This document shows positions 1 through 64,000 of a stretch of DNA of 64,000 nucleotides, one piece after another. A program made the position numbers and the translations under genes. The stretch is taken from contig OY811983.1 of assembly GCA_963681505.1 (NCBI GenBank), positions 6,001,590-6,065,589 on the forward strand. Direction: 5' to 3'. How positions within the stretch are numbered: position 1 is the first letter of the stretch; the number at the start of each line of letters is the position of its first letter. A model generated the notes under the pieces. The model saw only the letters and a list, made by a program, of their open reading frames with translations. It had not been told where the DNA came from and did no database searches. Source of the stretch: Eunapius fragilis (taxonomy: Eukaryota > Porifera > Demospongiae > Spongillida > Spongillidae).

Positions 1-3000
1 TAAAATAAGACTTTCAGTTTCCATCAGTGCTCCCTTGGTGGTCCTCCCTCTGACCTCTACCTCCTCCAGTGCCTTTGTGGCAGACCTTGGTCAGATGAAA
101 GTCACCAACACATTTCTTCTTGCAGAGAAGGTATCTGTTGGACAGCAGCTCCCTCCTGAGAAGTATCTCTCATCTGGAGGTATTCCAGCCATTGTTGATG
201 ATATGACAATAGACATCACTTCAGTACAACTGTTCAAGTGAGCTCATTAAAGAGTTTGTACTAGTAGATCTGTATTTTTGACTAAAAAACAAACGTTAAT
301 GGCAAAATAGGGTAGAAAACGCAAGGCAATTGAAGATTGAAGAGCTAAATTACACGGTTGTAAAGCCTGTCCAGTTCCATGGTCACGTGATCCGCAAGCT
401 TAGTGATTGGTGCAATGTAGTTCCAGATATCAGTATTGATGCAGAGCTCCCTTCATTGGATATCCAGCTAGGTCCTGGTGACTACAGTGCCATCTTGTCT
501 TTGATGAACTCTTTGAGTGATGGTCGGCCCACCACGCCTCCTGCTGATAAGGGAGAAGGTGGCAGTGTTGAGGACAGAAGTAGGGAATCGGAAGAACCCT
601 CTGATATGAGGGACGATACTTCACGTGATTATGTGAATCTGTTACTGAAGTTTCAAATCAAAGAGGTGGATTTGAATACCACTGATTGTAATTGTACTAA
701 TCCTTTATTATATTTTTGCTTAGGTTGTCCTCCATTTGAATGAAAAAAGTGAGCGGGGTAATATTGAGAAACTGAAACTCCTCTTGAGTAAGATGGAGAC
801 AGAGGTGATGATGAGAAATTTGGACCTGAGGGTGTCTGCTTCGGTTGGAAGTGCTGTGGTCCAAGATTACTTTAACAGAGGTGAGCAGAAAGATGTTTGC
901 TTTATCACTGAATGAGAAAGTAATGTTTGCATTGAAGACACCCAGAAAGTGCCCCACCTTCTATTGAGTTGGGGATCAGAGGGAGAAAAGGTTTTGAATG
1001 CCAAATATTGCAAGGTATGCTTGCTTTTAATATGATTCACCGATACATTTAATAGCGTTGTAAGTATTCTAATTGATCCTCATCTATTTGCAGCAGCTAG
1101 AGTAAGAATGGGTACATCCAAAGCTGGTGTTTTATTTAGGTTGTGTGAATTTAGGTCACTGTCAAATTAGGTTCAGTCATGGGGTGGGGTTAGTACTTAT
1201 GAATGTAATACATTGCATATGATGCAGAGGTAATTTTATTCTAGAACCATCGACACACGCCTTACATTGGCTCGGTGTCCCTGCCTGTTGAGCAGTCTGT
1301 TAGTGCCACCATGTCAGTGGTGAACGTCTGGCTTTTGGTTGACTCTGGTGAATGTTTGTTTAACATCCTGAAATCCATCATGGCTGAAATCAGGTACAGT
1401 ACACATGCATGTAGCGCACGATCGGAAGTTATTTTCAAAGAGGGCTTGCAATGAACTTGCATGCAAAATCGATGTAGGGCATTTACTGCACCATTACATG
1501 CAATTGTATTGAAGAAATGTAACTACAAATTAGCAAAGACAATTTCTCCATGTTTTAGTACTTTATTGAAGCTCCCAACATTCCCCGCCCCTCCCCCACA
1601 CATTTTTCAAAGAATGTGTCATACTTACACATTTTAATATATAGTTGAGTTGATTATAGCATGATATTCTGTTGTTGACATGATAAATTCATTTGCACTG
1701 CGTTACGTGTAATTTGAGAGTATCATGTACATGTGAGCTTATTAAAAAGAAGGAACAGTTCCTGTGCTATAACAATTTGCTACACATTGCATCTTATCAT
1801 TGCATGCGTAACACACGTACTCACCATGCCTACATCTCTATCATCTCTTCAATCAGTTCTGTGGAACAAAACCGGCAGCCTGTGACTACAGTGCCCAGCA
1901 CCACAACACGTATGTTGCATATTCATATTTTATTAGTTGCAATTGAAGCTTGTACTTACATGCACATACTCTTCATATGTCATTATGTAATGTTTCAGTG
2001 TTACAATACTGTGTATGTTTTATATTAAGTGCACAGTGAAACTGTGTATTTGCATAATATTAAGTCAGTTTATAATTGATTAGAGACAAATGACAAAAAC
2101 TATTTATCAGTCATGAATGAACCATTCATTGTACTTCAGAGCACAACAAGGTGGTGGCAGGGACAACTAGTATTAGTGGAGGGTATGAGCTGTTTCATGT
2201 TACTGCTGCCCTGGACCGAGTTGAAGTAAAGATATATGAAGCTGCTGTACAGGTACAGTGAGGTTATTGGTTGTGTCATTTGAATAAAATCAATTGACTT
2301 TGGCAGGAAGTGTTTGCATACAAATACCTAAGTTTATCGAAATGTCATTGTATAACATTTATGAGTAGGGTGTTTGTAATGTAGGCTTAGATGTGCTGAA
2401 CAGATTAAGGGGTATTAAATGCTTATGTCCTGTGTGGACACTTATGTATTGCCAGGATACATCAACGTCGGAGAGGGTATCTTGTATACTGGCAAGCCTT
2501 TCGGTAGTAGGGTTGAAGGCATCTGTCTCAACACGTGACAATGGTGCAATGGAGGCAGAATTATTCATGGACAACTTCACACTGGATGATGATAGACCAG
2601 GGACCACAGGGATACGCCAGTGAGTGTGCTCTAAGGTTTGGGGCAAATATCCTGCATTGCTTGCATAGCAATTATTAATACATGTACATATGTACCTTAG
2701 GATGGACTAGTCAAGTCACAAAGTATTTAAAACTTTAGTGTGACTATTAATGTGTGCATGATTATGATGGAAAGTGGATTGCAAACCTCTCTTGTCATGT
2801 AGAGCTGTACTAAAGTCTGAGCGTCTAGAAGAGGGAGAATCAAAGGCGATGGTTCATGTGACCTACATGTCTTCAGCTAAGAATGAGCAGTCTGTGGTTG
2901 CAGAGGTGGACGGAGTGCAGGTGCTAGTCAACCTTCCCTTCATTCTGAAACTAGTGAACTTTTTTGCGGCTGCCCTAAAGCCACTAAGTGTGGGAGTAGT

Positions 3001-3429
3001 GAAGGATGACGCTGCTGAGGTTATTGATGAGTCAGCAGTCAGTGGAACTGAAATCACAACTGAAAGTGGGCAGCACCAAATGAAGATCTCTGTAACTGTG
3101 ACCAGGCCATGTATCGCCCTTATTGAGACACCTGGCATTCCTGATCCCAAGATACTAGTCCTTGAGGTCCGGAGTATTTCTCCATTGCATTTTAGATGTA
3201 ACTGCATATGTGACAACATAAAATGGAGGATGGTTATTAGTCTTGTATTGTTAAAAGAGCCATAATGTTTTGACTTTACTTTGTCTTGCTCCTCCCCCCT
3301 TTAATACTTCTGCACTAGATGGTTGTCAGTGTTGACCTGGAGCAGAAAACGGAGTGCTGGAATTTAGGTGCAACTGTTAAAGCACTGCATGTAGCGTCAA
3401 CTAATTACATGTCTCTTGGCCATACTGAG
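1..3429 (+). CDS. VPS13: Gene 1, exons 1-10: end of repeated lipid-groove region
   Basis: Exons: 1-237 (continues upstream), 311-665, 724-880, 938-1014, 1245-1393, 1857-1909, 2140-2252, 2456-2619, 2803-3166, 3319-3429. They encode beta-rich repeating groove (RBG) segments. Exon 1 carries APLVVLPLTSTSSSAFVADL, followed by an ITSVQLF strand. Exon 2 carries FHGHVIRKLSDW and an acidic, low-complexity loop. They match exons k, l, a, b, c and d of the repeated unit in gene 2; then gene 1 jumps straight to the equivalent of gene 2 exon 61150-61265. The exons matching e-l of gene 2 unit 5 (about 346 codons) are absent, and the junction keeps phase 1. Donors at 3167 (GTCCGG) and 5612 (GTCAGT) are weak but needed for frame. 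The intron 1394-1856 shows nothing recognisable. Confidence 0.85.
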
Positions 3430-6400
3430 GTGAATATTGCTTGTGTGAACATATGTAAAGTACGTATTGTTTGCCTTGTCTGCTATATTTTATTGCCACA
3501 CAGTTGTAAAACTAGTACCATGTGAAGTATCACTTGGAAGTACTTCTGGTCTGTATTAATAGAAATTGTTTTTTCTCTGTTTATGTTGCATGTATAATTT
3601 TTATATGAGAACTAAAATTTCTAACACTTGTCTGATATAATTGGAGCTGACAGTAATAACATTGATATGTCATGTTTTTTAATACGTATTTTCCAGATTA
3701 ATTTAATAATGAATGATCTGCATTTCGCCTTTCTTGTTATTGTGATTAACTCCATTCTAATACGCATCTTTTAATGCACCCAGGTTTATCAATTCCTACA
3801 CTTTTAATCTATGAAGATGATAAGTGTCCTTCAGTTGTAGATTTCAAAGAAACACTGCAGCAAGGTTTAACTAGCAGAACATTTAAATTAATATTCACTG
3901 ATAGCTTTGCTACAAATTTACGTAATTGAATCACTGGCCATCATTAAAACGGCTTGAAAACGATATATTTGTCATTACAATAGCAAGTAACTTTGTACTC
4001 CAAAACCAAAACCTAATGCACAAGTAGTTCCTTCATTTGGAACTTAAGTATTGAGTATTAGTGCTTGTATTCTCAGTTTTTTAATGTTTATATATTTTGA
4101 AATGTATAATTTCAAAAACACAGGCATATACCCGAGTTCTGGCTCCAGCACCAATGATCACAGCTTCATTGAGTTCAACTGGCAATCACTGTGTCACTGT
4201 TCCCTCCTTGTTACTTACTGTGTCACCAGCAACTGTTCGGCTCATCCTAAATGTTGCTAGATCTCTCCAACAAGAACAGGTAGGTAAATTGTTAGGTAAT
4301 TTCTCACACTGAAAATGTGTTCAGTTGGCATTATGGCCATATGGTTTAATGTCTGTGTTTATTGTTTGCTATCTGTACAATACTACAAAAAATCAAAATC
4401 AATACTTATGTTGTACATGTATGCCTACTGTGGAAGAGGGGGGGGGGGTTTGATATTATGTTGTACATGTACATTATGCATACTGTGCATGCAGTTCCAT
4501 TTATTATGTATAACACATTTACTTGAATCTATGCTTGCCTTTCAATCCTTCATTAGCATGTTGAAGAAGATCTTCCACCAAGTGCACCAGCAGATCTCTT
4601 TAGCAAGAAGGAAGTGGACAAGACAAAGTGGTATTTTCAGCCAAATTGTAAGCAAATGCATACATTTAAATCAGGAACTACGTTAGTAGTTCCTATATAG
4701 GAATTGACCCGGGTCGTGAAATCTTTTTAAAAACGCAACCCGCGTATAACTCGCATACCAAGAAATGGGTAGTTAGCTCTTTGTTGCTATCGATGTGATA
4801 TATTATATAAAATCCTGAAACAGTAAAGAATTCTCACTCGTATCACTGTAACAGACATAACATTTTCTTATGCAAATGTACATGTGTACTGTAAGTATAC
4901 ATTTTATAATGTCACCGATGAACCACTGTATTCTTAATCTAGGCCGTTTATTTACTATTTTTGTAAATGTGTCTTTTGTTTAGTGGGGGTGGACAGAATA
5001 GCACAATTTACACGGTTAGTGTCGCAGACTGCTCCTGCAAAGGAAGAAATGGTAAGAAAAGTGTGAGCTAATTGAATGGTCCTGCATGCTTTTGTTGACA
5101 TCATAGTTGAAGGTAGCTGTGAGAGAGGTCACTATTGTTGTTGAGAAGGAAAGGACAGTTGGCCCCAACATACCCATCATTGTGCTGTCAATGGGCAAGT
5201 ATGACGTTGAGGCACTTAATCTGACTGCAAAGGATTGGTCAACTCATGTAAGTTTGATGACATAATATGCTGGCTTGCACAGAGGCTTACACAGGTTGTT
5301 AACTGACAATATACTATCAATATTCTATCAACCTGTTGATGATTAAATTTTAAACAGCTATATTCTTCAGTTAAGGTGACATATTTTGTATAGTACTACA
5401 TGTATGTATCATTTGTATAGCTTTGCAGCGGTCCAAATATCTTCATATGTACATGTATGTATCCTTTGAATTCAGTAATATAGTGCAAGATTATATTTTG
5501 CATGTATAGGTGGGAGCAATCAATAGTAATGTAATGCTGACATTCACTGCCACCAAAATACCCTATTGTCATCTTCCTCATGTTCATTTGAAAGCATTCC
5601 ATGATTTCATGGTCAGTGCTTATATATGATTTGTTTAGCTCAGCCTTAGACAAGGAACGGGGCACACAGGATAAGTGGATATGGCTTGCCTAATGGCCTG
5701 AGAACGCCCTTCCCCCTCAAACCCCCCCCCCCCCCCCCCTCCCCAAACAATACATTTGCCATTATTTGCCAAATGCACAAATTGATGATCTGTGGTCCTT
5801 ATTAGCTTATTGTATGGAGAACTGAACAGTGTAAAATATGGATTGCTGCTAATTGAAACAGTTGTTTTGACATTAGACCCACTGTGATTACCAATGGTGC
5901 AAACTGGAATCAACACAAATTCACTTCTGAAGTGAAATTTGTCTCTTGAGAAAGGATAATTATGTCAGTACTAATATAACTACCGCATAATAGAGCAAGT
6001 GTTAGAGTACTCATGGTATGTGTGGGGCCTATTATCAATAGCCGTTGTGCCATGAATTACTTTGACGTTTATAACCTATTTTCCTTCTCAAGATTTTTAA
6101 AAACCTGTATGCATGTGGTATGTGTGGCATGAGTTAGTCTGAGGGTTTCCATGCACGTCCCATACCACCTTTTCAAATCATGCCCTTCTCCTCTGTCTAG
6201 CTTTTATTGGAAACTCGCACATCTCTGCAAGTTGACTATTTCAACACATCTCATGGTATCTGGGAGTCAGTGTTAGAACCACTTGTTGATCCTGAGACAG
6301 ACAGTATTTGTGATGACTGGAGTCTCAATGCTAAGGTGGGTGTAGATAGTCCTGTTATACATATGTTTGTGTGTATGCATGTTTTATAGTTTTATTGTAT

Positions 6401-9400
6401 TTAATGTGCATGTATAAATTAAAACAAGAAGCTTTACAAATGCCCTGCAAACTGGAGCAGTCAATATAAAATGCACAATACTGCAGAAGAAATACAAGAA
6501 GCAGTGCTCAATTTATTCTGGCAGGTATGGAAGCTCAACTCCCATCTTCAGTTGCCATCCTTCTCCATTTAACTCGACTGCTACGAATGCACAGATTTTT
6601 AGCACGAAGGACAGCAAAAAGCATCTCTGCATGCACATAACCCAGCACTTCACTAATGAGACTTGTGCCAAATCATTTGGATTTTTAAACAGCTTAATAA
6701 TAGATTTTTTTCTTTTAATTTTTATTATAAATGACATAAACACACCAATAAAGCCACAACTGACCAAGGATTTAATTGTGACTTAAGTCACAAACTAAAA
6801 TTACAATCATGGTATGATATGGCTGATTGCTTACACAGATAAAAAACTAAGGCTGTCTCATCCTGCCAATTAAGGAATGTTCAATTCGCTTTGAGTAGTA
6901 CTTCTTATTTCCTTTTGAAACTGCCTCTTTGTACCTTTGCTTTGCTAATTGATTGCCTCTAACTTTGTCTGCATTTCAAGCTACATTATTTCCGGTATAA
7001 ACCATCATCGGGAGTCCAAATAAGGGGCGTTACTTCAATGAATGTATGTGCCATCAAAACTATATAGTTTCGACCTCACACCACATTAAGATGCAAGCAA
7101 GTATATTAGTATACAGTTAGAATGTACATTCCTTGACATTCAAGATTAATTTACTTCAGGGTTCGGCAAGGAGGGAACCAGCAACTAGATTCACTCTGTG
7201 GTTGTAGATGTAAAGTTCAATACTACATAACCTCTTATCCTTGTACATTGTACATGGTTTGACTGCAACACAGTGAAATAACACTTCATTCAATCTGGGC
7301 TCCACATCCGCAATTGATTATATCAGACATATGCCGTGTAATATATGTAGTATGCATTTTCATTGCAATGTTGACAAAAGTAACATTTTTCAGCTAGAAC
7401 AACAGAATGAATCTAGTTGGGGTTCTCTCTTTGCCGAATCCTGTACATCTACAGATACTAGTAGAAAATTCTACATGTTCTACTGTTCAAAGCTGTGTGA
7501 CATAAGTCTCCATTTTTTTCTTTCACAATGCCCATTTAGGGAATTTGAAATAAAACATCTTTTAACTCTTTATACAAGGTATCTCCAAAACCATATTATG
7601 AGAGCGCACGTCTCTATTACAGTGGATCCTGCTTAATTGAGACACATTGGAAAATTGGCTCGTATAGATCCAATTAACCAACATCATACACACTGTACAT
7701 CTTGGAAATGATTCTGTTCCAAGCCCAAATATATTAAGTCACAATTTTGTTACTTAATTCACAATTGATAGATCTATGATAAAAGATGTTTTAACACCTA
7801 ATCCCACAAATGCATACATGCATTTTTGACTAAGATAGACAAATAAAGACCTGCAGTACCTTGTTTGATCAAATGGCGTTGTTCTTACGATATCCACAAT
7901 GTACAGGTATCAATGTCAGGGAATGCAGAGCAGTTGAATACACGTCGTCGGCAGTCTCTTGACCTTGTCCCTGATATGTCTATTGAGATCACCTCCATGG
8001 ATGTTCTGAACCTTACCCTTACAAAGACCTCCATAAGCCTGGTGAATGAGCTGGTTCATGTAAGTGCATAATAGTTTATTTCAAGGTTGCTCTGATAAAA
8101 TGGACATGGAGATATGTACAGTGCTGACTTGTGTTGTATTGACTATTGTTGTATGTAGTGGATGGGTTTATTGTATATTGCATATAGGACTATATGGAAG
8201 GTGATAAAGGAGATATGGTTGACTACGCACCTGAATCATATGATGCAGTTTACTATTTGATCAATGAGGTGAGTGTCTCATATAACGATGTTTATAGCTC
8301 ATCTAGTTGTTCATAGATTGCAAAATCGTCCTTATTTAAGGACCAGCATCCTTAAATAAAGATTAAGGATTGAAAAGTATTGTAGGCAGGTTAGGCATTG
8401 ATCAAGTGGTTAGCAAGTGTTTTAGATGCACATGTACATACACATAGGTGTAGCTAGGCAATATATATTGCACAATGTATGATTTTTTAAAAATGCTGAA
8501 TCACTTTCTGTAGCTTGGGAACAATTATGCTGTGTCAGTAAAGCCAGGAGGAACCTTGAAGGTATGTGTACTGACTGTGTGCATGTACATGTATGGGTGC
8601 TTAGGATACAAGTGAAATACAGTTGGGGATTACGCACATATGGTAGCTGTGGTAAATTGGTTGTTTAAAGGTCCACGGAGGGTATCGCAGCACCCTGTAC
8701 TGTGGAGCAGAACCTCGTGAGCTGCCTCTCATTCTTGCTGACCGAGAGTCAAGTCCTCAAAAGCCTTCCATGAAGGACCTGACCAGAAAGGTTCACATTC
8801 TGCAGATAGAGGTGAGATACATAAGGGAAGGGGGAGGGGGGGGGGGGGCTAAACAAGCAATGCACGTGGACAGTATTGTGTTTATGAATATCATAAGATA
8901 CTTGTATTAAATTTTGCCAGATAAAAATAATTTGTAACTAATTGGAAACATATTGTTAACATTGACATTGTATACATGTATGTATGTGCACCCATTCATT
9001 GCATAATATGATCTTCAGATATCTGGGTTTAAGACGAGGAGTGTGGCTCTTGGTAGTGGAGATAAGATCTACTACTCACTTCAGCGATCTAACGATGTGA
9101 GGATGTGATTTGGTGCACTGCGCATCATGTGTATTTACTTGTGCACACTACATTATTGTGTAGTCAGCTGTTGAGTATGGCATGGTTGTGGAGATGCAGC
9201 AACAATCTGCAGGACGTGGCCTGCAAGTCATATTGAGATCACCGTTACAGGTGAGTGTATGTATGTGTGTGTGGGTGGGTAGGTGCGGATATGTGTGTGT
9301 TTGTGTGGGTGTGGATATGTGTGTGGTGGATGTGAACACAGGTTGTGTGGCTATATGGTGGCAGAAAAGTCACAAGAGAGCATGTGTCACCAAATATTGT

Positions 9401-12400
9401 GCATATGCAACTTGTACTGACATCAAAACCCACATCTATTACATATGACATCAAATACGTATTATCATTACTCTCAAACCATTTTTTGCTGGTGAGTGGT
9501 CCGTTGCCTCTTGCAATTTGCTGGTTTTCAAAACCAACCCAGTAATAGTGCACACAGAGTTCAGGATTTTCTTAAATTTCTATTGTTTACTGTGATACTT
9601 TTTATAGATAAGGAACCATCTATGTATTGACGTGGAGGTATACTGGTCATCCTTGAAAGATGCTTCTGCACCAAAACAACATATTCTGTCTATGACAAAA
9701 GATGGTGGGATTTCCAACGTCCCACTGGAACAAGCACATGCGGGTTACATCACTATCAGGCCATCCATCCCAGGGTATTGTTGCAGCGTCACATTATGTG
9801 CATTTAATTACTGTGTGCATAAGACCTGCACACCACATACAGGGATGCTACTTTCAACATTGTATGATTGCAATGGGGGGGGGGGGGGGGGGGGGGGGGG
9901 GCTCAGTATACAGTTCGCCTGCATGGTAGAGATTTCAATTTATTATGATGCAGAAATTAAAATTGTCGTGTGCTTGGAAATGTGAAGCGAATACTGGCTA
10001 GCATGACATCATAAATGTTGCAAATGGCTAACTGCCCTGATTGATTGTTAGCTGCCAAATGCTAAGATTAATTTTAAACCAACTTGCTGGGTCCCCTCCC
10101 CAGACTGACAATAAAAGCCCTCTTTGAAATTCATGAATTTAATTATCCTTGCTTGTAGAGCTCTGCCGGTCTTACAGTATATACCTTTTGCCATTGCTGG
10201 ATAGTATGTGAGATGTTGTGATATTGGTATCCATAACAATCCCACCATGTATGTTGTTTTGTATCTACATTGGAATATTAGTATTTAGCGTACACCCAAC
10301 TGTTTCATGCCTTGCTTGGTGCCTCTTTGGTCCACCGCATGCTTAACTATTCAAAGTGTGTGTACTGGGTGTGCATTTGTACTGATACACATTTTGTCCT
10401 TCAATCTTTTTATTTCGCCTTTGAAGGGCTGGCTATTGCAGTCCACCAGTGTCCTATTCAGTGGAGGATGATGTGGAGATCTCAACTACTGCTCGCTTTC
10501 AGACTGTCTTTATCTTAGTAAGTTTTGATTACACTTTGCGTATGTCCTCTTGTTCTTGATGCAATACAATAATTTACTACCCACCCATGACAGGGATTGG
10601 TAAGGTGCATGCCTGTAGTGTGATGACACACACTATGTATGTATTAGCGAATGTCCAGGACTGAGATAGCCCTCATCCCCAGGTCACAAAAGAGGAGGAA
10701 GTGTACTCCAAGAAGAACCTGTATTCCCTGGAGAAGAGACCGCACCATGTGTTGCACCTGTCATTCCCTTTTGCCATCAGCAACTTGCTCCCTGTGCCCC
10801 TGAATATAGAGGGTATAGACACTGCCCAGCCCATTAAACCTGGCTCAAAGGTCCCTATCAGTACATTCCGTTGTGGTACCACGACGTTTAAGCTCCCTGT
10901 GAAGGTGCGTTGACCAATGTTGTGTGCATACATGCAGACATCTGTTTGCTGCTAATTGAGTCTGGAGGCCAACATTGTGGTTGGACATGCTATAGGTTGG
11001 TCCACTGAAAGATGCGATCAAATATTTGACAGTCTGATCGCATATCGTTTGTGTGCACCTGAGCTTGTATGTGATTACATGTTTTTATGTACTAATCCTT
11101 TGCCACTAGTTTAACTTTGATGAAGAGATGTGGAGTGGGGACATTGATGTAAAAATTGATGAGCCAGTCGATACCTCAGTTGGGATGTTTAATCGAGACA
11201 AGTACCGTATGGTAAGTGCAGTGTACAATGTATGTAGCAATATCGGCTTACTGCATTTTTTGAAGTGGATTTTGGTAACTATGTCTCAATTCATAGTACA
11301 TTGTACTGTCGGGTGCTTTTTGTTTTTAACCTGCCATCTGGAATACATGTACATGTATAAACACATACCACCTTCTGTCTAAAATACGTGTGTACACCTG
11401 TACCACTACTTATGCTTATGCACACTTTTACTTACAGAAACTAAGAGTACATAAAGAGCACAAGAAAGAGAAAGGATGGAAACTCTCTCTGTACTCTCCA
11501 TATTGGATTGTTAACAAGACTGGACTGACACTGGAATATGAGGTGTGATGGCTACTGTATTTATAAGGGGTTTGTATAATTGTGCATATGCATAGGCAAA
11601 TGTTACTGTAGAGCTCGTTTTAAAAGGGGAAATGTGCTAACTGATTGTAATATGTACACAATCACAAATGTTGTGATAAGTACATGTGTATTAACACATA
11701 CTTGTAAAAATGAAAAGTATGGTGCATTCCTGCAGCTGCATGCTCTTCAACACGTTCTGTATATACGTGATAGTTTAGGTAAATATGTTTGGGTAAATGG
11801 GAGCTAAGGAGTTAAAAACCTGGAGCCCAAAAGTCAGCCAATTTCATCACCTTCATTCAAACCCAATCTAACACACTGTCCCCAAAGATATTGATCACAT
11901 GATATGGTTCCAGGTCATACGTGTATATGAAGGATGGTAGGGCAGGCTTGCAATCACTCAGTCACAGCTAGTCTGCTGGCTGCATAATGAGGATTACATT
12001 AGAGTTAAGTATGAGAGCATTAATTTTTAATGTCATAATCTGGTAAGCAATAGTGGGTAACTAACTGATAATGTAATGTTAACATTGTTTTTCTATTGTG
12101 GTGCCACAATTTGAAATAAGTTGTCTGTATTTTTAAAGAAGGTCGATTTGTAACTGTCCCAATGTATTCAATCATGTATGCCCAATACTGCTTAGAATAT
12201 TTGAAACTGTGTTTTTGGTCATTAAAAGCAAGATATTTAGTGAGGGAGAGCTCACTCACAACAGTGTCATAATTACCTTGTACTTATTCCCAGTGCAAGA
12301 AGAGCAACAGAAATGAGGATCATCACAATTTGGTTCATCCACCAACGAAACAAGCTCTTCTGTTCTCACACAAAACGGTTAGAAACGAAATAAGGGATGA

Positions 12401-15400
12401 TCTGAGTAGAGTGCAAAAGGATGAATGGGGAGTTGTGTGAGACAAGGGCATGTTCATGGTCTAGTTTGACATGTATATTCAATAGAACATGAGTGTGTTA
12501 AAGCATTACTCATCTTTTTCCTACTTAAATTCAGACACGAGTTCGTGTAGTGAGAACGTCACAGTGTTCTGAGTGGTCAAAGAGTTTCTCACTTGACACT
12601 GTTGGACATGGAGGGGTATTTACATGTATGGTTGGTGACGGCCCACTACAATACCAGGTGAGAAATTTATACAGTTCCACTGGTGCATCAAAATAGAGTT
12701 TATTTAAATAGAATAATATTTTGTGTATTTTAAGGAAAGTTCATTTGCTTCCCTGGAGTTCATTTTATGATGCAAATAGAATATTGTACGTTGTTATTTT
12801 TGCGCTAAATTCTACTTCAATCACATCAACAGGATAATACCACTAACTATTTATTCCTTTATAATGGTTACTGACCTGCAAATCTAGTCTTCAGGTTATG
12901 CATATCATATTGCAAACCAATCATTTCGTATTATTATTTCATCCTGTACAATTCAATTTGCTGCTATTTATACCAAATCATCACATTTTATTCCGCCTGT
13001 CTGGAAGTTTGTTTATTATATTGATTTTGCATTGAAAATGTACATTATTCGATGGTTGATCAATGTACTTGTGTGTACCCATTTCACCACTTGGTTTATT
13101 GTAAAGGACTCTAGGTTTGCATCTAGCACAAATTGGTTTTGTAGATGCACACAATGTAAGGTAATTACCTCGTAATGTTTGCTGTACCAGGTTTATGTTT
13201 GTACACTGCGGCATACAGCATTCTGCCATTTGAGCTTGCCACATTGTATAAGTCCTTATCTGTTTGGCCAGAGGTATTGAATGCCTTATAGCTGGTATTA
13301 ACACACTGTGTGTTATGCACAGATTAAATATTGTAAAATTTGGGATGTATGGAATTCATCTTGGTAAATGAGAGGAAGTAAAAATTTTAAAAGTATGTAA
13401 TTTAATCAGAACATTCATTTTCCTAATCTGGTGTGGAATTAATCATTGATCCAAACCATTTAATCATTAAGTGACTGAACCTTTCAAATTATTAATCACT
13501 GTTAATAAACTTGTTAAAAACTGCAAGCTGCTGCTGGTTAACTATTGTTAAAGTTTTAATTTTTTTATTGCAGCACTACATTTGGTTTTGAAGTTTAATT
13601 TTTTTAATCAACCATATGAGTTTTCATTAATCTGCTTTCATCATCATTAGCAGAATTATTAGCAAAAAATAACCATTTATTCTTGCCACCCTTTTAATGC
13701 ATATGTTATATACGGTCCTTCTCTAATGCAGTGGTCAAAACTGCACAGTGTTGATTGTACAGTTTACATGCATTTGGGTACATTCTGAAAGCTTTTCAGT
13801 ATAATTCATATATGGCTGTGTACTTTTTTTTTCCATCCAGTTTGGTACAACCATCCAGGCTTCAGGGTCTGGCTTCACCAAAATAGTGACCATTCTTCCT
13901 TTTTACCTAGTGCAAAACAGGACCAGGGTGAGTGTATATAACTGCAAGTTTACATGCACACAGTTATGTGTACTTTGTGCCTACATACCATAGCTAACCT
14001 TTATCTGTCCATAGGAAACTATCATGTTCGGTGAGAATGTTGTTACCACACCTATAAATCTTATTGCATTGAAGTCCAAAGAGGTTGGCATATTTAATTA
14101 TAATTTTTGAGTCACGTGTAATTATACGAACATTCTATTGAGTAATACAATACAGTAAGATGTTATTATGGGATATTCAATCCAAGCAAAGATAAATTTA
14201 TATAGGGTTTTTTTGTGTTGATTTAATAGGTTAAATGTAACTGAACAGAGATTCCTGTAGGTGATAGAGTTGTGAAACCCAGTGGGCAAATATGCTGAGT
14301 ACCTTTTATGCATGCACTACTCTGTATTTTATATTTGGGAAGGCTAATGTGGACTGGTTTTACAGAAAATGTGTTACATCAACTGCCACATGCAATTATA
14401 GTCGTGTGCATGTGTGTATGTTGTCTAACCACTGCATTATTTTGTGGAGACAATATTAGTTGATGTTTTGTGTGATGTATTTTTAATGTGTTTCTCTGTA
14501 CTGCAGATGGCCGCCTTTTGGCCCAAGGAAACCTCTTGCCAGATGGTTGTAAAGGCAGAGAGAGATGAACAACCTGATGTGGCTTTCTCTTGTCTGGAGA
14601 CATATTCATTTCTGCTTAAGACAGTATGGCAGTATTGTCATATGTGAATTAATGGCTATTATTTCATCTATTCATTACACAAACTATTAGTCCCCAGCCA
14701 TAGTGGTGGATATTCAGGTGACCGATGCTTCCACCATCATCACCTTCAGTCCTTACTGCCTTGGGGCAGCTCCCATCCAGCTGGTCAATACCACTTTATT
14801 TGATCTTATTTTCAAACAAGACACTAAGTGAGTGAATTATGTTCATGTACGTCCTTTTGTTTGGTTTTTACCTTTGGTTTGTGTCATTTGCATCCCAGAC
14901 AAGCAATGAGCCATGTCCTTCAACCATCTCAAACCATGTTGTACACCTGGGAGGATCCGTGTGGAAAGAAGGAGCTTATATGGAATGTGGCGGGCATGAC
15001 ACCATTCAGCAACAAGACTGCCATGAAGGTAAATGAAAAAGTAGAAAGACTGAGGGGTTAAATTATTTTTGTATTCAGTATTGTGCATTTGTGAATTATG
15101 AAACTGCTGTATGTATCAAGTTAGTTCGTAGTGTGATAAATACATGTAGATTGAATCAGTGGTTGTGTTGTATCCAAGACAATGGAGGTAGGCAGATGAG
15201 ACTAAAAAAGGTTCATGCTCTTGGTATAACAACATCAAAAGGGTAACAGAAGTTACATGTACTAGACCATTATGCAAATGCATGCTCTATAATGTAGTTG
15301 TCAATAAGTCACTTCATGTTTATCTTTCTACATGCAGGATGGCAGTGGGAAGTTTTCTGTTCCATCCAGAAATGTTGGTGGTTTATCAGTCGACCGTGTT

Positions 15401-18400
15401 GAAGAAAATGTCAGACAAGGCAGTAGCTCTAGTGGAGATGAATTGCAAACCTCTGACTCTACTTCAGAAGGTACACTGTACATTTATAACTACTAATGTA
15501 CATTTACTTGCCATTCAATATACTGTACTGTACACAACAAACAAATTACTTGCATGCATTTGAATTCATGTTGTTTATATTCTTGTTTTATCTAACAAAG
15601 CTGAAGGCAGTTTACCAAATTGTGGATGGGATTTTGATCCAAAACATCCATTTTCAGAGTAGTGGGTTTTAAGTTTGGAGGAGCATAATCAGTGTCCTTA
15701 AACTACATTTTTACCACTGTAATTAACTTTCATGACAGTACTGTTCATTTCAAATTTCTCATTTCGGGGGGGGGGGGGGGGGGGGGGGGGTAGTATCCAT
15801 TATAACAGAGAAAATGAAACATTACGTAAGTTTACGTAAAACCTAAAAAGAACTCCAAAATACCCATGATCTACAATGTAATGTAATTTTAAGAAGTTCG
15901 AAGCAGCTGTGTGAAAGCAAATGGCTATTTGCAATAGCATCTGTTATACTGTATTTCAGATTTGTTTATAGAAGTGGTCTACAAACATTGTCTATGGAAC
16001 ATGTATTTTTTACAGACTTGACCAGCAACGGTGAACATAGCTTCGGTATGTTGGGCGAGAAGAAAAAGAAAGGCACAATGTGGAAGAGGATTGGTTCACA
16101 CATGCATGTACACAAGAAAGATCGTACCGCTTCGAAAGATACCCTGTCCAAAGATAACAGTGCTGAAAGCTACTGGACGTGCTTCATGGATGGGCCTCAA
16201 AGGGCAATAGTTTTCTCCATGACTGATGACATCAAGAGCCGTGTATTCGGTACACAAGCAGTGGAATGTCCACAGTTGGATATAAGCTTGGCCTTAAGAA
16301 CTGTGATGTTGTCACTTGTCAATGATGACATGGGGCAGGAAGTAGCTACCATAGGAGTAACTCAGTGAGTAATGTTTACGTTTGGTTATCTGTGACATGT
16401 GATTGTAAATAATACTGTGTAGATCTGATATTGTGTGGGAAGTAGAAAAGAAAAGGGGTCTTTGGAAGGCTGTACCTTTGGAACTGAAGAATGAGCTTGA
16501 AGTGCTGCACAATTCAAATACAAAGACTGTGATACCACTGAATTCTAGTGGCTATACGTCTTACAAGGTTTGTTGGCAGCCAAGTCAAAAGCATTGTCAC
16601 TGGTTGGTGTGGTGTACAGCATTTTTGTTAAGTGGTCTTATTGTGTCTTATTGTGTAACATTGAATTTAACTGCCGGAACCTTCATACATGTATGCTACA
16701 TTTGAAGAAAACTAATTATTTAGTAAGCAGTTAATGGGACGGTGTCCAGCAAGATCACCCTTCTGGGTAGTTTTTCAAGTTTTCAAATTTTTTCATTTTT
16801 TTGTGAACTCCAAAGAGCTTTCTATCAAACGGTCTTTACACATCCTAAATTGGACTATCCATCATAAAGTAATTAGGCACTGAATTTATAATTAGCCATA
16901 CATTTCAATGCGAGCGTTACTTTTCTTTTGCTTGTCCTGGAAAATTTGATAAAGTATCACAAGAGTGATTTTGCTGGACACTGTTCCAAATATTGGCATG
17001 GATAGACTAATTCTTAATTGGCAATCAAATACAGTTAGTAGGGAACTGTTGTATTGTTGTGACACATACAAATAGTTTACCTTTGTACTCGTGATAGGCA
17101 TGGGAATTGCATACTACATAGGGATATTTATCGTGATGTTGCAGACTGTCTAGTGACTATTCTAATTGTTGCATTGAACTTTAATTAATAGTTCACAGCC
17201 AAAGCAGGTTCTACTTTGGCTATGCTTTATTAGCTTGCCTCTCTTTATATAAGTGCTGGTGTACTAGCCTGGACTATTAACATTGCACCAAAATGTTACT
17301 CAGTACACATCACATCTGTGAATGTTGAAAGACCACTTCATCCACAGTAACAGTCCTTTTTCATGTGCATGGATTGACTGTTTCCATTTTTTGTATGCAA
17401 ACGACAATTTAAATCTGAACCTTCTCCTTAAAGGTTAATTTCATGGGTGAGGAGCCACTTTTGATAGATGACACTGCAAAGAGGATGAGGCTGCGTCGTA
17501 ACCACTTCGATGGCCTCTTCTTTCAATGGACAACCACTGCTCAGTTCAACACACTACACGCCTGGATCAATAACCTTCAGGTTAGTGAATCATTTAAAGC
17601 TGTTGAGAGGTTTGATCAGAAATGATATAATAGGTTGGAGATGCTATATCATCCACATGCATGCATATGTTAGTAATATTGTGGATTTTTTTTTAAAGTT
17701 GTTATTGGTTGCATCTTATATAAAAATCCAAATACATGACCTTCAGTGACATGTCATGTCCCTCTTAAGCGTAATTTGGCACTACCCATTCCATGCATGC
17801 CATTGAGTCAAGTAAATGTAGATAGGAGAGAAAGAGTGAATATTATTCACAAATAAGCTGTATAAACTAGTCCTAGCCACCAGTGGGGGGTTTTATTGAG
17901 CCTTGTGCTTATCAGGTACATGTGAGTATATTAAGTCATTTTCAGCGGACAGCATTTTAAGACACAATGTAAGACATATATAGGCTGCGCACTCATATTA
18001 CGCTAAATGTCTTAATACCTGTAGGTGGACAATCATATACCACACTGTAACAATCCCATCATACTTCACACATGGCCCCAACCAGAGTCCATAGTTTCCA
18101 GATGTGGTAAGTGCATTATAGCCAGTGAGTGTGTGAATATGTGTGTGTGTGCTCATACATGATGATACATTACATTGTAGTCACGATATATATATAATAC
18201 ATTACATATACCATATATGCATGTGTGGATAGTGAATGTGTAGGCTCTGCACATACTGCTTCTTTCTTTAGCACCCAAGCCATTCCTGGAGGGCACATTT
18301 GTGCTCAAAAAGAAACAGCAGGGCAGTGGATTGTCTGTTGAGTGAGTTGTAGGTTAACACATTTCCATGTCTGGGGTGCTGTTATTAGTTATAACCATAT

Positions 18401-21400
18401 TGTTGTACTGCAATCAGAAAAGGTTTTAATAGTTATTGCCACTGGATATGGGAATAGCAATTGGTAAGATGTGTTGTTAGTTTTAAAGGTGGAAATTTGG
18501 TATCAATCACAGCACGCTTTCTTGCTTATGGTTTCATTCTTATTTCTCTTTGTGCCTGTGCCAGAATGCTTCAAGTGTTGGTTCAGGAATTTGGCTTGAA
18601 AGTGGATATTAGTTTCATTATGTCTCTCACAACGTTGTTGGAGGCATTTTCTGTAAAGATGCCCTCTGTAAGTCCATTCAAGTTATTTCTGCACACATGT
18701 TCTCTCCTTCATGGGTTATATGCCTTTTCTTATATATGTTTTCATCTGCATTTTAAAATTGTGATCACTGTTATGTGCCATATACTTTAATATTTGTACA
18801 TAAACATTAGCATGTTGATGCATTTTATTCCACATTTATGCGTACATCTACACATTTTTGTTTTCTCACATGCATTTCTAGAGTGAGCTTATAGCTACGG
18901 AAAGTCAAATAGTTGGAGCACCTTTGGGACAAGGAGATATTGCACAGGTAGGGTTCTAGCAGCAGTCAGTGTTTGATCTATCCTCATTGTGTTTGGGGTG
19001 ATAATGATGTTTTTGTGACTCCTCTTCCTAGGCAAGCACTACTTTCACTAGGCACTACATCAAGTATCTTCATCTATCACCTCTACTGGTATGTTTTTTT
19101 TTTTCCATCTTCAAACAATCCCTGTTAAATAGATTGTCAGCTTTTGTCTATGCAAAGTGAAAATCATGGTGCTACAAGTGCGGTACTTGTCTTTTCTTTT
19201 CTTGAAGTAAATTCCAAACAGCATTTCTGTTAATCTGACAAGTAAATTTGTTTAAAACACAAACTAGCTTATCTTGTTGTCATCTGGCTGTTACAATAAC
19301 TGTTATTCGTGATCGATTCTGAACATCCAGAAATTCTCTGTCATACAATATCTGCAGGTTCACTTGACGCTTGCACTGGAGATGCCAAAGAATGCAAAGC
19401 TTCTAAATGTTCCTGTTCTGGGAAACATTGTCCGCGTTTTGGGGTCTTTTGCTGGAGTAATTGGAAAAACAAAGGATGCAGAAATGAGGTATGTTAGTTT
19501 CGAACTTGTATTTACAATGCTCTTTGTGAAGATCAAAATAAGTTTAGTACTGTATTATAAAATCTGAAACAGCTGTTACCTGTTCTCTGCAAAGGTTTGA
19601 TGAGGACTTATTTAAAACTATAAATACTATTTGATTCATATATACTTGCAAAGAGGAGGAAGGGACACTAGGTTTGTCACCTAAATACCAGGAGGGTTGT
19701 GATTATTTCCATTGGTTAAGTCTTGATTTTGAAACAATTGATGCACTCAATTATCCATAAGCAAACAATCCTGGAATTTCTTTAGGCACCACAAATTCCA
19801 CCCATACTACAATTTTCATGTATGTGTAGATCCTTGCACAGGCAGGATTAAAAGACTAAAATCATGTGGTTAGTTCTGCTTTAGCTGAGCTGTTCCTGTG
19901 GTTTTTCTGGTTGCAAGTCAATTGAAGGGACATTGCCGTTACCTAGTACTGCCTCTGACCAGCCATCTGCTGCTTCAAATTAGGTGAACATGCATATATA
20001 CAGACCAAAGAATTGTCAACAAGTTAACCTCATTATTATCCTTCCATTTATCTGTTCTGTCTGTTAACCTCATATTATCCTTCCATTTCAATGTGCCTTG
20101 CATCTGTCTTTGTCTGTAGCCAGCCATGGGAACACTCCCTCTATCCCATGGCTACCATGTATATGTATGTACATGCTTGAACCCTCTTCTAATCTTCCCT
20201 TCCAGGCTTGGCTACTACCAACTTGAAGATGCCTTACTCACACAACAGGCTCTGAAAGACCGTGTACTTAAACACTACATACAACAGGCATGTGCTGCTA
20301 TGCAACATGGTTTATGTTATAAGGGATAGCTCCTATAGAACAGGTTACATGTATGAAATTCATTCCACACACAGGGCCTATTGCAGTTTTATAGTGTCAT
20401 TCTTGGTCTTGATGTCCTTGGTAATCCAGTTGGTTTCATAAGGGGGCTAGCAGGTGGAGCCAGAGGGATTTTCTATCATCCGCTTGAGGTGGGAAATGAT
20501 ATTCTCCGCACGTTCATAATGTTAGCCTCTACAGGGAGCAGTGCTGGGTCCTGGCGAATTTCTTGAAGGTCTCTCACTTGGAAGCAGACAGTTCATCGGA
20601 GGAACCGTTGGTATGCTCTGCTGTAATTTCGTAGCATTATGCTCATCATACAGCCTCATTCTCATTGAAAGCATACTAAACTACTACAGAAGAGAATAAA
20701 CAAATTTCTACACATGTTTCACTTGAAATTTTAGATTTCTTTGCAGTCACAATGTTATGCTCACTCAGGTGGCATTTCTGGCGTTGCTGGTCAGATGCTT
20801 GGTGTTGGTGGTGATCTCCTTGCAAAGCTGACTTTTGATAAAGAGCATCAAGAAGAACGACGTCAGGGTGGTGGTTCAATTGAACATGCCGCAGCAGGTG
20901 TTGCTCGAGTAAGAAAAGTGAATTGAGTGAAATTGTTTTTTAATTTTTGGCATTCCTGGTTTCCCTTTGCAGGGTGTTTTTCAAGGTTTGACTGGCTTGG
21001 TGACTAATCCAGTGAAAGGTGTAGCAAATGTTCTTGTCCTGATCTATAGAATTAAATTTCTTGCAGCATGGCACAATTTAGCATTAATAAATTCTAGCTG
21101 CAAAATGTTATTTCTTAATGTAATTCTGTTGATATGTGCAAAACAGGATATATGTCATTGGACATAATTGTACCCTTTAGAGGTACAGAAAGAGGGAGCT
21201 ATTGGCCTGTTGACAGGAGCTGGTAAAGGATTAGCTGGGTTGATAGCCAAACCCACTGGAGCAATTGTGGACCTCACTAGTGCTACATTAACCACTATTC
21301 AAAAGTGAGTTTTTGTTGCACGGCTTTACAGTGCACATGTTAGATCTTTTTTTTTCATAATGTAATAAATTTTACAGTATCATGCGAGTACATACATGTG

Positions 21401-24109
21401 CATTGTTTATCAACAATCAATATAATCATTTACATGCTAAATTGTCTTTGATGGATAAGGATGGCGCGTGAAATGACTCTGACATGGGTGATATTAGATC
21501 ATTAACTGGATTCATCAATTGGTTTTTCATGTATAGCTGCAGTTGGCCCTTACAGAAATTGTACTGTTAGTTTATTTTTCAGGATGAAAATAGGCATTCC
21601 TCTCCATATTTTGTACTGTTGAATATGTTGATGACCAGTTTGGCACCACCCTCTAAGTGCAGCAACAGTGCAAAATAAAACATTCTTCTAAGTGGAATAT
21701 GTGACACTATGCACATAAAGCATGAGACATATAGACAATGCAATTGTTATATGATGTACATCAAATTAATGAGACAAGTGTTGGGTATAGGACGTGACAA
21801 TTTGAACATTATTAATGTCTACTGACATTCCCATAGGGGAAGTTAGTGCACACATGGTGGTCAGTAATTCATATTTTTGGTATTGATGTGGAGTAAAGTA
21901 TAATGAAGCAGGTTAAATGTTGATATGGCCCAAGAATCAAGGTTCAAATTGTTAATTGTTCCTCCAACTGCGCATATCGCAATGGGACATGTATTTGTTG
22001 TATAATGACTCCAGCCTGAGAGCTAAAAATTCAAGGAGTTATATTTAGAACAAAGTAAGACTCTACCACAACTATTGCCATGTATCTCAAAGTTGTGCCC
22101 CCCCCCCCCCCCCCCCCCCATACACTAGTTCCCCTCAGGGGACATCAGGACAATAAACACTAACCTCATGCATGCTACATGCAATGCCATCGATGTATTG
22201 GATTACTTTGAACCATGCATGTAGGTACATAGTCCTGATTATAAATAGGAAGCCCTGTATGGTATGTGACCATGCATATGGTAGTAACGAACACAACAAT
22301 TATTGATATGCTCAGACTAGCGACTCCCATGGCAGGAAATTCCATAACTGCCTCTGATTACACTCAACATAATAAACTAAATGTAGCTCTTCCCAAGGAC
22401 ACTTTAACATGCATGTACAAATTTTTTCATAACAATTATTATGTTCTCTCTCTCAGGAAAACACAGGCAGCAGGTGTAGAGATCATTCAGACTAGGCCAA
22501 CAAGAGTTATTGGACCAGACCATGTAAGCATCATGTGACTTTGAACCTAGCTAGCTTGGGTATGTGTTACCCATGCCTATGACTCGAGGTGAGATTCTGA
22601 GATCATATGCTTTCAAATTCAAACTAGTGAATTTGAAATTGTATGATTGGCAGTTATGTTGTAAAAGTGCTGAATAATGGATTTTGTGACATCATTACTT
22701 GGACTGAAAATGTGAATCCGAAATGATCAGCATATAGTAATTTTGCAATATTTAACATGTAATTCTTTACAAAGCCATGCAAGAAGTGACATGTTTCTGT
22801 ATTGTGTTGGTATAGATTGTGTACCCTTATTCACAACACAAGGCAGAGGGGTATGCAGCTTTCAAGGTATGTACCAGGGTGGGCTGCAAGTGTGCTATTC
22901 AAATAGTAAAAATGCCGTGTTAATAGAGAGTGCAAATTGTGGTGTTGTGAGAGGTGGGCCATGTTTCTGTTCATTTCAGTGTCCTTTCCACATTGCCTAA
23001 TCGTACTGGAACTTTCCGCTTTAGTGTAGCAAGCATTGCCATTGAATAATTTCTGTGTGCAGCTATTTGCATGATTCTAATCAATGATTTAAAAATAGGA
23101 TAAATAATGATTGTTTATACAGATAAGAGGCATAGATAATGTCATATGATTTGGCTGTAATCAGTATGTCTCCCTAAGGGATACTATTGTCTATCTCTAG
23201 CTGATATCTTTACTGCATGAATTATTTTTGCAGCCATACATATCATGCATGTTTCTGCTTACAGAAGTATTGCTTGAATACAAGGAAAAGTGATGTATTG
23301 CAGACGGACTCCTTTTCGGACTTCCTGGAGTTAGACTCTAAGCCTCTTCGCTGTTTGATAGTCACAAGTCTGTGAGTTCTTCTCAACTGACTATAGGATT
23401 GTTAAAATAGTACACATAATTATGTGGTTGCGTACAAGTTGTTTAAAAACATTGCATTGTGTAAAGCTGGGTGTCAAGAAGCAGTGTTAATCTGCTTTTG
23501 CATTGCAAATCTAATCAACATATTTACGAGACAGTAGAACTCAATCAAAGTGATATAATACATTATATTTATTAATCTCATCTATCAATCAAATTAGTTC
23601 TAATTTTATTATTATTTTATATTATTATGTTGTCATTTTACATTGTAGCTTTTGACTTATTTTCAGGCGTCTTATAGTTTCTGAGGTGAAAGTACTTGGT
23701 GGAATGGAAGAATTGGAAGCCAAGTTTAAGAATCTTCCAGAGCCAGTCACTGTGACAACTAACATGATTATTGTCAAACTGGTTCATCGTTATCGACACC
23801 ATTCCCTATTTATGGTAATGGGATTACGACCACACACTGTGAATAAGACGTCTGTATATATAGTATGATACATATAGCAAGTCTAAATGTGTATTTGGTA
23901 TTTGCGTGCATGGCGTTGATCAGTATTGTCCCTACTATAATGTATAGAGCTGTGTTTAACTGCAAATACATGCTTTACTCATTCTGCAGCCTACTCAGAT
24001 GAAGGCAGAACAGGAGGAACGAAGTATACACTGTGCCACAAGAGAACTTGCGCAGAAGGCTGCTAGCATAATCAACCAGGCGTATGCCGAGTATAAAGCT
24101 TGTGAATAG
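1..24109 (+). CDS. VPS13: VPS13A/C-like lipid-transfer protein, gene 1 (3' part, 55 exons, 5' end outside window)
   Basis: VPS13 proteins are rod-like bridges at membrane contact sites that carry phospholipids along a hydrophobic groove. The visible 55 exons, joined at GT..AG sites (one GC..AG), give a single uninterrupted frame of 2283 codons ending in TAG at 24107-24109. The order groove repeats, VAB, ATG2_C-like, PH-like is that of the VPS13 C-terminal two thirds. Diagnostic stretches are LYSPYWIVNKTG (exon 11438-11542), LGLDVLGNPVGFIRG (20375-20488) and the Gly-rich GGISGVAGQMLGVGGDL (20769-20908). The first codon fragment at base 1 continues an exon that begins before the window. The paralogous gene 2 follows 745 bp downstream on the same strand. 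The A/C subtype rests on the close relation to gene 2, whose N-terminus is A/C-like. Individual exons are grouped in the next six entries. Confidence 0.93.
3430..4123. other. Gene 1 intron 10, no features
   Basis: AT-rich, with no repeats or coding signal on either strand that I can support. Confidence 0.6.
4124..8811 (+). CDS. VPS13: Gene 1, exons 11-20: groove region leading into the adaptor-binding domain
   Basis: Exons: 4124-4279, 4557-4647, 4984-5051, 5107-5247, 5510-5611, 6201-6335, 7907-8059, 8188-8268, 8514-8561, 8671-8811. Features seen include the family-like segment VDYFNTSHGIWESVLEPLVD (exon 6201-6335), which corresponds to the YYN..VWEPLIEP motif of VPS13. Exon 7907-8059 has alternating hydrophobic strands (DVLNLTLTKTSISLVNELV), as in the last groove strands before VAB. 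The exons are in frame with each other. The 5510-5611 exon is bounded by TAG and a GTCAGT donor and is the least certain. The long intron 6336-7906 holds only AT-rich sequence and short chance ORFs on both strands. Confidence 0.8.
6336..7906. other. Gene 1 intron 16, no features
   Basis: This 1.57 kb intron is the longest of gene 1. It holds short chance ORFs on both strands (for example 6513-6767 minus and 7331-7636 plus) without family resemblance, repeats or RNA genes that I can see. Confidence 0.55.
9019..17580 (+). CDS. VPS13: Gene 1, exons 21-38: VAB (SHR-BD) adaptor-binding beta-propeller-like domain
   Basis: Exons: 9019-9096, 9164-9250, 9608-9774, 10427-10517, 10683-10904, 11110-11211, 11438-11542, 12294-12377, 12535-12657, 13841-13927, 14015-14083, 14507-14623, 14691-14827, 14899-15028, 15338-15470, 16016-16364, 16423-16567, 17434-17580. 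The VPS13 adaptor-binding domain consists of six related beta repeats, each with a conserved Asn; in yeast, adaptors bear a Pro-X-Pro motif that docks here. Candidate repeat Asn residues are visible in IRNHLCIDVEV, PFAISNLLPVPL, PYWIVNKTGLTL, FYLVQNRTR and PIQLVNTTLFD. Exon 12535-12657 has the WSKSFSLDTVG signature. Exon 14899-15028 has VLYTWEDPCGKKELIW, close to human VPS13. Exon 15338-15470 is a Ser-rich linker. Exon 16016-16364 has the conserved LSLVNDD..EVATIGVTQ block. The domain looks intact. Confidence 0.88.
9875..9901 (+). repeat. 27-bp poly(G) tract (one of about 16 poly(G)/(C) tracts)
   Basis: Comparable runs of 11 bases or more lie at 4438, 5722, 8836, 15766, 22098, 24373, 33390, 33818, 36637, 42517, 51757, 61587, 62936, 63215 and 63304. 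All are in introns, the intergenic gap or the foldback loop. Confidence 0.9.
11543..13840. other. Long AT-rich introns around gene 1 exons 28 and 29
   Basis: Apart from exons 12294-12377 and 12535-12657, this stretch (introns 11543-12293, 12378-12534 and 12658-13840) holds only AT-rich sequence. I see no gene or repeat in it. The same is true of introns 9775-10426 (except poly(G) 9875), 15471-16015 (except poly(G) 15766), 16568-17433, 17581-18024 and 19489-20205. Confidence 0.5.
18025..19488 (+). CDS. VPS13: Gene 1, exons 39-44: region between VAB and ATG2_C-like domain (APT1-like groove end)
   Basis: Exons: 18025-18106, 18272-18341, 18565-18667, 18882-18947, 19032-19088, 19358-19488. These encode the last beta strands of the groove after the VAB domain, corresponding to the APT1-like segment of VPS13. 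Visible cues are a W-P-Q-P motif near APKPFLEGTFVL (exons 18025 and 18272), LVQEFGLKVDISFIMSLTTL (exon 18565) and FTRHYIKYLHLSPL..VHLTLAL, which resembles the family YFEHLHISPVKLHLS segment across exons 19032 and 19358. Frames join without a break. Introns here hold only AT-rich sequence. Confidence 0.82.
20206..21304 (+). CDS. VPS13: Gene 1, exons 45-50: ATG2_C-like amphipathic helix region
   Basis: Exons: 20206-20287, 20375-20488, 20535-20610, 20769-20908, 20973-21018, 21181-21304. This is the best-conserved stretch of the gene. The order YYQLEDALLTQQALKDRVL, LGLDVLGNPVGFIRGLA, GEFLEGLSLGSRQFIGGTVG, GGISGVAGQMLGVGGDL, EGAIGLLTGAGKGLAGLIAK and TGAIVDLTSATLTTIQK follows human VPS13A/C block by block. 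In the family these Gly-rich amphipathic helices bind lipid droplets and mitochondria. The intron 20288-20374 starts with GC rather than GT (CAG|GCATGT). The acceptor at 20374 was chosen because it yields QQGLLQFY, aligning with the family KQAIKQMY with no gap; the AG at 20386 would drop four residues. Confidence 0.93.
20288..20289 (+). other. GC splice donor (GC-AG intron)
   Basis: The exon ends ..ACAACAG and the intron begins GCATGT. No in-frame GT donor nearby keeps the conserved protein. The flanking CAG|GCA context is the usual form of GC-AG introns. Confidence 0.65.
21305..22456. other. Gene 1 intron 50, no gene seen
   Basis: 1.15 kb with a 22-bp poly(C) run at 22098-22119 and otherwise unremarkable sequence. 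Introns 22867-23264 and 23372-23666 are likewise empty. Confidence 0.5.
22457..24109 (+). CDS. VPS13: Gene 1, exons 51-55: C-terminal PH-like domain and stop
   Basis: Exons: 22457-22523, 22816-22866, 23265-23371, 23667-23814, 23990-24109. The segment RPTRVIGPDH..IVYPYS corresponds to the VPS13 linker RPPRFF..VIRPY that precedes the C-terminal PH-like domain. The remaining exons give short alternating strands (PLRCLIVTSLRLIVSEVKVL), then TVTTNMIIVKLVHRYRHHSL. The final helix ERSIHCATRELAQKAASIIN ends with TAG at 24107-24109. In the family the PH-like domain contributes to membrane targeting (Arf1 in yeast, mitochondria or lipid droplets in animals). The first intron before this block (21305-22456) is long and contains a 22-bp poly(C) run but nothing coding. 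Confidence 0.85.
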
Positions 24110-24605
24110 TAGTTTACTGCATCCACGTGTTGTCTCATTACATGCTGCATCAATTTGGTGCTATAAATCAAATCCATTTCAATACATGACAATGGGAAGG
24201 CACAGAATGCCACTGACGAATGACAGGAGGACGTGTCTATTTCAGGGGACGCACGTGCCGCCATGTTATGTATCCGGGACTATACTACTATATCTATTAT
24301 GAGATGTTGGACGATATTCATGGCATGCCTTGATCATAGTTGAGAAATACTGTCGACGTAACTCATGCCTACGGGGGGGGGGGGGGGCAGTAGGGCAGCG
24401 ATTTATTTCCCGATCTCTGATAAATTACCCAGCATCATGGCGTAATCGTAACATAATCTTCACCAAAATGAGGCTGAGATTTAATTCCATCACTTTAAGT
24501 TTCATTCGTAACGGTTGTCAAACTTGCACGCCGCTCACTGTCCATCGCTATTGGAATCATTCCTATCTGCTTGGCTAAATGCTAAAGCAAACATATGACA
24601 GAGTT

Positions 24606-24611
24606 AATAAA
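24606..24611 (+). terminator. Candidate polyadenylation signal of gene 1
   Basis: AATAAA occurs about 500 bp after the stop codon and about 245 bp before the next gene's ATG. I saw no nearer perfect hexamer. The position is plausible but there is no transcript support. Confidence 0.4.
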
Positions 24612-24778
24612 TATCTATACCTTTTTGCCCTGAAAACATTTGATCTATCACTGACTGGCGTTTAGAGATTTTGAAGTGTTCGCTCGCTTTTACTAAGACT
24701 ATACATGTAAGCACCGGTAGTGGTTAACACAGTCGGCGTGATCGTTATTAAATTAAAATAAGAATTATGAATGGGCGG

Positions 24779-24790
24779 ATCTATATATAT
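24779..24790 (+). promoter_or_regulatory. TATA-like sequence upstream of gene 2
   Basis: ATCTATATATAT lies about 65-75 bp before the gene 2 ATG at 24855. AT-rich runs are common in this window, so this is weak evidence for a core promoter. Confidence 0.25.
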
Positions 24791-24854
24791 CTCTCATCAG
24801 CACTTATAATGTAACTTCACAAGTTTGGAGCGAACTATTGAATGCATTGCAAGA

Positions 24855-26324
24855 ATGGTTCTTGAGAGCGTACTCGTGCAAGTCCTCAACCGTTTTTTAG
24901 GCGTCTACGTGGAAAACTTGGATCCCTCCCAACTTAAGGCCAATGTTTGGAGCGGTATGGTCGATGTATACAATTGCAATATGCTACTGTCCGTGTGTTT
25001 CTATCTAGGCGACGTAAAGTTGGATGGTTTGAAGTTGAAAGAAAATGCACTGGTATGTACGTTGTAGTGCTAATACGTAGCGCTTTAACTACGTGTATGG
25101 ATATCCGTATCAAAAGGACAAATTTAATCTTCCATTCCGAATATTTGCTGGACACCTCGGTAAGTTAGTTAACCGAAGCTGGCTGTGAAAACGTTACTCC
25201 GTGTTGGAACATATATAGACAAGTTTCACATGAAGGTGCCGTGGAAGAATCTGTATACTGATGCGGTCACAGCGGACATTGATGGAGTCTATATCGTAGC
25301 CGGACCAGCGGCAGGTACAAATGTGCTGTAATATGCGTTTGTATCATTTAAAATAGTCACGTTTCTGCACCGAATGAGGTCATAATTACAGTAAATGTAG
25401 CTTCATTCACTTAACAATGCCCTAAGTCTCCCCTCTGTTCATAACGGGTGACCCTCAGTGACCCCAGTGACCTGCTAATACTCTGTCTTCATGTACCTTC
25501 TATTAAACATGGGCTTTGTTTTCTTCATAAAGAACCATTTTTGGCACCTTATTCTTGTTAATACCAGCTGCATTAAGGGGGTAGATGTCAGTTTTTACAG
25601 TTCAAGTAAATTTCCAACAATGGATTGTCATTAGTTGGATTTTTGATAAGATAGAATGAATGAGAAAAGGGATAGGGGAAGGGTTAACTCCAGAATGCAC
25701 GAGGAAAAGATAGAATGAATGACAAAAGGGATAGGGGAAGGGTTAACTCCAGAATGCACGAGGAAAAGATAGAATGAATGACAAAAGGGATAGGGGAAGG
25801 GTTAACTCCAGAATGCACGAGGAAGAGGGATAGGGTGTGGGTTAACTCCTTTATACCTTTCTGATGTCACCCTCACATCAGCTGCCAGGTACGATGCGGA
25901 CACGGACCTCATGGAACGGAGAGAAGCCAAAGAAAAGCAGCTGAAACATGTCAATGCTAAAAAGACTGAGGTCAAAGGTTAGCCACATGATCATTAGAAG
26001 TTCTTTGTGCAAGTGTTTTTCCTTTCCTCACTGCTAACTCAGTGCAAAAGTCAGAAGAGGCCCCAGGACTTGTTGAGAAATTGGTTACTCAGATTGTTAA
26101 GAATATCAAGGTATGTCCATCCATCCCAATTGGGCATACGTGAACACACATGATAATTTTCCGCTCCACAATTGTCAGTTGACTGTAAGAAATATTCACA
26201 TTCAGTACGAGGATTCGGTACGCTTAGTTAAGTTGGTAGTGTGGAGTGCAAACCATTTTACTTGCAGATGACCAACAATTTCACCTTCTCCTTTGGAGTG
26301 ACACTGGATAGTCTAATTGTGGAG
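24855..26324 (+). CDS. VPS13: Gene 2, exons 1-8: chorein N-terminal domain
   Basis: Exons: 24855-24954, 25009-25052, 25117-25159, 25219-25314, 25882-25977, 26043-26110, 26179-26217, 26268-26324. The translated blocks follow the family consensus: VLNRFLGVYVENLDPSQLK, LKLKENAL, LPFRIFAGHLG, KVPWKNLYTDAVTADIDGVY, KYDA-like RYDADTDLMERREAKEKQ, LVEKLVTQIVKNIK, VRNIHIQYED and FSFGVTLDSL. The N-terminal chorein domain caps the groove end that sits on the ER and takes up lipid. For exon 3 the acceptor at 25116 is used: the alternative AG at 25080 would make a 28-bp intron and add 12 residues absent from the family. Confidence 0.92.
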
Positions 26325-29300
26325 GTTTGTACAAGGGTTCATCGTTAAAGTCATGTGGTCTTTAGCACTAAACTGATTGGCTGGTTTTACTGTGTAGTAC
26401 TTTGCACCATAGGCTGATTGAAATGGTGTGTAAGCTTTGGTGCAGTACTGTGCAATGTCCTAGCTGATACATAAATATGAGAGAATGGTTGCAGTTGCAA
26501 ATAAAGTTTCTTCATTCCATCCTCTCCTCAATGTCAATGTCAGAGCACAGACAGCACTTATGTCATTGGAGGATCATCAGTTGACCCTGATAAATCACTC
26601 ATATACAAGGTAAAATATTCCATATCAGATGTTTTAATGGAGGTGAGAATGTTGTGGATTTAGTGAAGGGATTAGTTGTTATGGTTTCAGAGAAACAAAA
26701 TGGCAAGCATTTATGGCGAACCTTTGATGACTCTTCTAATTAAGCACTTATGGATTTGCAATTACTTAAAATGCTTATAAACCAAGCATTTATTTTCTTC
26801 CAGAAACCGTATCAATTTACTGGTCCCTAAATATGGTCTTCAGTTTTTTTTTTTTTTTTGACACAGAAGGGAGCTGTAGTGTTACGCCTTGACCCCAGCC
26901 TTCACTTAGGTGTTCTCAGCCATGTGCATCAGTGCAGTGGTGTCAACCATTAACCCGTACTGCATTACTTATCCTAACTGATAGGGGTGTTTGTGCATGC
27001 TTGATACATCCTGTGACATGTTCTTGACAAGTTACAAGAATGTGTCCTTGTGTGTGTGTGCCACCTCTGTACAGATAATGCAGCTGAACTGCTTGGGTGT
27101 ATACTGGAATAGTGGTGCTGGTATTTTTGGACCTCAACTTCCAGACAATTGGAAAGTGAGCACTCCACAGTTAATTCTACCTTCTGTCCCTATCCACTGT
27201 GTTGTTATTTACTAGCGTATAACATTACTTAGCAGTGTATAACAGTGTATTAAAAATAACGGCCCAATGCACAACAGTTGTACACTAGAGTATAACAATA
27301 CCTTTTTCATTGTAGATGGAAATGCACACCAATACGCCTGATATCCATGCTTTTGTTCTTTTACCAATACCTCCATTATATTCTTATCCTCCCTAATATA
27401 ACCCACTCCCTATGCTTGCACAGGACATACTGTGTGGGAACATTGCAAGACCAGACAGTACTCCAAACATGCAATATAGTAAGTGCTCCCTTGCCACCTG
27501 TAGCCCTTGTCTTTACACCTTTGCTTTACACCACACGACTTCACACTCACCACACATTGCGTGCATACACCACACATATCTTGACCAATATATCTCTCAC
27601 TGTGCAAAATGCAACGTGTTATGCACACACACACACACACACACATGCACGCACACATACACATGAAGTTGTAAACCCCATATCAGCTACTGCGAAGGTC
27701 AGGTTATGTACTCAACTTGGCGAATACATGCACATACCTCAGGTAAGAGCACTTGTTCAGTCCCATCACGTGCGCCATATTTCATACAAGCTACTTTGTT
27801 ATCGTGTCTATTGCAAAATGTAGGCCCTAGTAAGGCTGGTCCTTCAAGAGGTGGCTCTTTCCTTGCACAAACAACAGGTTAGATCTGCTAAATGTATTAT
27901 GTAATCATGGTGCAAACCTAATATGGTGAGATTCCTGTCAATGCAATTTTGTATAATGGATCTATTGTGGTACTAAAATACTATTTATAATTTCCTTTTC
28001 TATTTAAGTATCTGCATTCTCCATTGTGATAGTATCAGGACATCATGAACTTCATTGAGTCATTGGACCGACTTTCCATAAGCCAGAAGTTCAGGAAGCA
28101 CAGACCCCTCAAGTCCTTTGAGGAAGACAAGAGGGCGTGGTGGAGATATGCCTTTGATGCCGAGTCAGAGGACATCAAGAGGAAGACAGAGGTGTGGTCT
28201 TGGTCACATATAAAGGCTCATAGGTAGGGTATAAGGGATATGTTGTGCAGCACATGTGTAACTAGCTTCCATTGATTTTTCTGTAGAAAAGTGTGTAGAG
28301 AGTACATAGAAGCTTACAAGCAGAAGCTCCTGGTCAAGTCAGTGTCCCATGCTCAAGCAGAAAAAATACAGGTGAGTCAGTGCATGTGAGGTTCCCGTTC
28401 AAATATGTCTGCATACTTCAGAATTTAGAAGATCATTTGGATGTGTTCAACATTACAGTGTGTCGTCAGCTAGCAGAGAATCAGGTATTATGGGGCTATA
28501 CTTACTTAATACATGTGATTAATATGTATGTGTTTGGGGGTTGCTACTGCTTCACATTGTAACTAGTATACTCTAACCAACCAAAAGTGTACCTTCCTGA
28601 TCTCCCTTTCCCTCTCCCTCACCTCCCCCTCTCCCTCACCTCCCCCTCTCCCTCACCCTCTCCCTCTTCATCTCCCTCCTCTCCCCCTCTCCTTTCCTCC
28701 CTCCCCCTCTCTGCTCCCCCTCCCCCTCCCTCTTTCCTTCCCTCCCCTCTCCTTCTACCTTTTCATCTGCCTCCCCCTCTCTTCCTCCCTCTCTCTCCCT
28801 TCACTTCATACCTCATTTTATTGTTTTCTCAGGCTCAAAGGGAAAGAAAACTTCAAGAGAAGAAGAAGGCAGGGTCTGGGGGAGGAGGGTTCTGGGGGTG
28901 GATCACAGGGGGAGGAAAGGCTGCCCCCGTAGACTCTGATGTAGCCCAAGAGTCTACAGGATTGTCAGGTATGCCATGCTTGTAGGTTTTATGTCATCAA
29001 CTGCTCATAGCCACATTTAGTGTAGTAGGCAAAAATATATAGTTTTGATGACAGGCATGATGGGGTCATTTGTGCTCACAATATTAGATGAAGACATTGC
29101 CAGAGAGAAGGAGAAGTTATACCAGGCAATTGGATATGCCAAAGATGGCAAGCTACCTATCTATCCAAACGAGGTGGGGAGGAAATAATGTTTATTTTAT
29201 TGGTCAGAAGTACTTCATACTAATCACTCCAGTACGTTGCGCATAATTTGACATTTGAGTTGAAGAGAGTCTCTGTTCAATTACAAAACGATGATGGCAA

Positions 29301-32300
29301 GTATGTTTCCAAACTGGTGTGAAGTACACAACACACTGGTACCCTTTGCCATACAGTATTGCACATTTTATTACCAAGGAGATTGAAGCTCATTTATTAC
29401 ACCGTCCTACATCAAAGAACATCAGGTGAAGCAGATATTAATGGCACACATCACACTATTATATTACTCCACAATGTTTACAGCATGTGCATTTTGTGCA
29501 GTACAAATAAAACAACTTATTATTTCCACAACAGCATATGCAACTGTACACTTGTACATGCCAGGTGTAAAAATGGGTGAGGTGAACTTTTTAAAGCTTT
29601 AGTGAACAGTAGTGATGGATGCATGAACAAAAATATATATATATATATTCATATTAAGACAATTACAAATATGAATAGTGCCTGTCATTAGTTAGAATTG
29701 TGAGAAACTTGTCAATAGTAGGAGTAATAAACACCAGTGAAGTCCTTCTTCAGGACCTAGCTGGCTCATTGCAATCCAGCATCATTTACCATACATATTC
29801 TCAACACCCTTCCCTTCTGTTAAATGCAGTGTGGATGCTGTGGTGAAAACAATGCTAATGAATGGCATGTCCAAAGAGGATGAAGCCCCAACCATTATCA
29901 ACGTGCATGAAGAAAAAGGTACATGATATTAAAAGGCTAAGCATTCTATTCCTCTATCACTAGTGGGTAGACATAATTCCAGTTTGCATTGATGGAGGGG
30001 AGGTCTTGTAGTAGAGCTTTATAGCAAGCAAATGTCCTTCTAGGGTATTTGATGAGAGTGGAGTTTGAAAAAAACCCACTGAAGAGCCAAGCAAATTATC
30101 GTGCTGCAGCATCACTGTCATCTTTTTTAGTCTTCTATGATGCTGTAAGCTTCATGTGGTAGATGATATTTGTGTGCATGGGGTCTGGGTGCATATGGTG
30201 TGTGTGGGAGTTGGAAAACTAACTTGGCTGTCACTAGGCAACAATTGATGCAATGATTGGAATGTTTCTTCTTCCCAAAGATGTCCATCTTCAGAGGTGA
30301 GCAGCGTGGTGTGTGAGTAATGTTCAGTAAAATGTGTAATACAGTGTGCTGGATTATTTTCGTTGGATGATTTAATCCATAAAGTGCAACTTGAATGAAA
30401 TTACTTCAGAAATCACTTTTGCTTACGTTGTGGGAAGGGCAAATAGTAATATTGTGGGTAGTTGAATAGGTGCATGGACCGGGTTTTTATGGAGCCCAAG
30501 TGAATTAAATTTTAATATCCGTGGTGGGCAGTTTATGACTATTTCCAATGATAATGCATCAAGGTTCATGTGTTTAGTTGACAGTGCATTTTACTACATA
30601 TGTAAATCACAACATACATTATCAAAAGATTTTGTATGAACGATGCAATCTTGTGAGGCATACAGTGAGGTTTGAACATTTGTATTCACCAAAATAGTTT
30701 GAAATTGAATATCAAAATCAATATTATTTCTTGTTCAATTGCTTGCATGATGAGACAGGGATGAATGCTTCTGAACATAGTGGTCAGACAGGAGCATTGC
30801 TGTGTTTCATGGTTTATTGCACATGAGATATTATGGGAAATAATTATGGATTTCACTTCTTTTAAATACCACACCCATGTCTTACTGCATCCATTGTATG
30901 CATATCTGTGTCATTTCATATGGAAAATAATTCAAAGCATGATTTTAGCATGATTATTATGGTCTTTATTAACCATTGATTTTAAAAGTTCACTTGTTGC
31001 ACAAATTATCACTGCATTCATAACAATAAAATGCATTGGCAATGTGTATACAAAATATTCCCCACCTACCCATCAAATCCCATGGACAGCATATCAGCTG
31101 CAGCAGCTTCTGCCCTGGAAGGGATAAAGACACAGACAAGAGCTGGTTTGGAACATATCATTGGTGAAAGAACGGTACGTGGTAGGAAGAGATACATTAC
31201 GCTTACAATGTAGGTACATGGTTTAATAAGTATGTGTGCGGTCTTCAGTTCTTTGAGGTGGATGTCTCACTCAAGTCTCCATGCCTATTGATCCCTGAAG
31301 GAGGTACCATGAAGAGGTTGGTTATCAATTGCTGCATTGTTTCTTGTGCGATGAAAAGTCCTTCACTTGGCTAGCTCTGTTGGAATAATGGTGGCTGATC
31401 TGGGTAGTCTGAGGGTCACCACTGACTTGGCAAGCATGGTTGTTCCTGATGTGAGGGTAAGGTTGTAATGATATGTAAACAGGGGCATTACCTGACAAAA
31501 CATGTTATAAAATTGTTATATTACCGAGGGGGCTGCCGTATCTCCTGAAAATATGATCGTATTAGGCATTGCTAATTGGACTGCGTTACAAAGAGCATAA
31601 ATTATCAATTATACCTACATTTCAACATTAGTGTTTTCCCATTTTGCTGGAAAGTTGTGAAAACATACATAAGCCTGGTATTGTTAGATAAAATGGTCCA
31701 AGTGAGGAAATGAATCTGCCATTAAAGGGTAAGTGATATGACAACAGTGTGGGTTAAACATACTGATGTGAGAGTAAAGTTATCTGAGAAATGAGGAGCC
31801 CATGTAACAGAGATGATGAGGAGCCCATGTAACAGAGATGTCCTTGACACTTTGATGAGTAATATTTTTCTTATGAGGTTGATGTTTGGGTTTCTTTTTT
31901 CTAGGTACTGTTGTCCCTAATGCACATATAGATGGGATGTTCCGGAATAGTATTGGAGTGGCAACATGTGCTGTGCTTTAAACAGCTGTCCTCATATATC
32001 CGATCTAGTGACATGGGCCGTGCATTGACAATGACATATGCCTCTTTCAGCATTAAGATTTTCTTATGAGAGATCAAAGATAGTACTGCAGTTATGTAGG
32101 AAAATTTTTGTTCACGTATTAACAATGTTTCTAAACGCAATTTAAAAACTTAGTGTGGACATCAGAAATATGTAAACTGCTTTGTTTTAATGGCGCCACG
32201 TTAGGAATTATTTTCCCCTCAGGATAGACTATGTGCATTGCAGCTAAATTCAATAATGAATAAATTCAGACTCTCCAAGGGGAGGTGTTCATAAGTAATC

Positions 32301-35300
32301 CCAGGCTTTTGTAAAGTTATGGTCAGTTATTACTACTGTAAGCTAAAAGTATCCACATGTCGTAAATATATGCTGTAAAATTAAGGCATTGATAGTTTCA
32401 TTTGAATTAGTGGTCATAAGCTCATTTCCCACTCAACCAATTATGTAATTTGGTCCATTAAAATTATTTTCTGAATCCTATATGTATTAACTTTCCTAGG
32501 TCTTGCCATAAACAAAACACATATGGATTTATTTCCTTGCAGACTGCCAGCTTGGAAAAACTACAGGAAGCATCCTATGATAACTTCAATGTTCAGATTA
32601 GCAATGTTCAGTTAATAATGACCAGTTCAGGTGGGCACACTGATATGTTGTAGTTAATAATAACCAGTTCAGTTGGGCACTGATATGTTGTAGTTAATAA
32701 TGACCAGTTCAGATGGGCACTGATATGTTGTAGTTAATAATAACCAGTTCAGATGGGCACTGATATGTTGTAGTTAATAACGACCAGTTCAGATGGGCAC
32801 TGATATGTTATAGTTGATAATAACCAGTTCAGGTGAGCACTGATATGTTGTAGTTAATAATGCAATGACAGGTACGGATATGTTAATGATTCCTTCCAAA
32901 ACACCCTAATGTTGAGTGCATCCCATTTTGCAATAATAATAAGATATACTGGAACCATAATGTCATGGCATTAAATTGCATCAGTTGTAATTATGCTGTT
33001 GCATGAGAATGTAGCACCTCAGAACCCATGAATGAAATTCATTAGTGTGTGCAAATCTATTTGATTAGATGTACTTCCATAAATTCTAAAATATTTTTCA
33101 TCATCACATAGTTACGTGAAATGTATTTATATAAAACCTATCATATCATAACAATATTTGTGCATACGCAATAAGTTGGGACTTCCTGACACCATGGGTC
33201 TTTCACTATTATTATGACATATTAAGTATTAATGATGCATATACTAGGAGAAGACTGGAAGAAGGCATTACTCTCTCATGACTCCACCCACCATCTACTG
33301 AAGCCCACTGCCTTGGACCTTGTAGTGAAGAAGAGCATTCTTCCCACAGACACAAGACTACCAAGGTCTAGTGTAGTGAATTTGTGTGCATCCCCCCCCC
33401 CCCACCCCCCAACTTTACGTTATGTTGGTATCAAATTTTACATCCGTACATTTAGCTAGTTATGTAAACCTTCGATTCCTTTTCATTTTTTATTTTCCAT
33501 TAGTTCATAATGATGATGGAAATAAGTCTGCAGATGCCTTTTGATTGAAAAACAAAACTCACACTCTTTTTATTTTAATGGTTGAGATAATGTGTATTAT
33601 GAGGTATAACATGAACATGAAACCAGGCAAACAGTGCATAGTAAAAAATATGAAGCCTTTTATATAAGTACAAATCCTTTTTCAATGTACATACAGCCTG
33701 ATTGTGAGTGGGACGCTTCCTTCTATTGCCCTCATTCTATCAGACAAGAAGGTCAAACAAGTTATCAAGGTACTTATGGGTATGACTTGTGCCTTTCATG
33801 CAGGGTTGGGGGGAGGGGGGGGGGGGGTAATTTCTTTGTGCAAGTGTGCGTGGTGTTCAGTTGCCATTTGATCTCAAGTGCTTTTCCACATCACAGTTGG
33901 TTAAAAGTCTGCCCCTTCCTCCTTCCCTGGATTCAAAGCCTGCTGTACCTGTTATTGTATGTTACACATGCAACATAATGTTATGTATAATCTATTGCAT
34001 ATAGGTTCTTGTGTGAACATGCATTCTTTTATATGCTACTATTTCTGGTTAAATGTAGGCTTACAATAAGGACATCACTGCATCATCTGTAATCACTAAA
34101 GATGCTGCATCTGCAATCCCTGTGATATCCAGAAGTCCATCTGGTTCAGAAAGTAGGGTACTTACACGCACTTGCATGTTACAAGTATATACATACTGCA
34201 GTAGTCGGATTGAAACTGAGTCAGTGATTGTTTATTAGGACCACTAAATAAGAAATACCAATGCATTACAGTACACTTCAATCATTACACCCGTTATGAA
34301 ATATGATTTCTATTCCTCTAGTTCATTTGAAAACAATCCCTATGAAAATTCAAAGTTGATATTAATGAGGGTCCAGAGATTTTCTTACCTTCATTCATGA
34401 AATTGCAATATATGAAGCCTTGATTGATGTGCAGTAGTTCGAACTTTCAGTTACATAGCATCCCTTGAAATAAAAAGTGAAATGGTCAATGTATAATGCC
34501 ATGTACAGACTAATTTTAATACCAAACAATTTCAAAATCTCTTTACAAGTCCATTACATCCTTTTCTTGCAAAATAATAATAGTGGCTAGTCATTTTAAA
34601 AAAGTTCCATACATTCGAGGTGTGAAAATACATTCACCTGTCCTGAGTTATTATATGTAATTTTTGTTTATAGGTGTGAAATTTGATACCGCTCATGAGG
34701 GTGAAGAGGAGGAAGAGGTAAAGGGAAAAGAGCAAGGTGTTGTGGACATAATCAAGCTCAAGTTAAACTTTGCAATTAATGAGGTATGTGCAGACATATG
34801 AGCCATTTGAGCCATAATGCAACATCATTGTCTGCTATACTGTACCCTCACCATGTCCTTACCATGCCCTCACCATGCCCTCACTATCCCCTTACCATCC
34901 ACCCACCATGCCCTCACCACCCACCATGCCCTCACCACCCACCATGCCCTCACCACCCACCATGCCCTCACCACCCACCATGCCCTCACCACCCACCATG
35001 CCCTCACCACCCACCATACCCTCACCACCCACCATACCCTCACCACCCACCATACCCTCACCACCCACCGTGCCCTCACCACCCACCATGCCCTCACCAC
35101 CCACCATGCCCTCACCACCCACCATGCCTTCACCACCCACCATGCCCTCACCACCCACCATGCCCTTACCACCCACCATGCCCTCACCACCCACCATGCC
35201 CTCACCACCCACCATGCCCTCACCATGTCCTCACCACCCACCATGCCCTCACCACCCACCATGCCCTCACCACCCACCATGCCCTCACCACCCACCATGC

Positions 35301-38300
35301 CCTCACCACCCACCATGCCCTCACCATGCCCTCACCATCCCCTCACCATCCCCTCACCATGCCCTCACCATGCCCTAACCATCCCCTCACCATCCCCTCA
35401 CCATGCCCTCACCATGCCCTCACCATGCCCTCACCATGCCCTCACCATGCCCTCACCATGCCCTCACCATGCCCTCACCATGCCCTCACCATGCCCTCAC
35501 CATGCCCTCCATGCACACCATAAGCATAACTAATTTAAGCACTTCATCCAGAATATTTGGAAATGATTTCGTTTGGTATCAGATGGCCTTGCTATAATTT
35601 CATTTATTTTGATCACTAATATTTACTGGTCAGTACAGTGATAATTAATGCTATACTGAATTATATTAGTTTTTAAAGGTTGTACTCATTTATAAACACT
35701 GCACCTAATGCTGACGTAGCATGCGGTCACAATTTTGTTGACTGAGGGCGTATATTTTTTATGATACCCTTGTTAATATGGAAATGCATATAATATTACA
35801 GCATGTTACCAGAATACTGGGTAATAATTGTATTATAATGTATCAGTGCACATAACCCAATCCCTGTAGCCATTTTATGTTTAGGTGCACATCAATGCTG
35901 TTCTCCTTTCAGATAGTTGTTGACTACAGTGAGTACATCGATGAGGCGGACAGTGAGAGACTCAAGTTCCTCTTGGTTAAGATGGAGACAGAGATGGTGA
36001 TGAGAAATTGGGACCTTAGGGTATCTGCCTCAGTTGGGAGTGCACAGATCCAGGATTACATTTCCATAGGTGAGTGAGATGCAACATACCATCTTATAAG
36101 GGCGTTTGAGAGTAAAACTTGCTGATAAATAGATGCTGATGGACAGCCCCACCCTCTTTTGAGCTCAGGATCGGAAAAGAGAAAGTTTCTCAATGCATCA
36201 TACTGCAAGGTGTGCGTACATGAAGCATTATGTATTCATTCATGGGGTGTTTTTTTTACTTATAACACACCTTATTTGGATTGGTAAATGTTTATTCCTC
36301 AGAATGACAGGCAATCTCCAGAATATGGTTCTGGTCCCCACCCCACTGAGCAGTTTATCAGTGCAGATATGTCAGTAGTGAATGTTCGGTTACTGAAAGA
36401 GTCCCTTATCAAGCTGATGTCCATGGGCCTTTCCATTATGGCCGAGATCAAGTGAGTGCCTCTATTTAACAAATGGTAATGGAAGTATTGTTTCAACACC
36501 ACTTCTGTGAAGGGCTAATGATCAACCATCAAAAGGCATTGATGTTAAGGAAATTATTGTACGAACGGAGGAAGGAAAGACAAAGAAATGTGGGTGTGGA
36601 AAAATTACCAGCTTGGATGTGTTAATAATTAGTGATCCCCCCCCCCCCCCCCCCTCCCCCCCCTCCCCATTTATTGTCATCCTCAGTGCCAGTTTCAAGG
36701 CAGCACCTTCCTGGTGAGAGAGAGGTGTACATTGAAGCCAAGTTTGGTGGTCTGGGTGTGACCCTTGGAGATGAAAATGGAGACATCCTGAGTGCCAATA
36801 TGATAGGTGTGTATCATGCACCAAGTGCACACACATGTGTGTACACAAAAGTAGGCACCTGTGTACCTATGAAGGAAGATGGTTTTAAATAATTTGTTTG
36901 TCTGCAAGGTGCCACCATCACACTTTGTGGCATGCACAAATGTTTCACCAAATGCACCCTCAGCATCTCATGTATGGGAAGTAATTAGTTATCATTTTTT
37001 AATGACCTGCAGATCTCAGTACATCCGTTACTGTCATTGAGGGACAGGCTGTTGTGACAGCAAGGTGGGTGATATGATGAGTTTGTCTATACTGATGTGT
37101 GTAACCGTGTGCAAGGTTGCTTAATGGATGCCCTTCCCTGCAGAATGATGAACATTATGGTCAGTGACAAGGATAAGGACAGCTACCATACCAAAGTGAG
37201 TAAGATGGGAAGCTTATGCAGTACATACAGTATGTGTAGAGTTGCTCCACCTCACTTACATTTCATCCGTTTACTCTCTTCAGGTCGTTAGTAAGATGGA
37301 TGATTCTGCAACTATAATATCAGCAGAGGTTGGTATTCATTCACAATCGTGGGATATTTTACGCTTTCATGGCACAACTCTGGTGGTTAATTAGATCAAA
37401 ATGTTCAGAAATGTTGATGAGGACATCAGTTCTGCAGATCTGCACGTGTCAGCCACTGTGCAGAGGCTGACCATCTTTCTTGTTTTCAAGTTTGTGAACA
37501 GGGTGTTGGTAAGTTGATGTGGTTACCCAAAGGCATTAGTACCCATAGAGGCAAAGAGTGCATTTTCCTTACCAATAATTTAGAGTGGGGGCAAGAAATT
37601 TCAAATAATTAATTCAATGAATTTAATTATGCCATTCCAATGTAAATGCCCCTCGCCATTACACCACACAATAAGTGCATTTGCGTGTGTAGAGTTATGT
37701 AGATGAGCTGATAGACAAGCTGGACTCAGCCAAATCAACATACGGATTGTATGACGAGAGAAACTCATCAAAAGCTATTGCTGTGAGTTGTTATAATTTA
37801 CAATCACTCATACAATTCAAGGGATGTCTATGTAGGCTGAAGTAAAGAATGTTAAAAAGGAGAAGAATGGAAGTAAAATAGGACTTTCAGTTTCCATCAG
37901 TGCTCCCTTGGTGGTCCTCCCTCTGACCTCTACCTCCTCCAGTGCCTTTGTGGCAGACCTTGGTCAGATGGAAGTCACCAACACATTTCTTCTTGCAGAG
38001 AAGGTAGCTGTTGGACAGCAGCTCCCTTCTGAGAAGTATCGCTCATCTGGAGGTATTCCAGCCATTGTTGATGATATGACAATAGACATCACTTCAGTAC
38101 AACTGTTCAAGTGAGTCCATAGTGATCATGGTACTGAGTGATGTGGTCAAATTGAAGATATCCCGTGTACACCCTACATGGAAAATCTTATTGCATGTGG
38201 ACTTGAGATTGTTGTAATTCTATTGAACAATTGATTCTTGTTTCCTTTGGCTGTACAGGGTTAATGACACAACCAAATTGAAAAGAGAGAACTGGGATCA

Positions 38301-41300
38301 CATGATCATAACACCTATTCAGTTCCATGGTCACGTGATCCGCAAGCTTAGTGATTGGTGCAGTGTAGTTCCAGATTTCAGTATTGATGCAGAGCTCCCT
38401 TCTTTGGATGTCCAGCTAGGTCCTGGTGACTACAGTGCCATCTTGTCTTTGATGAATTCCCTGAGTGATGGTCGGCCCACCACACCGGCTGATCTGGGAG
38501 AAGGTGGTGATCATGCAAAAGAAGAGAAAGAGGAGAAAGGAGTGGAGAGTAAGGCATCAGGTGTGCCCACACACACTAAAGATGATACATCAAGCAGTTA
38601 TGTAAAGCTATTAATGAAGTTCCGTATGAAAGAGGTAATGTTTGTATTTGCTGTTGAGGATATGGTACTACTGCTAGAACTCTGTTAGGTTGTTGTATGT
38701 TTGAATGAACAAAGTGATAATGGGAACATTGAGAGACTGAAGTTCCTCCTGAGTGAGATGGAGACAGAGGTGAAGACAAGGGCCTGGGACTTGAAGTTGA
38801 CTGCCTCAGTTGGGATAGCAGAGATTCAGGATCTCCTTACCAAGAGTGAGTAATAAAAATGCATATGCATATGTTTTGAGAAAATATGTTGTGCACTTAG
38901 ATGATGATGGAGAATACCACGTCTTATTGAGTTCAGGCTCTGCAGGGAAGAAATTTCTAAAAGTTCAGTATTGCAAGGTACAGTACATATGATGGGGTGG
39001 ATAATTCCTGCCTGTTTTTATTATATCTCATTGTATACTTGGTATACAGAATGACCCATCATATCCACACTATCGATCCAGTCCCCAGCCCACTGAGCAT
39101 GTCATTAATGCAGACATGTCCATGGTGAAGGTACAGATACTGAAAGGGTCCCTTGTTAAGCTGATGTCCACTGGCCTCTCTATTCTGGATGAGATAAAGT
39201 GAGTGTCACCTTCAAATATCTTGTTCATTGTTTTTTGCCTTGTGTTGGGTCATTTATCACTATTTCCTGCATAGTGCCAATGACCAATCCCCTAAAGACA
39301 TCATTACCAATGTCGTACTAACTGATGAGGGAAAGCTCAAGACTGGTAGGTTGGGTTTGGACATGATAGGATTTCCTAAGGCATAACTGCTGACATCCTT
39401 GTGCATCCAGTATCAGTTGCAAGACAGCACCTTCCTGGTGAGAGGGAGGTGTACATTGAAGCCAAGTTTGGTGGTCTGGAGGTGACTGTTGGAGATGAAC
39501 AGGGAGACATCCTGAGTGCTGATATGACAGGTACGTGTTGTATGCTATACACAGATACAGTGTATTTGAAAATGTGAATTGGATATGCAGCAGAAAGTAG
39601 ATGATTTCAAATTGCATTGAGAAGTACCTCTCAAATCTGCTTCTGTGTATCTGAATAGTGAGGTGAAGAAATGGCTACTCCCATATTCGTAGTTTGGTGT
39701 AAATGTTGCATGAGTTCTTTACTTCATAATTAGGATCTAATCACAGGTACACCCAAAGTCCATATTTATTATTAAATGGGGTCGAGGCAGCCAAAAGGGA
39801 TCTAGCGCATATTATAAAAATTTTCCAGGAAGGAGCATCAAAGTTGACGCATGCAATTAAAATGCGTACATAGTTAAAAATTCAGGCCACTGCAACTCCA
39901 TAATGGACAGACTAATTTGCAGTATGAAAGAAAGAATTTTCAGAGAACATAGGTGTCTGTTACAATATGAAACAATTTGAAAACTTGAAAAAATATTCAC
40001 TTGGTCCCTTTTTTACTGCCTCAATCCTATATATATATATATATATGGGACAGTTCATGCGAAAATGTCGTTTCGCATATATTTATAATAATGTTATAAA
40101 AATGCGTCTCGTTTGAATCACTGTATCTTCCTAACGGTTAAGGCTATCAACTTTCTGATCTCAGCACTTCATACCACACCATTTCTCTATGGTAAAATAC
40201 ATTTTGGGGTCTCGCACTTGCTCCGTGCTAGTATTGCAACGCTCGATACCCCTCCGGGTTAAAACCCGCCATAACTTTCTGTATGAGTAATCAAAACGCT
40301 TCAAATTCGGTTTATAGGTAGAGAGGTCCTATACCTATCGATTTGTTCTGTTCGTTAATTTTTGTGCAATCCGTTACAGAGATACAGCCGTGCAAAGTTG
40401 TTTCAAGTTTCACGCTCGAATCGCGCCATTGTACCTACGCGAACCGCTTCCATTCACCGGAGTACATGAATATTCAACTACATCCTGTGGGCTGGGACAT
40501 TTATAACCACCACACGTCACTGTGAGCAATGTTTATTGCGTAATGTAGTCTGGGGACCTCAATTGCATACTGCAGAAGAAGCTTTTGATATTTCGCTTTA
40601 AGTTTTAGACGTTGACTTGCGCGTATGATTTCGAACGGTGCGAAGACGACAAGATACAAGATCAATCTGATGAAAAAGTTTGAGAGCGGTAGCGATCGGT
40701 GGCAGATAGCTGTGGAGCAGGCAGGCGAGTAGTTGATCCCGTAGTACGTGGACAACTGTAGAGTATGGCACAGGGGTTTGGGGACATAAGTGGAATTAAT
40801 CGTTTTGTGACGTTTTGGCAATATTTAATATTGTCAGACGCCATTAATTGATGTGGTGTGTAAACATGTACTACACGCGTGGATTTTGTGTCAACATGTG
40901 ACGTTTCACAATAGACCACATTTTTGGAATGACGCAATTAATTAACCGCCTAACACATGAATGTCATTTATGTCCCCACTGAAACCCCTGATGGCAGATA
41001 GTTGTGAGTAACTGCATGCATGCTGTGGAGTGGACCCTACGGCAGACAGCAGTGGAATAAGCACTACAGCAGACAAAACCTAAGCTAGGCAGCTATATAA
41101 TGGACCCTATGGCAGAAAATAGGACAGAGGGAAAACTTCATAACTAGTACTATCAACAAGCCAGGCACATGCAACTGTGGAATCCATTCCACAGTGGAAC
41201 CCAGAGTGCAGTAAACAGCTGTAGAGATGTTGGACCATAAAGTAGACGATACAAATAAATAGGTTGTGTGGACCCTTCAACAGATATCAACACTGTACTG

Positions 41301-44300
41301 TGTGGAATGGACTCTACTGCAGACATGCATATTGCATTGAGTGGCATACATCGGAGTGGATCATATGGCAGGCAGACAACTGTAGAGTGGACCATATGGT
41401 AGAACCTCACAGCAGTGGTCACTGACAGCTGAGAAGCAGACAGACATGTATGTAACTTTGCAAGCAGCTGTGGAGTGGACCATGCAGCTATTCCTTCCTG
41501 TGATTGCCGTGTCAGCCATGGAGTGGACCCTGTTTTGAATGGACTCCACCTTACCCTGTGCTATTGAGTGGACTCCACCCTACCCTGTGCTATTGAGTGG
41601 AGTCCACCCTACCCTGTGCTATTGAGTGGAGTCCACCCTACCCTGTGCTATTGAGTGGACTCCACCCTAACCTGTGCTATTGAGTGGAGTCCACCCTACT
41701 CTGTGCAGTTGAGTGGACTCCACCCTACCCCCCTGTGCGGCACTCTACAGCTGAGATGACTCATAGATGTATGGTGTACATGTGACCCCTTTACAACACA
41801 TACGTAGATGACTCTTAACAACACAGATGTATAGTGTACAGGTGACCCCTTAACAACACATACATAAGGTGTTCAGAGATAACAACACAGATGTATGGTG
41901 TACAGGTGACCCCTTAACAACACATACATAAGGTGTACATAGATGACTCTTAACAACACAGATGTATGCTGTACAGGTGACCCCTTAACAACACATACAT
42001 AAGGTGTACATAGATGACTCTTAACAACACAGATGTATGCTGTACAGGTGACCCCTTAACAACACATACATAAGGTGTTCAGAGATGACTCTTAACAACA
42101 TAGATGTATGGTGTACAGGTGATCCCTTAACAACACATACAGAAGGTGTACATAGATGACTCTTTAATAACACAGACATATGATGTATACTGCAGAGGTG
42201 ACCTTAAACTACATAAAAAGCATGCATCTCACAATATGGTTCGTTTGTCATGAACCATGCTTGTTCTTGTTGTGAGTGTAGAGTGCACCACTGGTGCCGT
42301 ACTTCTTGCCACACACCGAACAGGAAAATGGCCTGTCAATTTCAGAGACCCCATCAGGGATAATCCTCTGCGTTTAATAACAGGTGGCATCACTTGGCTC
42401 TGATAAGCCTCCTATATGTCCTTTATGGCCACTCCAGCCCTTAGCTAGTTCACCTCGGTGGGGTTTGCATCCGATGGCAAGGTCTTCAATTTCACGACAC
42501 CAGGGTGTTAGGGTTGGGGGGGGGGGGGGGGGGTTGGGAGGAGTCCACTCAATTCTACAGAGTAGAGTGGCTCCACTCAATAGCCCAGGTTAGGGTGGAG
42601 TCCACTCAGTAGCACAGGGTAGGGTGGACTCCACTCAGTAGCACAGGGTAGGGTGGAGTCCACTCAATAGCACAGGGTAGGGTGGAGTCCACTCAGTAGC
42701 ACAGAGTAGGGTGGACTCCACTCAGTAGCACAGGGTAGGGTGGACTCCACTCAATAGCACAGGGTAGGGTGGAGTCCACTCAATAGCACAGGGTAGGGTG
42801 GAGTCCACTCAGTAGCACAGGGTAGGGTGGACTCCACTCAGTAGCACAGGGTAGGGTGGACTCCACTCAATAGCACAGGGTAGGGTGGACTCCACTCAGT
42901 AGCACAGGGTTGGGTGGACTCCACTCAATAGCACAGGGTAGGGTGGAGTCCACTCAATAGCACAGGGTAGGGTGGAATCCACTCAGTAGCACAGGGTAGG
43001 GTGGAGTCCACTCAATAGCACAGGGTAGGGTGGAGTCCACTCAGTAGCACAGGGTAGGGTGGACTCCACTCAGTAGCACAGGGTAGGGTGGACTCCACTC
43101 AATAGCACAGGGTAGGGTGGAGTCCACTCAGTACCACAGGGTAGGGTGGACTCCACTCAGTAGCACAGGGTAGGGTGGAGTCCACTCAATAGCACAGGGT
43201 AGGGTGGAGTCCACTCAGTAGCACAGGGTAGGGTGGACTCCACTCAGTAGCACAGGGTAGGGTGGACTCCACTCAATAGCACAGGGTAGGGTGGAGTCCA
43301 CTCAATAGCACAGGGTAGGGTGGAGTCCACTCAGTAGCACAGGGTAGGGTGGACTCCACTCAGTAGCACAGGGTAGGGTGGACTCCACTCAATAGCACAG
43401 GGTAGGGTGGACTCCACTCAGTAGCACAGGGTTGGGTGGACTCCACTCAATAGCACAGGGTAGGGTGGAGTCCACTCAATAGCACAGGGTAGGGTGGAGT
43501 CCACTCAGTAGCACAGGGTAGGGTGGACTCCACTCAGTAGCACAGGGTAGGGTGGACTCCACTCAATAGCACAGGGTAGGGTGGAGTCCACTCAATAGCA
43601 CAGGGTAGGGTGGAGTCCACTCAATAGCACAGGGTAGGGTGGAGTCCACTCAATAGCACAGGGTAGGGTGGAGTCCACTCAATAGCACAGGGTAAGGTGG
43701 ACTCCACTCAATAGCACAGGGTAGGGTGGACTCCACTCAATAGCACAGGATAGGGTGGAGTCCACTCACTAGCCCAGGTTAGGGTGGACTCCACTTAATA
43801 GCACAGAGTAGGGTGGAGTCCACTCAATAGCACAGGGTAGGGTGGACTCCACTCAATAGCACAGGGTAGGATGGAGTCCACTCAATAGCACAGAGTAGGG
43901 TGGAGTCCACTCAATAGCACAGGGTAGGGTGGAGTCCACTCAATAGCACAGGGTAGGGTGGACTCCACTCAATAGCACAGGGTACGGTGGACTCCACTCA
44001 ATAGCACAGGGTAGGGTGGACTCCACTCAATAGCACAGGATAGGGTGGAGTCCACTCACTAGCCCAGGTTAGGGTGGACTCCACTTAATAGCACAGAGTA
44101 GAGTGGAGTCCACTCAATAGCACAGGGTAGGGTGGACTCCACTCAATAGCACAGGGTAGGATGGAGTCCACTCAATAGCACAGAGTAGGGTGGAGTCCAC
44201 TCAATAGCACAGGGTAGGGTGGACTCCACTCAATAGCACAGGGTAGGGTGGAGTCCACTCAATAGCACAGGGTAGGGTGGACTCCACTCAATAGCACAGG

Positions 44301-47300
44301 GTAGGGTGGACTCCACTCAATAGCACAGGGTAGGGTGGAGTCCACTCAATAGCACAGGGTAAGGTGGAGTCCATTCAAAACAGGGTCCACTCCATGGCTG
44401 ACACGGCAATCACAGGAAGGAATAGCTGCATGGTCCACTCCACAGCTGCTTGCAAAGTTACATACATGTCTGTCTGCTTCTCAGCTGTCAGTGACCACTG
44501 CTGTGAGGTTCTACCATATGGTCCACTCTACAGTTGTCTGCCTGCCATATGATCCACTCCGATGTATGCCACTCAATGCAATATGCATGTCTGCAGTAGA
44601 GTCCATTCCACACAGTACAGTGTTGATATCTGTTGAAGGGTCCACACAACCTATTTATTTGTATCGTCTACTTTATGGTCCAACATCTCTACAGCTGTTT
44701 ACTGCACTCTGGGTTCCACTGTGGAATGGATTCCACAGTTGCATGTGCCTGGCTTGTTGATAGTACTAGTTATGAAGTTTTCCCTCTGTCCTATTTTCTG
44801 CCATAGGGTCCATTATATAGCTGCCTAGCTTAGGTTTTGTCTGCTGTAGTGCTTATTCCACTGCTGTCTGCCGTAGGGTCCACTCCACAGCATGCATGCA
44901 GTTACTCACAACTATCTGCCATCAGGGGTTTCAGTGGGGACATAAATGACATTCATGTGTTAGGCGGTTAATTAATTGCGTCATTCCAAAAATGTGGTCT
45001 ATTGTGAAACGTCACATGTTGACACAAAATCCACGCGTGTAGTACATGTTTACACACCACATCAATTAATGGCGTCTGACAATATTAAATATTGCCAAAA
45101 CGTCACAAAACGATTAATTCCACTTATGTCCCCAAACCCCTGTGCCATACTCTACAGTTGTCCACGTACTACGGGATCAACTACTCGTCTGCCTGCTCCA
45201 CAGCTATCTGCCACCGATCGCTACCGCTCTCAAACTTTTTCATCAGATTGATCTCGTATCTTGTCGTCTTCGCACCGTTCGAAATCATACGCGCAAGTCA
45301 ACGTCTAAAACTTAAAGCGAAATATCAAAAGCTTCTTCTGCAGTATGCAATTGAGGTCCCCAGACTACATTACGCAATAAACATTGCTCACAGTGACGTG
45401 TGGTGGTTATAAATGTCCCAGCCCACAGGATGTAGTTGAATATTCATGTACTCCGGTGAATGGAAGCGGTTCGCGTAGGTACAATGGCGCGATTCGAGCG
45501 GGAAACTTGAAACAACTTTGCACGGCTGTATCTCTGTAACGGATTGCACAAAAATTAACGAACAGAACAAATCGATAGGTATAGGACCTCTCTACCTACA
45601 AACCGAATTTGAAGCGTTTTGATTACTCATACAGAAAGTTATGGCGGGTTTTAACCCGGAGGGGTATCGAGCGTTGCAATACTAGCACGGAGCAAGTGCG
45701 AGACCCCAAAATGTATTTTACCATAGAGAAATGGTGTGGTATGAAGTGCTGAGATCAGAAAGTTGATAGCCTTAACCGTTAGGAAGATATTGTGATTCAA
45801 ACGAGACGCATTTTTATAACATTATTATAAATATATGCGAAACGACATTTTCGCATGAACTGTCCCATATATATATATATATATCCCTACCATATTGACT
45901 TCTTTCCAAAATGATTGCCCTTAAAACCAATGCTATAGAGCTCCCCAAATTAGCCATTGCACAACTTGTACCGTATCATCTCACAGCTTTTGGATGTGAA
46001 TATAGCTCACATCAGATTTTATCCGCAAACATTAATAGTTCTAACTCTTGTTTTAAATATAACATTGATATGACCAAAATGATTACATTTAACAAATGCC
46101 TTAGCACTGATTGGCTGTTATGTAAGCTCATTGCTTACAGAAGTAAGTGTGCATCATACAACTTCCTTCTTTGCTTCACAGACTTCTCAACAACAATAAC
46201 TGTTCTGGAGGAACAGACTATGATAACTGCAAGGTATGTTGTAATGTCCACATGAATGAGTGTGTGAACATAGTACTATTATTCATCTCCAATGTGCATG
46301 GGTTGGATAACTTCACATGTAGTATGAAGGACATAATAGTCACTGACAAGGAACCACACAGCTATCATTCCAAGGTGCGGCTGCTGGTGTGCTTTTCCAT
46401 ACTACATTACATACTCCCTCTCTCTTTTATCCCATTTGCTCATTCAATACTATCTTCAGGTTGTTAGAAAGATGGATGAGTCAACAACAGTCATATCAAC
46501 GGAGGTATGTTCTCTTTATATTTGGTGAGACTCTGTTGTAAATCTCTGGGGGGTAATTAGATCAAAGTGTTAAGAAATGTTGACACGACCAATAAAGCCA
46601 TCGACAGTGAAGATATGCATGTCTCCGCCACTGTGCAGAGACTGACAGTGTTTCTTGTGTTCAAGTTTGTAAACCGAATAATAGTGAGTGAGGTTATTCA
46701 TGGATTGCAACCATTTAATCACTACATATGTGCAAATGTAGGATTGTGTGAATGTGTTGATGGATGAAATGAACTCAGCCAAGTCAACTTACGGATTGTC
46801 ATTATCAGAGGGTCACTCTAAGGATGTGAGTAACAAGTTAATGTGAAGACTTGCTTTCCCTAATGTGTCATAACATAGGCTGAAGAGCAGCATAGGCGGC
46901 AGCAAGAGAAGAATGGAAGTAATATAAGACTTTCAGTTTCCTTCAGTGCTCCGTTGGTGGTGCTCCCTCTGACCTCTACCTCCTCCAGTGCCTTTGTGGC
47001 AGACCTTGGTCAGATGGAAGTCACCAACACATTTCTTCTTGCAGAGAAGGTAGCTGTTGGACAGCAGCTCCCTTCTGAGAAGTATCTCTCATCTGGAGGT
47101 ATTCCAGCCATTGTTGATGATATGACAATAGACATCACTTCAGTACAACTGTTCAAGTGAGTCCATAGTGATCGTGGTACTGAGTGATGTGGTCAAATTG
47201 ATCTTATTGCATGTGGATTTGAGACTGTTGTAATTCTATTGAGCATTTGCTTCTTGTTTTCTTTGGCTGTACAGGGTTAATGACACAACCAAATTGAAAA

Positions 47301-50300
47301 GAGAGGACTGGGATCACATGATCATAACACCTATTCAGTTCCATGGTCACGTGATCCGCAAGCTTAGTGATTGGTGCAGTGTAGTTCCAGATTTCAGTAT
47401 TGATGCAGAGCTCCCTTCATTGGATGTCCAGCTAGGTCCTGGTGACTACAGTGCCATCTTGTCTTTGATGAATTCCCTGAGTGATGGTCGGCCCACCACA
47501 CCTGCTGATCTGGGAGAAGGTGGTGATCATGCAAAAGAAGAGAAAGAGGAGAAAGGAGTGGAGAGTAAGGCATCAGGTGTGCCCACACACACTAAAGATG
47601 ATACATCAAGCAGTTATGTAAAGCTATTAATGAAGTTCCGCATGAAAGAGGTAATTTTTGTATTTGCTGTTGAAGATATGGTACTACTGCTAGAACTCTG
47701 TTAGGTTTTTGTACATTTGAATGAACAAAGTGATAATGGGAACATTGAGAGGCTGAAGTTCCTCCTGAGTGAGATGGAGACAGAGGTGAGGACAAGGGCC
47801 TGGGACTTGAAGTTGACTGCCTCAGTTGGGATAGCAGAGATTCAGGATCTCCTTACCAAGAGTGAGTAATAAAAATGCATATGTTTTGAGAAAATATGTT
47901 GTGCACTTAGATGATGATGGAGAATACCACGTCTTATTGAGTTCAGGCTCTGCGGGAAAGAAATTCCTGGATGTTCTGTACTGGAAGGTATGGAAAGGAT
48001 GGATAATTTCTGTGCAGAGTCATTGTATTTTATGTTTCACATGATATACAGAATGACCCATCATCTCCACACTATCGGTCCAGTCCCCAGCCCACTGAGC
48101 ATGTCATTAATGCAGACATGTCCATGGTGAAGGTACAGATACTGAAAGGGTCCCTTGTTAAGCTGATGTCCACTGGCCTCTCTATTCTGGATGAGATCAA
48201 GTGAGTGTCACCTGCAAATATTTTGTTCATTGTTTTTTGCCTTGTGTTGGGTCATTTATCACTATTTCCTGCTTAGTGCCAATGACCAATCCCCTAAAGA
48301 CATCATTACCAATGTTGTACTAACTGATGAGGGAAAGCTCAAGACTGGTAGGTTGGGTTTGGACATGATAGGAGCTCCTAAGGCATAACTGCCGACATCC
48401 TTGTCCATCCAGTATCAGTTGCAAGACAGCACCTTCCTGGTGAGAGGGAGGTGTACATTGAAGCCAAGTTTGGTGGTCTGGAGGTGACTGTTGGAGATGA
48501 ACAGGGAGACATTCTGAGTGCTGATATGACAGGTACGTGTTGTATGCTATACACAGATACAGTGTAATTGGATATGCTGCCAAATCTAGATAGATCCAAC
48601 CACGTGGTAGAGGTTAATGGAATCCAGAAATGTTGGGGATATCATTGAAACTTACTTCCCCAGTCATGATGAATTTAAGCTTTTTTTGATAGTATACCTG
48701 ATTTAATAATGCCCGTATTCATATAGTTAGGTGGAAATGTGTTAATTCAATTGCATTTGTTGATAGCTTCATTGCACCAAGTCTATATCCCTGCCATATT
48801 GATATCTTTCCAAAGTGATTGCCCTAAATCCAGTTCTGTGGAGCTCACCAAAATGGCCAATGCACAACTTGTACTGTTATGTCTCACAGCTTTTGGATGC
48901 ACATCATTTTTTATCTGCAAACATTCAATCTTATATGTAGCATTGAGTTGACCAAAATAATTCCAAATAATCACCTTGAAAGGTTTCCAGCACTGATGAT
49001 GGGTCACTAAAGTTAATTGCTTATGGGTATAACCATAATAATGAAAGTGAAGAGCTTTCAATTTTCTTTCTTTTTTTCTCCTGCTTCATAGACTTCTCAA
49101 CAACAATAACTGTTCTGGAGGAACAGACTATGATAACTGCAAGGTATGTTGTAATGTCCACATGAATGAGTGTGTGAACATAGGACTATTATTCATCTCC
49201 AATGTGCTTGGGCTGGATAACTTCACATGTAGCATGAAGGACATAATAGTCACTGACAAGGAACCATACAGCTATCATTCCAAGGTGCGGCTGCTGGTGT
49301 GCTTTTCCATACTACATTACATACTCCCTCTCTCTTTTATCCCATTTGCTCATTCAATACTATCTTCAGGTTGTTAGAAAGATGGATGAGTCAACAACAG
49401 TCATATCAACGGAGGTATGTTCTCTTTATATTTGGTGAGACTGTAGTGTAAATCTCTGGTGGGTAATTAGATCAAAGTGTTAAGAAATGTTGACACGACC
49501 AATAAAGGCATTGGCAGTGAAGATATGCATGTCTCCGCCACTGTGCAGAGACTGACAGTGTTTCTTGTGTTCAAGTTTGTAAACCGAATAATAGTGAGTG
49601 AGGGTTATTCATGGATTGCAACCATTTAATCACTACATATGTGCAAATGTAGGATTGTGTGAATGTGTTGATGGATGAAATGAACTCAGCCAAGTCAACT
49701 TACGGATTGTCATCATCAGAGGGTCACTCTAAGGATGTGAGTAACAAATTAATGTGAAGACTTGCTTTCACTAATGTGTCATAACATAGGCTGAAGAGCA
49801 GCATAGGCGGCAGCAAGAGGAGAAGAATGGAAGTAAAATAGGACTTTCAGTTTCCTTCAGTGCTCCCTTGGTGGTCCTCCCTCTGACCTCTACCTCCTCC
49901 AGTGCCTTTGTGGCAGACCTTGGTCAGATGGAAGTCACCAACACATTTCTTCTTGCAGAGAAGGTAGCTGTTGGACAGCAGCTCCCTTCTGAGAAGTATC
50001 TCTCATCTGGGGGTATTCCAGCCATTGTTGATGATATGACAATAGACATCACTTCAGTACAACTGTTCAAGTGAGTCCATAGTGATCATGGTACTGAGTG
50101 ATGTGGTCAAATTGATCTTATTGCATGTGGATTTGAGACTGTTGTAATTCTATTGAGCAATTGCGTCTTGTTTTCTTTGGCTGTACAGGGTTAATGACAC
50201 AACCAAATTGAAAAGAGAGGACTGGGATCACATGATCATAACACCTATCCAGTTCCATGGTCACGTGATCCGCAAGCTTAGTGATTGGTGCAATGTAGTT

Positions 50301-53300
50301 CCGTATTTCAGTATTGATGCAGAGCTCCCTTCATTGGATGTCCAGCTAGGTCCTGGTGACTACAGTGCCATCTTGTCTTTGATGAATACCCTAAGTGATG
50401 GTCGGCCTACCATAGCTGCTGCTGATAAGGGAGAAGGTGATGGTGATGCAAAAGAAGAAAAGGAGAATAAAGGAGTAGGAAAAAAAGAAACAGACGTGTC
50501 CCCTACTACCAAGGAAGCTGCTGTCACATTATTAATGAAGTTTCATATGAAAGAGGTATAATTATCACAACATATTGTGAACTATTTCATTACCATTTTG
50601 TATTAGGTTGTCCTTCATTTGAATGAGGAAACTGATGGTATGAAGTATGAGAGACTGAAGTTCCTCCTGAGTGAGATGGAGACGGAGATGGTGATGGGAA
50701 CCTGGGACCTGAGTGTGGCTGCCTCTGCTGGGAGTGTGGAAATCCAAGATCATTTTACTAAAAGTGAGAGGGATGCACATCCATTAAACGAGGTTATGCT
50801 CATGTCCTTGTGCTGTAGGTAGTGACAGGGTGCATCACACACTGCTAAGTTCTGGTGGTTCAGTGGGAGAGAGGTTCATGAGTGTCAAGTATTGCAAGGT
50901 AGGTTACAAAAGAAATAGTAACAGCCTTTTCTCCCTCCTCTTGTCTCATCATTTACTAAATTGAAGAATGTATAAATTCAGAACCATTTGCTTCATTTTC
51001 TATTATACTTTCTCTTGTCCTCTCGATTGCCATCATTGCCATTAAATTCATGTAACTGTAGATGCATTGCCGAATATGAGTGAATGGATACATCTGTGTT
51101 TTTTGTATGACATGCAGTTTTTATACGTTGTGTGTATATGTGTGTATGTGTGTGTGTGTGTGTTTGCTAAGCTGCAACTGTTAAACTGGTCTATGATTAT
51201 ATTAATAGGTATAATTAAATGGAACCTGTTAGTTTTGGTGCAGAAGTAAAATAATAACTATCTTTTATATGGATTGATAGTTTATGCATGGAGAAATTCA
51301 GATGGGGTTTCTTCTTTATATGGCTTTATTTATCATGTAGTTGTTCTCACCATTTTGGTAGGCACAATTATTATAGAAACGATTTACGGTCTTTACGTGG
51401 CATTAATCAGGGATTTAAATTCTTCGCAAGCATATGGTAAAATTTATAATGCTAGGAAAAGTTTCAACACAGCTTAGAAAAATGAAGAAAACAATTTGGT
51501 GAATATTTGGATCAAGCGTGCATAAGGCCCCTCGTTGTGGCAATGCTTCCCAAATGATCATTTGGCTTTATGGGATGCTACTCCTGTCCCCAGCATGAAG
51601 TTGTATTGTTCTTACCATAGGACAATATTGCGGACTCAAGTTGTGTGGGATTATAGTCTGAAAGGTTACCATTGTCATAGATTTAATTTCATCATGAATA
51701 GGTATATGGTTTTGAAGCCCTTTCTCATTTACTATCTCATCATCGGACCCACAGAAGGGGGGGGGGGGGGGGGGGGGGGGGGGTAATCAAATAATTATCA
51801 CCTTCCATATACAGAATGATCCAAAATCACCATGTTACAGTTCCAGTCCTCACCCAACTGAGCAGTTTGTTAGTGCAGATATGTCAATAGTGAAGATAGA
51901 GATTTTGAAAGGGTCACTTGTCAAGCTCATGTCAATGGGCCTTTCAATTCTGGATGAAATGAAGTGAGTGTTAAGTGTTTCTCCCCCTCCCCCGCCCCTC
52001 TCCCTCTGGAATTATATTATGGCATTTGTTCCATGAATCCTAATTATCCATCCCCTTTAAAGTGCTAGTGACGAGTCTCCAAAAGATATCATCACCAAAG
52101 TGGTACCAGCAGAAGAGGGAAAGACTAAGACTGGTGAGTTGAGATTAAACATATTCTTCTGTCTGGAGGCAAGGCGTGACACCAACACGTGTGTCTCTAG
52201 TATCAGTTGCAAGACAGCACCTTCCTGGTGAGAGGAAGGTGTACATTGAAGCCAAGTTTGGTGGTCTGGAGGTGATCTTTGGAGATGAACATGGAGAGAT
52301 GCTGAGTGCTGATATGACTGGTTAGTAGCTGGTAACATGCATAGTGATGACTAAATGAGTTTGTAATGATCATTTAACTTTTAGAACGATAGCCAAGTGT
52401 AACTTGCATAGATCAGTATACTTCATTTGTGTTCAAAGCCAGAGTGGGCATGTATTAAACTTAATTGATTTATCATGAATTTTAAATTCAAAATGGCAGC
52501 ACTTTATTAAAGCAGAGAATGTTGTAACATGCAAATCTTCTTGGAACCAGTTAATTTAAATTGTATTGTTTGTCTCATGTCAATACAGACTTGAATACAA
52601 CTGTTGTTGTTCTAGATGAGTGGACTACAGTGGCAGCAAGGTAAATGGCAACCCACATGAAGGAATACATTACATTGTCATGACCATACATTCTATAGCA
52701 TCAATAACATTATAGTCTCTGACAAAGATCCAAGCAGCTATTATCCAAAGGTGGGTGAGAAGGAGGACACTTTGTTCTCCTTGCTATGTAGTTGATCCAT
52801 TTTAATTAGATATATTTTAAACCACCAGGTTATTAGTAAGATGGATGATTCAGCTGCAGTGATATCAGCAGAGGTGTGTATTCTCTGTGTGTCATTTTGT
52901 CTTATGGAACACTTCTGGTTGGTGATTAGATCAAACTAGTCAAGAATGTAGAAAAGACTACTGTGGACATTAACAGTGCAGATTTCTGTGTATCAGCCAC
53001 TGTGCAGAGACTAACAGTGTATTTTGTGTTCAAGTTTGTGAATAGAGTGATGGTAAGTGGATATGTTATTGATGGAGACAGCAACATTTTCATCACTACT
53101 TATATACATTTGAAGGATTGTGTAAATGTGCTAATGGATGAAATTAACTCTGCCAAGTCAACACATGGATTGTCTGAGGAGACAACACCTTCAAAAGCTG
53201 TGAGTAATGAATTTGTACATATTTAATACTTTTTTATTTCTTTAACACTTAAAAATAGGCTGACAAGCAGATCACACAAGTGGAGAAAAGTGGAAGTAAA

Positions 53301-56300
53301 ATAAGACTTTCAGTTTCCATCAGTGCTCCCTTGGTGGTCCTCCCTCTGACCTCTACCTCCTCCAGTGCCTTTGTGGCAGACCTTGGTCAGATGGAAGTCA
53401 CCAACACATTTCTTCTTGCAGAGAAGATAGCTGTTGGACAGCAGCTCCCTTCTGAGAAGTATCTCTCATCTGGAGGTACTCCAGCCATTGTTGATGATAT
53501 GACAGTAGACATCACTTCAGTACAACTGTTCAAGTGAGCTTGTACTTTTTTTGCATGCAACATGTATTTAAATGTTTATGCCATTGGCAATATGAATCAG
53601 TACTGTTATGACCTATCATAAATGTTAGAAAAACTGATGAGGTCCAATATATGATAGTTAGCACTAATGATGTATGTGCATTTGCCATAATAAGGCTTAA
53701 GTTTTCAGTACCTATATGGCTTACACGCATAGAGATGATTTTAATAACAAGTAGTGAAATGACGTCAATTATTACTTCATGGACATCTTTTGGCTATGCA
53801 GAGTTGATGACACAACCAAATTGAAAAGAGAGGACTGGGATCACATGATCATAACACCTGTCCAGTTCCATGGTCACGTGATCCGAAAGCTTAGTGATTG
53901 GTGCAGTGTGGTTCCAGATATCAGTATTGATGCAGAGCTCCCTTCATTGGATGTCCAGCTAGGTCCTGGTGACTACAGTGCCATCTTGTCATTGGTGAAC
54001 TCTCTGAGTGATGGTCAGCCCACCGCACCTCCTGCTAATAAGGGAAAAGGTGGTGATGATGTAGAGGAAGGAGAAAAGGCACATGATGAAGGAAATAAAG
54101 ATAATGAAGCATTTTCTGATGCTGCGTCAAATAATTACATGAAGTTGTTAATGCGGTTTAAAATGAAAGAGGTAAAATTTTTATTGTGGTGAAAAGTAGC
54201 CACTATCCCAATATCTTGCTTAGGTTGTCCTCCATTTGAATGAACAAAGTGACAGTGGGAACATTGAGAGACTGAAGTTCCTCCTGAGTGAGATGGAGAC
54301 AGAGATGGTGATGAGAACTTGGGACTTGGGGGTGACTGCCTCCATCGGTAGTGCACAGATCCATGAAAACTGTAACAAGGGTAAAAGAGATGGAGGTGGG
54401 TGTACTCATGTGTAAAAATTACCTGGATGGAGCATTTGACCCTTTGCGCATACAAAATCACATGTTGTAGAGAATGAACATTAGATGTTCGTATGTACCC
54501 ATGTTTACACATTGGTACTGACATTTCCTGGCAGAACAGACCTTTTATGTGTGGCTGTCAATTTATATGCAGGTGCTGAGAGAAGTACACACCTACTTTT
54601 GAGTTCTGGGTCACCAGAAAGGAAGTTTCTAAACGCTACTTACTGCAAGGCATGTGTGACATTGAGTGATTTGAGGAAGAATATGATATGATGTTCTAAT
54701 CCAGGGTGACCGGACATCTCCGCACTATGCTTCCAGTCCCCAACCCACTGAACAGTCTGTCAGGACAGACATGTCTGTGGTGAAGGCCTGGATACCTGTT
54801 CAATCCTGCATCTCGGTGGTGAACTTGGCAAACTCCATCGTGGCGGAAATAAGGTACTCGTGGGCAAGAGTTCCATAACATCCAAGGAATCCCCTGGGCT
54901 CTTGCTCAGGTTACATCCGCACCACACGCAGAAGAGGAAGGTTGTATGCTCAAATATGGGATGCTTTTGTTTTCATAGCTGAGATTAATAATGATGGAAA
55001 TGGTATACATTCTTTTGTGTGTGGGAGAGGGGGGGATGATAGTGTTAATATGGTGGTGGGGATACTGGAGGGTTGTGATATGAGGGTGGGTGACATGATA
55101 GGTGGTTGCGTTACTACACACTCATTCCTCTATGTGTACAACTGCAAATCACGTCTCCCTCTCCACCCACGCAGTCCAATGGAGAAGAAGATGCCCAGAA
55201 AGAAAGAGGACACGGGGGCTAGTACCAAGTGTAAGTTGAGAGGGACATGCACGATAGAGGAGAGTTCTCCCTGCCATGCTGTGACGTTGATTCTGAATTC
55301 AGAGGTCAAGTGCATTTCATCCAGTAGTAGACACTGCAGCATGCTCACAGTGCAATTGAGTTATGTAATGTCATGCATGCTTAAATAGCACACCTGATTA
55401 GTCTGAGGTGTAGTGTATGCTTATGGCAGATATAGTGGACAAGAATGTTGTTACAATACTTGGTTCAGCAGATGTAGGATTTTTTTTACAGGATAATTAT
55501 CCATTTACACTGTCAGCATTACATTTCTGAACTGATGGGAAGTTATTATGTGCACTTATTATGTGCACCTGTGAACTTTCCCCTGTGTGTATAATGTGTG
55601 GGTGTATGTGTGTGGGATGTGTTATATGCATGCATGCGTGTGTGTGTGTGTATGTGTGTGTGTGTGCATGTGCTTATGCATGGATGTGTGGGTATGTGTA
55701 CATGTCTCCGGTACATGTATATGGTATGTGTGTGTGTGTGTTTTGTATATGTGGATGCTTGTGTGCGTGTTAGCCAAGCATAGGTTTTGTAGAACCAGAG
55801 TATGTGAGCATAGAGATGTGCCATTCACGGTGTGTGCATCAGTACAGGTGTGCTAATTGAATTACTTCATTTGGTGTATGTTAGTAATTCCGTGTCCAGC
55901 AAAATTACATGTGTGTTGCATGTACATGTACATGGACACTGAGCATACTAGGCAGAATTGGCATCTTATGGTGGTTTGCCCTCTTCCTTTGAGATCAGCA
56001 ATTCCTGCTAAGCGATATTATTCAGGTGAGAGGGACATGTACTTAGAAGCCAGGTTTGGTGGTCTGGAGGTGACCCTTGGAGATGAACATGGAGATATTC
56101 TTAGTGCAAACATGACAGGTATACATGTGTTGCTGCTAATGTTAGTGTGTTATGTAATGTACATGTATGCATCCATGTGCTGTATATCAGTATAGGCTTG
56201 CGGTTTAAGATGTGGGCAGGAATGTATGGGAACAATTGTATTTCTAGCTAGGGTGAAGAGATGGTCACATGCAGATATTCCCTTGATATTAATGTCATAG

Positions 56301-56944
56301 CATACCATGTCAGCATGAATAGCTATACCTGCCTATACAACTGCAATGCATACAAGACAGTCTTAATGAGCTGTCTAGCCAGTATTCCGAATGGCATGTA
56401 GGAATAGATTCATGCAGGGGGGTTGTGGTTTAGTACATGTGTAGAATTGCCACTGGCTGTCACATGCAGATATTGGAGTCCATATGCATGTGGTATGCTG
56501 GGAGAGCATGAATATTGCTGTACAGATGATGACCTATACCTGCCCCTACAACTGCATTGCACATGAGACAATCCTAATGAGCAGTCTAGCCAGCATTCAG
56601 AAAGGCATGTGTTTTTAATGAGAACTATTGTCACCAGTCTGAAAACATCTGTTTATAGAGTCAAGTTATTTGTTTATGTTAGTGTTCATGGCTGGCACAT
56701 GCTCATGCCTTACACCACCCTTATGTGGTCCCTTATTATGTGCACATGGTTATACCTTTCTCTACTCTCTCTACCCATCTGTTTATTTATTTTGCTTCCT
56801 TATATTAGACCTTCAAATCACTGCAACGGTCATGGAAAAGCACAGTGAATTAATGGCAGCGTACGTGCTTAATTCTCAGGATTAAGACTTAAACATCTAA
56901 TTTTATGTGTTGGGGAGTTTTCAGGAGGCCATCATGTGCATAGG

Positions 56945-56981
<37 letters not shown>

Positions 56982-59390
56982 AATGGTGTGTATGTACATG
57001 AATGTGCGATGTGTATGTATTATATTTCTGTATGCTGCTATGCATCAGTTGTTTCCATCTAGGATGAAGGACCTTGCTTGTGAAAATTTACGTACCCCTG
57101 TGGGAACGATGACAAGAAAGGTTACCTGCTTCTGGTTTGAGTTACTAAAATGATATTTCTTTCATCTGTTTTAGATCGTATCAGTTTGTGAGAAAGCCAG
57201 TGCTATTGCTATCAAGGTACATTACTGTAGTACTGATATTGATCCACTGATTGATTTATGATGCACTGGAAATGCTATGGGATGGCGTATAGTTACAGCA
57301 TTGGGAGATGTGAACTTGGAGAGCAGTGTGTAATCAATAGCTGGGTATGTAATTGAAACTCTGTTGGATGTAAAATATGGAGTTAAGTTATTGGATTTCA
57401 ATTCTTAAAGTTAGCTATGGAATTGGTTGTAGTTCTAAATACTCTATGCAATAAATATTCTGTGTATGAGCACTTCTGTGCACTGGGAAACATCAGAATC
57501 GTATAATGTGATGTGCCGAGCAACCATGACAACTCATAAATGCAGATTCAGCAGTACCCTGAAGCCACAAAAGGAGCAGGGAAAGCCGACATGAACCAGT
57601 GTGACTTCTCAGTAGATTTGGATGTGGGGCGGGTCAGGGTATTTGTGGTCTACTCTGTCATTAGTCAAATTATGGTGAGTTAGTCAGATTACAGATGGGC
57701 AACTCTTACTAGCTAACTGTTCCACCTCTATCAGGGACTTGTGAAACAAGTGATTTCAATTCAAAAGTTTGACAAGCCATCAAAAGGTGACCAGGTTAAG
57801 GATGAGGGAGAAAATTCTAGAGAGGAGAGTTCTTCAACTGCACTGTTGCAAGGCGTGAGTGTTCTCACACAGCAAATGCATGCTTATCCTAATTAATTGT
57901 GCATATCTAACTAAACGAATGAGCTTTTTAGATAGTAGTGGGTGAATTTGATAAGGAAAGGGTGAGCATTTTGACTGTCCAAATTGCAACAGCAAAAAGC
58001 AAGGGATAGATGGCTTGGGATGAACAAGCGGCAAATTAAAGGATGCTTTTATTGCCTCAATCCATTATCTATTCTGCAATCTTCTTCGCTCTCCTAAGCT
58101 TTTTCATCTCCTAAACTTTTCTGTGCAGTCTTATTGTGAATCTCCACAAAAAAAAGCAGCCAGCTTCCACGTGGCTGTGCCTTTGCATGATAACTTTGAA
58201 AGCACAACGCACTGTCTTCCACAATGCACTTTTTTTTAGAAACTGTGCTAAAACAAGGCCAGTCAACAGTGTTATTATAGGAATGTCACATGACATGATA
58301 TGGTCATGGTGTGGTTACTAGTAGCCAGAGAAATGTCTTATATTTTTGAAGACAGATGCGTGACATTTTAGGTATAAAGCCATATTCGTAACATGCATGA
58401 GATAGGCTGCATGATGACCACATTTATGAGCCAGGCAAATGTGTGGGATGTGGGTGAGGAATTTTGCACTATATGGAGCAGAACAAAATGTGTGAGTGAA
58501 CTGCAAGGCACCTGTTAGACTGATTGAATCAAGTCTCTGCTATGGCCTCCTTTAGAGCTTTAATTTGGTGCATGTTCAGCAAACCCTTATGTGTACACAG
58601 ACCACCTGAATATACCACAACATACATGTATTGTGCTGTTCCACAAACTACATCACCATCTGTTGTGCATGTGAAGGGTAAGGGGCTTTCCATTGTAGCA
58701 GGAATGCATGTGAATAATTTTGGCATCTCATGTCTCCACAGAAGACTGGGGATGATGAGCCAAGGCTCCAGAAGACTGGTGGGGATGATGAGCCAAGGCT
58801 TAGGCTGAAGGCAAGGATTGATGCCCCAGAGCTAGTGGTCCCAGTCAGCTCCACGTCACGAGACGTTTTTGTGGCCTATCTTGGCATGGTGGAGCTTTCG
58901 AATATGCACAGTCTTGGCACAAACAAGGAGGGCGAGCAGCCAGTATTTGAGAAGGACACACTTCAACTTTCAAAGCTATCAGTGTACAGGTGGGCACTTC
59001 GTTGTGGTTCCTTTTAAATCAAGTCGCCATATAAGTCTTCGTGCATCAAGTGCAGACATTTTTGCATGCTTTTGTCCTTTAGCATGCCGTTCATTTTTAT
59101 TGTGACATGCACTGTCTGTTGATGGTGGTGGTGGTGGTGTGTGTGTGTGTGTGTGTGTACATAGGTCAGTGTATCAGATGGAAGCCGAGGATCCACTGGA
59201 GTGTAAGAGGCACATACTGCAGGACAGCTGGAGACTTTTAGTAACCATGCAGTGTAACTTAAGTCACGCCTGGTACAAGGAAGAGGACATTCCATATATT
59301 GCTCTCGAGGCCCACATCAGTGAACTGAAGGCAATGCATATTATATATAGCATGGTTACTCCAGCATTTAAATCACATGCACGCTTGGAT

Positions 59391-59479
<89 letters not shown>

Positions 59480-60741
59480 TGGCACTGAGCAGAGATGACA
59501 TAAAATTAGCCAGTGAATTGGCAGCAACAAGTATGAAGGAAGCGTTCGTTTCCACACAACCACAGCAAGATGTTCCACGAGGTATGTGCTGAGTTGTGAC
59601 ATCATTAGTACTAGTTTCTCACCCCCATACATGTGGTTAAGTGTGCATGCGCAGTCTGACCATGCCATATTACGATGGGAGTGGGCCAGAGTATATACGA
59701 CACAAGCAAACGAACCAAGTTTGCACGGTGGTATTGTGGCCAAACACAGGGGTGAGAGTTCAAGCAGCGTAATTTATCTCATCCCCGCAAAAAGTGGTAC
59801 AATTATATACGACATAAACATACAAATACACATGCTTCATGCATTGTTATCTATTGTGACATGCACTGCCTGTTGATGGCATATTGCATGGTGTGTGCGT
59901 AACGCATGCACGGGTCAGGTGCTACTACACATACATTTCGCACTCGGAGGATTTAGTGTCGTAGTCCATGATGTCGGCTGGAGTGAGGTTGCAAGCCACG
60001 ACGTCCTTGTAGGTCAGCTTCTGCCCGGAGCACCTTTCAGGTTGGATTTCGACGTCACTTGTCACCGATTGGCACATGAAGATCCGTCCACTCTTGATCG
60101 CGATGGTTTTGTCGCAGTGGTGCAGCAGGACGGCGGCCTCGCACGTGCTAACGCCTTGGATAACGGACAGAGTTTCATTCTTGACCACCACGGGCTTGCA
60201 CTGGTCTAACGGGACTCTGTAGTCGCACTCGGGGCAGCAAGCGCCTGGCTTGGTCCTGACTGGATAACCGAAGCAGTTGGGCATGGCGCACTGCGTCGCG
60301 CTGCATAGCTGCATCCCGTTGCTGCAGGTGCAGAGGGTACAGGGGTCAGGTCTCCACTGCGGGCCGAAGGCTGCCCAATGGACGCAGCCCTTGAACAAGC
60401 ACTTGCTGCCTTCGCAGCTAGGGCAGCACGCGCCTCCTGTGGGCGGGGTGGGATCGGCGCAAATCGGGTTTGGGCAGGCGGTTGGATCGCACGGCGAGTT
60501 GGGATCGACCAAGGAGGCGACAGCGGGACTCACTTCGTGTACAGTTACAATGAGGGAAAGTAAACGGAAGATGCAGGTCACAGAACGGCGCTTCATCTCT
60601 ATCTTAACAAAGCAAATAATAACCAACGTAACGAAAACCTCTTAAATAATTGGATCAAATTACGGAAGTTACGTAACGATTTACGAAATCAATGCCATTT
60701 ACTGTATTGCGAACTTGGGTTTAAGTTTATATGCATGCATG

Positions 60742-60793
<52 letters not shown>

Positions 60794-62659
60794 ACCACAC
60801 CACACCACACGCGCACACCCGCACACGCACTCGAGGAAAGTACGTGCAATCTAGTTGCTGATTTTTAAGAGTGTTTAAAAGGGAAAGTCAAGATAGTGTG
60901 ATTTCATTCGAAGTGTTCCTCGAATGTGCATCACGCTCGCGCGATCCATCGGTACGAATCGCATACACATCCTCATACAGCCAACAGGTACAGACTACAA
61001 TATACACACTGCATATTAAATTCACGGCTGTAGATTTAAATGATGCAATCATATATGATACAATGTGAAAAACCGCACCGTTGTTATCGATGACGCAAGA
61101 ATAACGGAGGTTATGGTGCCCGTATGTGTGATGTGATGTTGCCTTTCAGAACGCACCGCGGTCACCGGCACTGCACAAGCAGCAGGTGAAGGGCGCATGA
61201 CCCTCCACTTCGCTGCCTCGTTGGGTCAAGTTGGAGTCAAACTTCTTGAAGATGGGAAATTGCTTGTGAGTTTGCATTTACCATAGCTGGGAACGAGGGA
61301 TAATGGGCGTGATTTTGTTGAACGTGCATCGATTCTAACTCGGATACTGCAGTTTAAGTGGTAGAGGGTGATGGATCGCAGTGAAATGGAAGGCACCTAT
61401 AGTTCTAAATAAAATCTTCATCCCAGTTAATTGCAGCCACAGAAATTTTAGGCATCCTATTTCCACTGATACGTACATTTGCTTTTTATGTTCATAATGG
61501 CTGCTTGCAATTATTACCATTCTGCAGTAGCTGCACCTGTTGTAATCAGGTGTGTGCAATTATATCATAGTCCTCCTATGTTCTCTCCCCCCCCCCCCCC
61601 CCCCCCCCCCTCCCTCAGTCAGTGGAGGACAAATCGAGTTGGGAATGGGAGCCATCTTGTTTACTGGCAAGCCTCGCGGTGGTGGGGTTGAAGGCAGATG
61701 GCTCAACACGTGACAATGGTGCAATGGAGGCAGAATTATTCATGGACAACTTCACACTGGATGATGATAGACCAGGGACCACAGGGATACGCCAGTGAGT
61801 GATCCATTTGACGATGTAACTCGAGAACCAGTAAGACTGAAGTCAGTGCTATAGCATGTTGAAAAAACACATACACACATATACACATCCACTATACTCA
61901 CAATACACACCGCTCATCCGAGTTCCTTGCAACCTCCCCAACCACTCAAATGTTATTAAGAATTTATCCGCTCCAAAAAAATTCTCCTATACATCTTTGA
62001 AGGCTAATAACATGTTTCACTGTGTGGGGAGATTCACTCGTATTTTACTCGCCCCCAAGAGCATGTCCCGCCATCACCAGTGCTTAGAAATGTGTAAGAG
62101 TACATGTACTTTAAAGTGTACTTTTGATCCCATGAGTGGGTTGGTGTGTATATGTGTATATTACGTACCATTCTGATCAGTTGATCACTTTAAATTAGTG
62201 GGCACAGCTATAGAGTATTATGCGTGTTGCCTAGTTAATGAGAATTAGTTGCTTTAACAATTTTCAAACTTTAGCACTGGTCAATTTCACTTGTGATTAA
62301 TAATCTTCTTCGGCAGAGCTATCCGAAAATCTCCTCTAGAAGAGGGAGAATCTAAGGCAATGGTTCATGTGACCTACATGTCTTCAGATAAGAAGGAGCA
62401 GTCTGTGGTTGCAGAGGTGGACGGAGCACAGGTGCTAGTCAATCTTCCCTTCATCACAAAGCTTTCGGACCTTTTAATGAATTCGTTAAAGCCACTAACG
62501 TCAGGCATTCCAGAGAGAGAGTCACCTCCATCTGAAGCATCAAAGGATATGGGTAGTGAACTGCGCCCAAAAATGACAGTCTCCTTGTCTGTGACCAGGC
62601 CATGTATTGCTCTGGTGGAGAAGCCAGGCATCCCTAATCCCAAGACACTGGTTCTTGAG
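24855..62659 (+). CDS. VPS13: VPS13A/C-like lipid-transfer protein, gene 2, with tandemly amplified groove (97 exons, 3' end outside window)
   Basis: The start is the ATG at 24855, giving MVLESVLVQVLNRFLGVYVE, which is the VPS13 A/C-type N-terminus. The 97 exons I place sum to 11067 nt, exactly 3689 codons with no stop; the last one (62317-62659) ends in phase 0. The order is a chorein N-terminal domain and proximal groove (877 codons), four close copies of a 12-exon groove unit (units 1-4), a diverged fifth unit, then exons matching gene 1 exons 7-9. By comparison with gene 1 about 1727 more codons are expected downstream, so the complete protein could be near 5400 residues. Human VPS13A and C are about 3170 and 3750. 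A 5.86 kb foldback element and an antisense VWC gene lie in its introns. Details follow in the next eight entries. Confidence 0.9.
25650..25840 (+). repeat. 59-bp tandem repeat, three copies plus a partial
   Basis: Copies start at 25650, 25709 and 25768, each with GATAGAATGAATGA, GGGATAGGGGAAGGGTTAAC and TCCAGAATGCACGAGGA. A shortened fourth copy follows. It lies in the intron before gene 2 exon 5 (25315-25881), which otherwise holds nothing recognisable. Confidence 0.88.
26544..34783 (+). CDS. VPS13: Gene 2, exons 9-33: proximal groove region
   Basis: Exons: 26544-26609, 27075-27155, 27316-27354, 27424-27478, 27669-27742, 27824-27877, 28039-28223, 28287-28371, 28422-28484, 28833-28968, 29088-29173, 29233-29300, 29357-29425, 29830-29918, 30044-30144, 30238-30296, 31090-31174, 31249-31316, 31375-31456, 32543-32630, 33248-33365, 33697-33769, 33897-33956, 34059-34152, 34674-34783. 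VPS13 landmarks include the RAWWRYAFDAE..VWSWSHIKAHR segment (28039-28223), EDHLDVFNITVCRQLAENQ (28422), a Gly/Trp-rich loop (28833), LYQAIGYAKDGKLPIYPN (29088), RVEFEKNPL (30044), VADLGSLRVTTD (31375) and YDNFNVQISNVQLIM (32543). The donors at 27355 (GTTCTT) and 33366 (GTCTAG) are weak. The 39-bp exon 27316-27354 is the least certain. Confidence 0.84.
28596..28832 (+). repeat. Long C/T-only tract ahead of an exon
   Basis: About 235 bp of almost uninterrupted pyrimidines (CTCCCTCTCCCTCACC-like) lead to the acceptor at 28832. It may simply be an expanded polypyrimidine tract of intron 28485-28832. Confidence 0.8.
29426..31089. other. Gene 2 introns around exons 22-24
   Basis: Apart from exons 29830-29918, 30044-30144 and 30238-30296 this region is AT-rich. 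It has a short (AT)n at 29634-29648 and no supported gene. Introns 26610-27074, 32863-33247, 33366-33696 and 34153-34673 are similar. Confidence 0.5.
31782..31838 (+). repeat. Short direct duplication
   Basis: GAGGAGCCCATGTAACAGAG occurs twice in immediate tandem within intron 31457-32542. The rest of that 1.1 kb intron shows nothing recognisable. Confidence 0.8.
32612..32862 (+). repeat. 40-bp minisatellite derived from the end of exon 28 and its splice donor
   Basis: The unit TTAATAATGACCAGTTCAG plus ATGGGCACTGATATGTTGTAG starts at 32612, 32654, 32694, 32734, 32774 and 32814. The first 19 bases of copy one are the last coding bases of gene 2 exon 32543-32630; the rest is intron. Confidence 0.88.
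34850..35515 (+). repeat. 18-bp then 11-bp minisatellite before groove unit 1
   Basis: The first part repeats CCCTCACCACCCACCATG (18 bp) and the second CCCTCACCATG (11 bp). It fills most of intron 34784-35912. The long repetitive ORFs across it on both strands are a by-product of the period, not genes. Confidence 0.92.
35913..38634 (+). CDS. VPS13: Gene 2, groove unit 1 (12 exons a-l, 528 codons)
   Basis: Exons a-l: 35913-36069, 36133-36209, 36303-36451, 36513-36589, 36687-36806, 37013-37064, 37144-37195, 37284-37328, 37395-37508, 37693-37782, 37836-38110, 38259-38634. They total 1584 nt. The unit starts with a strand pair ERLKFLLVKMETEMVMRNWD (a), then LLSSGSE (b), PTEQFISADMSVVNVRLL (c), HLPGEREVYIEAKFGGLGV (e), SATVQRLTIFLVFKFVNRVL (i), APLVVLPLTSTSSSAFVADL (k) and FHGHVIRKLSDWC..VVPDFSIDAELP (l), ending in a charged, probably disordered loop and a closing strand. 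Exons k and l match the APVVIVPQS and PINLEFLVNRNL segments of human VPS13A. Exons a-j of this copy differ clearly from units 2 and 3, so it is an older copy. Confidence 0.86.
38689..47650 (+). CDS. VPS13: Gene 2, groove unit 2 (12 exons, 528 codons) split by the foldback element
   Basis: Exons a-l: 38689-38845, 38901-38977, 39050-39198, 39275-39345, 39411-39530, 46182-46233, 46323-46374, 46460-46504, 46561-46683, 46742-46825, 46879-47156, 47275-47650; total 1584 nt. The e-f intron (39531-46181) is 6.65 kb because it holds the inverted-repeat element at 40029-45884; all other introns in the unit are 50-220 bp. Splice sites on both sides of the insertion remain intact, and the exons are nearly identical to unit 3, so the copy looks functional. 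Exon i is NVDTTNKAIDSEDMHVSATV and exon j CVNVLMDEMNSAKSTYGL. Confidence 0.86.
40047..41735 (+). repeat. Left inverted arm of the foldback element
   Basis: The arm pairs with 44390-45866 in reverse, including short chance ORFs mirrored on opposite strands. Its inner end (41540-41735) carries about six copies of the 29-bp satellite in the complementary orientation. Confidence 0.75.
41760..42185 (+). repeat. 71-bp tandem repeat in element loop
   Basis: About six copies of a unit containing AGATGTATGGTGTACAGGTG, CCCTTAACAACACATACATA and AGATGACTCTTAACAACAC. Copy starts are near 41763, 41827, 41890, 41961, 42032 and 42103. The first copies are shorter. Confidence 0.8.
42248..42367 (-). pseudogene. 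C2H2 zinc-finger coding fragment in the foldback loop
   Basis: On the minus strand, after a CGCAG acceptor-like site at 42368, an open stretch of 39 codons ends with TGA at 42248. It reads RPFSCSVCGKKYGTSGALYT followed by HNKNKHGS. The spacing C-x2-C-x12-H-x4-H is a complete C2H2 finger, with the RPF linker typical of the class. It resembles the last exon of a zinc-finger gene. A second open stretch lies upstream on the same strand (42371-42494, containing GELAKGWSGHKGHIGG), but a stop codon separates the two. Captured host exon or remnant of an element gene; function unknown. Confidence 0.6.
42545..44385 (+). repeat. 29-bp satellite array, about 63 copies
   Basis: The repeat unit is AATAGCACAGGGTAGGGT followed by GGACTCCACTC. 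Each unit holds the 11-bp palindrome GTGGA(C/G)TCCAC, with C or G at its centre. Variants CAGTAGC and CAATAGC alternate. Rare variants recur at 522 bp (18 units: 42907 and 43429) and at 290 bp (10 units: 43751 and 44041), showing higher-order duplication. Confidence 0.9.
44390..45866 (-). repeat. Right inverted arm of the foldback element
   Basis: Reverse complement of the left arm at very high identity; for example CTGTATCTTCC on the left is matched by a copy with two changes near 45785. Distal to the satellite, it runs out to the (TA)n at 45867. Confidence 0.75.
47705..50555 (+). CDS. VPS13: Gene 2, groove unit 3 (12 exons, 526 codons)
   Basis: Exons a-l: 47705-47861, 47911-47987, 48052-48200, 48277-48347, 48413-48532, 49092-49143, 49233-49284, 49370-49414, 49471-49593, 49653-49736, 49790-50070, 50189-50555; total 1578 nt. 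Exons a-j and most introns are almost identical to unit 2, making this the youngest duplication. The loop inside exon l has diverged (it lacks the HAKEEKEEKGVESKASG run of units 1 and 2). The e-f intron (48533-49091) is 559 bp and corresponds to the one that carries the foldback element in unit 2, seemingly without it. Confidence 0.86.
50607..54171 (+). CDS. VPS13: Gene 2, groove unit 4 (12 exons, 526 codons)
   Basis: Exons a-l: 50607-50763, 50819-50898, 51815-51963, 52063-52133, 52201-52320, 52589-52640, 52699-52750, 52829-52873, 52930-53052, 53116-53199, 53259-53533, 53802-54171; total 1578 nt. Same exon order and phases as units 1-3. Most introns have diverged from the other units; the conserved exon cores (e, k, l) are still close at the DNA level. 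The b-c intron (50899-51814) is long and holds a 27-bp poly(G) run only about 30 bp before the acceptor. The loop in exon l is acidic (GDDVEEGEKAHDEGNKDNEA). Confidence 0.85.
54224..59581 (+). CDS. VPS13: Gene 2, groove unit 5 (diverged copy, 13 exons)
   Basis: Exons: 54224-54380, 54573-54649, 54705-54853, 55175-55230, 55999-56118, 56809-56860, 57063-57120, 57175-57216, 57546-57674, 57735-57854, 58742-58989, 59165-59330, 59479-59581. The exon order a-l is recognisable: a is near-identical to other units at its 5' part, e keeps YLEARFGGLEVTLGDEHGD, and k gives APELVVPVSSTSRDVFVAYL. Exons f-l are strongly diverged. Exon l is split in two. Exon b ends at a GC donor. The 59165 exon ends either at a GC donor (59330) or at a GT at 59356 that would add eight codons in frame. 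Exon k starts with a short in-frame repeat (KTG.DDEPRL twice). This copy corresponds best to the single ancestral unit. Confidence 0.78.
54650..54651 (+). other. GC splice donor in unit 5 exon b
   Basis: All other b exons end TGCAAG or TGGAAG before GT. Here the same exon end is followed by GCATGT, implying a GC-AG intron 54650-54704. Confidence 0.6.
55630..55750 (+). repeat. (TG)n-rich region in unit 5 d-e intron
   Basis: Imperfect TG/ATGTG repeats within intron 55231-55998. ORFs here on both strands are repeat artefacts. Similar TG or CA runs occur at 9255-9320, 27629-27664, 51130-51165, 56947-56974 and 59137-59158. Confidence 0.8.
56240..56610 (+). repeat. Duplicated intronic segment, two diverged copies of about 170 bp
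   Basis: GTCACATGCAGATATT opens both copies (near 56262 and 56457), and both end with CTAGCCAG.ATTC..A.GGCATG. Shared middle blocks include AGCATGAATA and CCTATAC. It may be an old repeat family; it lies in intron 56119-56808. Confidence 0.6.
57855..58741. other. Gene 2 unit 5 j-k intron, no features
   Basis: 887 bp without repeats or coding signal that I can support. Short ORFs on both strands have no resemblance to known families. Confidence 0.5.
59391..59477 (+). repeat. (CA)n microsatellite forming a splice acceptor
   Basis: About 43 CA dinucleotides end in ACACACAG at 59478, the acceptor of gene 2 exon 59479-59581. Confidence 0.85.
59925..60596 (-). CDS. Secreted von Willebrand factor C-like cysteine-rich protein, single exon, nested in gene 2 intron
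   Basis: A 223-codon ORF on the minus strand begins at the ATG 60596 (the upstream in-frame codon at 60626 is TTG, not a start). The N-terminus MKRRSVTCIFRLLSLIVTV is a typical signal peptide, with likely cleavage after SPAVAS. About 110 residues then carry two VWC-like cysteine modules with the usual CC..C ends (GGACCPSC near residue 60 and PGACCPEC near residue 120) and CTLCTCSNG between them. The Cys-poorer C-terminal half has no family I recognise. VWC modules occur in extracellular proteins that bind BMP-type ligands or matrix; the role here is unknown. The ORF is clearly more GC-rich than the surrounding intron (59582-61149) and has no introns. It could be a retrocopy or an ordinary nested gene. 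No poly(A) tract or target duplication is obvious. Confidence 0.72.
   Translation of the reverse strand: MKRRSVTCIFRLLSLIVTVHEVSPAVASLVDPNSPCDPTACPNPICADPTPPTGGACCPSCEGSKCLFKGCVHWAAFGPQWRPDPCTLCTCSNGMQLCSATQCAMPNCFGYPVRTKPGACCPECDYRVPLDQCKPVVVKNETLSVIQGVSTCEAAVLLHHCDKTIAIKSGRIFMCQSVTSDVEIQPERCSGQKLTYKDVVACNLTPADIMDYDTKSSECEMYV
60747..60812 (+). repeat. (CA)n microsatellite upstream of the VWC gene
   Basis: A CA run followed by CACAC-type imperfect repeats, about 150-215 bp upstream of the VWC gene start on its strand. The rest of 60660-61149 shows nothing recognisable. Confidence 0.8.
61150..62659 (+). CDS. VPS13: Gene 2, last three exons in window (groove after the units)
   Basis: Exons: 61150-61265, 61619-61794, 62317-62659. 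They match gene 1 exons 2140-2252, 2456-2619 and 2803-3166. Exon 61619-61794 ends with NGAMEAELFMDNFTLDDDRP and exon 62317-62659 has AMVHVTYMSSDKKEQSVVAE, PFITKLSDLL and CIALVEKPGIPNPKTLVLE, typical of VPS13 groove strands. The acceptor of the second exon follows a 24-base poly(C) run that serves as its pyrimidine tract. The next exon (matching gene 1 3319-3429) is not found before 64000. Confidence 0.83.
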
Positions 62660-62707
62660 GTGTGTGCAAAGTATATGCAGTGCATTGCATGTGTCGAGAT
62701 CTTTGTG

Positions 62708-62841
62708 TGTAGTGGATGTATGAAGTACTGAGGTGGATGTATGCTGAGGTGGATGTATGCTGAGGTGGATGTATGCTGAGGTGGATGTTTAGGGGGATAT
62801 ATGAAGTACTGAGGTGGATATGAAGTACTGAGGTGGATGTA
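62708..62841 (+). repeat. 16-bp tandem repeat after last visible exon
   Basis: GCTGAGGTGGATGTAT is repeated several times with variants containing GAAGTACTGAGGTGGAT. It lies in the intron following gene 2 exon 62317-62659. Confidence 0.8.
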
Positions 62842-63900
62842 CACCACGTTGTCCATCACAAAAATGGGTGGCATTTTATGGCTGTTAATCAGTCCTAATG
62901 TCAGTTATTGCCATGTTGTGCCCACAGAGGCACTGCCCCCCCCCCCCCCCCGCTCCCTCTCCGCTGATACTTTCACTGTATGTACAGGTGTCTTTCATAC
63001 CCACCCGATTACCCACACACACAAACCCTCATCCACTCGCCTACAACCTCTTTCCCTCCTAACCTGATGTATGTCATTTGCATGCACATGTACGGCCAAT
63101 GGGGCTGTTCACATATCAATGGGTAGTGGGGGGCAATGGGGCTGTTCACATATCAAGGTGGTGGGATGCTCTGTAGACAGGTATGGAAAGTAACTTAATT
63201 AAAGTGTAATGGGTGGGGGGGGGGGGGGGAGGTAATGGCCTTTCTGATATGTGAACTGCCCCAACCCCCAAGAGGCATTTAACCAGATATGATAGTGCTG
63301 ACTCCCCCCCCCCCCCCCCCCCCCCCCTCCTAGTGTACATGATAATGGCTCATTCACCTAAGTGATGGTGGAGGTGTGACCTCAAAGAATGTGATGTTCA
63401 AATACTATTGTTATTGGTGTTGTATAATCATTTAAATCACAACGCAGTTAAATAATAGACATTTTGAGACAAATAGCTATTATGTGCCATAAGTTAATAA
63501 TTGTGTACTAGATTTAAATGAGACATCCTGCTATCTAAAGCTTGCTCTTGATGTAGTTTGGAGCCTGGCAATATATGTGTGCATGTATCCCTGTGGTCTA
63601 GATTATAGATTACATTTTAATACATGCCTCTGTCTGTGTTGCATATTAGTAAGTATATAATATGGCTGCCACTGATTGAAGATATATAATCATCAGTTTA
63701 TTAAACCTGTACCACCCCCACCCCGAAAAAATAGAACCTAAAATCACCAAATTGTAGCAACCAAAAGAAGTTTAATAACTGGTAGTGGCCTCACAGCACT
63801 AAAAAGTGGTAATGTTATGTGATATTCAAAGCGGCAAAACGGTTTCATATACTGCATGCAGTGATTTTGGGCTGTAGTGGCAATCCACAGCATTCTTCAA
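62842..63900. other. Intron tail without recognised features except simple repeats
   Basis: Poly(C) at 62936-62951 and 63304-63327, poly(G) at 63215-63229, and a two-copy repeat of CAATGGGGCTGTTCACATAT near 63097 and 63134. No exon homologous to gene 1 3319-3429 was found. Confidence 0.6.
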
Positions 63901-63904
63901 AGTT

Positions 63905-64000
63905 CAAGGGGAAGGTGAGTGGTTCCAGGGGGAGGCAAGGGGTTCCAGGGGGAGGCGAGGGTTCCAGGGGGAGGCGAGGGTTCCAGGGGAAGGTGAGGGG
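63905..64000 (+). repeat. 20-bp tandem repeat cut by window end
   Basis: GGTTCCAGGGGGAGGCGAGG-type units repeat four to five times up to the last base. Confidence 0.85.

Follow-up and report, generated by a model that had tools for sequence, protein, structure and literature searches.

Tandem copies of a predicted RBG5-6-7 module in two adjacent VPS13 genes of the sponge Eunapius fragilis

Organisation of the two VPS13 genes

VPS13 proteins act as bridges along which lipids pass from one cell membrane to another. The window, i.e. the whole 64-kb stretch of DNA that was analysed (C13:6001590-6065589, in an assembly of 218.9 Mb and 24 contigs), contains parts of two VPS13 genes arranged head-to-tail on the forward strand: the 3' part of gene A and, downstream, gene B. 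The analysis also covered flanking sequence, 70 kb on the upstream side and 50 kb on the downstream side; 7,500 of these bases are N, including those at window-numbered positions 64001-69000.

The first exon of gene B (24855..24965, + strand; C13:6026447-6026554) encodes the chorein start MVLESVLVQVL..., with the motif at 24858, and corresponds to positions 1-36 of the VPS13_N family. The preliminary description had bounded the gene at 34674-61265, which is too short at both ends, as the gene starts at about 24.86 kb and continues past the window to about 6,088 kb on C13. The exon predicted by exon chaining just before the repeated units (34674..34783, +) ends like the last exon of a unit (...KLKLNFAINE), which parallels the LLLKFEIKE that ends at residue 919 of VPS13C, immediately ahead of the corresponding module. 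Beyond the units, two conserved exons (61625..61795 and 62315..62662, both +) together match VPS13_M 372-524 and, weakly, VPS13C 1980-2117 (E 0.062); from there gene B runs on past the window end.

Between these flanking exons a unit of 12 exons (a-l) is present four times at 35913-54171, with the exon order and phases first described, and 48 of 48 exons were placed by a template search. The units, all on the + strand, are B1 (35913..38634), B2 (38689..47650), which has a 6,651-nt intron between exons e and f, B3 (47705..50555), which shares 94.8% nucleotide identity with B2 over aligned coding bases, and B4 (50607..54171). The coding sums are 1575, 1584, 1578 and 1578 nt, respectively; the earlier figure of 1578 or 1584 nt for every copy thus holds for B2-B4, and extends to B1 (1584 nt) if its exon j is taken as 37693-37782 with the better donor GTGAGT. 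The module comprises about 526 residues and has phase 0 at both ends.

The repeat blocks were first detected without templates, by self-tblastn and self-comparison of open frames, and these blocks agree with the placed exons. A separate exon-chaining run, which used homology support without unit templates and was likewise stop-free by rule, gave the same two ends for 35 of the 48 exons and one end for nine more, and overlapped all 48. An unconstrained exon chain was rejected because it predicted too many tiny exons, the comparison of single open frames with Pfam gave nothing useful, and several of the query proteins were hand-trimmed gene predictions.

In the ten conserved units of both genes (A1-A6 and B1-B4) 120 of 120 exons were placed, with GT donors in 116 cases and GC donors in four; the length of exon d varies from 65 to 86 nt and that of exon l from 346 to 376 nt. 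All unit ends are in phase 0, in line with the kept frame proposed earlier. The template search requires every exon to be free of stops, to have an AG acceptor and a GT or GC donor, and to vary in length by multiples of three, so that the open frames and the kept frame are partly built in. The search can nevertheless fail, since it recovered seven of 12 exons in the diverged unit B5 and four of 12 in A7, and the informative point is that full chains were obtained in 10 of 10 conserved units. A simulation of neutral change (on average 2.5-10.7 stops per unit for 0.05-0.3 changes per site) was not relied on, since stops had been barred by the exon search in the first place. Adjacent units are separated by introns of only 51-59 nt, in phase 0, at 10 of 10 junctions. 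This leaves little room for separate promoters or gene ends, which argues that the units lie in one gene and are not fragments. A scan of one junction for bacterial promoters and terminators found nothing, a result that carries no information for a eukaryote.

The fifth, diverged version announced by the preliminary description is unit B5 (54224..58989, +). Its exons a, b, c and e are clear and f, h and i weak, exons d, g, j and l were not found by the template search, and a k-like segment lies at 58796-58918, with a VPS13_M anchor at C13:6060382 (E 0.012). Judged from these matches, B5 is a diverged copy of the same module. The B5 search also returned a receptor tyrosine phosphatase (E 0.00057) beside VPS13C and VPS13A, which was taken as a chance match.

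The repeated unit described earlier is real, but the description was incomplete, as a six-unit sister gene begins upstream of the window. Six more unit anchors lie before or across the window start, and unit A1 begins 27,250 nt before it. Within the window, gene A continues with the end of unit A6 (exons k and l, 1..665, +), located by unit anchors and template search, and a diverged last unit, A7 (exons a, b and c, 724..1393, +), whose remaining exons were not credibly found by the template search. The 3' part after the units (2369..24081, +; approximate exon model) encodes the end of VPS13_M, the VAB domain and the C-terminal region, with the motif NPVGFIRG at 20423.

Identity of the genes and of the repeated module

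The assignment of gene B to VPS13 is borne out along its length. VPS13_N (PF12624) scores 407 bits against a cut-off of 80, and the predicted N-terminus matches VPS13A 1-225 (E 1.5e-47). VPS13_M scores 63.9 bits on B1, above its cut-off of 50, and 47.3 bits, just below it, on B3 with part of B4. The VAB domain scores 125.8 bits in gene A and 75.7 bits in a fragment of gene B (cut-off 22.6), and the VPS13_C end 26 bits (cut-off 21). The C-terminal piece of gene B matches VPS13A (E 1.6e-36) and VPS13C 3262-3583 (E 3.7e-36); its ATG2_C-like region has no VPS13 or ATG2 family match in Pfam, though VPS13A and VPS13C match it by sequence. Among solved structures, matches were found only to VPS13A, VPS13C and fungal Vps13 chains. 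By homology, gene B appears to be a complete VPS13, and it aligns colinearly with VPS13C and VPS13A ahead of, within and beyond the units.

A profile built from five of the ten units matches VPS13C twice, at 921-1433 over profile positions 2-525 and again at 1452-1909, and VPS13A once; a search with B1 as a single sequence gave the same pattern of two matches to VPS13C and one to VPS13A. The extra length of VPS13C and VPS13D is attributed to a duplication of RBG5-6-7, about 500 residues, by Levine (PMC7613979), who counts 12 RBG domains in VPS13A, fly Vps13 and yeast Vps13 and 15 in VPS13C and VPS13D; a cryo-EM study of VPS13C describes 13 RBG motifs over about 300 angstrom (PMC13430412). Since the sponge module matches both copies of the VPS13C duplication, assigned to RBG5-7 by Levine, we infer that it corresponds to RBG5-6-7. 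That the units are groove modules, as was first proposed, is supported, and these matches together with those of the flanking exons place the tandem where the VPS13C duplication sits.

The edges of the module are also the same in VPS13C, where residue 1433 ends NFEIKE, while most units end KF..KE. VPS13C and VPS13D, the latter compared by description only, have two copies, whereas gene B has four and one diverged and gene A six and a partial one; VPS13A resembles the sponge proteins in its N-terminus, module, C-terminus and VAB domain but has a single RBG5-7 copy. The Toxoplasma VPS13 of 13,455 residues may have 38 RBG domains and exceed 75 nm, as inferred from its predicted strand count (PMC7613979); compared by description only, it shares the lengthened groove but is a divergent protein for which the accessible text describes no tandem copies of a defined block. 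A long VPS13 does not have to possess a long groove: the malaria protein PfVPS13L1, with roughly double the residue number of VPS13A, contains 12 RBG domains, and most of its surplus consists of flexible stretches (PMC13036008). There the length comes from loops, whereas the excess in gene B is the module itself. Lengthening by an RBG5-7 module is already known from VPS13C and VPS13D (PMC7613979), and the new part is the copy number: among the titles and abstract openings covered by a partial literature search, none described a VPS13 with three or more RBG5-7 modules in tandem.

Taking the gene structures and homologies together, we consider it likely that gene B is a VPS13 with RBG5-6-7 copied in tandem, as four units plus a diverged one, beside a neighbour with six and a partial one.

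Sequence relationships among the units

In 41 of the 45 unit pairs, 13.7-26.6% of the coding bases that align are different, while A2, A4 and A5 are mutually 92-96% identical. Similarity between the two genes is lowest in exons b, d, f, g and j. Trees from different exons conflict. Exon l of B1 is 99% identical to that of B2, which in the other eleven exons is nearest B3, and A3 is nearest A6 in exons a-e and nearest A1 in exon l. Intron-containing stretches are common to the blocks A1-A3 and A4-A6, including portions of the long introns between exons b and c in A3 and A6. The units are mosaic in their ancestry.

The first units of both genes have a distinctive exon-a start, IxVDYxEYID, and the diverged last units A7 and B5 group together in a tree with weak support (75), on which grounds several units probably predate the split of genes A and B. 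Outside the units the alignable parts of the genes share 72% identity (749 codons; dN 0.18, dS 0.79) and, in a second stretch, 66% (1,278 codons; dN 0.24, dS 0.93), whereas synonymous divergence in the 24 A-B unit pairs is 0.39-0.63. Within units dN is below dS in 45 of 45 pairs (dN/dS 0.32-0.69). Ratios of 0.3-0.7 indicate only moderate constraint.

Exon k (B1, 37836..38110; B2, 46879..47156; B3, 49790..50070; B4, 53259..53533; all +, from the template search) is nearly identical in all ten copies of both genes, silent sites included, and appears homogenised. Past its first 45 bases identity between the genes is 97%, while the adjoining 60 bp of intron are 46% identical between genes upstream and 54% downstream; the upstream intron is 80% alike within gene A. 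Among four-fold sites whose first two codon bases are common to the ten units, 37 of 41 in the core of exon k show no variation, compared with 28 of 60 elsewhere (Fisher p 5.5e-6, indicative only because the sites are linked), and invariant sites are also fairly frequent in exon e (7/10) and exon l (13/21). A DNA search of the whole genome with exon k returned the ten copies and one 55-base fragment on C13, and nothing else at E 0.01. Because the exon is near-identical though the introns between genes are unlike, gene conversion is favoured, and the simplest reading is that it keeps exon k alike across the genes and is stopped by the diverged introns. Dual coding or ancient constraint is an unlikely cause of the silent-site conservation, as each of the five remaining frames, two forward and three antisense, is interrupted by one or more stops in every one of the ten copies and the k-like copy of B5 is only 41% identical over 41 residues. 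One antisense frame carries only one stop. An AlphaFold model of exon k alone was uninformative (mean pLDDT 41).

Predicted bridge length and alternative explanations

If nine RBG domains are allowed for the rest of the protein and three for each unit, gene B is predicted to encode about 21 (without B5) to 24 RBG domains and gene A about 27-28, compared with 12-15 in human VPS13s. With some 2 nm for each domain, this would correspond to about 42-48 nm for gene B and about 54-56 nm for gene A. By addition relative to VPS13C the proteins would have about 5,330 (gene B) and about 5,970 (gene A) residues, and the initial estimate of nearly 5400 residues for gene B was sound.

Unequal exchange between units could add or remove modules, and because both ends of a unit are in phase 0 such gain or loss would keep the frame. 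The modules would join end to end so that a single unbroken hydrophobic groove runs through them, as in VPS13C, and the resulting long bridge might move lipid in bulk across a wider separation of membranes than is usual; as was first suggested, the longer groove might suit a wider contact site or a special cell type. Gene conversion would hold some parts of the modules similar in the two genes. Extending this, the tandem genes may form a ladder of bridge lengths, in which unequal exchange and gene conversion, acting between units and between genes, add, remove and homogenise the phase-symmetric RBG5-7 module, individuals may still differ in unit number, and grooves of about 42-56 nm serve gaps wider than those of the VPS13s so far described in animals; we offer this fuller proposal tentatively and regard it as rather improbable as a whole. 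An exon block with ends of one phase would be a possible growth route for bridges, the same protein block being duplicated in VPS13C.

The extra length may instead be no ruler at all, the copies made by unequal exchange being harmless or adding lipid capacity, loops or docking sites for partners. The unequal unit number of the two tandem paralogues, the mosaic units with dN/dS up to 0.69, the variable lengths of exons d and l and the low similarity of exons b, d, f, g and j between genes all fit this explanation, to which we give a substantial chance, though short of even; it is opposed by the complete exon chains of all ten conserved units and by dN lying below dS in every pair. It is unlikely that the units serve alternative splicing, with bridges of varied length produced by skipping whole units: any such skip would keep the frame, phase 0 standing at both ends of each unit, but the junction introns are short and duplication by itself would give the same phase symmetry. 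Decay of one or both genes is most improbable, for although A7 and B5, the last units, have diverged, with A7 seemingly truncated, and a GC donor follows exon a in A2, A4 and A5, the exon chains are complete in the ten conserved units, dN/dS is below 1 in all 45 pairs and dN falls well under dS outside the units, where identity is still 72% and 66%. Erroneous duplication during assembly is hardly credible, since the near identity of B2 with B3 and among A2, A4 and A5, and the repeat-filled 6.65-kb intron in B2, are outweighed by the divergence of the other 41 unit pairs, by the different flanks of the ten exon-k copies, at least between genes, and by the occurrence of the tandem in two genes.

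Elsewhere in the genome, VPS13_M anchors near exon k number at least two in a third VPS13 locus on C13 (5.31-5.35 Mb) and at least one on C23, against at least six in gene A and at least four plus one diverged in gene B. Only one e-like and one k-like piece were recovered in 20 kb of this third locus, compared with its two VPS13_M k anchors, and it is too diverged for an exon-by-exon unit count. Two paralogues with different module numbers beside VPS13 loci with fewer anchors would allow a direct test of length.

Exon k in the two VPS13 genes

The repeated unit of both genes is a block of 12 exons (a to l), and a comparison of the copies of its eleventh exon, k, showed that the ten copies in gene B and in its upstream head-to-tail paralogue, gene A, are homogenised, including at silent sites; one of them lies at window 37836-38110. 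Despite this homogenisation of exon k, the introns differ between gene A and gene B. A 55-base fragment of exon k, 93% identical, is located on the minus strand about 60 kb beyond the window (contig OY811983.1:6125513-6125567).

Long introns of gene A

In two units of gene A, the third (A3) and the sixth (A6), the intron between exons b and c is long, measuring 4.2 kb and 6.1 kb, respectively. Because these two introns have stretches in common that are 83-86% alike, their sequences point to a block duplication spanning several units.

Tandem arrays in gene B

The 6.65-kb intron of the second unit, B2, contains a 29-bp minisatellite and its reverse complement (about 64 and 7 copies; window 42531-44378 and 41535-41730, respectively), with a 71/142-bp array between them (window 41806-42187). 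The predicted intron directly preceding unit B1 carries an 18-bp tandem array of about 32 copies (window 34899-35502).

A further VPS13-type N-terminus

Elsewhere in the genome, C15:1785383-1786009 matches positions 1-221 of the Pfam family VPS13_N (130 bits). The whole match falls in one 527-residue open frame, and this VPS13-type N-terminus therefore appears to be poor in introns.
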